64,000 nucleotides of DNA from Owenia fusiformis (lineage: Eukaryota; Annelida; Polychaeta; Sabellida; Oweniidae). Below are positions 1 to 64,000 of this stretch, in pieces. Below the pieces are notes generated by a model that made no database searches, was not told where the DNA came from, and saw only the letters and a program-made list of their open reading frames with translations. Location: positions 1,364,001-1,428,000 of the forward strand of contig CAIIXF020000001.1 in assembly GCA_903813345.2 (NCBI GenBank). Reading direction: 5' to 3'. The position numbers and the translations under genes were made by a program. Numbering within the stretch: the stretch's first letter is position 1; each line of letters starts with the position of its first letter.

Positions 1-2640
1 CTTATCTGTCTGAAAACACAACATTCTCCGATAATGCCGTTTAATGTCATGATAAGACTGGCATAATCGCATATATCATTGCCATTGCTGTAAAAACATA
101 GCCTCTTATTTCACAGCATTGATATATCGGAGAAAGGCACTAGACATTTCATGGAAAAAGATCGAAAACCGAAAATCGGGATCAGAATCCTTGACGCTGT
201 TTGCATAGTTGGTGTAAATGAGACTCCCAAGTGTGAAAATTGTTTTTGTGATGTCGACATGAAAATATTAAAAGGTTTTTAAAAAGCTGGTGCCGAGTAA
301 ACCGATCAGTCTGTTAATTTGCATTGATTGGCTGACGTACACCAACTGCTGGGGTAAAGTTTGCAAACTGTCTGTGGTTATAAACAAAAGTTTACGTTCA
401 ATATATTCGAATATAAGTTAACGTTGAACCGATCATTTTCCTAAGAAAATTCTAGAATTGAAAAATATGAATACTTTACTTATCAATTAATTAATTAATT
501 GATAATAAGTGTACTTCAAAGTGCTATCGTTATTTGTGTAAATATGGGTACTAGTTTGGTTATTCGAAGGATTATCCAGCTTCATTTCACTATAAAGCAG
601 ACAGAGGTTATCCACATGATCAAGGGTCTTAGCACTGATCTTGTCTTCGTTATCTTATCTCTATACTAGGGAGTTTAAGATTAGCGTAAATAACCCATTT
701 ACCTATACCTATACGTAGTTTGTTATTACACTAAGCGGTATTTTACCAAAGTTACAGGGTTTACCATACGTAATTACCTATAAATGGCCGAAGATAGGTA
801 ATTCGAAAACGTATGTTTTTATCCAACAAATTATGTCATTTTTAGATGAAATATCATCCATTAAACTTTAAAATAGTAACAACAAACATTTCTCATTCGA
901 TCTGCATAGAAATTAAGTGGTCGAACACATTCATCGATGCGATAAACGATGCCATGTGATGGTGCATGAAATTGTTGAATTTACACATTCTTCATCAGTT
1001 TTGCTTATTGTAAATGTATGAAATCAGCCATTTCCTCGTGGTTTTAATTGTTTAACTTTACTATTTGGTCACTCTCATTGCTGGATCATGCTAGAAATTT
1101 AACATTTCGCCTTAAGTCACTGCCCCATTAGAGGACCAACAAGCAATACTCCCTCCCAACAACAGAAGCTACACCACATTCTCTCTGAAGTATATAACAG
1201 TTCTTGGAGATGACATGTACTGGTATATGCCATATAAGCCATCGCATGGTTTTCATTCTATAGTTAGGATGTTAATTTTATCATAAATTGTAGCATACGG
1301 TTTTGTAGCCTTTTACGTTAATCTTAAACTCATTTTGCAATACGCATTACCTATACGTATCCGTAACAAACATACGGATAGGGATAGGTACACGTATATT
1401 TTTACGCTAATCTTAACCTCCCTAATATGTTTATGTGGTCCTACCAGGCTAAGACCCACGTATGTGCAACAAACGGCACCAACTTCACTGATTTGGACCG
1501 CCGATTTTGGTATTTTATCTTTTTGACCCTACATTTTTAAGCTGATTCACTCTGGCCAGTACTTTCTGAATCAGAACACTCGATCTCGAATCCGGGTTCA
1601 GAATTTAATATTTATAATGGATCTTTGTACATTGTCCTACACACAAGGGATGACCAATCCCTAGTGGCTATATCGTTATTAGATAACCGCTTTAGTTTTA
1701 ATTACTATTTGGGAACCTTACGCAACAAGGAACCTGACACCATGAAACCGACAGTTGGCATATTGTGTTCTCTCTGATGCTACACGATAATCGCCCATGC
1801 AGGATCTAGCTAAGATGCCATCTCGATATAACAAGCTCATACACTAGATCCAGTTGGTGTATTTCAAACAGCTGTACGATCATTAGGATGCAACTTAATA
1901 CAATAGAGATCTGGGAACTGATAACTAAAATTCAAACTTTTCACTTATCGGATTTCATCTATCAAAAGTTACGAGCGAAGTCAAAATCACGTGACTGAAG
2001 TAAGCCAGTCATGTTGTTCCTTTTCAAATTTTGGACCGTTTTTTCTCCGGGAAAATCCTATATCTTAGGCTTGTCTAGTTTCATCTGACATGTTCTCTGA
2101 TGTTCGATCAACACAGGTTTTTATGTTCGCCCCATTATGATTTACTTAACTGAAACCTGCTCCGAAAGTACAACATATGGAATCATTCCGCGTCGATAGC
2201 TTGATATAAACCTTCAAACAGATCAAGATTTGCTTTCATTTTACAAAAATAAACGAAAATCATCGACATATGGCGGAATCGCCAGATGAAATTTCACAAA
2301 TATTCTGACAATAGGTGCGTTCAACTTGAGCGACTGCGTTGTGTTCAAATCTGGTGAAGGTTCCGTGGGATCCCGGCGATCACCCCTGGATATTTAGCGG
2401 TTGGCAGATGGACCTGACGGGAAGAACTGCAGGTGAACGCCGGAAAAAACATTTTGCAGAAAACAATGTGTTGTTCAGTATGTTTATCAATTAGTGTCTC
2501 GATTCAATATGTTGTTATTACCACAAGCGTCTATAAATTGATGTGTCGGCATGGAAACGTACCAGCAGAACTTGTCTTATGTTCTCTCATCTTCCCACTT
2601 GTAGTAAATGGTATAATTGAATATCGTAGTAGAAGATGGG
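1..2640. other. Intergenic, no gene recognised
   Basis: No reading frame here resembles a known protein, and I find no chain of splice-compatible exons. The sequence is AT-rich. Short stretches around 700-780 and 1330-1400 carry CCTATACGTATCCGTAAC-like words that recur near 42450, 58270 and 61200, so they are probably worn copies of one dispersed repeat. An undetected 5' exon or promoter of the downstream receptor-like gene cannot be excluded. Confidence 0.5.
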
Positions 2641-2643
2641 CTA

Positions 2644-2974
2644 CAGGGGCGGATCTGGGAACCAACAAGGGGGGGGGGCCCAAACTTCTGGTCTGTGGAA
2701 AAAACTTCCGCGCTTGCGCGGAAAAAAATTTTGGGCCCCTAAACCCCAAAAGTGGGCCCAAATTTTGAAATTTTGAGGCCCATTTTCTACAAAATTTGGC
2801 CAAAAATTAAAAAATAAGGCCTTAGAAGGCCCATTTAGGACCAAAAAGGCCTACTTTTTGGGGCCTAAAGGCCTTTTCTGGCTCAAAAATTTTTTTGGGC
2901 ATAATTTTTTTTTCTGGGCCCACCCAAGGGGGGGAGGGCCCGGGCCCCTGGGCCCCCCCCCAGATCCGCCAGTG
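2644..2974. mobile_element. hAT-like non-autonomous element with G/C homopolymer ends
   Basis: The left end reads CAGGGGCGGATCTGG and the right end CCAGATCCGCCAGTG, a short imperfect terminal inverted repeat. The flanks share GGCTA (GGGCTA before, GGCTAG after), which may be what is left of a target duplication. The inside is made of G and C runs and repeated GGGCCY/AAAATTT words and encodes nothing. Ends beginning CAGGGGCGGATC are typical of hAT-type non-autonomous elements in marine invertebrates; the assignment rests only on these ends. Confidence 0.45.
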
Positions 2975-3474
2975 GGCTAGTAAGTAAACAAAGAGGGCTA
3001 GGGTTACACAAATATTATTTGTTTTAGCCAGAAACTTATCTTAACAAAACATTTAATTATGATCTGTTCAGTTGAATGGACTACTACGTGGCAAATATCC
3101 TAAGCGGAATTTTAATTTTTTAAAACAGTTTAATGTTTCCAAAGTTTCGTTCCTCTTTGATTATTGTACAACAAATTTCTATCATCATATCTCCATTCGA
3201 TCGACCAAGGTTTTTGATAATAGTACCTTGTTTAATTCTGTGGTCTTAGTATTGGTTGAAGCATCTGGATCAAAATTGACTATTTACACCAGGCCGAGGA
3301 GAGCACTTTTGTATTATTCTAGAAAGCAGATATTATCATATTGTCTGCACAAGTCTATACGATTGTAGGTGTTATTTCGGGGTGTTTACTATGTATGATA
3401 CGATTGATTCGGCGTGGGAATAGAAGATCCGGGCTTTTCCTTCGTATGATAGTTTAGATGGTGCAAAACACTAG

Positions 3475-3740
3475 CTACTTGAGGATCCCTGGCTCTTCAA
3501 GTCTCAATGGCTCACTGTTAGACAAATGCACTTCAGTACTCTTGAAGATTGGGCGATGTTGAGTCATAACCGCATCATTGATGCTGCACGTAAATCTTCC
3601 ATCTCTTTTCTCCTTCAGATAGGGTTGCTTTCTTTCATCTTGGATGGTTGGCCCTGGGCTTTTCCACTTCACACCTTGGCTTTTAACATTAACCCTTAAT
3701 TGTGTAGGTTCTTGTGGTACGGTAACTTTTGTACCGAACT
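3475..3740 (-). CDS. Possible orphan terminal exon, unknown protein
   Basis: On the minus strand an open frame of about 88 codons begins after a good acceptor (TTGACTGCAG) and runs to a stop at the low end. The translation is hydrophilic and protein-like, with stretches such as VPQEPTQLRVNVKSQGVKW and RRDGRFTCSIND-like composition (KEKRDGRFTCSIND), rather than the low-complexity text seen in shadow frames. I do not recognise a family and found no upstream partner exon. It could be the last exon of a minus-strand gene, a retrocopy fragment or chance. It lies just upstream of the receptor-like gene on the opposite strand. Confidence 0.25.
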
Positions 3741-3935
3741 CTGCAGTCAAGTATAGTATACTATGCTGAACACATTCTTTATTTTTACTTTTACATGATT
3801 TCAGTAATGAATAAAAGCTTAAAGCTTACAAGAAATTGAGCCTAGAAGCTTGTCTTATCACTGTTCAGTTATCTACCCATTATGTTCTTATGTTTGCTCT
3901 TTATATCTCTTCTACCGACATTACCCTTGTTGTAA

Positions 3936-5711
3936 ATGATGGTGGGACTTTATATGATGTACTATAAAGCGATAGTACGTGCAAACTTGCCAACTGGCCG
4001 GCGTGGAAATGTTTTCGTGTCCATTGTCATAATATCATTTATTGGTTTTAATGGATTATCTCTTATACTTTCAGCAATGCCGGACTATAGTGGATCAGTG
4101 ATTGTGACGTCAGTGTTGGAGCCGCCATTTCTCATGAGACGCCAGCAAAGTGATGATAACAGATCTGACAATATACCAGGTGACAAAGACAATAATGCAC
4201 AATACGAGGGATTTATAGTAGATTTGATAAATGCAATTGGACGGTAAGTTTCTAACGAAGCAAAAGAAAAAAGTAAAACAAAGGAGTAACAATATTTGTT
4301 TCATTCGACAAGTAGAAAATGTTTATCTGACTGGTTTTCATTTTTTGTTTTCTGTTTATTCCATATAAATGAGATATAATCTTTACTATATAGTTGCAAA
4401 TAACCTTGGTATGAATATATTCTTGGCGTATGTTTTCGATTTTATGAAACATATCAAATGATATTTAATAAATAAACGCAATACATTTCAGCATAACACA
4501 AACTCGCTTTGTTATAAGAGAGGCCGAGGACAGAAGGCACGGAGCGCGAGATGACGAAGGGCGTTGGAGCGGGATGATCGGTGAGGTCCTTGGGGACAGT
4601 GGCGTGATTCAGGAGGTTCTACGTGGAGTAAGTCAATTCTTAATCAACCGATCAAATTGACCATGTATTTTGGTTTGTTATTCCTGTTTATTGTCAATGT
4701 CCTGTTATTGTTGATGTCATGTTGTTGATATAGATGCCATTGTTTCTAATAAACCATACGTCACAGATTCAAAATATACAAAAAAAATAAATATAGAATT
4801 CAATCCGTGGCACAATGGAGTGAATGCAGTACACGGTTTCAAGTGGATTTCATATTGTTAAAGGCGAAACACTCTCCGAAGCATCTCACAAAAAAGAATA
4901 TAAAGTAAAACATGATAAGATTATTTTGTAAGAAAAACGAATCTAATCCTATATCATGACATTTGCCTTTACCTTTCAGAAAGCAGATATGGCTGCAGGG
5001 CCACTTCTAATTACAAAATACAGAAAAATGGACGTCGACTTTTCCATGCCTTTCATGAGGTTTGGATACAGCATAGTCTTCAAGGATTCCCCACAGTTCA
5101 AGAACATCATTTCTCTCGAAGGCCTGCTTAACATGACAAAGGCTGGTGTGACTGACGATGTCAATAATACGATTCGTGACATTGTATTCAACTATTTGCA
5201 TCACGACACGATTGTTGGAGGTCTCATGGAGCACATGTACAAGAACGAAAAACAAAACGTGCTCAAACAACTTTGGGCATATATGAGCCGCGAGCAAGTA
5301 TTAAAACCGAGTAAAATCTTGGTTGATGATATCAACGTTGCCCTGAAAAGGATAAGGGATGACGGTGTTATTATGATCATGGAAACACCTTCCGCTGAAT
5401 ACATAACCGAAAGTCTGCCGTGTGATTTAAGATCCATTAGAATTACTGATGTTGGTACCAACTGGACTGAATATGCTTATGGCTTTGCAACCGAGCCGTC
5501 TTCTCCGCTACAGATGGATCTGAACCAGGCGTTATCGATGCTGGAGTTCAGTGGAGAACTACAACTTCTGAGAGAACGCTGGTGGCAAACACCTTGTCTC
5601 GACATCACAATAAATTTTGCAGCATCAATTGAGAATGGTGCAATATTTTTCAATAAATTGATACTTCTAAAAACTTTGTTTATATGCATTTTAGTGACGT
5701 ATATCACATAG
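3936..5711 (+). CDS. Ionotropic glutamate receptor-like ligand-binding protein lacking the channel domain
   Basis: Three exons, 3936-4243, 4492-4627 and 4980-5711, join in frame (phases 2 then 0) into 391 aa. Residues 1 to about 50 are hydrophobic (VFVSIVIISFIGF), a likely signal peptide. S1 follows (EPPFLMRR near 65; HGARDDEGRWSGMIGE; KADMAAGPLLITKYRK 149-164; FSMPFMRFGYSIVF). S2 starts at once near residue 190 (ISLEGLL) and ends at RERWWQTPC. The M1, pore and M3 segments that separate S1 from S2 in all channel-forming receptors are absent, inside one uninterrupted exon. Ligand residues matching GluA2 R485, T655 and E705 are kept as R163, T212 and E283, and the S2 disulfide pair as C296 and C354. 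The protein ends in a hydrophobic tail (369-391) with no cytosolic part. A splice-acceptor-like TTTCAG at 4069-4074 offers an alternative upstream exon, so the start is the least certain part. No amino-terminal domain is seen. Confidence 0.8.
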
Positions 5712-7123
5712 GAGTGACTGTTAACAATAGAATTTATAAGACAAATGTTTATATGTATATATTTGGTCTAATTGTACATACTTTAGAGATATATTTTTGA
5801 GAAACATTAATTTATTGTAAAAACAATACTATGTTCACAATTGAAGGATCCAAATGTGTTAACCATTTTTGCCACATTCAAATGCAAACATGTATGCAAT
5901 ATGCATACACAATTCGTGACCAATCAGAGCTCAGTAAAACCATATGTTATCAGTTTAATGCACGGCTGACTCTTGAACGATTACTAAAAATAATTTGTCA
6001 ATTTTTTTAGCGCACTGGAAAAATGATAACATGGTTGAGTTGACATGCTTAATCTGTTAGTGTTAGAATAACAGGGAAAATGTGCTAGTATTTTTGTTTT
6101 TGTGTCGTATATTTTTGTATAACATATTTTCATCTTTGCCATCATAATAACATTTTAGCTTTTAATCTGTTATTTAGTAGTCAATATTTTATAACTTTCT
6201 CATGATTGCGATTTCATCCTTGGCACATGATATACGAGTTGACTTTTTCCTTGTTTATGCATATTTTGCTATGCGTGGAAAGGATTACACCAAATGAGCC
6301 CGTCACGAATAAGATAGAGCATATTGCACTTGACTTCGTCTCGTGTTAAACTGCATACTGTGTATCTTGTGCATTATTTGACTTATAATTGAAGGACTCG
6401 TATGGGTTAATCCGTCATAATTCTTTCATATTTGGATCCTTTAATTGTTTTCAGGGTCATATTTATTTGAATACGACAGTTAGGCCTAGAGAATTAATTT
6501 TCTGTTTTACGTTTAGGTGATGCAATAACTACGCATTCTCACATTTTCTTTTGTAAATAAGTCAAACTACAAACAGAAATTTAATTCGAAAAGACTAACA
6601 TATAAGAATGAGAGTTGACGAATGACTAGTGAAAGGGTATTGTGCTTCAAATTGTATGCGTGCACGATAATTCAGTTAAACGCATTTTATTATTAGTTGT
6701 AATAGATAAACCATTGACTGTATCGCGGAAATATCTGCATTGACAATAAATCAATTACAAATTAAACATGTATCTTATTAAGTGAAGTATATCAGCATTA
6801 TCGCATAAGCAATTTCCGTTTTCAAGGTGCCTTATTTCCCAGATAAGTAAAATGGAATTACTTCCGATACTTAAACTTTTGAAGGAGAGCGAACCACCAT
6901 AATTACATCATATCATTAGATGATGTCTTACTAAGATTCAAAATGTTACAACTTTAATTTAAGCAGGTTATCCCACATCCTAAAATGTATTTTTAAATAA
7001 CAGTAGGGACAAATTCTATTGAGTCCATTCAATGTAGTTGTTACTATGTTTATATTTTATATAGGGGTTTGCCTCTTTTTTGTTCTTCATATGTTTTCCA
7101 GTAGTCGCGCGGTGGTTTTCTTT
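5712..7123. other. Intergenic, between convergent genes
   Basis: This AT-rich stretch separates the 3' ends of the receptor-like gene (+) and the first SLC43 gene (-). It must hold both 3' UTRs. A TTTATT near 6686 is an AATAAA on the minus strand but lies far from the stop. No gene, RNA or clear repeat was recognised. Confidence 0.5.
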
Positions 7124-10100
7124 CTAACTATTGCTAGACACATTATTAGGTGGATCCTTTTGAGTCCTCAACAGCATTGTTATGTAGATTGGAAATCCAA
7201 ACAACGTCAAATTCAACACCAAGATCACTACATTCATCTAGAATGAACACGTCTGAATTAATTTGTAAGACTTTACAAGTCTGATTGTAACATAAATCGG
7301 AGGAAAGAATCTTAACTGTTATAGATGCAAGAAGGATTTCGACAAATGTGATTTAGTGAAAGGAGGAAGTATAGTGTGTGCCACCTATATTCATGCATTT
7401 GTGCAAACAGCATCATCATGGACCAATGCAAGCTGGACTTGAATATAGATGGCAGTTCACTTTCTCTAGTGGGCTATCCTTCACATCTGTACTCCCATTG
7501 GTTTGTATGTAACATAGTTGTATCAAAACTTCCAATATAGTACACAGAACAAATCAATATCACAATTTCTCTTCATACTTATTTACGTAATGCTTTAATA
7601 TGATTAAATTCTTTGCCATCTATTGACAGTACCAATGCCATTCAGACTTGTAACACTACGTATTTACTTACAATTAGGAAGCCATTGTCAAACGATTCGG
7701 CACCAATAAATATAGGTTGTTGCAATGCGCTAGCAGCGGTGCCTGAAGCAAATGTTGCACTCAACAACTTGCCGAAATGCTTCTGTGGAAATCTATGAAA
7801 GAGAACAAACACATACATTGCTGTGATGCAAACTATCTAGTATATTTTGCGTCTCGATAAAAGCCAGGAAGCGCATTGTGTCTACAATACAAAACAATAT
7901 ATGGTCGTGGCCAGAGGGGAAGCAGTTTACAATACCACAGGAAAGCACTTAAGAGTTCATTCATAGTATTTTATTTTAAAAGTAGGGCTAATGGTTTTTC
8001 AATATCTACATATGCATGCAGTTTATGACTACTCACGCTTCTGAGATGAACGCAGCATTGACGGCATAAAGGAATCCCCGTGATGCCACAAACGCAATAT
8101 ATGTAAAGTACTGCGCGTGCAGACTTGGTATCATCGTACTTATGCTGAGGACAAAGTTCATGGCAGCCTCCGTTGTGAATATATAAATGTAGGGTCGCAG
8201 GTATTCTATAATTATTTTATGGCGATAATTCACATTAAACATTCTTGACAAAAACAAATTATCAAGTGTATATCTACGCCTTACGTTACATAGCGCTTCT
8301 ACAATAAACTGATCACAAACAGCATGACAAACTAACTTGTGTGTGGACTGTCGCCATCTTCTCTTTTCCTCCATGTATCGATGAATATACCCGCCAGGGG
8401 GCTGACAAGGAAGCCGCAAGCCAACATCCCAGTGAACACGGACGTGTGCAAGGTAACTGAAATTGAACGACAATTGGTAAATGTACACGAGTATGGTATG
8501 GAAAGTGATTTTAAGGCAACCATTTATCTTTTGATATTAACATTTCATCTGAGTAAGGTCTTCGCGATACTAAACTTATCAATCATAATATCTAAAAAAA
8601 CATGCATTAGGAGCTTACCTCAATATACTTTTCAGAAAGTCGGGCTTGCGCAATTACATAACAAGAGATGTATACCTTCCTTGAAGGCAGAGTGGTGTTG
8701 AGCATATCTTAGTTACCAAAATATTGGACTCAAAGCAATAGATAGAATGCGTATTGGAATATAAGAAGGGACACATTGTTTCATCACCGCTCCCTCTTTC
8801 ACCGCTCCCTCATTCAAAAGTACATTTTGATTTGGAAAAATGAGAAAATGGATGTCCTATTTTTAGAAGTCCGAGATTTTGAAAAACGCGGATCATTTTC
8901 TGAGGGTTGGATTTATATTTCTGTTATCCTGATACTGTACCTTTACTTCGACAACAACATATAATCACAACTAAAAAGATGTATAAGTGGTCCAAATATA
9001 CATGATGACCAATATATCTAAATTATATTTGGAAGATAATAGCATGATTGAAATACCCAGAGAGCTCAAGATGATTTAATGACAAGTTGTATGCTAAAAT
9101 AACTAAAATTATGTGATATATTAGTTAAAACAATTAGCACCTACCTAGTATTTCATCACCTGCGCTCAGGTCGGTAATCCATGAGTTGAAAGAGACGAAG
9201 AAATATTTACTCCTTAAATTCAATACAGAAAACGTCCATGTGTTCCACAGAAATAATGGCGAAAATAGTGTTTTAGTCAGCCCATCTGTTTCAATATAAG
9301 TTGTATTAATTTTGGATGTGGCTTTGTTTGGCAAGCCATTACAATCCGTGATCGTTTCTTTACTATTGATTCTCGGATCTTCAGCCGCCGAGTCTTTTGG
9401 TCGACACTCACTTATCGTTTTTATATCATCGGTTGTTGATTCAGTTGGACGGATATCACGACCACTCAGATTTGGTTCATTTGGTGCTTCAAATGCTTTA
9501 TTCGTGTATCCTTGGAGTTCAACCTTACTCTCACTAGGAGCACAATCCTTTGGTTCAGCTGTCGAATAGTTTTTTCGGACCTCCTCATCATGCGCAACAT
9601 TTGTGGCTATATATCTGACCCCTTTCAATCGTTGTAAGATGATAAATGCCATTGGATATCTTCCATTGTTGTCCGAATGTATATGCTTCCAAGGTTGAAA
9701 TATGAATGTCCCCAGGAGTGTGATTGGCAATAAGACAGACAGGAACACATACAAGGAAGAAGACAAGGGAACCCCATTCTCGTACTGAAGCTTAAATTAT
9801 AACGACAACTAAAGGTATAATTTGTATATTAAACGAAATGGTGTTACAGAATGCATTTTCAATATACGTTTTCAAATATGATACATTTTGTTTTGATACT
9901 TAAAGTATTTATGAAACCACCATCGTATATGATGAGTAATTACTAATTGAATGAAATAAAATTCTTTCAAACCTGTGTTTATATTTTTGAACATTACATT
10001 GAAAGGCCATCTCGTACTTTTACGATGTTGGTTTTAAAGAAATGAAAATGACAAGGATGCCTCAATACCCACCTTAAATACTATGGCGACAGAAGCGCTT

Positions 10101-13093
10101 GCATCATACAGACCATTGTATGCAGCTAGTATGGTTGATCTGCTTCTTGGAAACAACGCGGAAGTCTGTAAACTCGTTACAAATAAAAAGAGTCCACCGT
10201 ATTGTAGAAAGAAGAAAGCTGGGAATAGTAAATAATTTGTCCAAGCATCTGTAATCAAGATGTCAATAATATGTATTTAGAAAAAAATAGGATACCTCAA
10301 ACACGATTTAAGTTTTCCTGTAAAAGACCATTCGATATCAATCTTTATTCGAGGTATTTTTGAGAAAATGGAAATGCACTTGCATTGTCTACAGCTCAGC
10401 GGGCCCATACGAACACGGGGATGGTAAGCAACATATTACATTTGTGATTGCAAAAGACAAGTCAACCATTTTGTTTGCTAAAGTTAAGGAATTTATGCTG
10501 CCCTTGATGCCTCTAGTAAAAGTGGTACTACATAAAGTAGTGCTACAATATATGAGTAGTGCTAAATAAGTACATAGTCTCACTTTATAAGAGTTTCTTA
10601 ACAAAGTGGTTAAATAAAATGAGGCAACACAAGGTAGTTATGCTATACAACGTGGTCCTATTCAAAGTTGTGTCTCTGCTATACAGAGTGGTACGAATTG
10701 AAGTAGTACTGTACACTATGTTATTGAATAAAGTGTTCCTTTACAAGGTGGTACGAAATAAAAAATTGTCCTGGAAAAATTTGTAACTAGATTAACTAGA
10801 AAAACAGCAACTCCAGGGAGTAGCAAATCCAACTGAACAAAGCATATTTTGATATTTAGTGGCCATCTTGAAAATTACTTCTTGAACAGAGCATATGAGC
10901 ATATAAACCAAATTGAACCAAGTCCATCCACTGGTATTTGAGATAAAAAAGATGTGATGTTTCTTTCCAAAAATGGCGGCCATTTTAAAATTTGACCGCC
11001 ATCTTGAAACTTTCTTCTTGAGCAAAGATCTTTTGTCCTTAAGTAGCATATAAAGTTGTAACCAAAACTGTCAACTGGTATTTGAGCTATCAAAGATTTC
11101 ATTTAAAAAGATAAATGACAGCCATTTTGATAAATAGCAGCCATCTTGAAAATATGCAGACCTCCTTCATCTCTAAGCATCAGCATATAAAATCAAATTC
11201 ATCCACTGGTATTTGATTTATCAAAGATAACATTTTTAAATAAAAATGCGGCCATTTTGAAATTCAGCTTTCATCTTTAAAATTACCATATAACCTAGTT
11301 CCTTTGTCTCCTTAGTTTCTTCTTCTTTGTTTCACTTGTTGTTATTCTTTGCCCTCTTTCGGTTCTTCTTTCTTGGTTTTCTTTCTTGCTATACTTTTTC
11401 TCTTTGGTCTTGTTTGGTGTCGGGTCTGCAGACTTGTGACTACACGTCGGTGGGTTGAAGCTTTTTCTACCGGTAACACCCCCTTTCCCTTTTAGACCGG
11501 GTGCTTTTCTGCAAAAGGTCTCTCTGTAAAATGTGGTAGGCGTTTAGTGTTAAAGTGTTCTGACAAGTGTTTCTCATGTAACTTTTTATGCTGAATCCAA
11601 AAAACCATGTTGGCAAGCTGAAATATGATTATTTAACCCTTAAGATACCATGTTAGTCCCCCTACCCCCATAATTCACCCCTATCAGGGGGAAAAAATTC
11701 TTCAACCTAAAATAAATTATAAATAAATTAAGGGTTAAATAATCATATTTCAACTTGCCAACATGGTTTTTTGGATTCAGCATAAAAAGTTACATAAGAA
11801 ACACTTGTCAGAACACTTTTAACACTAAACGCCTACCACATTTCCTCTAGATGAAAATGCACCTTGTCTATTTGTCTTTATCGATGTTTGTTTTTGTTGC
11901 TGTTTTTCTTATATAGTTTACCCTCATTTTGGAGACTGATATCTAAATTTTGAATTAAGGGCCATTTTGGACGACTTCTCCATATCCCTACGAACTTCGT
12001 TCGGTGGAATAATAAACTATAGTGGTGCTATTCACATTTGTACTAAATACCGTAGTGCCATAAAGTTACTTATAATTATAAAATGATGCTATGCAACTTA
12101 GCACTAAATAAAACTGTACTATTCAAAATGGTAACAATTATAAATAGTACTTACCTTGGTTTGAGAAGGCAATTGCTAGTAAAGCGCAGGCGTACATCGA
12201 CCTACATAGTGTGAATAAATGTGTATTTCAATTTTGCATCTTCTTTGCTAAGAGCTATTACTATGAACAAGCAAGTTTACATTACTCTTTTCAAGACTAG
12301 GACCGAGACGTCTTGAGAAACTGTGGATTTAAAGGACAATCTTAAGACGCCTCGACTCTTTAACGTTTTACATAAGAGGTCTTAAGAGTGTAGTGAAAAT
12401 CAAGCTTATATTCTGATTGGAGTTTTCAACGGACAAAAAGACAATGAAGAAGACAATGCAAGGATACTTGCCTGAAAATGCAAGGAAATACATGCCTCCC
12501 TACTTAATATTGAGACAATAGGCCATGTAGCCTGGTACATAACATTTTTCAAACCCGTAATTATAAATATGAACATGCGACTTGATTTTTACTCAATTTG
12601 CTTCGCCATTTTCATAACCAAACGAGCTTTATCATTTCAATATTGATTATTTTCATTGTTTGAGAAGGTGATTGTTATAAGCAACTCACAAAGACAAGAT
12701 ACGACATACCATCGTACCAAACCTATCGTAAATGTAGCCATTAATAATGGATAGAATGCCCGTGAGCACAGTTGTTGTAGTAAATACCAAACTGAACATG
12801 TCGTTCCTTTCTCTGCAATCAATGACTGCGTTATTTTCAACATCGCTTGCATTGACTCCAATTGACACATTATTATCAAACGATGTTACATCAGTGCGTG
12901 TGTCTGTTAACGGGCCTTCATCATATGTAGCATTGCCTCTTGTTTTCATGTACTTCGTTAAGCAGATGTCGGCGAATATCCCATCGTCTTTAAAAACATA
13001 GATCCAAGAAGACCATCCAAATGGAATACCACAAAACAAGCCTATTTCTATTCCAGTCCATATCAATCTGGCAACGTTCATGTAATTCAACAT
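7124..13093 (-). CDS. SLC43A3-like: SLC43A3-like transporter, tandem copy A
   Basis: Eight minus-strand exons join in frame into 598 aa: 13093-12690, 12201-12155, 10248-10073, 9790-9145, 8456-8337, 8205-8037, 7792-7672, 7237-7124. All have GT/AG borders with matching phases. Exon 1 holds TM1-2 and the MFS-type DRFGTM motif; exon 3 aligns with the SLC43A3 segment around YNGLYDASASV; exon 4 holds two helices, a long hydrophilic cytosolic loop and FVSFNSWITDLSAGD; exon 6 holds SRGFLYAVNAAFISEA; exon 7 FPQKHFGKLLSA; exon 8 the last helix. Human SLC43A3 (491 aa) is an equilibrative nucleobase transporter; SLC43A1/2 carry neutral amino acids. The best-matching words favour A3, but the substrate is inference. 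The extra length is mostly the loop in exon 4. The start could also be the internal Met of MNVARLIW, the one shared with copy B. Confidence 0.88.
10465..10780. repeat. Degenerate GTGGTACT minisatellite in SLC43 copy A intron 2
   Basis: Imperfect units of about 20 bp around AAGTGGTACTA repeat through this stretch. The same words return at 12010-12150 in intron 2 and at 19060-19160 in the matching intron of copy B, so the repeat probably predates the gene duplication or spread with it. It has no coding potential; long frames through it are by-products of the periodicity. Confidence 0.6.
10860..11290. repeat. Tandem repeat of about 130 bp with GGCCATTTTGAAA core
   Basis: Three to four diverged units follow one another, each carrying CACTGGTATTTGA, a purine-rich stretch with TATCAAAGAT and a core near GGCCATTTTGAAA or CCATCTTGAAA. 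It lies within intron 2 of SLC43 copy A. Confidence 0.6.
11531..11841. repeat. Palindromic (foldback) MITE of about 310 bp
   Basis: Arms of roughly 105 bp, 11531-11637 and 11735-11841, are inverted copies. Each outer end carries GTGGTAGGCGTTTAGTGTTA, and each inner part AAATATGATTATTTAACCCT. The spacer holds C-runs and G-runs (CCCCCTACCCCCAT; CAGGGGGAAA). The arms match almost perfectly, so the copy is young or kept homogeneous. No transposase is encoded. It sits in intron 2 of SLC43 copy A. Confidence 0.8.
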
Positions 13094-13577
13094 TTTTTGC
13101 TAATGTCCTTGCAAATTCACAAACTTGAAAGAACTATAAAAATCACTGCGATTAGCAGACGTTGATACAACATATGTAGTAATTGTTTGTGTCAATCTCC
13201 TTAAAGATGCAGTGACTCCAAGGTTTTTCTCTGAGACAATGCAATAGGTGATGTCCCATTATAATTTCTCATACAATATCTTACATATCTTGAGACCAAC
13301 CCTTGGGTAAAGTATTGCCTAGTATATATTTATTTTCAAATTTCCGACCGTCATTTCTGAGTACAAGCATACAATTACTACAGTCACCGTAGGACTCGGG
13401 ATCTAACAATTGCAAAAATATATATGTTAATGTGTATTCTTTGTATTGGACTCCTATCAAACACTGCCTCTTTAACGAGCAATTTTTCAGTTGAAGCAAG
13501 CTTTCACGAATTCAACTATCAGCGACTGGTGACGATTTGATTGCTTTTTTATGGCCGACTCATTTAAATGAGGCAAG

Positions 13578-14137
13578 TACAGGGTGGTCAAAAATGGAAA
13601 CCCTAATAACATTGTCCTCATATCTTTGTCATTCCCTGATATTTTATACATTTGTACATCATTCAATTTGCTACCAGCCTACTTTATTTCATGACTATCA
13701 AACTGATAGTCACAATGTTACAGCAATTTAAAGAACATGCCCAGTGGCCACTATTGCGTTGTGGGGAAACCTGTACTCATCGTCTAAAATGCCCCTACTT
13801 GTGGGTAAACGACAAAGATAGTGTGTATGAGAATGACCTCAGGGCAATAGCAGACCTCAAAAGTGAGACGATTCGTGTCATTCAGGCCATACCTGCTGGG
13901 GAATGCATTCGGGTCATTGACAACTGTGCTGTTTTGCCTACAGCGCGATAATGGCCAAATCTGAAGCATGTTATTCTAAGTGCTGTGAAATTGTGACTAT
14001 CAGTCTGATGGTCATGAAATATGGTAGGGTGGTAGGAAATTGAATGATGTACAAATGTGCGAAATATCAGGGAGTATTTTCTTAAATTGACAAAGATATA
14101 AGGAAAATGCAGGGTTTCAATTTTTTACCACCCTGTA
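13578..14137 (+). mobile_element. Deleted Tc1/mariner-like transposon with transposase C-terminal remnant
   Basis: The ends are inverted copies starting CAGGGTGGTCAAAAATGG on the left, with CCACCCTG on the right, each bordered by TA as expected for the Tc1/mariner superfamily. Inside, a plus-strand frame ending near 13951 reads CPYLWVNDKDSVYEND and then IPAGECIRVIDN. This matches the usual end of mariner-family transposases, where FLWGYLK.D.VY is followed by a helix and IP.E...RV.DN. The catalytic core is gone, so this is a non-autonomous remnant. It lies upstream of SLC43 copy A and downstream of copy B. The strand is that of the transposase remnant. Confidence 0.7.
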
Positions 14138-14955
14138 CTTGCTGCGCATCTTAATAGCGGCTAGCTATCGTAGAAAACCTGTCGCTGACCTACATAAAGG
14201 TTTAATCTGTTTATTCAAGTAGCAACTAACAGTGACTAACGATCTGCTTGCTATTTCAACGGGTGGCTTTATCATAATCCATCATACTGATTACAATTGC
14301 ATTAAAGTCATGTGAAAGTCAATGATAGTTATTATTAGCGGCTTGATCATTATTTGAAGTTCAAAATGACGATTTTGATTTATGTTGATTACACATGATT
14401 ATGTAACCGCCAGCCGGTAATTGATACCAACAAATGATAGTTTAGACTGTTGAATGATCAAGGTAGCTTAATACTTAAATTGTGTTAATTAAAAAGGCCC
14501 TGTGGTAAGTTTGAAAATTGTGAATTTTTTAATGTTTTATAATTTTCAAATGTTTGAATTTCTCGCCATTTTGAATCAAAAAATTCACCAAATATAACAC
14601 TCTACACTGCAAAAAAAACATATTTTTATCTGCTCCATTGGATAGATCAAACAAACGTTATATCACTTAAACCATTCAATCTATGAATCATGCATGTACA
14701 CTGTATATATATTTTATACAAACTTTAAAAGCATTTTTAAATGTGATGTCACGCGTGCGCTGTTCAATCATTCAGGTGTTAAATCATTTTTATTTACTAT
14801 GCGATCCCTCATATTAAAATGTGTTTTTCAGTAACAGTAGTATAGTAGGGACATATTTTAAAGTTCGTTCAATGTAGTTGTTTCTATGTTTTTATATTAG
14901 AGGCTTGCTTCTTTTCGTTCTTCAAGCGTTTCTACAGTTGTCGGTGATTTTCTTT

Positions 14956-17900
14956 CTAACTATTGCTAGACACATTATTAGGTGGATCCTTTTGAGTCTT
15001 CAACTGCCTGGTAATGTAGATTGGGAATCCAAACAACGTCAAATTCAACGCCAAGAGGACTCCATTCATCTAGGTACAGAAGGTATATAGTATTAATTCA
15101 AACATTTAAATAAAACTTGAAATTAATCATCGTTAGGTCTGTTCCCGTTGTGATTATTCTGTGAGGCCTGAACTAAAAAATACAAGACTGGAAACATTTT
15201 AACATGAAATCATGTAAATATCTTTGCCGTTATTTAGATGACAATGTGGTTTTGATAAATGTTATTTTGTAATTGTAAAGGGGTTTACGTGTACTTTAAA
15301 GTATCTCGACAAACGTAAATTTAAAAGGTCTATTGATGGATGTCTCAGTAACGACTTTCTTAATATGAAAGTCCGCCCGGATACTACGTTTTACTTACTA
15401 TTAGGAAGCCATTGTCAAACGATTCGGCACCAATAAATATAGGTTGTTGCAATGCGCTAGCAAAGGTGCCTGATGCAAACGTCGCACTCAACAACTTGCC
15501 GAAATGCTTCTGTGGAAATCTGTTGAAGAAAACAAACACATACATTGCTGTGATGCAAACTATCTAGTATATTTTGCGTCTCGATAAGGGCCAATAAGCG
15601 AATTGTGTCTACTTACAAAATATATGAGAAACAGTTTACAATACCACATAACAGGGAAAGCATTTATGAGTATATTCATAACATATTAAAAGTAGGCATA
15701 TATGTACATATTTATACAACTTTTGACAAAGTGATAGCCACAAAATCTAAACAAATTTGCAAATATTTCACTTTGGGGGCTAAGGGACATATTTTGGAGG
15801 TCAAATTGAGAAGATTTTGAGATATAAATACTGTTTCCATGGTAACCATATAAGTTAGAGATTGGACATTTCTGGCACTGACTAACCATGGTATGCCTCC
15901 GATCGCCTACTATAAAACTATGAATGTATGACATGCATTAGTATTCGTTTTATCAGGTGGTATTAAAGTACCCCCAAGGTTTTCTTGGGGTGGGGTATGA
16001 ATTGGCCCGAGGGCCGTCTGCCACCCCTACATGAAGTCCGACTACCCAGAAAGTGCCCAGCATAACCATACAGACTGTTTGAAATATGCTGGAATGTGTG
16101 ACCTTCCATGAAAAGAAGAAGTTGCAATTATCAGAGTAGTCCATAGACTAGCAACGGATTTTTCAATATGTACATACATTGTATGTGCCGTTTTAATTTA
16201 TAACTACTCACGCTTCTGAGATGAACGCAGCATTGACAGCATAAAGGAATCCCCTAGATGTTACAAACGCAATATATGTAAAGTACTGCGCGTTCAGACT
16301 TGGTATCATCGAACTTACGTTGAAGACAGCGTTCAAGGCAAACTCCGTTGTGAATATATAAATGTAGGGTCGTAGGTGTTCTACAATTTCATGGGAAAAT
16401 TTAATTAAAAGTTTTTGTCGAAACCTAAGACAAATAAAATATAAATTATAGACAACCTGTATATCTGTATCGGATGTAATATAAAATATCATAAAATCCC
16501 TTCTCTTGAGAAGAATAACAGAATAACAAACTAACTTGTGTGTGGACTGCCCCGATCTTCTCTTTTCCTCCATGTATCGATGAATATACCTGCCAGGGGG
16601 CTGACAAGGAAGCCGAAAGCCAACATTCCAGTGAACACGGACGTGTGCAAGGTGACTGAAATTGAACGGATCTTTGTGGACTATTTTAGATTCTAAGGCG
16701 TCTTTCAAATGAACAAATAAAAAATTGACAAATGATTTTAGACAGTCGTACCTTTGACCATGAGTGTTTTCGTATCATTTCCGCCCCATTTAGAAAGTAC
16801 CTCGCAAAGTGCAGAAGAAACGTATGATTTTGTAAAAATGAGAAACTAGAAAAAACTAAATGTCGATATGTTAGATGATATGTATTAGTTAAAATAAAAC
16901 TTCTACCCTCCTACCTAGTTTTCTGTCACCTGCACTCAGGTCGGTAATCCACGAGTTGAACGAGACGAAAAAGTATTGATTCCTCAAATTCAGGAAAGAA
17001 AATGTCCATATATTCCACAGAAATAATGGTGAAAACAGAATTTTAGTAAGCCTATCTGTTTCAATATCAGATGTATTATTTTTGAGTGTATCTTTATTTT
17101 GTAAACTGCTACAGTCCTTGGTCGTTTCTTGACTACTGGCTGTTGAATCTTTGTGCGCAAAGTCTTTTGGTCGACACCCACTGATCGTTTTAATTTCATC
17201 CGTTTTTGAATCAGTTTGAATGTTGCCATGACCACTCAGATTTGTTTTATTTGGCGATTCAAATACTTCGTTCGTGTACCCTTGGAGTTCACCCCGACTC
17301 TGCTTACTAGGCGTAATATCCATAGAAACATGTCGTACGGCTATTGAATATTTTCTTCTCATCCGTTCGTCGTTCTCTATATTTGTGGCTATATATTTGG
17401 CGACTTTCAATCGTTGGAAGATGATAAATGCCATTGGATGTCTTCCATTGTTGTCCGAATGTATGTGCTTCCAAGGTTGAAATATGAATGTCCCAAGGAG
17501 TGTGATTGGCAAGAAGACAGACAGGAACACATACAAGGAAGAAGACAAGGGAATCCCATTCTCGTATTGAAGCTGAAAGTATTACAACGACTGTAAATGT
17601 GTAAAAATCGTGTCGATCGATCTATCGGTCTGTCTGTTGGTTTGTCGGTCTGTGCAATAACGTTTAAATGTAAATGCTTGTTTTTGAATTAGTCAATTAA
17701 ATAACAACTACATCTTACAGCCCAAACAAATGTCCTTATTGTTGCTTTTAGTATATAAACGGGAAGATGCTACCCATTGTATTAAGTATCAGGCCCCATG
17801 TAAAGTTTGGAAATAAGTTTTATCATTCATTTACTATTTTTAAAAAATAATTTGGGAGATTTTCGGAGAGTTGGTTTTAATCACTAAAATTACAAAATGT

Positions 17901-20900
17901 ATCTTTCTCTGAACCACTCCAATACATGGATGAGTTCATTTTTCAATAATTTATCAACAACTCTTCTTAATTTTTCGACAAAAGACACGTGGGGATGAAT
18001 GTTATGCATTGTTGTGAATAACCGCTCATTAAAATATAAGTGTGAGCTCTATAATTTAGTTTTAAATAGATTAACGATTTTCGAACTAAAAGTCCTTCAA
18101 AAAACACATTTTGAATTTAGAATATTTACATATTACATTCTGATAACATTGGGTAACAGTGTACAATATAAGGCACTACAATATAAGGTTTAAACTGTAT
18201 ATGGGGCCTTTAAAGGATCTATGTAAAGACTAAACCCATTTGTTGGTCCTCATTTCCACTTATATGAAATATAATAAAGGAACATAATACGATTTAAACA
18301 TAAACTGGCTTCAGACGATATCACAAGACTTTGATTCTGGTTGTTCGACTATAATTTAGGGGTGTAAAGATACAATTATTTGGAAAGAAGCGATGTAATG
18401 TCTAGGTCACATTTGCTACGACTCATCGGCCGGCACCCGGCCAATTGCAGTATTTTGTTCAAAACTGATTTCAACGTTCGATTGACCAAATTTTTTGTTA
18501 AATAATGTACAAGTTCTCAGTAGTTCACATCTGATATCAAATTTGTCTCGATGAATCGGAGCAAATGTGGCCTCATAAGTTAAATATAAATGGAAATACT
18601 AAGAATGCTTCCGTACCCACCTTAAATACTATAGCAACAGAAGCGCTTGCATCATACAGACCATTGTATGCAGCTAGTATGGTTGATCTGCTTCTTGGAA
18701 ACAACGCTGACGTCTGTAAACTCGTTACAAACAAAAAGAGTCCGCCATATCGGAGAAAGAAGAAAGCTGGGAATAGTAAATAATTTGCCCAAGCACCTGT
18801 AAATTAAGATAACAATAAATGCACTGTAGAAAAACATGTTTAATATAAAATGTGTGTCGAACAAATTACGAAAGTTCGAATTGAGAAGTCCTGGAGAAGA
18901 CCCCTCGATATTTCAAACATTATTATTAAACTATTTTCGGAGAGAATATTGGAATGCAACTGCAAGAGTATATAACAAATGAGCGAGCCTACAGCTTAAA
19001 TGAACGCTGAAATATCGTGTCATGGGTGTCTCACATAAAACTGTTGCTTTAAAAGTCTTTAAAAGAGATGTGGTACTAAATAATAAAAGTGGTACTAAAT
19101 AAAGTGTCGCTATGTGCTATAGAAAGTGGTACTAAATATAGATTGCTATTCAGTAAGTTATTTAACAATATGATTTTCTTCAACGTGGCTCTGAATATAA
19201 TTGTGCTTCTGGCAAAATATGGTAAAGTAGTACTAACTTTGCTTTGAGAAGGCAATTGCTATCAGAGCACTGGCATACATCGACCTATAAGTGAATTAAT
19301 GTGTATTGCCGTTTTGTCCTGTCAGAGTATATTCTACATTTAGTAATAATCGATTCAAACGATCCTTCCAACGGTTTAGAATAATGTCGCATAAATGAAT
19401 AAACAGAAGGAGCACACACGTATCGAACTCGCAACCTCGTGGTTACGGCGCTCAAGCTAGAATGCTCAAATATTTGAACAGAAGAGAGCAGTGAGATAAA
19501 AATAAGGGGACACTAAAACAATAAAGATCGCTCTAAGATAAGGAGAACACCAAGATATTATGGAATTTATTTTGTATCAAAATTGGACAATACACAATAT
19601 GATGCGACACTCGAACTATATGAATCGAGACTCGCATCTTAATATGCGAAATACGCATCTTCATATGCAAAACTTGCATCATGGTATACAATTTTCAATC
19701 TACGTTATACCAATTAGTTTTCTTACATAACTTATTTTCATTCACATACGCACTGGTTGTATCAAGCGTCACACAAAGAGTTAGCACTAACTCCGATTAC
19801 TTTCCAAAAATCCAAAAACAATGTTGAAATGTCACACGGATTGTGTTATAAGTAGAATAGAATAGTGAAAGAATTACACAGAGATCAAAGTAAATTTCGA
19901 ACGAACGTGTCAGTTTGACTGTCCGTCCGTCCATCCGTCCGTGCCAATTGTGGCACGTTTTAAAACCTCTGTCGATAGGATTCCCATTTTAAGCTATTTT
20001 TGTTCAATGTCAATACAGAAAACTCCCCTATGACTCCTGGTTCAAAAGCTTGCCTATTTTGTTACAAAAAATCAGCAAAAAGTTATATCCGTTTTTTTTA
20101 TTTCAGCCATATAGTTAACATTGATTTGTCCATCTGTCTCGCGAAATCCACTTTTGTACCATTTGCCTTGAAACCTCTCTCAATAGGATTCCCGTTTTAA
20201 GAAAGTTTTGTTCAACATCAATACAAAAAACTCCGCTATGACTCCTGGTTCAAAAGCTCACCTATTTTCAGAATGGTGGCCATTTTTGTCTCGCGAAATT
20301 CACTTTGGCCCATTTCCTAGCATTACAAATAATTTCAGGTGTCCTGCATTGTAAAAAGCCATGTCTTTGTAAAGAGTGTTGTATGAAATAATTTTGTTAC
20401 AAAAAATCCCCAAAATTATATCCGCTTTTTTATTTGTTGTCATTTTAGCCATTATTCACTTTTGAACAACACCTTGTGAGCCCAGTACCCACGGTACTAT
20501 TTTATTAAACACTGCATACACAGATACGCGTGTACAAGTGTAATTTTACCAACATAGAGTGTGCAAACAAACGGTGTATGACATCACACGGATTTTGTAT
20601 GTATTCTGCTAGACGCTATTCAATGTCTTAGAGATATCACATAAATAAAATATGTCCAATTTTGATACAGTTTAAACACCATAAGATTTGAGATGAGAGC
20701 GCCAAAAACAAAAAAGGGGCGTATATATAATACATGGTTTGGTTTAAGATATATTATATCACTTCCTTTTCCATTTGAACACGGAGTACAAAATATTAAA
20801 CATAACATTTAGACATAACTGGGAGAACAAAATGAAGACAAATTTCAAACAAAACGCAGAAAAACAATTCACGTTTAAAATATCAATTAAAATAGCACAA

Positions 20901-21663
20901 AAATAGCACTGAATTTTGCATTTGAGATATTGAAGGCAAAAAATACTTTTTTAAACTTGCTTGAAATTGACAGATTTTCTTCTAAATCATCCCAGAAGTT
21001 CAGACCTGACCTTAGATTTGATACTTGACCTTTGGTTGACCTTCGGTGATCAAAAGGTAAGAAAATTGATTTTTCAAAGTGAACAAATCATTTTTAAATA
21101 TTATCTACATATCCCGGGAGATCTGATATTTGACTTTCCTTAAAATTGTGAAACGTGCCTTCGAGGGCCTACTTAAGATTGCTTGTAATCTTGATTTCTA
21201 ATAATTTTCATCGTTTAAGAATGTTATTGTAAATGGCAACTTACAAAGACAAGAGACGACATACCAGCGTACCAAACCTATCGTAAATGTAGCCGTTAAT
21301 AATGGATAGAATGCCCGTGAGCACAGATGTTGTAGTAAATACCAAACTTAACATGTCGTTCCTTCCTCTGCATTCAATGGCTGCGTTCTTTTCAAAATTG
21401 CTTGCATTGACTCCAGTTGGTACGTCATCATAATACGTTGTAGTAGCATTGGTGAATGTGTCTGTTGACGGGGTTGCTCCATTATATGTAGCATTATCTA
21501 TTAATTCTACGTTATGGTCAAGGCAGATGTCAGCAAATATTCCATTATCTTTAAAAACATAGATCCAAGAAGACCATCCATATGAAATACCACAAAACAA
21601 TCCTATTTCTATCCCAGTCCATATCAATCTGGCCACATTCATGCTGTTTGACTTGCATTTCAT
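14956..21663 (-). CDS. SLC43A3-like: SLC43A3-like transporter, tandem copy B
   Basis: Eight minus-strand exons join into 607 aa: 21663-21245, 19284-19238, 18796-18621, 17572-16915, 16655-16536, 16380-16212, 15519-15399, 15069-14956. Every intron phase equals that of copy A; exons 2, 3, 5, 6, 7 and 8 have identical lengths in both copies. Only exon 1 (an extracellular loop after IYVFKDNGIFADICL rich in Asn, Thr and possible N-glycosylation sites) and exon 4 (the large cytosolic loop between the two halves) differ in length. Twelve helices are expected, as in the SLC43 family. No stop or frameshift is present, so both copies look functional. It lies upstream of copy A in a head-to-tail tandem duplication. 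An AATAAA candidate lies about 160 bp past the stop. Substrate (nucleobase or amino acid) is not shown by the sequence. Confidence 0.88.
18405..18572. mobile_element. GGTCACATTTGCTCCG palindromic MITE, diverged copy
   Basis: The left end reads AGGTCACATTTGCTACG followed by CATCGGCCGGC; the right end is the inverse, CGATGAATCGGAGCAAATGTG. It belongs with the copies at 40790 and 61300 but its centre has decayed. It sits in intron 3 of SLC43 copy B, just upstream of the exon 3 donor. Confidence 0.65.
19920..20505 (-). repeat. Dispersed repeat related to 30610-31035, inverted and internally duplicated
   Basis: The words GACTCCTGGTTCAAAAGCT, TTCAATGTCAATACAGAAAA and ATTCACTTTTGAACAACACC occur here and in inverse orientation at 30610-31035. 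Part of the unit is present twice here (about 20000-20050 and 20205-20260). Both copies start near a GTCCGTC-type simple repeat. It has no coding capacity that I can see and may be a SINE-like or foldback-derived family. It lies in intron 1 of SLC43 copy B. Confidence 0.6.
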
Positions 21664-23550
21664 TTTGGTTCAAGTGAAAACTAATTTTTCTTGGTTATGC
21701 TACCCGGATTAGAAAAACATACAAGTTGTATAAAATATCATCGAATTCAATGTGCTGTCATTAATAGGTTAGTATGCGTGATGTCCTTTTGAATTTTAAA
21801 GCTTGAAAGAACTATTTAAGTGCGACTCAATAGGGCTGTGTGTCATTCACCTTAAAACAAGCAACACAAGGACGACAATACATTATGATATTGAAAAATA
21901 AATTATCTATATCTTAGATGGAGAACATTTTTACACGTGTTTTCAGATTATTTATTATTTATTTTTATGAAAAAAATAAGAACAAAAATGGAGTTCTAGG
22001 CTGGGCCAAGTTGAACTTCTCATGAAGACAGAAGAGTAAGTTCGAAAATGTTTAAGAAGGCGAGCCAAGATCAAACACAAAACTTGATTTTTTATTCAAT
22101 CAATTACAATCGGGTTTTAAAGTAATATAGATAACGAAGGAATATACGTTAAACTGTAAGGAAATAATACAAATTCAACTGCGAAATTGAATTTTTCTAA
22201 TAGACAACGTCATCTACATCCGGGTCATCGTCAAATTTGAGAAATGCCAATATGAAGATAAAATCGAAACATATCATATATCTTAAAGGCGAAACGACCA
22301 AAACGTTTGTCATGTTGAAATCTATTCACCCCTCGGGCTTAGGATTGGATGCTTGCGATGAAAAATTAACGGCATCCATCACGTAAAACGAACAAGAACG
22401 AAATTAAAATACATTATATTTAATAAGCAGCTAGAATACAAAACGTCGCGAACTTTTCAAACATTTGCAAACAAAGGCTGCTTTTGTGCTAAAGAAGCTA
22501 TGACTGGTTTATACTAGTTCACAAGTGCATCTTTAAGAAATATTAAAAAGGTTCTAGCCTGCAAACTGTAACCACCTTCCATTAACTTCGTCACAGATGC
22601 CGACCGCCAAAAGCCAACCTCCGAACATAGTCCACAAAAAAGTTGTAGACAATAATTTCTAGTTGTTCGTATTTCCATTGCAGGTTATGTAAATAAAATT
22701 CAAACATAGTGAGGCCTTTAACAGGGTTTACAGTCAATGACCGGTCGCACGGGTCGGTGCACGTGAAGCCACTGTTTTTGGTAGCATCACAAACATGATA
22801 AACAGGATGTATATGGGCAAATACGGTAATTGATATTTTCAAACATAGTCAAATTCTGTTGTTCTACCAACGTCCGCGCCATGTGTGTTGATATCAACGA
22901 CATTTAATGTGTGCTGTTTTGATGTCAACACAAACATAAAACAGAATACGTTTTATTAAGTCCATATGACGTCGCAGAAAATCCTAGGAGCCTTTCGACT
23001 TGCGACAATGCGATAACTTGGTGATATAAAAAGTGGTGACATAGAAAAAGATCAAAGTCATGTTTTCTTTCTGTGGTACATCTTTTTGTTTAATCATAAA
23101 CAGTCATATGAATGAGTCTGCGCAAATCGGACACACCCCTTAGTTTTTCAAGTGAAACTCGACATAAATTCTAGCTGAAGTGTCATGTATTCAGATTTTA
23201 TACAAGTCAATGTTAATTTGTGGTTTAAAATACTGAAGGCATTCCAAGCTATGCAGACGTAGCCTGTGGGAAATATTTGATGCGGCAGGAATGAGCGTTT
23301 GGTGCGGAGGCAACGGTCATTTTTAATCTAAATTTGGGATATTTCTGAAACTAAGCCGTTTGGGACAAATATACTCATACCTGTGTAATTGACACCTGAT
23401 ATCGATAAAATTGTGAAAATAGTAGTGTAATTCATTCTATAGCGACGCAGTATGCGCTAAACCTTTATTTTTTGGAATTGTCGTTTTTAAACAGCGTCTA
23501 ACAAAACAAAATATCATTATATCATCAAACGATAAAGTTGTTTTGTTTAC
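21664..23550. other. Intergenic, no gene recognised
   Basis: This stretch lies upstream of SLC43 copy B and should contain its promoter and any untranslated first exon, which I cannot locate. Around 22678-22720 a segment reading GGTTATGTAAATAAAATTCA followed by AACATAGTGAGGC resembles the ends of the inverted-repeat element at 36766-39095, so a worn copy of that family is probably here. No coding exon was recognised. Confidence 0.5.
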
Positions 23551-24222
23551 AACCCAGTCACAATTCCTACGGCGACCGTGCGGTCTACCGTTTCTGCGGT
23601 CAGTAACATTTCTACGCTCGCCGTGGAATTTCTGCGATCGGATACTTTTCCAGTCACATTTCCTACGGCAGCCGCACAGCGAGTTTTTGAATTTCTGTTG
23701 ATTAAGCGTTAATTCTTCTTTTTATTTTATCTACATCAGTACAATATAGATGTTTTTGTTTGTAGTGTTAGGATATAGAATCGAATAAAAAGTGCAAGTG
23801 AAATATAAGTTGCTGTGGTATCAGTTACCATACGTCAAACAGTATACGTATTATGTTGTGTCTACAGCAAATAATGACCGAAAACTGACATAAAAATTGT
23901 TTCCAAAGGTACATTACCCATCAAACCCTACAATAGACGCAAGTCAACGGCAAACCCGACGTGCGGCCACCGTTGGACCATTCTGCGGTCTGGCAACGGC
24001 CTGTTGATTTCTACGGGGACCGCAGAAATGAACAATTATTATAACTCCGAGTTATAATTTCTACGGCTACCCTGCGGTCTGTGAAAAAAACTGGATACAC
24101 CGTTCGGAGACCTCAAGGCGAGCCTAGGCGAGCGTTTTCTACGCTCGTCGCAGAAATTCCCTGATTTAATTGATCTGCGGTCGACGCACGGCCTCCGCAC
24201 TACAAATGTGACTGGGGTGTTA
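23551..24222. mobile_element. TIR element with CTGCGGTC / TTTCTACG subterminal repeats
   Basis: The left end carries CCCAGTCACAATTCCTACGG and the right end the inverse of CCCCAGTCACATTTGTAGTG. Between them CTACGGCGACC, TTTCTGCGGTC and TTTCTACGCTCG-type words recur in both orientations near both ends, the pattern of transposase-binding repeats in non-autonomous DNA transposons. There is no transposase frame. The start CAGTCACA resembles that of the GGTCACATTTGC MITE family, so the two may use related machinery (inference). Confidence 0.55.
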
Positions 24223-24499
24223 TTAAGCTCTGCCGCACCAAATATTTAGAGGGGGCTCAAGATATCTGATGAACATTTCCGAATTTTTATAAAATCACAC
24301 AGAAACTGTCTGGCTTCCAAGATGCAAAAATAACTTATATAGTGTATCTTAAACACCATTTTTCATGAATGCAAGGGACGCTGTATAAAAACGACATAAA
24401 AAATTGATCAACTTAAAATAGTACAATAACGTCATTTTTCTAAGGGCAATACTAAACAAATACTGGATGATCAGGAGCTGGATATGGCAGAATACCTAT

Positions 24500-25060
24500 T
24501 CGAGACAAAATATTGGGCGAGGCGGCGTTTTATTATGCACCTCCCAATCAAAGTTAAGTGGAGTACTTACTGGAGTACAGGCTTAAACTGTCGTTTAGTT
24601 GACATTATTTTGACATTTATTTATTTTTTCTTCCGGCGACTTCCGGCCAGTTTATTCGCTACACTGGACGAAGATATTTGCCCCGGGAATTAAATTTTTA
24701 TTTATTCGAGACGTTCTTGCAGAATTATATGTAACTTTTGAATGATAAGGGTAATTGTGATTGATTAAGTGCCTTTTTTTCTTCTATTTTCCGCCAGTTT
24801 CAGATGTAAGCTTTAAGTAGTACTCCAGTTATTAAGAAATAAAACTCTGAAGTGGGAACGTTGCAAAAACATTGAAAAAATATCCAACCCTTTTTCTCGA
24901 AAGGGTCAGATATCAAAAAAATATCCGGCAGTTTTCAGAAAAAAAGCAGAGTATTGCCAAATTACAAGCAACTAAGAACCAATCAGATTTGAGTATTTTA
25001 ATGAGGTGCATAATAAAGTGAAATATTGGACCGAGGGCCCTCGGTCCAAAATTTCACAAT
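24500..25060. repeat. Probable non-autonomous inverted-repeat element
   Basis: AAATATTGGGCGAGGCGGCG and TTTTATTATGCACCTC on the left are matched by GAGGTGCATAATAAAGTG and AAATATTGGACCGAGG on the right in inverse order, giving an inverted repeat of roughly 40 bp around a 0.5 kb interior. A short exact palindrome, GGACCGAGGGCCCTCGGTCC, follows. The termini are not precisely defined. The bases from about 25060 to 26055 show nothing recognisable. Confidence 0.4.
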
Positions 25061-26055
25061 ATTGCCCGCAGAAATGACGTTATTAGTAGTATTATAACCA
25101 CCGTTTATGACCAGGGCTGAAATAGCAAGAAAATCTTACGCACTGAACGATATCTATTTCCCGGGGGAAATTGCCGGTCGTTAATTGCATTATTGACCGG
25201 CAATATGGCCCGCCACTATGACGTCACATACTGCTCAAGTCGATATAGTAAAATAAATGCCTTCTAAACTAGCACTAATACCCCTAGAACAGGCCCGGTA
25301 AGGTGGTAATAATCAGGGTTAATACTAAATACAAGTAGAATAAACAGGGAAATACAATTGAAGTGACGATTGCGTTTTTCGCTAGTCTGTGTTGAAATAC
25401 CCACAACGTCAAATGATATGCAGATGGGAGAATCCCGTAATTTTAATTTTTTGCAATCAGAGTGGCGATGTTTACCTCAACATCTCTTTCCTTATTCCTA
25501 TTTTATCAAAATGTTTGGATGTGACCATGTTTATCAGTCAGCTGAACTGAAAAATCGTTTAAAACTCCTAATTCTATACAAGGTGTCCCATTTATGAGAT
25601 TTTTCAAATTCTTTTAGTCGACGTGGAAACACCTAGCGGATTGAATTGAAACAATTCTTTTTCATTTCGTCTTGTCCAATTTTATAAAACCATATTTTTC
25701 TGATTATTAGATGGGAACACCTGGATTTACAGTCATTCTGCACCTTGTGAACAACGAAATTCGGTCTGGTGTTGAAATCATCATAAAAACTATACATCAA
25801 ACATTGCTTTTAAAACATTTTTTGCCAAAAACGATTGCAAAGAAGATTGGAGTGGACACCTAGGTGTATTTCAGCAGAACACAACAGGAAATGAATATTT
25901 GAGTCAGAAAACTTTGATAACATGAGTGTTATTATGAAAACGTTTCCAGTAAACCCCGGGCCAATAGTAATCATTTGAAGATTATTAGGAAGCATTTAGA
26001 GTCGAATCCAAAGAGAAATTGGAAATAAAAGTGAATCAATTTCGCGCGTACGTTT

Positions 26056-26990
26056 AACCCTACTGTCACACCAAACTAGTTCTCACTACGTTCTCGAAAA
26101 CTGGCTTAAAACTGTGTATGAACGGATTAAATGTACTTAGAACTGGTTGGGGTCTGTTTACAAACGTCATGAACGTACTCGAAGGTGTACATATAGGTCC
26201 TCTAGAACGCGAAGCGTCTTCACGTTCTGCAATCAGAACGAGTGGCAACGTACTTAAGATGAGCTAGACGCACTACGAACGGAACTGTCGTTTTTCAACG
26301 AGTGACAACGTACTAATATGGGCTGGACGTATAACGAACGGAATTGTCGTTGTTCAATCCTACTAGGGACATATTCAGAACGAGGAAGAACTAATTGCCA
26401 GCGGTTTTAAACTGATTAAAGACGTAATTGAACTGCTTGGATACATTGTGTAGAAGGTGATTTAGATTTTGAACCATTTCAAAATCCCATTGCGACCATA
26501 CCGTTCTGTAATTAGATCGTGTGACAACATATTTCAAACGAGATGACCTACTAGACTACGAACGTAAATACTGCGGTATGTGTGCACACTGTGACTTTGT
26601 TCGACCTGAACGAACTGGGAATGAGATGGACGTATTGAAGACTGTTCATGGACGAATTAGGTAATTATTTTAGTACATGTTTAAATTTAGCTCCCGTGGA
26701 GTAAGCCCGTTTGGCAATATATTTAATTAAGAACATCATGTTGTGACAGTTAGTTTGGTGCAACAGTTTTATGCTCTATGTATGTTGTAACAGTCTTCAC
26801 AGTATACAGACAACGTTTCCAAGCAGTTCAAGTCAGTCCGTTAAGTCATTTAAAACCTCTTTAACTAGGTCTATTTCGTTCCAATGTGTATTAACCCGTC
26901 TCTTTTAGTATTGAAGGACGGCAATTCCGTCCTTAGTAGACCCATCTCGTTTTAAGTACATTATCACTCGGTCTAACTGAAGAACGGCCT
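26056..26990. mobile_element. TIR element, CACACCAAACTAGTTCT family (first copy)
   Basis: It starts ACCCTACTGTCACACCAAAC followed by TAGTTCTCACTACGTTCTCG, which matches the inverse of the right end of the element at 37277-38083. The body is packed with degenerate words such as CGTACTAA, ACGAACGGAA and TTCGTTC, unlike ordinary flanking DNA. The far end is not clean: TAGTTTGGTG occurs near 26750 but CGTTC-type text continues to about 26990. The lower boundary is therefore good and the upper one approximate. Confidence 0.5.
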
Positions 26991-27191
26991 TGCGGCCAAA
27001 ACATTTCTTGAAGGATCAAAGTTATGGAGCACCTTCACGCAAGAGGTCGTCCATTCTGTGCATACATATTTTCAATGTAAATGCATTTTCTTAAAAAGTG
27101 ATAAACCAAACGTTTCAAAAATACCCATTAAGATCACGATTTGATGAGTTAAGAATGTAGCCAATCATAGTCGAAGTCATAGTTTTTAGTA

Positions 27192-27197
27192 TTTATT
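27192..27197 (-). other. Polyadenylation signal candidate for the SLC22 gene
   Basis: TTTATT on the plus strand gives AATAAA on the minus strand, 57 bases past the stop codon of the SLC22 gene. The position is suitable, but the hexamer is common in AT-rich DNA. Confidence 0.4.
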
Positions 27198-27254
27198 TAA
27201 TCATTTACTTTTTTAATTTGACTGAAATCTTTAGGAATGTTTTTCCTTAGAAGT

Positions 27255-30200
27255 CTATAGAGTAGTAACATTGTCCGTTGATCGTTTCCTGATGTCATTG
27301 GACCCTGCATTCGAAGTGACTTCAACCATAGGGACGTTTCCATTGTTTTCAACGAGTTTATGTGGAACATCTTTATCCATTTCAAATGATTTGTTGTCGT
27401 ACGCCAAGGCTGATTGTGACAGTTTAACAGAATTGTAATAGTTCAAAGCTGGCTTTTTGGATTCTTCGTTGTATGGTTGACTGCAAAATAAGAGTCGGAT
27501 GCAACGTTTTTATGAACAAAAAAAACGTCAATTTCAAGGAAAAGTGCTTCATCTCTTAGTCATGCATATTCTCCAAGTTTATTCACATTGCGCCAAGCAA
27601 CAATTTATGTCAATGTACAATTTTGCATGATTATTTTAAATAAATTTATATTGAAAATTATATTCTTGATGGTATTTCGTATGTTATTTGAAAGGAGCAT
27701 TACCTGCCAAGCCACTCCCCGTCGTTTAGGGTATCGGGAAGATTTAAGTCCATAGTCTCCGGAAGTGCGAGTGTTATGACAGCTACCAGCAGGGCCAGTA
27801 CAGCGTATATGATGGACGGTAGACCACTCCAAGTGGATTCCTAACGAAATCATGAAAACATCAGTCGTTTAAGATTTTCAAACACTTCTATTTTGTATTT
27901 TACTTGTATAATGCGTAATGAAAAAAACAAGCTTAGATCATAATTAACCATTTAGCACACTCTGTGTATCAATCTATATAAACTACAAGTATTTGTACCA
28001 GTCTATTGATCTGTGGTGCAATGAGTCCACCTGCAAAAGCGAACATAGCAGAGGCACAGGCAACGCCAGCCCTTGCGACGGTTGGGAAAGTGTCCACGGT
28101 CCACATAGAGATGGAAGCAAGCATGGAGGTGGCGCATAATTTACCGAACAATGTGACTGCTGTTAATCCTCCTTGCATTGCTAAAAAAATAAATAATTGA
28201 TTTTAATAACAGTGTTCCAAGGCTTATTGTTTAAAGATAATTTATTCTTGGAAATCAGAAATCAAACTACGATGCTTTGTCTCAGAGCCGATCACCTTTT
28301 GTTTGAAAGTTTCTAAATTATAAATATTTGCATTAGGCTGAGACTAAAACCTAAATACTTTGATTAAATCTATCCAAATGAGAGGGCTGAATATATTCTG
28401 TAAAAGAATAGTATAATCAATACGAAATAGGTATTTCCACGGAACGGTATGGTTTTGAGAATACGCACTACTTCGCTATGAGTATAAATGTACATAAACA
28501 TATTCTATTCACTATTGGATGTGAGTATCACAGGAAAACAAACATGTTAATACTCACCATAGGATCAAAGGGACACAAACAACACGTAATTACTCACCAT
28601 TGGATGTGAGTATCACAGGAAAACATACATGTTAATACTCACCATAGGATCAAAGGGACACAAACAACACGTAATTACTCACTATTGGATGTGAATATCA
28701 CAGGAAGACAAACATGTTACTACTCACTATTGGATGTGAGTATCAAAAGGAAATAAACATGTTAATACTCACTATTGGATGTGAGTATCAAAGGTATACA
28801 GATGAAACTTAGAACCGCTGCCATCGCTGCCATAGAGAAACTCCCCAGCTTTCTACCGATGCTTGAGATGAGAAGTATGCTGACAGGGTAGGCCAGTAGC
28901 TCAGTTAAACCAGAGATGAAATCATTAAAATAATCATTATTTCCTACTTTGATTTTATTGGTGAATCCCATGTAAACAAGTCCAGACAACAACCTGAAAA
29001 AAAAGAAAGGAACACAAATGAACGTAGCTAGGCAATCATATTTTTCATAGTTTTAATATTATTGTTGACATCATTTTTTTTGAAGTTTTTACTTCAAGAT
29101 TCAGATTTAATTCTGCACTTTGGGATGTACGGGATACAACTTATCCATTAGTTCGAATATTGATATTAGGTGACCGAAATGCGCTTTATCGATGGACAGC
29201 TTTATTGTATCTTACCAGATTATCCAGAATATTAAGAGACGCTTTCGGAGATTTGGTGTCCGTAACATATCCGCAAGATTTATTCTCCTTTCGTCAGGGT
29301 CCTCTACAGACTAATAATTTAAAACGAATAAATACATTTTTGAAAATTCACCTATTATGACTCACTTCTGTGACATGTATATTTTACTTATTTTGCAAAT
29401 ATTTTCATCCAAAAATTAAACCCAAAATAATTTATCTGCTCAGGTTCTCGTCTTTTCATAGGGCATTGGAAAACACGTGAAAATATTGTGAACGAATTAC
29501 CATCAGTCTCATAAAATTAACAAAAATATTTGGCAAAATAATATACGACTCGCATTTGTATTTAAAGGTAATACATGGAGACATCTTTAAGTAAATCAAT
29601 CCTTTAACTACACAATTATTCTTAATCGGACAAGGTAAGTGTATTGATAAGAGAAACACTTACATTCTCCATGAGTTCTAGGTCCTCAGGTAGATCCGCC
29701 TTATTAACTTTGGCCATGTTGTGAAATAACGCCGTGGCTTGTTCTAAGCGCCCCCGTGTTACAAGCCACCTTGGCGTTTCTGAGATCAAACTGCAAAAAT
29801 AGTTGGTCAGGTCTTACATTTATGCCATATTTTCTTTGGATAAATGTTAAAACACCGAGGTTAGAATCAGAATGTGATATTTCTTTATGTTTATAATGTA
29901 AACCCATTGTGTTTATTCAAGCCCATTTTGTGATAATTCAAAAAGCACTTACAAAAAGTATGTGAGAAAAATTGCTGGAGGTGCTGCGAGTATCATTTGA
30001 AGAGTTTGCACATTCCGAACTTGGTATGCTATTCCCGGAAGTGACATCATTCCAACAGTCATCCATGCGTTCATCAAGACTCCAAATACAGTACGATACG
30101 CAGGACCAACGTGTTCAACAACTGGAATGGATTTAAGAGGGATATATTAATCTGCAAAGTCTGCAGGGAAAGCCAAATAAAGCACATGTTAAGCCCTATG

Positions 30201-33012
30201 GAGTAGTGAACGATGATACCAACTGGTGCTTGGTTCTGTCACGTGGTAACTGACCAACAAATTAACAACATTCTTACCCATAACAAAAGCGATGATGAAC
30301 TTGGCCCCAACGGCCATCCCAAAGAAAAACCTAACGACGACAAAGGCCACATAGTCGGAGGCAAAAGCAGCCCCCACTCCAAATGCTACTTCAACCAGAA
30401 TTGCCACTAGAAGGACTGGCTTACGCCCGATACTACAAGAAAGAGATGAACATATCACTAGTACAATCAAAATACAAAAATAGGCGTATTGCTACTAATT
30501 AATACAAGATTACAAAGTCTGGAGATCTCGGCACATCCCGTGATATTTCTACTTCATTTTCTCAAATGTCGTGAATTATCAGTGTACCTGCTACGTGAAT
30601 TAATAAAAATAGAAATAGTACCGTGGGTACTGGGCGCACATGGTGTTGCTCAAAAGTGAATGATGGCTAAAATGGCAGATAATAAAAAAAATAGACAAAA
30701 TCTTTTGCCGATATTTGTAACAAAATTATTTCATACAACTACTCTACGGCGACATGGCTTTTTACAATGCAGGACACCTGAAATTATTTGTAAAGCAAGG
30801 AAATGGGCAAAAAGTGAATTTCGCGAGACAAAAATGGCGACCATTTTGAAAATAGGCGAGCTTTTGAACCAGGAGTCATAGGGGAGTTTTCTGTATTGAT
30901 GTTGAACAAAAATAACTAAAGACAGGAATCCTATTAACAGAGCTTTTAAAACGGGCCAATTGTTGACAGAGAGACGGACAGACAGACGGACAGACAGACG
31001 GACAAGTACGTGATTGCAATAGCTCACCATGTGAGCCAAAAACGATGAATGTTTTGATTTACATACTTTAGCATGCACTTTTAGGGCAGAGTGGTTTTAA
31101 TTTTCTCTTACCTGTCAGCAATTTGACCAAATACCAGTAAGCCAACTAACAGCCCAGCTATATATAATGTTTCAAGGAGGCTCTTTTTATCGGCGTTGTC
31201 GCATACTAAATCATACTAAAATAAACAAATCGTGCACACTGTTGATGGACAATAAATATTTGCAATTTGCAATAACTTTGAATTAAAGCGTTTCGTTATC
31301 AACAAACATAAGCTTATATTCTGAGATACTCATTTATGTTTGCTTGTGAATACCATATTGGTAACGCATCATTTCAAAACACAAAAAGGAAGTGAAAATT
31401 TCCAGGTGTTCTGTCCAAAGTTGTCAAAAACAGAAATGGAACTTTATGTTAAAGTTATACAGGGTGTCTAATATGTCCCGCACTCCGCTACAGATAAAAC
31501 CTTTACAGGTGATCTTAGTGCAATATACCAGTGGAAAGATCATCAAAAGTTAAATTGTCTCCATTCATCAAGTATTTTCGATGTTTCTCAATGTTTTCAT
31601 GATGTCGTAATTAGTTAGTATGTCATCCTCAAGCAGCTTTTATTGCGTCAAAATATGAAGCGTGAATACTCAGCAATATATCAAAAGTTAAAATTTTCAC
31701 ATTCCACTTCTTACAATGAAGTCTCACCAAAAACCGTTGCCCATCTAAATGCCAAATTGCGAGGTTCATTCTCACTTCAAGTGATATAATGTAGCAATTT
31801 GTGACATACAGATTTATGGAAATCAACGTAACTTTGGATGATCCTTCCAATTATATATCACACTCGGTACCATATTATTTTGGTTTGGGCTGCAGAGACG
31901 GGGACGGGACTTATTTGACACCCTGTAAAGTTTAGGTCTCTTAAAAATGTTATACCGCTTGTCATCGAAGGTAGAGTATTTTTAGCTATGACAGTATCAT
32001 AGTTTCTCTTATCGCATCTGATGATAGATACGTACCCCTTATCAGTATTTGCTATGATTTTGAATTCATTCCGATAATTTAGATATGTACCTGTAAACTG
32101 TAAATGTAGCTTTACATTGTACTGTAGATTGAACTTTGGACAATGGTTAATTTAATACATCGATAACATTGTGTTTGGTTGAAATTTTCTGATACGATAT
32201 CCTAAAAATAAAGGTCAGTAACAGAGCATTGTTGAAACATATGCTGCTTGGAGGCTCAGAGTTAATGAACTACATCTTAAAAAATATTCTAATTTTGTGT
32301 GACATCATAAAAAACAGTTTACACATTATATTAATGAATTGATTTATTAATTAAAGGTAGAAACTTTTTTCCTTTGCTATATGTTTTTGAAAAACATCGG
32401 TTTCAAAAACAGTTGACATTTGTTTTACAAATTTTGACCATCAAACTATGATTTTAATTAAAGATTTTATTATTTTATCTAGTTTTCTCGAACTGTAGTA
32501 TCGATCAAAGCGGGATCGAAATAACATTGGTTTATTTGCAAAATTGGTATATGGACATTTTACTCGAGAAGATGGGCAATCATAATTAACATTAGGTTGG
32601 CTTTCAATTATCTCACCTTACTGATAGCAGTAGAGTGAAACTGACTCTGATCGTAGGACCAACTCGAACAAGAACGTGTTGCGGCATTTGCTGAATCAAA
32701 GGAATCTCTATCCCAAGAATCAAATTGATCTTTTGTAAAGTTTGACCAATCCAAGTCAAACATTTTACAACTGTCATAGACCCAGTTTCCATCATTTCCC
32801 ATTGTCCTTGGGATCGCGATATATTCCTGTCTTTGAAAGGTGTATTCTTCTAATTGAGGTACATAACAATGGTGTTTCATGTCGCCATGGATGTAATTTA
32901 TTGCAACGTTTTGCCATCCTGTTGAAATAGCTACGAGTCCGAGTAAAATAAACGTTGCTACTTGTGCGACACTCGTGTCCCCGATTTTATTAAATATATC
33001 ATCCAATTTCAT
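27255..33012 (-). CDS. SLC22 family organic ion transporter
   Basis: Ten minus-strand exons join in frame into 603 aa: 33012-32617, 31215-31112, 30432-30278, 30121-29953, 29790-29664, 29310-29216, 28993-28773, 28180-27999, 27840-27704, 27480-27255. Hallmarks of the family are in order: a large extracellular loop after TM1 with an N-glycosylation site (SNFT), YDLVCDNADKK, the MFS motif GQIADSIGRKP, ETPRWLVTRGR, PDERR/RTPNLRKR, TVDTFPTVARAG, and PETMDLNLPDT (from residue 510) after TM12, followed by a long polar cytosolic tail. SLC22 members move organic cations, anions or zwitterions across the plasma membrane; the sequence alone does not tell which. The exon 8 donor (CTG/GTACAA) is the weakest border. 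Exon 7 ends at the first unit of a tandem array that copies its own donor site. Intron 1 holds a mariner-like MITE and a dispersed repeat. Confidence 0.92.
28507..28772 (-). repeat. 45-bp tandem array copying the SLC22 exon 7 donor site
   Basis: On the minus strand the true exon 7 end reads ATCCAATAGTGAGT. Downstream in the intron the same segment, ATCCWATRGTGAGT, recurs with starts at about 28722, 28677, 28637, 28592, 28552 and (imperfect, GTGAAT) 28507, spaced 45, 45, 40, 45, 40 and 45 bp. Most copies keep an acceptable 5' splice site. Reading on from the authentic donor meets a stop within three codons, so use of a later donor would truncate the protein. Confidence 0.8.
30610..31035 (+). 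repeat. Dispersed repeat, inverse partner of 19920-20505
   Basis: GTACCGTGGGTACTGGGC, AAGTGAATGATGGCTAAAAT, CTTTTGAACCAGGAGTCATA and TTTTCTGTATTGATGTTGAA match the inverse of the repeat at 19920-20505. It ends in a GACGGACAGACA simple repeat. It lies in intron 2 of the SLC22 gene and contains no convincing coding sequence. Confidence 0.6.
31458..31927. mobile_element. Mariner-like MITE in SLC22 intron 1
   Basis: The element begins TACAGGGTGTCTAATATGTC and ends with the inverse, GGGACTTATTTGACACCCTGTA in plus orientation, bordered by TA on both sides. The terminal CAGGGTG/CACCCTG is shared with the mariner remnant at 13578-14137 but the next bases differ, so this is a separate family. No transposase frame remains in its 470 bp. 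Confidence 0.75.
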
Positions 33013-34474
33013 TGTTCCGGTAATCCTATATTATTTGTAAAGTTCAATAAAAATTATTCTAATTGATTGACAATGTGTATTACTGTGTTCGTTATTGAGT
33101 ATCTGTACCGATTCAATCCATTCCTTTTCTATATTGTGAAATTTTATAACGTCGTACGATTGAATCTTATTGTTATCAGCTCGCCAATGTGGGTTTAGTA
33201 TTATCAAATCCACTCTCTTGCTAATGTAGAGCATGCTTCGTCATTATAAACTTCAAATCTAAAGTGTGAGGGTAAACAAATAAAATTTCAAAATCCCCAC
33301 ATTTCGACCGAGAGTTGATAAGGTTATGTTATGGTAACATAATGTATCGAACACAAAATAATTCAACTATAACCACATGGTGTATATATGCAAAACCGTA
33401 TCACCTCAATAATTTAGGAGACTTTGGACAAACGTTTTAAAAAGTACATAATTGCATTGCATTATTTATGGTGGTAAGTGAATCAACCCCGCCTACATCG
33501 GGTTATGAAACATTTTACAGCAAACATATCCGATCTACAATGAACAAAAACATAATTATCTTAAGCAGACATGTCATACATATGATTGTGCCATCTGACA
33601 TAACATTCTTCCACAAAAATTGAAAGCTCTTACAGATGCTATACCTAGAGAAGATACTAATTGATGCATTAAACGTGTCACAATAATTTTGAAAAACGAC
33701 AATGGAAGTCAAACTACAGTAATCGGTTTTTACTAATTTAGCAATTGTTCGTAATTTGAAAATTATTTATTTATTTCTTGTCGATTAGTGAACGATTCAA
33801 ACACTTTGATTTGACAACTATAATATACAAGATAACGACGTGCTCATATAATGTTCCAAATGTAGTTAAATGTATGCACAATAGTTGAGGGAAAACGCCG
33901 AATCATGTTGACATGTCGCTTTCTAGGTCTCATTCACATGAAATGTCGCAGAATTTCTCTTTTTAGCGATCAGTTTTTGCCTGCATAATCTCAACAATGA
34001 CATGATAAATAAATTTGTGGCTTTAAACATAATTGGCCTCTTGACAAAACGATGATGTTATGACAGGTTAAAGGTGAGTGTCTTATCAATTGCACAAATA
34101 CAGTCACGATCGAAAAGCCATATTATTCTGAAAATGTAGCATTGTCACCTGAGGACTGCGATACAACTTTCATGATACACGTTATGTAACTAGACAGGTC
34201 AACAGCTCATTTTTGTATTTCAGATTCTTATTTGACTTCGGATTCGAGCCTAGCAAGTTGAAACATGGTGAAATGGCACAATTCTAAACTGATTTGATAT
34301 CCTGAGTACAAAAGATCTTCAGAGAAGGCGTCGACGAAAAACTTAAGTCCCAGCTCTCGTTTGGACAAATGTTGGTCAGCTTTGCCATCGGATAATTACA
34401 TGATCTTCAGTTCCCACTCTATACTGAAGATGAATTTATGAAACTAAGCTTGTCAATGTACTTCAACACAATTC
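33013..34474. other. Intergenic, no gene recognised
   Basis: This separates the start of the SLC22 gene from the end of the ASB gene, both on the minus strand. It should contain the SLC22 promoter and the ASB 3' UTR. No exon, repeat family or RNA gene was recognised. Confidence 0.5.
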
Positions 34475-36475
34475 TTAGTTGATATCGTTTAATTCTTTAA
34501 TGCTCAAAATATCTTTCAGTGTTCTTGGCAGAGATAATGATTTAATCTTCCCATGAATATTATTGCCCAGCAACTTCCTCAAAGTATATCTGCAGTGTTC
34601 TTGTAATGGCTTCGGATGACATACGAAGTCACATAGCCAAGATATCTTTCCTGCATATAATGCGTGATGGTGTACATGATCACATGCGTCACTTCCTTTA
34701 CTATTCATCCAATCAGCAGACACATTAATCTTCGCCCCGGATACCGCCAAACAAAGCATGATCTTCATGCTGCCATACGTTGCTGCTACGTCAAATGGTG
34801 AGCATGTAATCCCACATACATTACCATTGATATCAGGGTCTGCATTATGGCTAAGTAATTCTTTAACTATTTCAAGATCACCTTTACCAACTGCATAAAC
34901 CAGTGGCGTATTACCATCCGAGTCAACCTGATTGGGATCAGCGCCTCTGTCTAGTAATAATTTGCAACATATATGGTTTGTTCTAGCAGAAGCAATGTGA
35001 AGGCTTCTACATTGCCACGTAGAGTCTGACGTGAAGCTCAATTCTTTCATAACATTGCTTGCCCCTACTTTGTGTTCATCTAGAGATATAGGAACAAAGT
35101 TACCATCAGAGGTTGACGTGGCGCTACAATCTACAGGAGTTCCAACATCAAGAAGTAATTCAGTGCAAGCTGCGTGGCCTTCAGCAACTGATGCTATCAG
35201 AGCCATTTTCAGATCAAACTGTTGCCTATACGGTAGTCCTTCATACAAGTCCTTCTTTAATTTCGGTTTGGCCTTGGATGATTTAAAAAACATTTCTTCG
35301 TATTTTGTAAGTGTATAATTTAAAACAACACGATGCCCTCTTTCTACTGCTAGGACTAAGGGGGTACGTTTGTCACAATCTCTTGCAGTAATATCAGCCC
35401 CATGTGATAGTAGCATTTCAACACAGGCTTTGTGCCCCCTTCTGGCGGCCCAGTGGCATGCTGTTTTGTTTCTATCATCCACAATGTTCACATCAGCACC
35501 CACATCAACTAGTTGGCTCACCATCTCAACATGACCGTCTATGGAAGCATACATAAGTACCGTCATGCCATCTATATCCTACAAATGATTAAATAATCGG
35601 TTACAGTAACATTTAGTCACTCCAAATTGTGTTCTTCGCGATTTCAATAAGATAATATGTTATTTGATATCAGATTTATTTATTTTATTTTGGATCATTT
35701 TATAAGATGTTATTTGATATATACACTGAAAATATTAGAGCTCCACCTACTCTGGAATTAATTAATGATCCCATAACATGTAGATTTGGAGTCACGTGCT
35801 TTAGCATCTCCGCCATGCAACCAACAGATCCAGATCTTGCTAAAAGATGGAACACAGCTCGTCCTTTCTGGTCTCGGACTGCAACATCTGGGTCTTCCCT
35901 GAGTAACATAGTAATCAGATCCAAACACCCAATTCTTGACGCTATCATGAGGGGAGTTTCCTTTGCATCATTAATTGAGTTAACATCGTATCCATTCTCT
36001 AAGAGGAACTTTGCCATATTTTGCCTTTGGTGCAAGACTGTCGTGTGCAGGAGGGGCTCCGAGTGCCTTTCACTTGTCATTGATAGACTCGGTTCATCCA
36101 AGAGTCTCACGAACAGCTTAAAGCTGTTGACACAATTTGATAGAATGGTGAGTATTGCAAATTGGTGAAGTTCGTGAGAGGATAGCTCGGGATTATCAGA
36201 GATGAAATCATTCAACGAATCAACGTCGTCTGTTGCAAGAGTCGACAGAAATCTAAAAAATAAAAAGTGCAACAAAATGCAAATAAGCAATGCTTAAATA
36301 ATGACTATTCGCACTAATTTTGATAGAATGATGCACATTGCAAACGGCTCAAGTGTTCCTAATAGGTATACAGATGCGTAGAATATAAATAGCATGTAAA
36401 TACATGTATATAGTTTAATGTACTTGCTTTATGGTATACAGGTTCGTTAACCTACCTTGTCGGAACGTCATCCAT
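34475..36475 (-). CDS. Ankyrin-repeat and SOCS-box protein (ASB family)
   Basis: Three minus-strand exons, 36475-36456, 36252-35751 and 35578-34475, join in frame (phases 2 and 0) into 541 aa starting MDDVPTR. About ten ankyrin-like repeats follow, the clearest being GMTVLMYASIDGHVEMV, ACHWAARRGHKACVEMLLS, SLHIASARTNHICCKLLL and TPLVYAVGKGDLEIVKELL. The C-terminus (about 498-533) is a SOCS box: a BC-box LQEHCRYTL for elongin B/C and a Cul5-box-like LPRTLKDIL. ASB proteins are substrate receptors of elongin-cullin-5 E3 ubiquitin ligases, the ankyrin stack choosing the target. The insert around YEEMFFKSSKAKPKLKKDL breaks the repeat array and may be a loop. Which ASB subtype it corresponds to is not clear. 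The very short first coding exon (20 bases) is supported by the exact in-frame join and a GTAGGT donor. Confidence 0.88.
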
Positions 36476-37276
36476 ATTTTTAACTCAGTTGCAAATAATG
36501 CCTATTTGATAATCATCATTCCTTTCCATCCAAATCCTTGAGATTGTTCAAACTGCCAATACAAGCTCCTCTGAGTTTAGAAACCAGGAATACATTTACG
36601 ATAACAGAAAGTTGCAGCTTATAGGTAACTTACGTGGATAATCTATCAGGGGGATATAAATAAACCGTACCGATGCGCAGTGGTAGAAACATGGCGTGCT
36701 ATCATTAGTACACTGGCGGTAGATTTTGAGCTACAACACATACTTTGCTCTACAGGTGTTTAGAGGTATACTCCCCTCCAAAAGTTTGGCAACCTTAGCT
36801 CCCTCGTTGAACTACGTGTTGATGCCTCTTTATGTTTGAATTTTCATTTACATAGCCTGCGAGAAAAATACATATTAATCTGCATAAGTTGACGGAAATA
36901 TAACTTGACTTCATTTCCAATGCCTCCAAAGTTTTTACTCAAATACAATAGGTCGGAAATTGATGATACATCTGATGAAGTTTTGAAAATCGACATTCCC
37001 TTGTAAACCAATGGGAAATGGTAGGTTTGCCGCAGCAAGTCATATGACAGTATGACAGAATATTCATCATCCACTCGAGTTCTTGCAAAAAATACAAGTT
37101 AGTTAGTCGATTGAATATGCTAACTTTATTTTATAAAAAAATTGATACGTTTCTTCAGGTTTAAAAAAGTTATAGGTCTTCAAAGTCAAAATTATTTTTC
37201 ACCCCCCCCCTCCGTTGAAATAACACAGGAGGCAAAAAATGATTTTCAAGAATGACTTGAAGCTCTGCAACTTAAC

Positions 37277-38083
37277 CCCCCTATCACACCAAACTAGTTC
37301 TTACCCGTTCTTGCCAGTCCTACGGAAACGTCGTAAAACGGGCTCAATCTGGCTGTGGTCGGGAAATATGTCTGAAATAATTAGCTTCTTTGTTCATAAA
37401 CAGTCTTCAATACGTCCATCTCGTTCGCAGTTCGTTCAGGTCGCACCACGTCGGTGTGCAACGTCGTAGAACGCGTCCCTTAGTCTAGAAGGTCAACATG
37501 ACCTGATTACAGAACGGTATGGTCGCCATCGAATTTTGAATCGATTCAAAATTCTAAAATCACATTCCCGTCTGAGAACGTTCGTAAAGTTCGTAAATAG
37601 ACCTTAGAAAGTTGCAGCTACGTTCATTCCGTTCGCACACAGTTTAAAACCAGTTTTGAAGAACGCAGTGGCAACTTGTTTGGTGTGATAGCTATATTTT
37701 TGCTAACTCGTTCATAAGTAGTGTTAAATACGTTCTTAATCAGTTTAAACCCGTTTGCAATTAGTTCTACCTCGTCCTCAACACGTCCCCAGACAGTTCA
37801 ACTCGTGTTAAAACGTCCCTAGTATGATTGACGTACGACGGTTCCGTTCGTACCACGTCCAGCTCGTCGTTAGTACGTTGATCACTCGTTCTAATTGTAG
37901 AACGTGACGATCACGAGAACATTTTGAGCATTGTCTAAGTTCTAGAGGACCTACCCGTTCGAGTACGTTCGATAAAGTTTGTAAATAGATCCCAAACGGT
38001 TCTTAGTAGGTCCAGTCCGTTCGTACACAGTTGAAGCCCGTTTTCGAAAACGTAGCGAGAACTAGTTTGGTGTGATAGTAGGG
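37277..38083. mobile_element. TIR element, CACACCAAACTAGTTCT family (second copy)
   Basis: The left end CCCCTATCACACCAAACTAG and the right end, inverse of CCCTACTATCACACCAAACT, are near-perfect inverted repeats. The interior repeats CGTTCGTA, AGTCCGTTCG and CGTCC-type words in both orientations; an internal GTTTGGTGTGATAG near 37678 suggests a second element end inside. It is inserted within the larger inverted-repeat element. It is related to 26056-26990. Confidence 0.65.
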
Positions 38084-38455
38084 TTAGTAGTCATAAAGTA
38101 AACTGAACACTTAATTCAATTTTGTAAAAAAAAATATCCTGAAATCAGATTTGCCCCGAAACCAACCATTTCCCATTGGTTTACATGGGAATGACGATTT
38201 TCAGAAAATGTATTATCAAGTTTCGACCTATCGTAATTGATGAAACAATTGGGAAAAGGATACGTATCGATATGGTGAGCTGAATTCAACAATGTTTTTC
38301 TCTTAAAGCAATTATTGAAAACATTCTGTAAAAAACACAGTCCTTTTTGTAATGTTGACTGATTGGCAACAATTTAGAAATATTTTATATAACTGTTTTT
38401 GTTAAAATTTTGGGTTTTTTAGTACAATTGTTTTTGCTCCTTTCTACCAATTCTT

Positions 38456-38766
38456 GAGAATGAAATAAAATGTCTTTCCGAACCCTGTTGGAACAAAATA
38501 GCATATACAACATGTTTTTAGACCTCTCAATATTATAGTTATACAAAGGAATTTTGGGTTGATTTTAAAAAAGTATTCAAAAATGTAAAACAAAATCCCC
38601 CCAAAATAGATAAAAATCAAGATAAACCTTTTATTTCATTATAAAGATACTTTTTTAAAATCAACCAGAATTTCCTTTGTTTAATTACAATATTGAGAGA
38701 CCTAAACGTGTTGTGTTTTTGTCGTTTTGTTCCAATGAGGTTCGAAAAGATATTTCATTTCACTCT
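38456..38766. repeat. Hairpin repeat inside the large inverted-repeat element
   Basis: GAGAATGAAATAAAATGTCT followed by TTCCGAACC on the left is mirrored by GGTTCGAAAAGATATTTCAT and TTCACTCT on the right; the inner arms AATTTTGGGTTGATTTTAAA and TTTAAAATCAACCAGAATTT pair as well. The spacer is about 80 bp. The arms have accumulated differences, so it is older than the palindrome at 11531. Confidence 0.65.
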
Positions 38767-39514
38767 GGAAACATAATACCAAGAACAAAACAAGTGGTTG
38801 GTGTGTTTTCTAAAACAATATAGATGAAAGTATGTATATTTTTCAAATTATATTGTTACCATTCAAAAGATGACCATTAAATTGACGATGTGCTAAATTT
38901 TTAGATTTTTAATGTGTGTTAAAAAGTTGACCATATCGATACCACTCCTTTGGAGTCAAGTCAAGTCTCATTTCCATCAATATTATATGTATTTTCCTCG
39001 CTGGTTATGTAAATAAAAATTCAAACATAAAGAGGCTTTAATACGTAGTTCAATGAGGGAGCTTAGGTTGGCAAACTTTTGGAGGGGAGTGTATGCTAAT
39101 AATCTATTCATCGGTCAAAGTGAGTGTATATCTCTTTCGTTGCAATTGTCTACAAAATCATCAAGACTAGCCTCCGATTTAGTGTATTAGTCTGGTGGAA
39201 TTAATGGGGACGTTCACAGAGGACCATACTCGTAATTCTGCTTTTATTTATTAATTAGGTGATCTGTTTTAATATCATAACTGTGGCAATGTTTTTTTTA
39301 AGCAAAACTTTGTATAAAAAGATTTTAAAGGATTTTAAGACTCAACCATTCTTGATGAACTTATATAGACTTTCAAAATTGGGGGAAATTGTAGATTTTC
39401 ACCTTTAACCGACCGACTTATTCAAGGCTGTCACTTTGTTTTAAAAGAATGTCAAATATAGAAAACAGTTATTCATAGATGTCATGATATACATGTATGT
39501 TTTATTTTGTGCAG

Positions 39515-39685
39515 TGTGATAATATAAAACCTATGGAGCTGTCTGATTATGCCGTTTTGACTCACCGTTCGCCACCATATGAATACTTTGGGGCAGACGA
39601 CGTGGTATGGCATGGATACACGATCGGCAAAACATATAGATTCATAGCAAGATATTCCCTTTCTCACACCAAGAACAAAAATTAA
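39515..39685 (+). CDS. Possible orphan terminal exon, unknown protein
   Basis: After a strong polypyrimidine tract and acceptor (TTTTATTTTGTGCAG) the plus strand is open for 56 codons to a stop. The peptide starts CDNIKPMELSDYAVLTHRSP and has a balanced, protein-like composition (PPYEYFGADDVVWHGYT, then TYRFIARYSL). I recognise no family and found no upstream exon; the preceding 2.3 kb are transposon sequence. It may be the last exon of an interrupted gene or a captured fragment. Confidence 0.3.
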   Translation, partial: CDNIKPMELSDYAVLTHRSPPYEYFGADDVVWHGYTIGKTYRFIARYSLSHTKNKN

Positions 39686-40789
39686 TTAAAAAGTTAATGC
39701 CCAAAATTATTCACACGGTGGCGAACATACGGCCTAATACGGCCCATACGGCCTAATGTGACAGCTACTTTATACATTTCAAGAGAAAAAACTTTTTTGA
39801 AATCATCATATTCAGCAGTATTAATATTTATAAAACGACAAGTAAAAATACAGAACAATATATTCTAACAGAATTCGTGCCTCAGACCAACATAATGAAA
39901 TTAACACCACACAATTTACAATCATTCGAATTGGCCATATAAATTAGTTGAGATATGTTGATATTATTTGTTAAAAGTGTACATATGACAAGTGACAATT
40001 ACTTCTATATAATCTAAGGTATAAAAGCTAGAAGCATTATCAATTTAAACCCATTCGTGAATATATAAGTTCGGCTAAGAATGTTGTTTGTTCCCCTCGC
40101 ATAAAAATAGGCGGTGCTGGGGCTTAAATTATGAAATTCTCGGTTTGAAAGTACTTACGAATAATTATCAAATTTCTTTTAACCTTTGATTGAGACTTTT
40201 CCAAACTAATAGTTTTGACTATGAACATCTCTATAAACAAATTCTTTGAACTAAAGAATATTAGGCTTTATATTTTCACACTAAACTAAACATATCGTAA
40301 ATATAGGCTTTCTATTAATATACATATCGTGTCAAACAGATTGCAATTCAAGAATACAATTGTGTTTTTTGTTCATTTGGAACATGGTGACCTCCTAATA
40401 AAGTTTGGCCTTTGCGTGCAAAACATAAACTTCTACTAGATTTTGAAATTTCATGTTTGAAAAATTGATATGAAGTTTCATATAAATCTGGTTCGAGTTT
40501 CCAACTCTGCTAAAATATTTTTCTTGAATTAGGTGGAGGTGTTCAGGAGGTAAATTGCCCATTAGTAAAAACAACATTTATAAACTCCTTTGCGACCATA
40601 AGTAAAATATGATATTCCCAATAGGCCTATATTAAACAATGAATATAATAAATGAAATGTGTTGTTTTTATATCATTCCTAGAATTTAAGTCATTGCCTA
40701 ATGTAATATGTAACAATTGCATAAATCAATTGGAAATCCACAACTGTATATGAAAAAGATATTTGTATTGAACTTTGAAATAACTAATG

Positions 40790-40924
40790 CCTGGGTCACA
40801 TTTGCTCCGATCCATCGGCCGGCGGCCGGCCGATTGAGTGTTTTGCTCGATATTGTATTCAATTTTGAACAAAATACTCAATCGGCCGCTCGCCGTAGAG
40901 AAAATCGGAGCAAATGTGACCAAG
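40790..40924. mobile_element. GGTCACATTTGCTCCG palindromic MITE, intact copy
   Basis: GGGTCACATTTGCTCCGATC at the left and the inverse GATTTTCTCT..-CGGAGCAAATGTGACC-type end at the right enclose two inverted CCGGCCGATTGAGT / ACTCAATCGGCCG blocks and a central TTCAATTTTGAA. The whole 135 bp could fold into one long hairpin. Two further copies lie at 18405 and 61300. Confidence 0.8.
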
Positions 40925-41079
40925 GCAATAACAAGTGATTGGCGGTTACCGTGAAAACAGATTCATCACTGTTAACAACTTGAACTAAAGATGGCAGTCT
41001 ATTCCAATTCTTTGTCGCTTAGTAAAAGATCAAATTATTTTCTGTTTGAGAATTTTATGATGAAGATGTCTTTGTAAAA

Positions 41080-41999
41080 TTACAATTGATTGTTTGTCCT
41101 TCGTTCTAACCACTCGTATGCCTTTAATGTAGCTGTACTTTCCGTGAGCGTACAATCACTAAGTTTTAAGTTAAATGCTTCGGTGGCTCCTATCAAACGC
41201 CCCGACAAAAGTAAATCTAGAGCATTTTTTCGACCAATCAATTTAACTAATCTTGATGCTCCGCCAAAGGATGAGGATACGCCCAATTTGACATGTGTAA
41301 ATCCTATACACGCATTTTCAGTCATCAGTCTGAAATCGCATGCAGTGGCTAATTCCGCTCCTCCGCCTAAAGCATAGCCTTGCACAAGAGCTAAACTGAC
41401 CAAATGAAGATTAGACAACCTCGTTGTGACTTGCTGCATAAAATTGCACATTTGGATGCCTAGTTCAGGATCCAGGATTTTTCCGACAGTTTCCAGATCC
41501 CCGCCTGAGCAGAATGACCCTTTGGATCCGTACATCAAAACGCCCTTACCCTCGTTCCAGCCTTCAAGTTTAGATACTATTTCTTGTAAGTCTACCATCA
41601 TTTTACCTGAAAACAAGTTATTTACGAGTGAGTTGAACCATGGGCTTTCAACTAGATAAGCGGTATAAACTTTTCTCTCTTAGTAAAGTCATTGAGTTTT
41701 CAATTATTGTTGACATGTGACGTATCATACCCGAGGCTACATTTTTTTCTGGTTGACATGTGGCGAATCATACCTGAGAGTGCATTATTTTTTTGGGAAT
41801 GACATGTGACGTATCATACCTCTGGGTGCATTATTTTTTCTGCTTGACATGTGACGCAACATACCTGAGAGTGCATTCTTTTTTTCTGGTTGATTGAGCA
41901 CGATTGTCGCAATTTTGCTCCTGTCATCTATCTTGAGATCCATTGAACCACCTATGCACGTGACGAGATAGTCACGAATCGTTGAAATATATCGAGAAT
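41080..41999 (-). CDS. ECHDC1-like: ECHDC1-like crotonase (ethylmalonyl-CoA decarboxylase), 5' partial, short 3' end
   Basis: Two minus-strand exons, 41999-41865 and 41606-41080, join in frame at NALSG/KMMVDL, exactly where human ECHDC1 reads NAFSGVMM. Clear words are GGSMDLKIDD, LNQPEKKNA, SFCSGGDL, LVQGYALGGGAELATACDFR and GFTHVKLGVSSSFGG, covering the crotonase core with its oxyanion-hole glycines. ECHDC1 removes ethylmalonyl-CoA, a side product of acetyl-CoA carboxylase, in the cytosol. The frame stops after EWLERRTNNQL, about 60 residues before the human end, so the C-terminal helices used for packing and oligomer contacts in crotonases are missing unless a further exon exists. A 5' exon is also needed before 41999 (acceptor TTCACACAG) and was not found. 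Confidence 0.82.
41711..41890 (-). repeat. 45-bp tandem array copying the ECHDC1-like donor site
   Basis: The true exon end, AATGCACTCTCAG/GTATGT followed by CACATGTCAA, is repeated in the intron with the TGACATG word at 41711, 41754, 41800 and 41845 on the plus strand (spacings 43, 46, 45). Each copy retains GTATG at the same place. The second donor (exon would end at 41820) is reached by an open frame and would add 15 residues without changing phase. A stop lies before the third donor. Confidence 0.8.
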
Positions 42000-43229
42000 C
42001 TGTGTGAATATACAAAATTTACTAAGTTACTATTAATGTACTAACTAATATTCATCTTGGTATAGAACAGTGAGCAAGTGAACGAAGCAAATGGACTTTG
42101 GAAATAACAAGGATCTACTGATAACTGAAGCTGATCAAGACAAGGGAATTACTAATGAAATCATAAAAATAATCAAGCAAGTCGAAATGTCATAGGACCT
42201 AGGAACGTATCCAAGCCACAGCAGAACGGGATTTGGAGTAAAATGTAGAAAGGTACTAACGCTGAAGAGCAAATGTGTAAAATAAATTCGAAAAATTATA
42301 AATTTTAATTATGGTAAAGTGACTCTCACTCCGAAAAGGCTCTTCCCAATGCTTATGAAGGATATACTCTCGTTCGTTACACAGCCCCCATTTATAGCAA
42401 CCTGCGGAGATAATAGAGAGGTTTCGCAAAACGTTTTTTAGCTCCAAGGATCCGTATCCGTAACGCATTTATCACTGAAAACGGCTAAAGTGTGAAACAA
42501 ATTTTGTTAAAAATTCAAAAAAGCATTGAAATGATTTTTTCAAATAGACATGTAGTATGTATCTGTATACATTTATACACACGTCACCCAAAGCATTGAA
42601 GTAAACTCCAAGGAACAATAGGTGGAATTTCAAATTGAAATTAGGGCCCGTCTCAAACGTGACGATTTTCACATTTCAAGTCCTTGATTAATATGCCTAG
42701 ATATTCACATTAGAATGCAACATTTTCAAAAAAACAAGGACTATCCTCATGCTACACTACTGCTCTTTAAAATCATAAATGAATTTGGACTACAAGTATT
42801 TTCCTTTTGATGTACATCACTTGTCGACATGAAACATCCGAATCCATCATTTTTCTCGATTTTTTCATACGTTTTGTTTTTAATTTGAGTAAAATTGAAA
42901 GGGGTCGACTCTAATCGAACATGAATCGATTCGGTCATAAAAAATGATGCTTTAGACGAATAGAAAATTATAAAAAAAATATTTGGGAAGCATTGATCAT
43001 TAGGCTTTCCATTTCCATTTTACATCGATGGTGCAAATGCCAGGTCGTCAAGCACCCATAACCCTAGTTCCCTTTTAATCTCTTATAGTGTGTAAGGTAA
43101 GACACTTTGATTTGTTTTTACAATTTGAGAAACTTTTACTATAGATGTAGACCAGTTGCAGGGTGACGTAGTGAAGTCTGTCCTGCATGCACCGCAAACA
43201 ACAGGGAAACTATACATGTTCATTCCAAA
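42000..43229. other. Intergenic, no gene recognised
   Basis: A missing first exon of the ECHDC1-like gene should lie here, but no candidate stands out. Around 42415-42465 the words GAGAGGTTTCGCAAAACG and GGATCCGTATCCGTAACGC match, inverted, a segment near 61195-61270, marking another dispersed repeat. Confidence 0.45.
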
Positions 43230-46200
43230 TACTCTAAGAGCGAGGAGGAAAATTCTTAATAAATGGAGTATAGTTGGTTTGGCAGCATTTTCAGTTAGAG
43301 AGAAGTCTTCGATGAAAATTCTACCTAGGTGATATCTTCACAGAGTGGTACATAATTCTTTTTTTTCAGGGGTTAGCCCCCCACCCCCCAAAAACACCCC
43401 ACCCCCAGAAAATAATATTTTCATTTGCAATAACTTTAGATATCTTGATGTTTGTAAGTTACATACATAGACATTATATATATGAATCATTTGCAAAATA
43501 AATAATGCCAATCACTCCTACAGAATTTGAAAAATAGTACAAAGTATGTACGCCAGGGGGCAAATTCGTGACCCATTTTCTTACTATTTAGAGCCTCACT
43601 TTTTAATCAGACACTGGAAGACATTGGAAAATTTCATATGAAGTGCCCAGTAGCAGGGCTATAAGCCCTAAAAGGTTCAAACTAATTGAATCAGTAGGAG
43701 CCAAGAAAAAAATTGTTGATTTTTTGAAAAATTTGACATTTTTGAGAGGGGTGATTTTGTGTAGGACTATAGCTGATGCCTATGGTTTCAAGATCTATCC
43801 CTCTTTGATGATAAATATGGTTTTGAAGTATGAAACTAAGATGTAAAAAATAATTAAAATGGGTTTTAAGGAAGTTTAATGTATTAAACAAGTTCAAAAT
43901 TCCAAGAATTGTACAATATCAGGTCTGAATTTACGAATTTTAGGTAAGACCTTGGATGAGCCTTAGATTTTTTACATCTGTCCCCTTTTGATGTTATTTA
44001 TGATTTTGTAGTGTGGAACTAAGATGTACAAAATAATTTAGATAGTTTTTAAGAAGGTTTAAGGATTTTAACAAGTTCAAAATTTGAAGAATTGTACAAT
44101 AGCAGGTCTGAATTTTCGAATTTCAGGTAAGACCTTTGGTGAGCCATATATTTTTCACCTCTGTCCCTCTTTGATGATATGTATGGTTTTGTAGTGTGAA
44201 ACTCATATGTAAGAAATAACTTAGATGGAGTTGAAGAACGTTTAAGGATTTTAAGGGGTCCAAAATTTGAAAAATTGTACAATATCAGGTCTGAATTTAC
44301 GAATTTAAGGTATGACTTTGGATGACCCTTATGTTTTTATATCTGTCCCTCTTTGATGATATTTATGGTTTTACGTATATAGTAACCAACTAAGATGTAA
44401 AATATAATTTAGATGAATTTGAAGAAGGTTTAAGGACTTTAACAAGTTCAAAATTTGAAAAATTGTATAATATCAGGTCTGAATTTACGAATTTCAGGTA
44501 AGACCTTTGGTGAGCCATATATTGTTTACATCTGTCCCTCTTTGATGACATGTATGGTTCTGTAGTGTGGAACTAAGATGTAAAAAACAATTAAGATAGA
44601 TTTTGAGAAGGTTTAAGGATTTTCACATGTTCAAAATCTTGGCGCATTGTACAATATTAGGTCTGCAATGAGCACTACATTTCAAGTATAACCTTGGTTG
44701 TTGACATGGGGTCCCTATTTATCATTTTTTGAATTGTTCAATTCATATTTTTACTATCATGGGGACTTCTCTTGAAAGAAAACATATTGTTTTAATAAAA
44801 AACACTGAATTTATGCCCAGAAAGTACTCATGGTGAAATATATGACCGACTTAAATCAGTTGCCATACTGCACATGGACCTTTTTGAATATTTCTGGCTA
44901 ATGTAATAATCCCCAACGTGCACACTTTATTTCAGGAAAACTAAAGATTTCTACAATAATGTATTGTTTTCATAAGAATGATTACCATTTTTATTATTTT
45001 GGGAGAATTTAAACATTTTTCACCCATTTTTGGTCTTTGATTCCATTCCATTATAACTTCATCAATTTTTAACACATTGTGAATCTTTTTGGAGATATTG
45101 TATTTGAGATTGTAAGGAATAGATTGGTACATGAATTCTACATGTTGCTTGTAATTTTGTCACACCCATAGATCTGATTCTGCCTTTAAACTTAACAAAT
45201 CGTGAATCTTTTTGGAAATATTGTCTTTGGGATTGTAAGGAATAGATTGGTACATGAATTGCACATGTTGCTTGTAATTTTGTCACACCCATAGATCTGA
45301 TTCTGCCTCTAAACTTCCTTAAAACCCATCTAAATTATGTTTTACATCTTAGTTCCATACTACTAAACCATATATATCATCATTGAGAGATACATACATG
45401 AAATTTGTTAATGTCAGAAGATATGATATTGTACAATTTGTCAAGTTTTGAACAGGTTTAAAACCTTAAACCTCCTTAAAACCCATCTAAATTATGTTTT
45501 ACATCTTAGTTTCATACTACAAAACCATAATGTTATCATAGAGAGATATATGTAAAAAACGATTAAGAGCCATCCATAGTTATACCTAAAATTAATAAAT
45601 TCCAGACCTGTCATTGTACAATTCTTCAATTTTTTAACTTGTTTAAACCTTTAGCTTCTTTAAAACCTGTCTAAATTATGTTTAACATCTTAGTTCAACA
45701 CTACTAAAGCATATATGTCATCAAAAAGGGATAGATGTAAGGAACATAAGGCTCATCTTAATACCCAATATTCAATAATATCAGCTCTGATATTGTACAA
45801 TTCGTCAAAAATTGAACTTGTTCAAAACCTTAAACTTCTTTAAAACCCATCTTAATTATGTTTTACCTATCATACAGAGATGTATGTAAAAAACGAATAA
45901 GGGCCATCCAGAGTTATACCTAAAATTAATAAATTCCAGACCTGTTATTGTACAATTCTTCAATTTTTTAACTTGTTTTAACTTGTTTAACTTCTTTCAA
46001 ACCTGTCTATATTTTGTTTAACATCTTAGTTCAACACTACTAAAGCATATATGTCATCAAAAAAGGATAGATGTAAAAAACATAATACCTAAAATTCATT
46101 AATATCAGCTCTGATATTGTACAATTCATCAAAATTTGAACTTTTTTAAAACCTTAAACTTCTTTAAATCACATCTTAATTATGATTTACATATTAGCTC

Positions 46201-48623
46201 CACACTACTAAACCATATACATGTATATCATCAAAAAAGGATAGATGTTAAAAATATAAGGGCCAAGCAAGGTCATACTTTAAATTCATTAATTTCAGAT
46301 CTGATATAGTACAATACGCCAAGATTTTGAACTTGTTTAAAACATTAAGCTTCTTTAAAACCAATGTAAATTATGTTATACATATTTCCACACAACTAAA
46401 CCAAATATATCGTGAAAAGGGGATAGGTGTTAAAATCATATGGGCTAACCAAGGTTATACTTAAAATTCATACATTGCAGACCTGATATTGTACAATTCT
46501 TCAAATTAAAATCCTTAAACCTTCTTAAAATGCATCTAATTTATTTCTACATCTTAGATCCACACACAAAACTATACATATCATCAAAGAGGGACAGGTG
46601 TAAAAAATATAAGGCTCATCCAAGGTCTTACCTAAAATTTGTAAATTGAGACCTGATATTGTACAATTCTTCAAATTTTGAACTTGTTAGAATCCTTGAA
46701 TGTTCTTAAAATTCATCTAAACTATATTTTACATCTTAGTTCCATACCATAAAACTATAACTGTCATTAAAGAGGGACAGATGTAAAAAACAAGAGTCGT
46801 CCAAGGTCATACCTATAATTCAAAAATTCAGACCTGATATTGTACAATTCTTTAAATTTTTTACTCATAAAAATCCCTAAACACTCTTCAAAACCATCTA
46901 AATCATTTTTAACATCTTAGTTTCACATTACAAAACAATACATATCATCAAAGGGTGACAGATGTAAAAACATAAGAGCCCCGTCCAAGGTCTTTCGAGA
47001 AATTCATAGATTCAGACCTGATTTTGTCCAATTTTTCAAATTTCGAACTTGTTAAAATCCTAAAATCTCTTAAATTTATCTAAATTATATCTTACATCTT
47101 AGTTCCACACTATAAAACCATAAATATCATCAAAGAGGAACAGATGTAAAAAACAAAAGGGTCGTCTAAAGCCATACCTGAAATTCGAGAATTCAGAACT
47201 GATATTGTACAATTCTTCAAATTTTGAACTCATTAAAATCCCTAAACACTCTTCAAGACCATCTAAACCATTTTTTTACATCTTAGTTCCACACTACAAA
47301 ACAATACATATCATCATAGAGTGACAGATGTAAAAACATAAGAGCCATCCAAGGTCTTACCTGAAATTCGTAAGTTCAGACCTAATATTGTACAATTCTT
47401 CAAATTTTGGACTTGTTAAAATCCTTAAATCTTCTTAGAATTCATCTAAATTGTATTTTACATCTTAGTTCCACACTATAAAACAATACATATCATCAAA
47501 GAGTGACAGATGTAAAAAATATGTGGCTCACCAAAGGTCTTACCTGAAGTTCGTAAATTCAGACCTGATATTGTACAATTCTTCAAATTTTGAACTTGTT
47601 AAAATCCTTAAACCTTCTTAAAAACTATCTAAATTATTTTGTACATCTTAGTTCCACACTACAAAACCATAAATATCATCAAAGGGGAACAGATGTAAAA
47701 AATCTAAGGCTCATCCAAGGTCTTACCTAAAATTCGTAAATTCAGACCTGATATTGTACAATTCTTCAAATTTTGAACTTGTTAAAATCCTTAAACCTTC
47801 TTAAAAACCATCTAAATTATTTTGTACATCTTAGTTCCACACTACAAAATCATAAATATCATCAAAGGGGGACATATGTAAAAAATCTAAGGCTCATCCA
47901 AGGTCTTACTTAAAATTTGTAAATTCAGACCTGATATTGTACAATTCTTGGAATTTTGAACTTGTTTAAAACATTAAAATTCCTTAAAACCCATTTTAAT
48001 TAATTTTTACATCTTAGTTTCATACTTCAAAACCATATTTATCATCAAAGAGGGATAGATCTGGAAACCATAGGCATCAGCTATAGTCCTACACAAAATC
48101 ACCCCTCTCAAAAATGTCAAATTTTTCAGAAAATCAACAATTTTTTTCTCAGCTCTTACTAATTCAATTAGTTTGAACCTTTTAGGGCTTATAGCCCTAC
48201 TACTGGGTACTTCACATGAAATTTTCCAATGTCTTCCAGTGTCTGATTAAAAAGTGAGGCTCTAAATAGTAAGAAAATGGGTCACGAATTTGCCCCCTGG
48301 CGTACATACTTTGTACTATTTTTCAAATTCTGTAGCAGTGATTGGCATTATTTATTTTGCAAATGATTCATATATATAATGTCTATGTTTGTAACTTACA
48401 AACATCAAGATATCTAAAGATTTTGCAAATGAAAAAATTATTTTCCGGGGGTGGGGTGTTTTTGGGGGGTGGGGGGCTAACCCCTGAAAAAAAAGAATTA
48501 TGTACCACTCTGTGAAGCTATCACCTAGGTAGAATTTTCATCCAAGACTTCCCTCTAACTGAAAATGATGCCAAACCAACTATACTCCATTTATTAAGAA
48601 TTTTCCTCCTCGCTCTTAGAGTA
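43230..48623. mobile_element. 5.4 kb foldback element with opposed 183-bp satellite arrays
   Basis: The termini are inverted copies beginning TACTCTAAGAGCGAGGAGGA. The first roughly 650 bp of each side match very closely in inverse orientation, including CACCCCACCCCC-type runs, GTACGCCAGGGGGCAAATTC and GGCTATAAGCCCTAAAAGG. Inside, both arms become tandem arrays of one 183-bp unit (marker TTGTACAATATCAGGTCTGA): about five copies on the left (near 43911, 44094, 44277, 44464, 44649) and about fifteen inverted copies on the right (45430-47940). The centre, 44700-45310, differs. There is no transposase or long frame. Architecture is that of foldback elements, whose long ends carry tandem repeats. 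A short AAA at both borders may be the target duplication. Confidence 0.85.
45079..45324. repeat. 123-bp tandem duplication in the foldback centre
   Basis: Two adjacent copies of 123 bp start at 45079 and 45202 (GTGAATCTTTTTGG) and share GGAATAGATTGGTACATGAA and TCACACCCATAGATCTGATT. They differ at few positions. The unit is not the 183-bp unit of the arms. Confidence 0.8.
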
Positions 48624-49587
48624 AAATGACATTAACGGCATTCATTATGCATCAGAAAAGTCCGTTTTAAAGATTTCAAATTTAAAGAGAGACTTTTTCA
48701 TTTAAAATATTTTAACGGTATCTCTACTTGATTGTACGTTATCATTTGAAAGGTATAAGAATGATATTTCTGACTTATTTAAGTCTGACGAAGCCAAAGG
48801 ATAAAAATCATCTGCACTGTGAATATGAAATTTTCTTTTGGTCTGCGGTGCGCTTCATCGATGCCCCACCGAAAACGTTCTTATAGTTATGTTTTTCATT
48901 CGAGCTGAGTTAAGTCGCCAGAACGAATTATTTTTTTCAGGGGCTTCTGATATCACATCACAAAACTCTCAGCATAAACTCAATTCATTCCTGTCATTTT
49001 CAGTTTTTCTTTGACGTTCTGGAAGTTTAATTTTCGGTGCAATGGGTTACCCCGGTTTTGCTTTAGAGAGAGAGAGAACCTTGAAAGAATTAATCTCGCT
49101 TTGTTGGCTCCATTCTCGATCGAAGGGTGTATTTTGTGTTTCTGATTTCTTTTTGCTAGTCGGTTGGCGATATATTTCAAAGAGGAGTGTATTTTTGCAT
49201 TGCTTGCCTTACATTTTCTTTAATATTCTTGGGCATTGCTTAGTTTTTTCTTTTCTCTGTCTCTTTTCCAACGAATTGCGTTTCGCGAAGGCATTTTAAT
49301 ATTACAGATTATGTACAGATCGTGCAAATGGAATTCAAGGAAATAATAATTAATTATAACACAAAAACATCGTTGAAAGCGTTAATCGTTCATATTACTT
49401 AATTAGAGTTTTCGGTTTGTGCTGTTCTCCATTAATAATAATTGCATTACTTGAAAAGAAAACAGAATGCAAACATTAACTTTAGGGACTTTATGATTGA
49501 TTTCAGCGATCCCCGGGAATACACTGAACGAAACGTTATTTACTGAGGGTCAACTATTTTTGGCTTTAATGGTCTTCATATAACTTT
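48624..49587. other. Between foldback element and LINE, no gene recognised
   Basis: Frames open on both strands around 49000-49300 but neither has recognisable content, splice context or conservation within the window. A simple GAGAGAGAGA run is present near 49064. Confidence 0.45.
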
Positions 49588-52500
49588 TTTTTTTTTTCTC
49601 AATTTACATTTTCACTACACAAGGATACAAGTGATTTGCTGTAAGCCGTTTTTACAAATGAAATAGAAATACAAAGAATACCAAATTCGACACACAGACA
49701 CATTCCACTCACACGACATTCATTCATATCATGCATACCACACACATACAATCACTCATCAAAAATATTTTCCAGTCTGAGACCTTCGTTTAAATAGGCT
49801 TGAAATCCAACACAAGTCAGTGGCATGTTGGAATAATAAGCTCTATGAACATAGTATTTTAATATCAAAACGGAAAAGTTAAACTTTCTAAAATGTTTCC
49901 TATCGAAATACCCAACAATGACGTGTTGCTCATTTAAGTGTATATCCTTTTCTCTCCATTGATCTCCGAAATATTTTAAAAGACTTTTGATGTTCTTGCA
50001 CTCCCAAAAACGGTGGACAATCGTCTCTTTTTGGCCGCAAAAATCACATTTATCATTCGTACGTATACCAACAAGTTTAAGGTACAAATTTGAGGCATAA
50101 ATATTATTAATAATCTTATACTGTAATTCCCAAAAAGCGTGGTTTTTGGTTATGTCATATACCATTGAACACATATCTCGAGCGTTAACATTATATTTGC
50201 AACATAAGCGCTTAACGCTTATTGATTCAGAAAAACATTGTTGATTGATGTACAATTGAATCATTTTTGTATTCAAATTTTTGATGTGGACCGTTTTGTT
50301 ACCAATAAAAAACTCTTCGATGCTTTCAGTATATTCGGTTTCACACTTCGCTTTCGGATCGCTTTTTAAAATTGATTTCCATTTCTTTGGAATGGAAGAT
50401 ATTAGGCTAATGTAGTCTAAAAAGTTTATATCCACCTGGAACTTGTATTTAAAATCATTCAGTTCCATAAAACTACCATTCCCATTTAGTAAATCATTTA
50501 TTTGAACAACCCCCATTTCCAAAAGGCTTTTTTGAAATATCTGTTTACCCTCCCTAAGTATGTATTTATTATGCCATAGTATCTCGCTCTTTACCTCAGA
50601 ACTGTTTTTTGGTTCCTCCGTCTCACTTACCGTTGAATAATATGAAAGAGCATTCATATAGAAATCGGGGATTTTTTGTTTAAATAGGCGTACATCATAT
50701 CTACATTGCAGAAGTAGATTAAGACCGCCAAAATGTTCAAAATATATTCGCGGAATCACTTTCCAGTGGCTAAGTTGGTCATCAAGGAATCGTTTAAGCC
50801 ACATAATTTTTAGTGCTTTTTCCATCGATGTCATGTTCACCATACGAATGCCCCCCTGATCATAAGATCCGACCACAGTATTTCGCTTTATTTTATCCCG
50901 TTTCCCTTTCCACAAAAAATTATAAATCAAAGTATTCACCTTTGAAATGATGCTGTCGGGCGTAACAGTCATGGACATAGAATATACGATCTGTGAAACT
51001 GCAAGGGATTTGATTATCATAATACGACCGTAAATGGTGAGATTTCGCTTACCCCAGAGGTTCAGAATCCTCTTCAACGATTCTATTTTCCGGTCAAAAT
51101 TCATCGCCTTATTATGCTCTGGATCGTATGATACACTGATGCCTAAAAACTTACTTGGCCTCTTTACCCAAATACAGCCCCCAATATTCGGATTTACACC
51201 ATCATGGTTGGCACCAACACTAAAACATTCGGTTTTTTCCTTATTAATTTTTAGGCCCGATAATTGATAAAAATTTTCGAAAATGCTTAAGGCAGCTTCA
51301 AGGGAATTTGCATCTTTGAGTATTAGAGACGTGTCATCGGCATACATAATCAATTTCTGAGTGTGGCCATTTAGATCGATTCCTTTCACATTTTCATCTT
51401 GCCTGATCTTAAGGGCAAGTACCTCAATACATATAACAAAAAGGGAGCAACTTAACGGATCTCCTTGACGGACACCCCTATGTACTTTAAACCACCCAGT
51501 AGAATGCCCGTTGTTCAATACGCAGCTATTGATATCAGTGTAAAAGAGCTTAACCCAACGGATTAACTCATCGCCAAAATTAAAGTACCGCAACGCAAAA
51601 TCAATAAAACTCCATTCGATACTGTCATATGCTTTTTCAAAGTCAATTAAAGAAATAATGCCTGGTATTTTCCTTTCTCTAGTATATACTAGTAAATCCT
51701 CCATGAATCGAATGTTTGCGCCAATCAGTCTTCCTTTGACAAAGGCAGTCTGATCGGGTTCAATAATCGCTTCAATTCTCTTACTTACCACTTTAGAAAC
51801 AATTTTATAATCTATATTTAACAATGAAATTGGACGCCAGTTTTAAAGCAGAGATAAATCCTTTCCCGATTTTTCAATCAAAGATATTACGCCCTGCCTT
51901 TGACTAACAGATAAGAGTCCAACTCTAAGTGAGAGGTTAAAACTGTCAACAACACCTGTCGAAATGTCGTTCCAAAATGCTTTATACCATTCGGCCGAAA
52001 GGCCATCACTCCCCGGTGTTTTGTTCGACTTAAACGTTGAGAGAACTTTAAAGCATTCTGCTTCAGTAAGTCTGAGTTCGCACGATGCCTTCTGCGCTTC
52101 AGATAGTTTACGCGACTGTAGATTATTAGTAAAAATGTCAAAATCTTTGAAATCGGGCGAGACCTTTTCAGAGTATAAATCTTGATAAAAGAGTTTAATT
52201 TCATTCAAAATACGAGTATCATTTTCGATACTTACTCCACCAATCGACAAATTTGTTATGTGTTTTTTCTCGTGGTTTGATTTTTCCAAATTAAAGAAAA
52301 AAGACGTACATCTTTCATTTTTTTCATACTGGTCAATTTTTGCTCGGATCAAATGACCTTCCGCCTTATAGATACACATTTTTTCAAGTTTGACTTTTGC
52401 TCTTTCATAGGCTTCGCATACCGAAGAGATTAAGGTAGAGCCGTCACTTGCAATTAAAGATTCAAGATGTTCGATCTCCTTTAGTAACTCAAGTTCAGCT

Positions 52501-53480
52501 TTTCGATTTTCACGACATTTTAACTTTGAAAAATGTATTGTCTTTTCCTTAATTTTGAACTTCATGAATTCCCATAATTCGATCTTGCTGAGATCACGGT
52601 GCTCGTCACGTAATTTTGTTATGAGGCTTCGGATGCTTAAAGAGTACTCCTCGTCTTGTAGCAAACTATTATTAAATTTCCAAAAACCCGCCCCCCTCAT
52701 TTCTGTATCCAAACCAATATTAAGTCGTAATAATTTATGATCAGAAAGAATGGCAGGCTCGATAAAGCACTCATCATTCTTTTTGATCCTCCTGTCAACA
52801 AAAAACATATCAATCCTACTTTTAAATTTTGAATTTTTAAACTCATCCTTCGCAAAGGACTCATAAGTATATTGTACCGCAGAAAGGTTTAACGTTCTCC
52901 AGATATCAAAAAGATTAAAATCATGTATCATTGATCTCACGATACCGGCAGATTCGGATTCTTTATGTTTTGTCATTCCGTAGGAATATCTATCCGTATT
53001 AGGGTCGAGAATCGTGTTACAATCACCTCCTATAATCAAAAAATCTGAAGCAAAGTTCGTTGAAATATGAGTGTGAAGCTTTTCAAAGAAAGTCTTATTT
53101 TCGTGACCATCGTTTGGCGCGTAGATATTCACAAAAGTATAAGAGTGAGTACCTATTTTACATTTAACGATAACATACCTACCTGACGAATGTGTATCGA
53201 TATCCAAAATGTCATATCGCTGATGTTTAGAAAAAAGTATCGCGACTCCACGCTCGCTCCGTTTTTGACCATGCGCAAAATATATATCAGATCCCCATTC
53301 CCTTTTCCACATATTTTCATCGGCTATTGACGAATGGGTTTCTTGTAGAAAAACAACATCAAGTCTTTTTCTTTTCAGAAATAAGAAAATAGACGCCCTC
53401 TTTTTATTTTGTCTCAGTCCCTTCGTATTTAGGGACCCTAAATTTAAGTTACGGATAGGAGCAATATGGTTTCACCAAAG
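49588..53480 (-). mobile_element. L1/Tx1-like non-LTR retrotransposon (LINE)
   Basis: One minus-strand element carries an apurinic-type endonuclease followed by a reverse transcriptase and a C-terminal zinc knuckle. After the stop come about 160 bp of GT-rich 3' UTR (CA-rich on the plus strand), ending at a run of A on the minus strand (T-run 49588-49599), the likely 3' tail. No ORF1 was found upstream of the endonuclease, so the copy is probably 5'-truncated or begins close to 53480. Apart from one nonsense codon the coding region is intact, so the insertion is young. Confidence 0.85.
49752..53471 (-). pseudogene. LINE ORF2: endonuclease-reverse transcriptase with one in-frame stop
   Basis: The frame is open from just after an upstream TGA (53472-53474) to the stop at 49752, except for one TAA at 51843-51845. 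The endonuclease half shows SLNTKGL, FLQETHS, GGDCNTI and SDHKLL, the catalytic Glu, Asp and Ser-Asp-His motifs. The RT half shows NWRPISLLN, PDQTAFVKGR, IDFEKAYDSI, RQGDPLS and the catalytic YADD, then a CCHC knuckle CDFCGQKETIVHRFWEC near the end. In the family the position of the stop is normally Lys before NWRPISLLN, so a single base change explains it. The first ATG in frame is at 53312, but the domain clearly starts upstream of it. RT spelling points to the L1/Tx1 side of the LINE tree; the exact clade is not settled. Confidence 0.88.
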
Positions 53481-54290
53481 ACTTAGCCATGAGACCGCGT
53501 AACACAGGCATACATACATTATACTTGCCCAGGTGGTTAAAAACTTCGGAGGAATATCAGATAAAAGCATGTTATATTTTCTCGGTCTAGTGCATCTACA
53601 GATAGGATATAACACACTACCTCATACCTTACACAATAAAAACTCGTATATGTATTTGAGTTACTCACATAAATCCTGTTCAATACAAAAGACATGGACA
53701 CACAAAAGGCATTCAGGTGCAACACACTCACGCACATCAAAGCACACATTATCGCACATAAATACATGGTATGATTTGCAAAGTCACAAAAACATACATT
53801 CACACCCAAACATACGAGACTCACAGAGTATTTAACAGAAACAATATTCATTTTCAAAATACAAAAAGAAGCCGCTTCAAAACCTTTGCATAGAAGTCCA
53901 GTCGTATGCGTACAGTAGCGGTAATAATTCAATATACAGTTTTAAAAAAATGTGGTTTACAGAACATAAGTTATATACCCTTCTCAACCATTACTTAAAT
54001 TCCTACAATAAATCACCCTGGCTGTTGGGAATAGTCAGTATAGTTACGCCCTGACTATCTAAAAAGATTATTTAAAGGGGCCTACAATTGAAACACTTTT
54101 ATAAATGTTTGAATGTTTGATCGAGAAACACAAAATCGAAAAAATGGCCCCATAAGTATTTGTTAGTAGTAAGCATTGTTTCGAAAATAAGAAAACCTCT
54201 AGCTAGCTACTAGCCATCAGTTACATCCCTCTATTAATAAACCTTGGAATTTATAGATAGGTTTCGCCTTCGCACCCAAGAAACAGGTAA
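53481..54290. other. CA-rich low-complexity DNA, no gene
   Basis: From about 53640 to 53830 the plus strand is rich in CACA and CATA words, which keeps frames open on the minus strand without protein-like content. Beyond that nothing was recognised. It could include the 5' UTR of the neighbouring LINE. Confidence 0.45.
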
Positions 54291-55150
54291 CTCACAAAGC
54301 AACCCAATTAACAGGTTACTCAAAAGGCAATTCAAGAAACAGGTAACTCAAATGGCAACCCAAGAAACGGGTTACTCAAAAGGGTCTACATTTAAGAACG
54401 TATAGACATATTTTGATACATGATTGAGATAAACAAGGTTGAGAAAGCTGCCCATAAATCACAATTAAGTAACCAGTGTTGTTTCAAGTAAAAAAAGAAA
54501 ACTAAATTTACATATTGAAAAATATCAATAGGAGTATCATCACATAAGGTAAACCTAAAAAATACATGCTGCCAAAACATCAGTGGCTACATAAGACGCT
54601 AACATATTGTTATTGAAGAGGCTACCTTGCACAACCAGGTTATTGTTTTGACAATGCATCTTTTACAGTACCAAAAATACTCGCTTCCATCATAAGTGGG
54701 TACTGGCAGATCATATAAATCTTTGACCATTTTCAATGGTGTAACTATTCAAAATGCAACCCAAGAAACACGTTAATCAAAAGAGTCTACATTTAAGAAC
54801 GTAATAAACATATTTTTGATACGTGATTGAGATACACAAGATTGAAAAGGCTGTCCCGTGAATCACACTTGAGTAACCAATGTAGTTTCAAAAAGAAAAA
54901 AGAAACACTGAATATACATATTGAGAAATATTAATCATCACATAAGGTAAAAACCTAAAATAATACTTGCTGCCAACATCCGCGGCTACATAAAACGCTT
55001 TACATTTTGTTAGTGTAGAGGCTACATTACACAACCAGATTATTGTTTTAACAAAACATCTTTTACAATACCAAAAATGCTTGTTTCCATCGTAGATGGG
55101 TACTGGAAGATCATATAAATCTTTGACCATTTTCAATGGTGTAACTATAT
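54290..55150. repeat. 400-bp tandem duplication with GGTAACTCA minisatellite
   Basis: Two copies of a roughly 400-bp unit (about 54350-54749 and 54750-55150) share CTACATTTAAGAACGTA, TTGACCATTTTCAATGGTGT and long stretches between. The first copy is preceded by a short array of CAGGTAACTCA / GCAACCCAAGAAA units. On the minus strand both copies encode the same peptide pattern: VTPLKMVKDLYDLPVP, then YDG, FWYCKRC, VKTI and WLC. No family was recognised, and copy 1 has a stop soon after. It may be a duplicated exon of an unrecognised or dead gene. Confidence 0.6.
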
Positions 55151-56332
55151 CTCTTACGCAGTGTAAATTCATCACAACTTGATCTATCCAAAAAAGGCCA
55201 TTAAATTGTACTGAGAAACATTACAAGTTATTTCTTGAAATATTTGCACATTGCTTTACATGTACTAACTTGAATCGTTTCCTTGTCTATGAGTTGATCT
55301 TTATGCGTTATTACTGAATAACTGTTAAACATGTGTTTTAAGAATATGGGTAATTATATAAAATTAAACCAATCCATCTGGGATTTATAAAAAATGGCTA
55401 ATTACTGCTTTGAGTTCAATGCTATAATCGTGACGTTTTTCACGCGTGACGTTTGTCACAGTTTCGCACAATATCAGTTCATAGATGGGATAATGCTGGT
55501 TATTTCGAAAATCCTCTTTTGTTATGATGGAGTGGACATATTGTTTTCTTGGAAAGTGCCCCATTTCCATCAAGATTACTGTCAATATATGAGTAACATC
55601 AAGGTCGTTTTTCACAAGCAAAACGGTGATTTTTCAGAATTTTTCAGATCATGCTCATTATAATCCAATCACAACTATTATCACGATTTGTTACACGATG
55701 GTCTGATAAACTGAACTTAAGACTTGATAATCACAGATAATTTATTTATCTCGAGTTTCCCTACTGCCGTCTGGGCCCGTTTTAACGACCGTGACGTTTT
55801 TCACAGAATAAATTTTACACTTACTATAATGGGTATATATAATCGGTAATAGGTGAGAAGCAAATACACTGCTGCCATCACACTATGACTGGAAGTTTTC
55901 TATGCCAACAGAACAAAAATGAAAATATGCGACCATTTATAACTGAGATATGGCATGTTTTCACAGGCGTGTTGTCCCGTTTCATCAACAAATTCACGAA
56001 ATTCACATCTTATTCGCGAGTTATTAAAGTTAGTAACAACCGGAATGATCAATAAGTATGCTGACCGAATTTAGATAAAGGCATTTTATTTTAATATTCA
56101 TAAAACAATGAGAAAAAATCATTTTCGTTTTGGCTATTTTCAATTACATGAAATATACCCATTTTTAACATTAATTGGTTTTGAATGACATGCGTAGTCA
56201 GTTCAATTTATACGTGAAATGTTACGGAAAACACGAAAAATGAGGCTTTTGTACGTTGGTCATTTACGTATTCGATTTTACCCTTCGATTATATTGTTTT
56301 TAGTTCTAAAAATATCACTATATGAACAAGCC
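55151..56332. other. No gene recognised; CRE-like GTGACGTTTTTCAC words
   Basis: A minus-strand frame at 55385-55621 has a protein-like look (MEMGHFPRKQYVHSI, then ILCETVTNVTREKR) but no recognised family. GTGACGTTTTTCAC occurs near 55430 and 55790, with a diverged GTGACGTTTGTCAC between them. These are imperfect palindromes containing TGACGT, the half of a cAMP-response element; their role is unknown. Confidence 0.35.
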
Positions 56333-58115
56333 CAGTGTCACGGAGCGGTAGGCAAACTGCGCGCCTACTATGCACGCAGTTTGGAACACTGACAAACTGC
56401 GCGCCTATTCACAAAATGACAGACAGGGAGGACACGACTCCCAAGAGGATGGAAATTACTGGAAATACTAGGCTAGTTTTGGTTTTCAGACAGTACCAAG
56501 ATGCGGAGACTAACTTAGTTTATACGTAGCACTCGATTTTTTTTCCCGATGCATATCTAGTTATCTCAAAATAAGGTTCCCAAGGAGCTTTCGTGTTAAA
56601 ATTATACAGTGTTGCGTCATATAATGTCTGTTTTTCGTAGTTTGACGTTTATTCAGCCCTTGTGTTTGCATATTCTGAAAGATATAGGATTGCTGCACAT
56701 GGTTTAAGTAATATAGTTTGTTTGTTAAACAGTGACAAGCCATTAACGTGATTTTATTTTTTTCGCTGTCAAACTGCGTGCATACTTTCACGTGGATTTC
56801 ACAAACTGCGTGCCTAATATTTACAAACTGCGCGCCTATATTTACAAACTGCGCGCCTAATTTGCAAGCTGTGTGCAAGTTTCTTGTGTATTTTCAGAAA
56901 ACGTAAACGCCACTCACTAAACCTGTCCCTATATAAAAAGAAACCAAAGTCTGACCCTAACAAAAATGTAGATAAAATTGAATTTCTGAATTTTTGCTCG
57001 TCATGCATGCATGGTCACTTATTTATGGTAACATGGGTAATAAGTTTCAAGTCGAAAGAGTGAGATTGTTGTAAATATCTTTTTCTTACTTATTTTGCTA
57101 AAACTGTGAATTTTTATAGCATTTTATAATGAGGAATTCATTGAATTCTAAGAAATGGCTTTTTGGACTGCATCAATCAAAAATATAAATAAAAAAGGAT
57201 TCAATATATATTTACACAATTTTTATGAACGAATTGTATTTATGTTGCACCATGCATCATGCACCATGTTAGTTTACAATAAAGTAGTAAAATAGGCACT
57301 TCGGCACTTCGACGGGGACTAGGCGGGGGCCACATGGGTGTCTTTTAGTAGGACCCCAATAGAACAAAACCATTTTCATGAGATTTTTGAACTCAACTGA
57401 GCTCTATATGATGAAGTCGAATTATTGCATCAATTTTTTATTAAATCATATAGACAAGAACAAAATAAAATATAAATATGTACATTTCCACTGGTTGTCA
57501 ACCATCAACCCAATTTTAGTTTTTGATTTATTTGAACCTTTTCAATCTCTACCTTTTCAACTTACTTACGTACTCCCATGAAATCACATAGGCCTGCATT
57601 ACTGAGAAGTCATCGATAATATGCACGCAGTTTGGAAGAGTAGGCACGCAGTTTGTGATTTCTGGCTAAAATAGGCGCGCAGTTTGTGTTTTATTACTTC
57701 TTTCTGTGATGTTCTTCTATTTTAATACGAAATATTTTGTATTGTACGGGAAAACTGGGTTGAGATTTACCTGTGAATCAATACCCAAGTGTTTTATATT
57801 TCTGTGAAACTTGCGATATCAACTTATGTATCGGTGATCGAAAAATCGATGTCAATTTTTGTATTAATCTGCTTATATTTTTAAACCTACGTTCATCTGG
57901 ACATGCATTTCGCTATCACATGGTTGAATCATATAATCGCCACCGAATGGACGTGTTGAACTATAAAACAATTCAGAATAAATGTCTTAAAATGACGTTT
58001 GAAAACATAGACTCCAACTTTTATGATGCAATGTTGATAGGCGCGCAGTTTGTCAGTCTTTCAAACTGCGTGCATAGTAGGCAAGCAGTTTGGCTACCGC
58101 ACCGTGAGTGTGCTG
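56333..58115. mobile_element. Mirror-symmetric TIR element with 13 copies of AAACTGCGYGCCTA
   Basis: Ends of about 75 bp are inverted copies (left CAGTGTCACGGAGCGGTAGG; right the inverse of CACGGTGCGGTAGCCAAACT). The 14-mer AAACTGCGYGCMTA occurs 13 times: forward, inverse, forward at the left end (56354-56407); four forward at 56771-56858; three inverse at 57621-57685; inverse, forward, inverse at the right end (58038-58091). The layout is a mirror image about the centre, as expected of binding sites for one protein acting on both ends. The interior between clusters is AT-rich and has no recognised transposase; a frame at 57773-58141 is unlike any family I know. Confidence 0.8.
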
Positions 58116-59279
58116 TGTATAATTTGACTAAAATTTGGTGAATGAATTTGTTTATTGTTTGAAATAAATCGAATTTTTCAAATGGTATGTTCAATTCATT
58201 TTACACTGTATGGAATGGTATTGCAATAATTACAGTGTACAAGTTTCGCACAACGTTTTAGCTACCCGTATCAAAATCCGTAACGCATCGATGGAGTAAA
58301 AGTGTACTCAATACGTTTGTGATACCAACAGCAATACCGAAAGTACGTAAACTAACACTTTCTGTGCGTAGTTGTCTCCGTATCTATTTTGTCCTTCAAA
58401 TCTTGATAAATTTTTCCCTAAATGTATAATTTTAGTAACACACATATGTTATCATGTGTGTCGTGCTAATTTTGATGAAGTAATTGCCTTATCTGCCGAT
58501 AAATTTGATTATAAGCGATGGGCCTGCAATTTTTACAAATAAAGCTTTAGTCACATTTGCTAATAGGCAGATGTAAGGTCTATCGTTTCCGGGGTCAATA
58601 GTAATACCGTAGTCAATATCTTAGGGACATCAAACCAATGGTTATCAGCTAGGCCACCTGAATATATATTTTATGCCTTAAGTCACGCTCCGAATTCATA
58701 TAGAGCAGGGTCTTGGGCTTAGTTTGAGTATAGTAGCTTTTTCCTGACCTCGACAATGAATGTTATATTGGGTCTAAAGATGGCGCCCCGCATCACTCTT
58801 GCCCGTATCCAGCTAGTGGCAAGGGGGGGGGGCTTTTTTGGCTTAAAACTCCCGAGAAGTGCTCAGTATGATGAAAAACTGAATGATTTTGAACATTTTT
58901 TTTAGCCAGGTAGCTTCTTCCCGTGGTATGACTTAAACACGCATCAAGTCATGCGATCTATGTCAAATAGTAAGCGGCCTTGTTTGGGGGTCCAGGGAGA
59001 CTAGTGCCCTAAAGTTTAGTGCCCAAGCTTCCCCGAACCACCGTCAGTGATTATGTAACAGGTAGAGTATATTTCTTTGATCCTAGGATTATGATATTGG
59101 CGTATCATTTCCTATTTTCATTTTTGTTAAGACAGTCCTGACATCCAGATCCTGTAACGGATCTTCCCTCTTACATATGAGTCACGGTAGGGGCCCCAGA
59201 TGTTCCTAACTCTTGGGTAGTGGTCCATGATGTGTTCTTCATTAGCAGCCTTGTGACGATAGGGAAGGGGGGTTGTAAT
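58116..59279. other. No gene recognised
   Basis: The words GTTTTAGCTACCCGTATC and TCCGTAACGCATCGATGG near 58255-58295 belong to the GTATCCGTAACG repeat seen elsewhere in the window. A G-run lies at 58825-58834. No exon or RNA was recognised. Confidence 0.45.
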
Positions 59280-60260
59280 TCAAGTACATATTCAGTAGAT
59301 ACCGGGTTGTCCCCGATTGTTTTGTGCGATTGTCTCCAGTTGGAATAACTTAGTTGAGTAAATCGGTATCAACGTTTCGTTGTGGTTTATTGGTTGTGCC
59401 TGATTGTGTTTTGATGGGTTGAGTAAATCGATTGAGTATTTGACTAAGCCTGGTTGTGTAATGGTGGGTAAGTGTCAAGTAGGTATAGGTATTGCCGAAA
59501 TGTGTTGTGTACGTTTGAGACTAGGTTCTCTTTTGATGGTTTATAGTCTGGTGATTTAGTATCGGGTTGTGTCCCATTGTGTTATGTTAATCTTATAATG
59601 GGTTGTTTTCTCTTGTGAATATGATCTGTAGGTTGGCTAGCTGGTTGTGGCTAGTCGGGTGAGGTATCTTGTTTTGTCTGATTGTGTTGTGTGATTGGCG
59701 TTGTCTCCAATTGGGTTAAGTTAGTTGTGTATCTTGGTATTACAATTTTAATGTGTTTTTTTGCCTGTGCCTGATTTTGTTTTGATTTTTTGGTTTTGGG
59801 GTTTGAAAAATTGTGTTGTGTTACTTGAACAATGGGCTGTGTTTGCTTTTGTTGGTTTAACATTGGGTTGTGCCAAATTGTGTGGTGATAATTTCACAGT
59901 TCGATGTGTTTTCATGGTTGTTAGTTTAGCTGTGTTTTATTGGTTGTGCCTGATTGTGTTTTTATTGTTCAGTGTTGGATTGTGCACAATTGTGTTAAGT
60001 TAATTCAACAATTGGTTGTGTTTGTCTTTGTTGTCTTAATATTGGGTTGTGACATATTGTGTTAATCTGACAGTTGGTTGTGTTTTGGTGGTTGCAAGTC
60101 AGGTTGCGCCATGCTGGCTTTGGTGCTGGGTTATGCTATATTGCGTTCTGAGTATTTTGACACTGGGCTATGTTCTATTGTACTGTTGTATGATTGGTGA
60201 TCTAGGTTGTGTTTGGTTGTAAAAGGTTATATATTTCGAGTTGTGGGCTGTGTCCGATCA
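59280..60260. repeat. Degenerate GGTTGTG minisatellite
   Basis: GGTTGTGYCTGATTGTGTT and variants recur irregularly on the plus strand for nearly 1 kb, with units of roughly 50-65 bp. The strong strand asymmetry (plus strand rich in G and T, few C) is what keeps frames open. No coding content is inferred. Confidence 0.75.
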
Positions 60261-61299
60261 GGCTGTGGTGTTTATTGGGATAAGAAACAAATGGCCGGTT
60301 TAGGGTATTATGTTGTTGGTTTATCAGTTGATTCTCTGTAGACCCCAAAGGGGATATAGGGTATTATGATGGTGAGATATTCGAATGGCATGGTAGGCGT
60401 TAGCTTCGCGTCGTTCTCTGATGAGCTGGTCCCCTGTTGTTCAATGAATTCAAGAAAAACAATGCTAATTTATCTTTTTACATAATTTATTTTTTGTTGA
60501 TTTCTCATACAAAACATACTTTTATGGCATAACTGATATATTTGTGTCGCTTTCTATGATCAAATATGTTACTTTGCTCCCCTCCTTAGTTTATATGAGG
60601 CATGGGTTTTCAACTAAAGCCCATGTATGAGGAAAGGGGGTGGCTTATGTGAAAACGTATGGTTTCCGAATGCCTTGGCCTTGCCAAAGTCGCTATTACA
60701 AAATTATTACCAAAATATACAGCTGCAAAAACATGAAATTAAAGGTCCATGTGCAGTATGGCAAGTGATTTTAGAAATGTTTACGCATTTTGTGGCATAA
60801 TGCATCACTGCACGTCACTTAATGACCACTATTTCAGCCTATCTGTTTTCAAACCCTTAAATATTCCCAAAGGTATAATTTGACACTGAATTAGTCATTG
60901 TAAACCGAGAAATAATCTTTTCTGGCCTAAAGGATATTCTTCATTTTGAAATTGATGTCATGAAATTAATAAATGACACCTTAGGGATGAAAGGGTTAAT
61001 GTGTATTTTTGCACTCACCAAAAATACTTTTGGAGTTGTGATTCTGAAAGCTGACACTCCCAATGGTGTTTTGAAATCTTAGTGCAGATGAAGCCTTTTA
61101 TTTGACCCTAGTTTTCACTACTATTAAACACACGGATTGAGATGCGTTTATAATTACGTACTTCAAAAAACGAACTGCGAAACGAAAGTTATCGAAATAC
61201 GTATCCGTAAACGTAACGAGATATGGATGCGGATACGTTTTAGCTAATTCGTTTTGCGAAACCTCTCTAATTGCAGGGTTACTTCCATCATTAGCTTAT
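60261..61299. other. No gene recognised; GTATCCGTAACG repeat at the end
   Basis: Mostly unremarkable AT-rich DNA. From about 61130 to 61272 lies a segment ending GTTTTGCGAAACCTCTCT that matches 42415-42465 in inverse orientation, a short dispersed repeat. Confidence 0.45.
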
Positions 61300-61437
61300 G
61301 CCTTGGTCGCTTTTGCCCCGATTCATCGGCCGGCGCCCGGCCGATTGAGTATCCTGTTCACAATTGTATTCAGTTTTGAACAGAATACTCAATCGGCCGA
61401 GCGCCGACCGATGAATCGGAGTAAATGTGATCTAGGC
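61300..61437. mobile_element. GGTCACATTTGCTCCG palindromic MITE, third copy
   Basis: CATCGGCCGGCGCCCGGCCG, ATTGAGTATCCTGTTC and the inverse GAACAGAATACTCAATCGGC flank a central ATTGTATTCAG. The layout and length equal those at 40790-40924, and the flanking TGCCTTGG/CTAGGCA shows the inverted repeat reaches a few bases beyond GGTC. Confidence 0.8.
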
Positions 61438-63369
61438 ATTATTATCTTGAAAAATATACATTAATTCTCTATAAACATTATGGTATTTACCTACATGTAG
61501 ATTTTTTCTTCATTCTATTTACTTTCAAATTGATTCCCGACGCGCAAAAAAGTGCTTCTTAACATTAAAAGATGCACATTAAGTGTCAAAGGGAAAGGAC
61601 CAAAACCAAAAATTTTTACGGACCACAGCAAGAAAAAAAGAAACATCTATGAGTACACAAGTCATAAAGAATGATAAGTCCCATCTACCTCAACTCAAAC
61701 CATAATCTAACGTGAAAAGAAACTACCCCCCCCCCCCTCCACATACATATACATTTCAAGTAATATTATCACAATCAGGAACCAAAACATCAATGGGCAA
61801 AGGTGCATTTCATTCAAACATTACAATACATGTTGAAGAATAAATCTAAATTGGTAACCAATACTCCAAATATCAAAACTAGTTGTAGCGCTAATCGAGT
61901 ATTCATACAAAACAGGATCTTAAAAGGTTATGGACAAATTATTTGATTCTGGACTTGACATCTTTTTTAACGAAACCCCACCTTTGGCTTAGGGTTGATA
62001 TTTTATTAGCTAATTAAAATTAAATAAAATTGAAAGGAAGTCCCATTTGAGAGTTACACATATTTTGTCTTATTTAAATACAAACCCTAACGTGATATGT
62101 TTTCATGAAATCCAATCCAAGGCTCAAGATACAACGAGTTAATTTAAGTGAAATCATAACGTGAAGACGGGTTTTTATGAATTTATTCATAAAATCCCAT
62201 CCAAGGGTCAAGATAAAACGATAAAATGTCAGTGCAAATCCTAATGCGATGATATTTTTTCATGAATATTTTTATAAAATCTCATCCAAGGGTCAAGGTA
62301 AAATTTTGGTTTTGATTTGATTAGTATTGGGTCACGTGAATGTCCATGTGATAGATCCATAAAAGGCTCAAATAGATATAAATATACGTAGTATAAATAT
62401 TTACGCGTTTGCTGGTTAAGGAGTTAACAATATACTAAGACAATTTAAGCTAATTAATAAGGAACACACAAATAAAAACAAATAACGCAATCATTACTAA
62501 TAAGCCAAATGGTTTGCTCGTGAACACTAAATGCAAGGTATAATAGTAGAGTGTAGGTACACGCGTATAATGCTACTTAGCAAAACCTACAAGAAACATA
62601 GATACATATACGCCTATTCATATGGCCTTCGCATTGTATCCATTCCGTTGCAATAATTCTTTCACAGTTCCTATGTTTATTGGATATACAAAATCAATCA
62701 TATTAGAATGCGTTGGATGATGAATTGCAATATCTTGACCACTCATTGAGTGAACGTTTTCGATATCGCATATTTGTCGGGTCTCCTGGGGAGGGCAGTA
62801 ACAACTTTTGTCGTTTGATTCCGAGGAGATCCAGAGGCACTGGTCAGACCATATTTCACTGAAACAATAACTGTAAAAAATTGGTATTTTTTATAAAACT
62901 GAAAATAATTGAAACTAAATTAATTCTTGTTCTTTATTTTATGCGTTCGAAAAATATAACGCCTTTATCTGATATCCGTCAGCATATTTTTTGCTCGTTC
63001 CTGTTGTTAATAGATTCGATCAAAGATTATCAATTATGGGTATTTGCTAATGTAACAGTACAACACGCCCATCAAGACATGTCATATCTCAATAATAAGT
63101 AGTCATCTTTTAATTTTGGTTCATTGTATATAGGAATATTCATTCAGAGTTAGTCCATGGTATGACTTCCGAATATGAAGGATCCGTAGCACACTATAGC
63201 GCAGCAACATTTGAAGCAATATTTATGGAGGTGCATATGTCTTGATTCTTTTAAAATACCATTTGATGAAAAAACTTACGGCTTTCGGGTCGAAAAATGT
63301 CTTTCATCACAAGGGATCCAACAAGGCATTAACATGACAAAATGTCACTACCTAGTTGCTCACCATAAA
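61438..63369. other. No gene recognised; imperfect repeat CCAAGGGTCAAGATAAAA
   Basis: Between about 62090 and 62310 the words AAATCCCATCCAAGGGTCAA and GATAAAACGA recur three times, spaced roughly 75-90 bp, an imperfect tandem repeat. A run of C lies at 61727-61736. The rest shows nothing recognisable. Confidence 0.45.
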
Positions 63370-64000
63370 TTCAAATCTGACTTAAGTCAGATTTGAATTT
63401 CTGAGAACTTGTAAAGTCAAATTTGAACTTTTGAAAAGATGTAGATGATTTTGAAAAAAAAATTGGGTCAATTTGAAGCAAGTTGAAAACAGACCTTTTT
63501 GACTTTTTTTGACCTTGAGAAGGTCATTAAAGGTCAAATGTCAAATCTAAAGTCAGATTTGAATTTCTTAGAACATGTAGATGATTTTGAAAAAAAAAAT
63601 TAGTCAATTTGAAGCAAGTTGAAAAAAGACCTTTTTGACCCTTTTTGACCTTTTTTAACCTTGAGGTGATTGAAGGTAAAATGTCAAATCTAAAGTCAAA
63701 TCTAAAGTCATATTTGAATTTCTGAGAACATGTAGATGATTTTGAAAAAAAATTTAGTCAATTTGAAGCAAGATGAAAAAATACCTTTTTGACCTTTTTT
63801 GACAAAGAGAAGGTCATTGAAGGTCAAATGTCAAATCTAAAGTCATATTTGAATTTCTGAGAACATGTAGATGATTTTGAAAAAAAATTTAGTCAATTTG
63901 AAGCAAGATGAAAAAATACCTTTTTGACCTTTTTTGACAAAGAGAAGGTCATTGAAGGTCAAATGTCAAATCTAAAGTCAGATTTGAATTTCTGAGAACA
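63370..64000. repeat. 135-bp minisatellite continuing past the window end
   Basis: The word TCTGAGAACATGTAGATG recurs at 63721 and 63856, and its start again at 63991, giving a 135-bp period; earlier copies at 63401 and 63567 are longer and more diverged. Each unit holds AAGTCAGATTTGAATTTCTG, a poly(A) stretch, TTGAAGCAAG and CCTTTTTGACC. The last two full units are almost identical, so the array is being homogenised toward the right. Confidence 0.85.

Follow-up and report, generated by a model that had tools for sequence, protein, structure and literature searches.

Can the ligand-binding domain of a transmitter-gated channel persist as a gene of its own once the channel part is gone? This question is raised by a gene of the ionotropic glutamate receptor (iGluR) type near the start of the window, by which we mean the whole 64,000-nucleotide stretch of DNA analysed here (C1:1364001-1428000 of the 498-Mb genome that was searched). 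A preliminary description of the locus had claimed that the two halves of the binding domain, S1 and S2, are joined directly with the pore missing, that the gene has three exons and is not a retrocopy, and that its design is close to that of the S1S2 constructs made for crystallography. Reading of the splice sites joins the three exons (Table 1, with exon 1 taken from 3936) through GT..AG introns into an open frame of 391 amino acids. Within exon 3, S1 (ending in FSMPFMRFGYSIVFKDSP) passes into S2 (beginning with QFKNIISLEGLL) without a gap at about position 5094. Pfam recognizes the S1 half of the encoded protein (PF10613, Lig_chan-Glu_bd, 1e-26) and an SBP_bac_3 domain at residues 138-348 (4.5e-13), and there is no match to the Lig_chan pore domain in the whole protein at E values up to 1. 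With phmmer, GluK3 S1S2 constructs are aligned as one stretch (query residues 50-350 against residues 4-253 of a 258-residue chain, 8.1e-29), and the best 60 of 364 PDB matches are GluK, GluA or plain 'glutamate receptor' entries, the top value being 8.1e-29.

Pfam recognizes four of the 10 neighbouring open frames in the window. The surroundings include an ankyrin-repeat SOCS-box gene (34475-36293, minus strand; Pfam), an enoyl-CoA hydratase family gene (41080-41679, minus) and a LINE-like element (49752-53471, minus). In this element the frame 49752-51842 encodes a reverse transcriptase (PF00078, 7.8e-37), and a long frame next to it, at 51843-53471, resembles, by eye, the endonuclease part of a LINE. 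Two tandem genes at 8033-21669 (minus) face the poreless receptor gene. We take these to be amino-acid transporters of the SLC43 type; five frames tried from them gave no Pfam match at 0.01. Elsewhere in the genome, whose searches met 11 large contigs (C1-C9, C11 and C12), the erythrocruorin linker family PF16915, an annelid family, matches above its cut-off at three places on C6 (best E 5e-7), so the animal is likely to be an annelid; COX1 gave no match.

Table 1. Features of the poreless gene (positions in the window) and its three paralogues (positions in the genome).
Feature	Position	Strand	Length	Remarks
Poreless iGluR-type gene	4075 (or 3936)-5711	+		Intact, three exons
Exon 1, as open frame	3936..4243	+		Conserved part probably from 4075; first S1 strand and VLEPPF
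Exon 2	4492..4627	+		Remainder of S1, to GEVLGDSGVIQEVLRG
Exon 3	4980..5711	+		End of S1, S2 and C-terminus together; starts at phase-0 intron site cag/KADMAA
S1-S2 junction ..FKDSP/QFKN..	5091..5096	+		Site of M1-pore-M3 in channels
Arg codon equivalent to GluA2 R485	5022..5024	+		From alignment
C-terminal segment NFAASIENGAIFFNKLILLKTLFICILVTYIT	5613..5708	+		GPI-signal-like; hydrophobic end, no basic residue behind, one K inside the hydrophobic stretch
L001	C1:14.94M		300 aa	Open frame, GT..AG introns
L002	C3:17.10M		312 aa	Open frame, GT..AG introns
L003	C1:17.58M		355 aa	Open frame, GT..AG introns

A genome search with the window protein yields three further genes (L001 through L003) in which a single exon contains both the end of S1 and S2 and leaves no space for a pore. 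No fifth poreless gene appeared among the best-scoring candidates of the genome when two of these paralogues served as queries. Grouped by hand, the 44 PF10613 matches fall into 25 S1-bearing loci. Nineteen have a PF00060 match within about 10 kb (in one case the match falls short of the curated cut-off), two have pore helices that are legible by eye where PF00060 is silent (C11:24.68M and C6:13.10M), and four are poreless. Because PF00060 missed two real pores, an absent match counts for little here, and we argue instead from the direct adjacency of S1 and S2. In all four genes the pore region M1-P-M3, with its SYTANLAAF-like motif, is missing and S1 and S2 are contiguous in a single exon. 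PF10613 and SBP_bac_3 match each of the four binding domains, and Lig_chan matches none of them. A profile of the four proteins aligns with crystallised S1S2 constructs over positions 2-253 of 256, with a top value of 2.3e-70 (best 60 of 207 matches).

Could pore exons nevertheless be present at these loci and have been missed through faulty annotation or assembly? We give this reading next to no credence. PF00060 did overlook the two legible pores elsewhere, but at four separate loci a single exon runs from S1 into S2 without a break, and three 18-kb stretches around the paralogues contain zero N. Moreover, among the PF00060 matches listed there is none on C3, and on C1 only one, at 58.3 Mb, with none before 58 Mb. 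The direct S1-S2 junction with its missing pore is thus borne out by the contiguity in exon 3, the lack of a Lig_chan match and the three paralogues of like shape, which make the shape of the window gene more than chance. The likeness to crystallography constructs is confirmed as well, since both the phmmer alignment and the four-gene profile match such constructs nearly end to end. As far as sequence can tell, the window holds a genuine S1S2 gene without a pore, real and intact and one of several, and the four make up a real, intact, multi-gene set in one genome.

With 115 of 190 candidates scored, no ANF_receptor match, which would mark an N-terminal domain, is listed near the four poreless loci. 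Such matches lie near many channel loci, but none is close for the channel loci L010, L011, L017 and L022. At the last of these (C6:13100500-13104500, minus), a signal-peptide-like start leads directly into the S1 strand (KHLKVVTIE), so that this channel gene apparently has no N-terminal domain. Other channel loci carry repeated exons. An AMPA/kainate-like gene (L019; C11:32666500-32672500, minus) contains four tandem M3 exons, each reading SSYTANLAAF and then the start of S2, and the array looks like a set of mutually exclusive pore exons. Of two AMPA-like loci, one (L026; C2:34.94M) has its S2 exon twice, and the other (L025; C2:34.97M) has one whole and two partial S2 exons.

Intron sites, read here from sequence and not from transcripts, bear on the origin of the poreless genes. 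Among the loci examined, all four poreless genes and all 13 non-NMDA channel loci have an acceptor at the phase-0 site that precedes (K/D/E)AD, and neither of two NMDA-type loci has it. A second acceptor, before EPPF, is present in three of the four poreless genes (the window gene lacks it) and in 12 of the 13 non-NMDA channel loci, the motif being unplaced in L019. Sites held in common with channel loci argue that the four genes are iGluRs by descent, and neither retrocopies nor bacterial. Together with the GT..AG splices and the open frame, they also uphold the earlier claim of a three-exon gene that is not a retrocopy. An origin from a bacterial solute-binding protein was considered and is ruled out by these sites, which are common to animal channel loci.

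The four genes thus descend from channel genes through loss of the pore, perhaps more than once. The channel gene L004 offers a possible route, as its M1 and pore have exons of their own, followed by one exon that covers M3, S2, M4 and the tail. From this layout, we infer that one deletion, starting where S1 ends and stopping where M3 ends, would yield the last exon observed in the poreless genes.

The window gene stands apart from its paralogues in several respects. It has an intron before exon 2, between NAIG and R, that the three paralogues do not have, and it lacks their intron before EPPF, so that it retains a single common intron site where the paralogues have two. Directly before the intron that it does share, a 10-residue insertion (DSGVIQEVLR, 4595-4624), without counterpart in the paralogues, partially repeats the preceding GEVLG motif. 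Trees of 19 and 25 sequences place the four poreless genes among divergent channel genes, with several inner nodes weakly supported. The rows of these trees were pieced from HMM matches; L020, a short fragment, was dropped, and L006, L014, L016, L021, L030 and L031, which are partial or scattered, were left outside. L002 and L003 are sisters (99.2/100 in the 25-row tree), and L001 groups with L017 (93.5/96 in that tree and 91.7/84 in the other), a channel whose pore and M4 can be read in the sequence. The window gene, the most divergent of the four, forms a long branch without a stable place. A single clade of all four genes is not rejected by the AU (0.068), KH (0.082) or SH (0.138) tests and is excluded by bp-RELL and c-ELW (both 0.031). 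AU values are 0.15 for a clade of L001, L002 and L003, and 0.52 for the window gene with L002 and L003. One clade of four is therefore disfavoured, yet AU does not reject it, and anything from one to three pore losses is possible.

If the pore was lost, then why should the remainder have been kept? Conceivably it was not, and the four genes are functionless remains of channel genes whose frames are open by chance. The insertions and lost contacts of the window gene would suit such relics, but we regard this explanation as quite improbable, because the four genes, at 27-49% pairwise identity in their binding domains, all retain full open frames, GT..AG sites and cysteines, and their differing tails look functional. 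Codon positions 1 and 2 differ by 31-56% between pairs while the frames are still open, and these positions diverge less than third positions in all six pairs; dS is saturated. In a simple neutral simulation, 2% of frames were open at 0.1 substitution per site and 0 of 2000 at 0.3.

The binding site was read from an alignment with five vertebrate binding domains, three of them entered as unverified sequences. In GluA2 numbering, R485 is kept in all four proteins, as are the C718-C773 disulphide pair and the acid at position 705 (E in three, D in L001). Thus, the clamps for the alpha-carboxyl and alpha-amino groups are preserved. The remainder of the pocket varies. Position 655 is M in the window gene, T in L001, L in L002 and V in L003, the last as in GluN1 and GluD2. 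Position 480, a threonine in GluA2, is L in the window gene, T in L001 and L003, and Y in L002. Y450 is retained in L001 through L003 and replaced by H in the window gene, which also has L at the S654 position; P478 is replaced by D in L003 and kept in the other three. None of the four proteins carries the complete GluA2 glutamate set. Of the contacts that the preliminary description had listed as retained in the window gene, R485 and E705 stand, whereas T655 does not, as this position aligns to M; the cysteine pair it had named (C296-C354) is present in the alignment.

With T655 changed to M, T480 to L and Y450 to H, L-glutamate is not assured as the ligand of the window-gene protein. Glutamate binding by this protein is doubtful, and a neutral or small alpha-amino acid is the more likely ligand. 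Given that the pockets vary among the four proteins and in every case fall short of the full glutamate set, each protein probably has a ligand of its own, which would be an alpha-amino acid though not necessarily glutamate.

Whether such proteins reach the cell exterior depends on the two ends of each gene. In L001 through L003, the exon before the binding domain starts in phase 1, and the window gene has an acceptor-like site of the same phase at 4074/4075 (CTCTTATACTTTCAG followed by CA). This agreement points to 3936-4074 as intronic sequence, with a signal-peptide exon further upstream. An exon 1 start at 3936 is accordingly doubtful, the conserved coding part probably begins at 4075, and what reads as a hydrophobic stretch from 3936 onward may be an intronic pyrimidine tract. 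Alternatively, the frame starting at 3936 carries a signal-like stretch of its own. In the 14 kb upstream, only weak candidates for a signal-peptide exon of the window gene were found, none of them convincing. The first exons of the three paralogues are likewise candidates only. Those of L003 (MNICALLLLLIGLVC) and L002 (MLKILAVVLSLSVACTQ, 11 kb away) have hydrophobicities of 3.59 and 2.72, above all 17 donor-matched antisense controls (top 2.39; 72 kb), and that of L001, at 2.18, is beaten by three of the antisense controls. Secretion of the poreless proteins is predicted on this basis.

At the other end, the proteins of L001, L003 and the window gene terminate in a hydrophobic stretch that no basic residue follows. 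A home-made rule for GPI-like tails (small omega site, spacer, and hydrophobic end free of a basic tail), which presupposes that no further 3' exon exists, is matched by three of the four poreless genes versus 15 of 327 background open frames and none of three channel C-termini. The tail of the window gene matches with a lysine inside its hydrophobic stretch. The preliminary description had proposed a secreted or membrane-tethered protein. An extracellular and tethered product is indeed probable, and since no basic residue follows the hydrophobic tail, a GPI-type signal fits better than a lone transmembrane helix. We infer GPI anchoring for the window gene, L001 and L003. L002 ends instead in a His-rich tail without a hydrophobic stretch, and apparently has no anchor.

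Histidine-rich segments flank the binding domain on both sides in L002 and L003, with 10 His in the 29 and 31 N-terminal residues, respectively, and nine in each C-terminal tail. Perhaps, then, these are extracellular carrier or matrix proteins concerned mainly with metal handling or with chemical sensing in the manner of odorant-binding proteins, the amino-acid clamp being secondary. The altered pockets are in keeping with this idea, as is a molluscan variant of acetylcholine-binding protein (AChBP) that acts in shell growth, according to one report (PMC3423370). However, the window gene and L001 have a His content of 1% and 2% and no His-rich segment, and the backbone clamps at R485 and acid-705 are intact in all four proteins, which leaves a carrier of this kind decidedly unlikely.

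The explanation that we favour, and consider fairly probable, is that all four genes encode amino-acid-binding proteins made from iGluR genes through loss of the whole of M1-P-M3, and that these proteins are secreted or GPI-tethered. On this view the poreless domain would fold into two lobes and clamp a free alpha-amino acid in the extracellular space. A GPI anchor would keep three members at the surface, and the fourth would be secreted; the His-rich segments of two members would probably bind metal. The proteins could bind and buffer the amino acid or present it, as an extracellular sink or co-receptor, much as AChBP does with acetylcholine. The role as decoy, buffer or co-receptor put forward in the preliminary description is in line with this scheme and might apply. 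The two-lobed fold is proposed from homology, because single-sequence structure prediction of exon 3 alone (4980-5708) was too poor to use (pLDDT 34.6).

A tethered S1S2 protein might instead pair with the binding domains of channel subunits in back-to-back lobe-1 dimers, and so serve as an auxiliary or dominant-negative subunit and not as a free binder. Its domain is the same as that in channel subunits, L001 groups with the channel L017, and a GPI-like tether would keep the protein at the surface. Still, the alignment shows GluA2 positions L483, E486 and K493, which we take to be the lobe-1 dimer interface, to be altered in all four proteins (K, K and M in the window gene), and L002 apparently has no anchor. 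A modulatory partner is therefore unlikely, and free amino-acid binders remain the explanation that we prefer.

Among the papers listed by a literature search, with most subscription journals outside its coverage, none describes a poreless or soluble iGluR family. A 2018 eLife survey of metazoan iGluRs excluded sequences from its final phylogeny if less than four residues of SYTANLAAF were conserved (PMC6307864). A placozoan iGluR study lists 13 sequences, 11 of them complete with at least three predicted transmembrane helices (PMC12226733). Poreless genes could be overlooked by filters of this kind.

The four genes resemble AMPA, kainate, delta and phi iGluRs in their S1S2 domain, in the R485 and acid-705 clamps and in the C718-C773 disulphide, and share one intron site with them in every case and a second in three of four. 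They differ in that M1-P-M3 is absent, as is an M4 with a cytosolic tail behind it, and that no N-terminal domain could be found; the four proteins cannot form a channel. Insect IRs and kainate-binding proteins have no N-terminal domain, as is apparently so for the four poreless genes, but unlike these they keep the pore. Engineered GluA2 S1S2 constructs join S1 to S2 by a short linker at a nearly identical point, whereas the present genes are natural, have slightly different linker lengths and carry C-terminal tails. Bacterial solute-binding proteins of family 3 are stand-alone two-lobed amino-acid clamps, secreted or tethered. The SBP_bac_3 model matches all four genes, although their intron sites and sequence are those of animal iGluRs.

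The closest parallel in the way of working is AChBP, in which animals turned a transmitter-gated channel into a free binder, and which opened the receptor binding site to structural work. In AChBP the ligand-binding domain of a neurotransmitter-gated channel is a native, soluble, extracellular protein, and the four poreless domains are predicted from their sequence to be extracellular as well. Membership of the AChBP family itself was rejected, because the present domain is of the iGluR type and has GPI-like tails and His-rich segments, whereas AChBP has the unrelated Cys-loop receptor fold and forms ring-like pentamers. Among lophotrochozoans, one report records AChBP in gastropods (Lymnaea, Aplysia and Biomphalaria) and in the annelid Capitella, and notes that its proposed role as a suppressor of cholinergic transmission has been challenged (PMC3423370). 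If our explanation is true, then the step from channel to binder was also taken in another great family of transmitter receptors. One would then expect extracellular buffering of amino acids, or chemosensing, away from synapses, and S1S2 domains of new ligand specificity would be at hand in a naturally soluble form. The broadest form of the proposal, for which we see the case as evenly balanced, is that these genes represent a native family of poreless, tethered or secreted binders derived from iGluR genes, possibly by several pore deletions and in some members with His-rich metal-binding segments: an iGluR counterpart of AChBP, and a return to the ancestral shape of a solute-binding protein.
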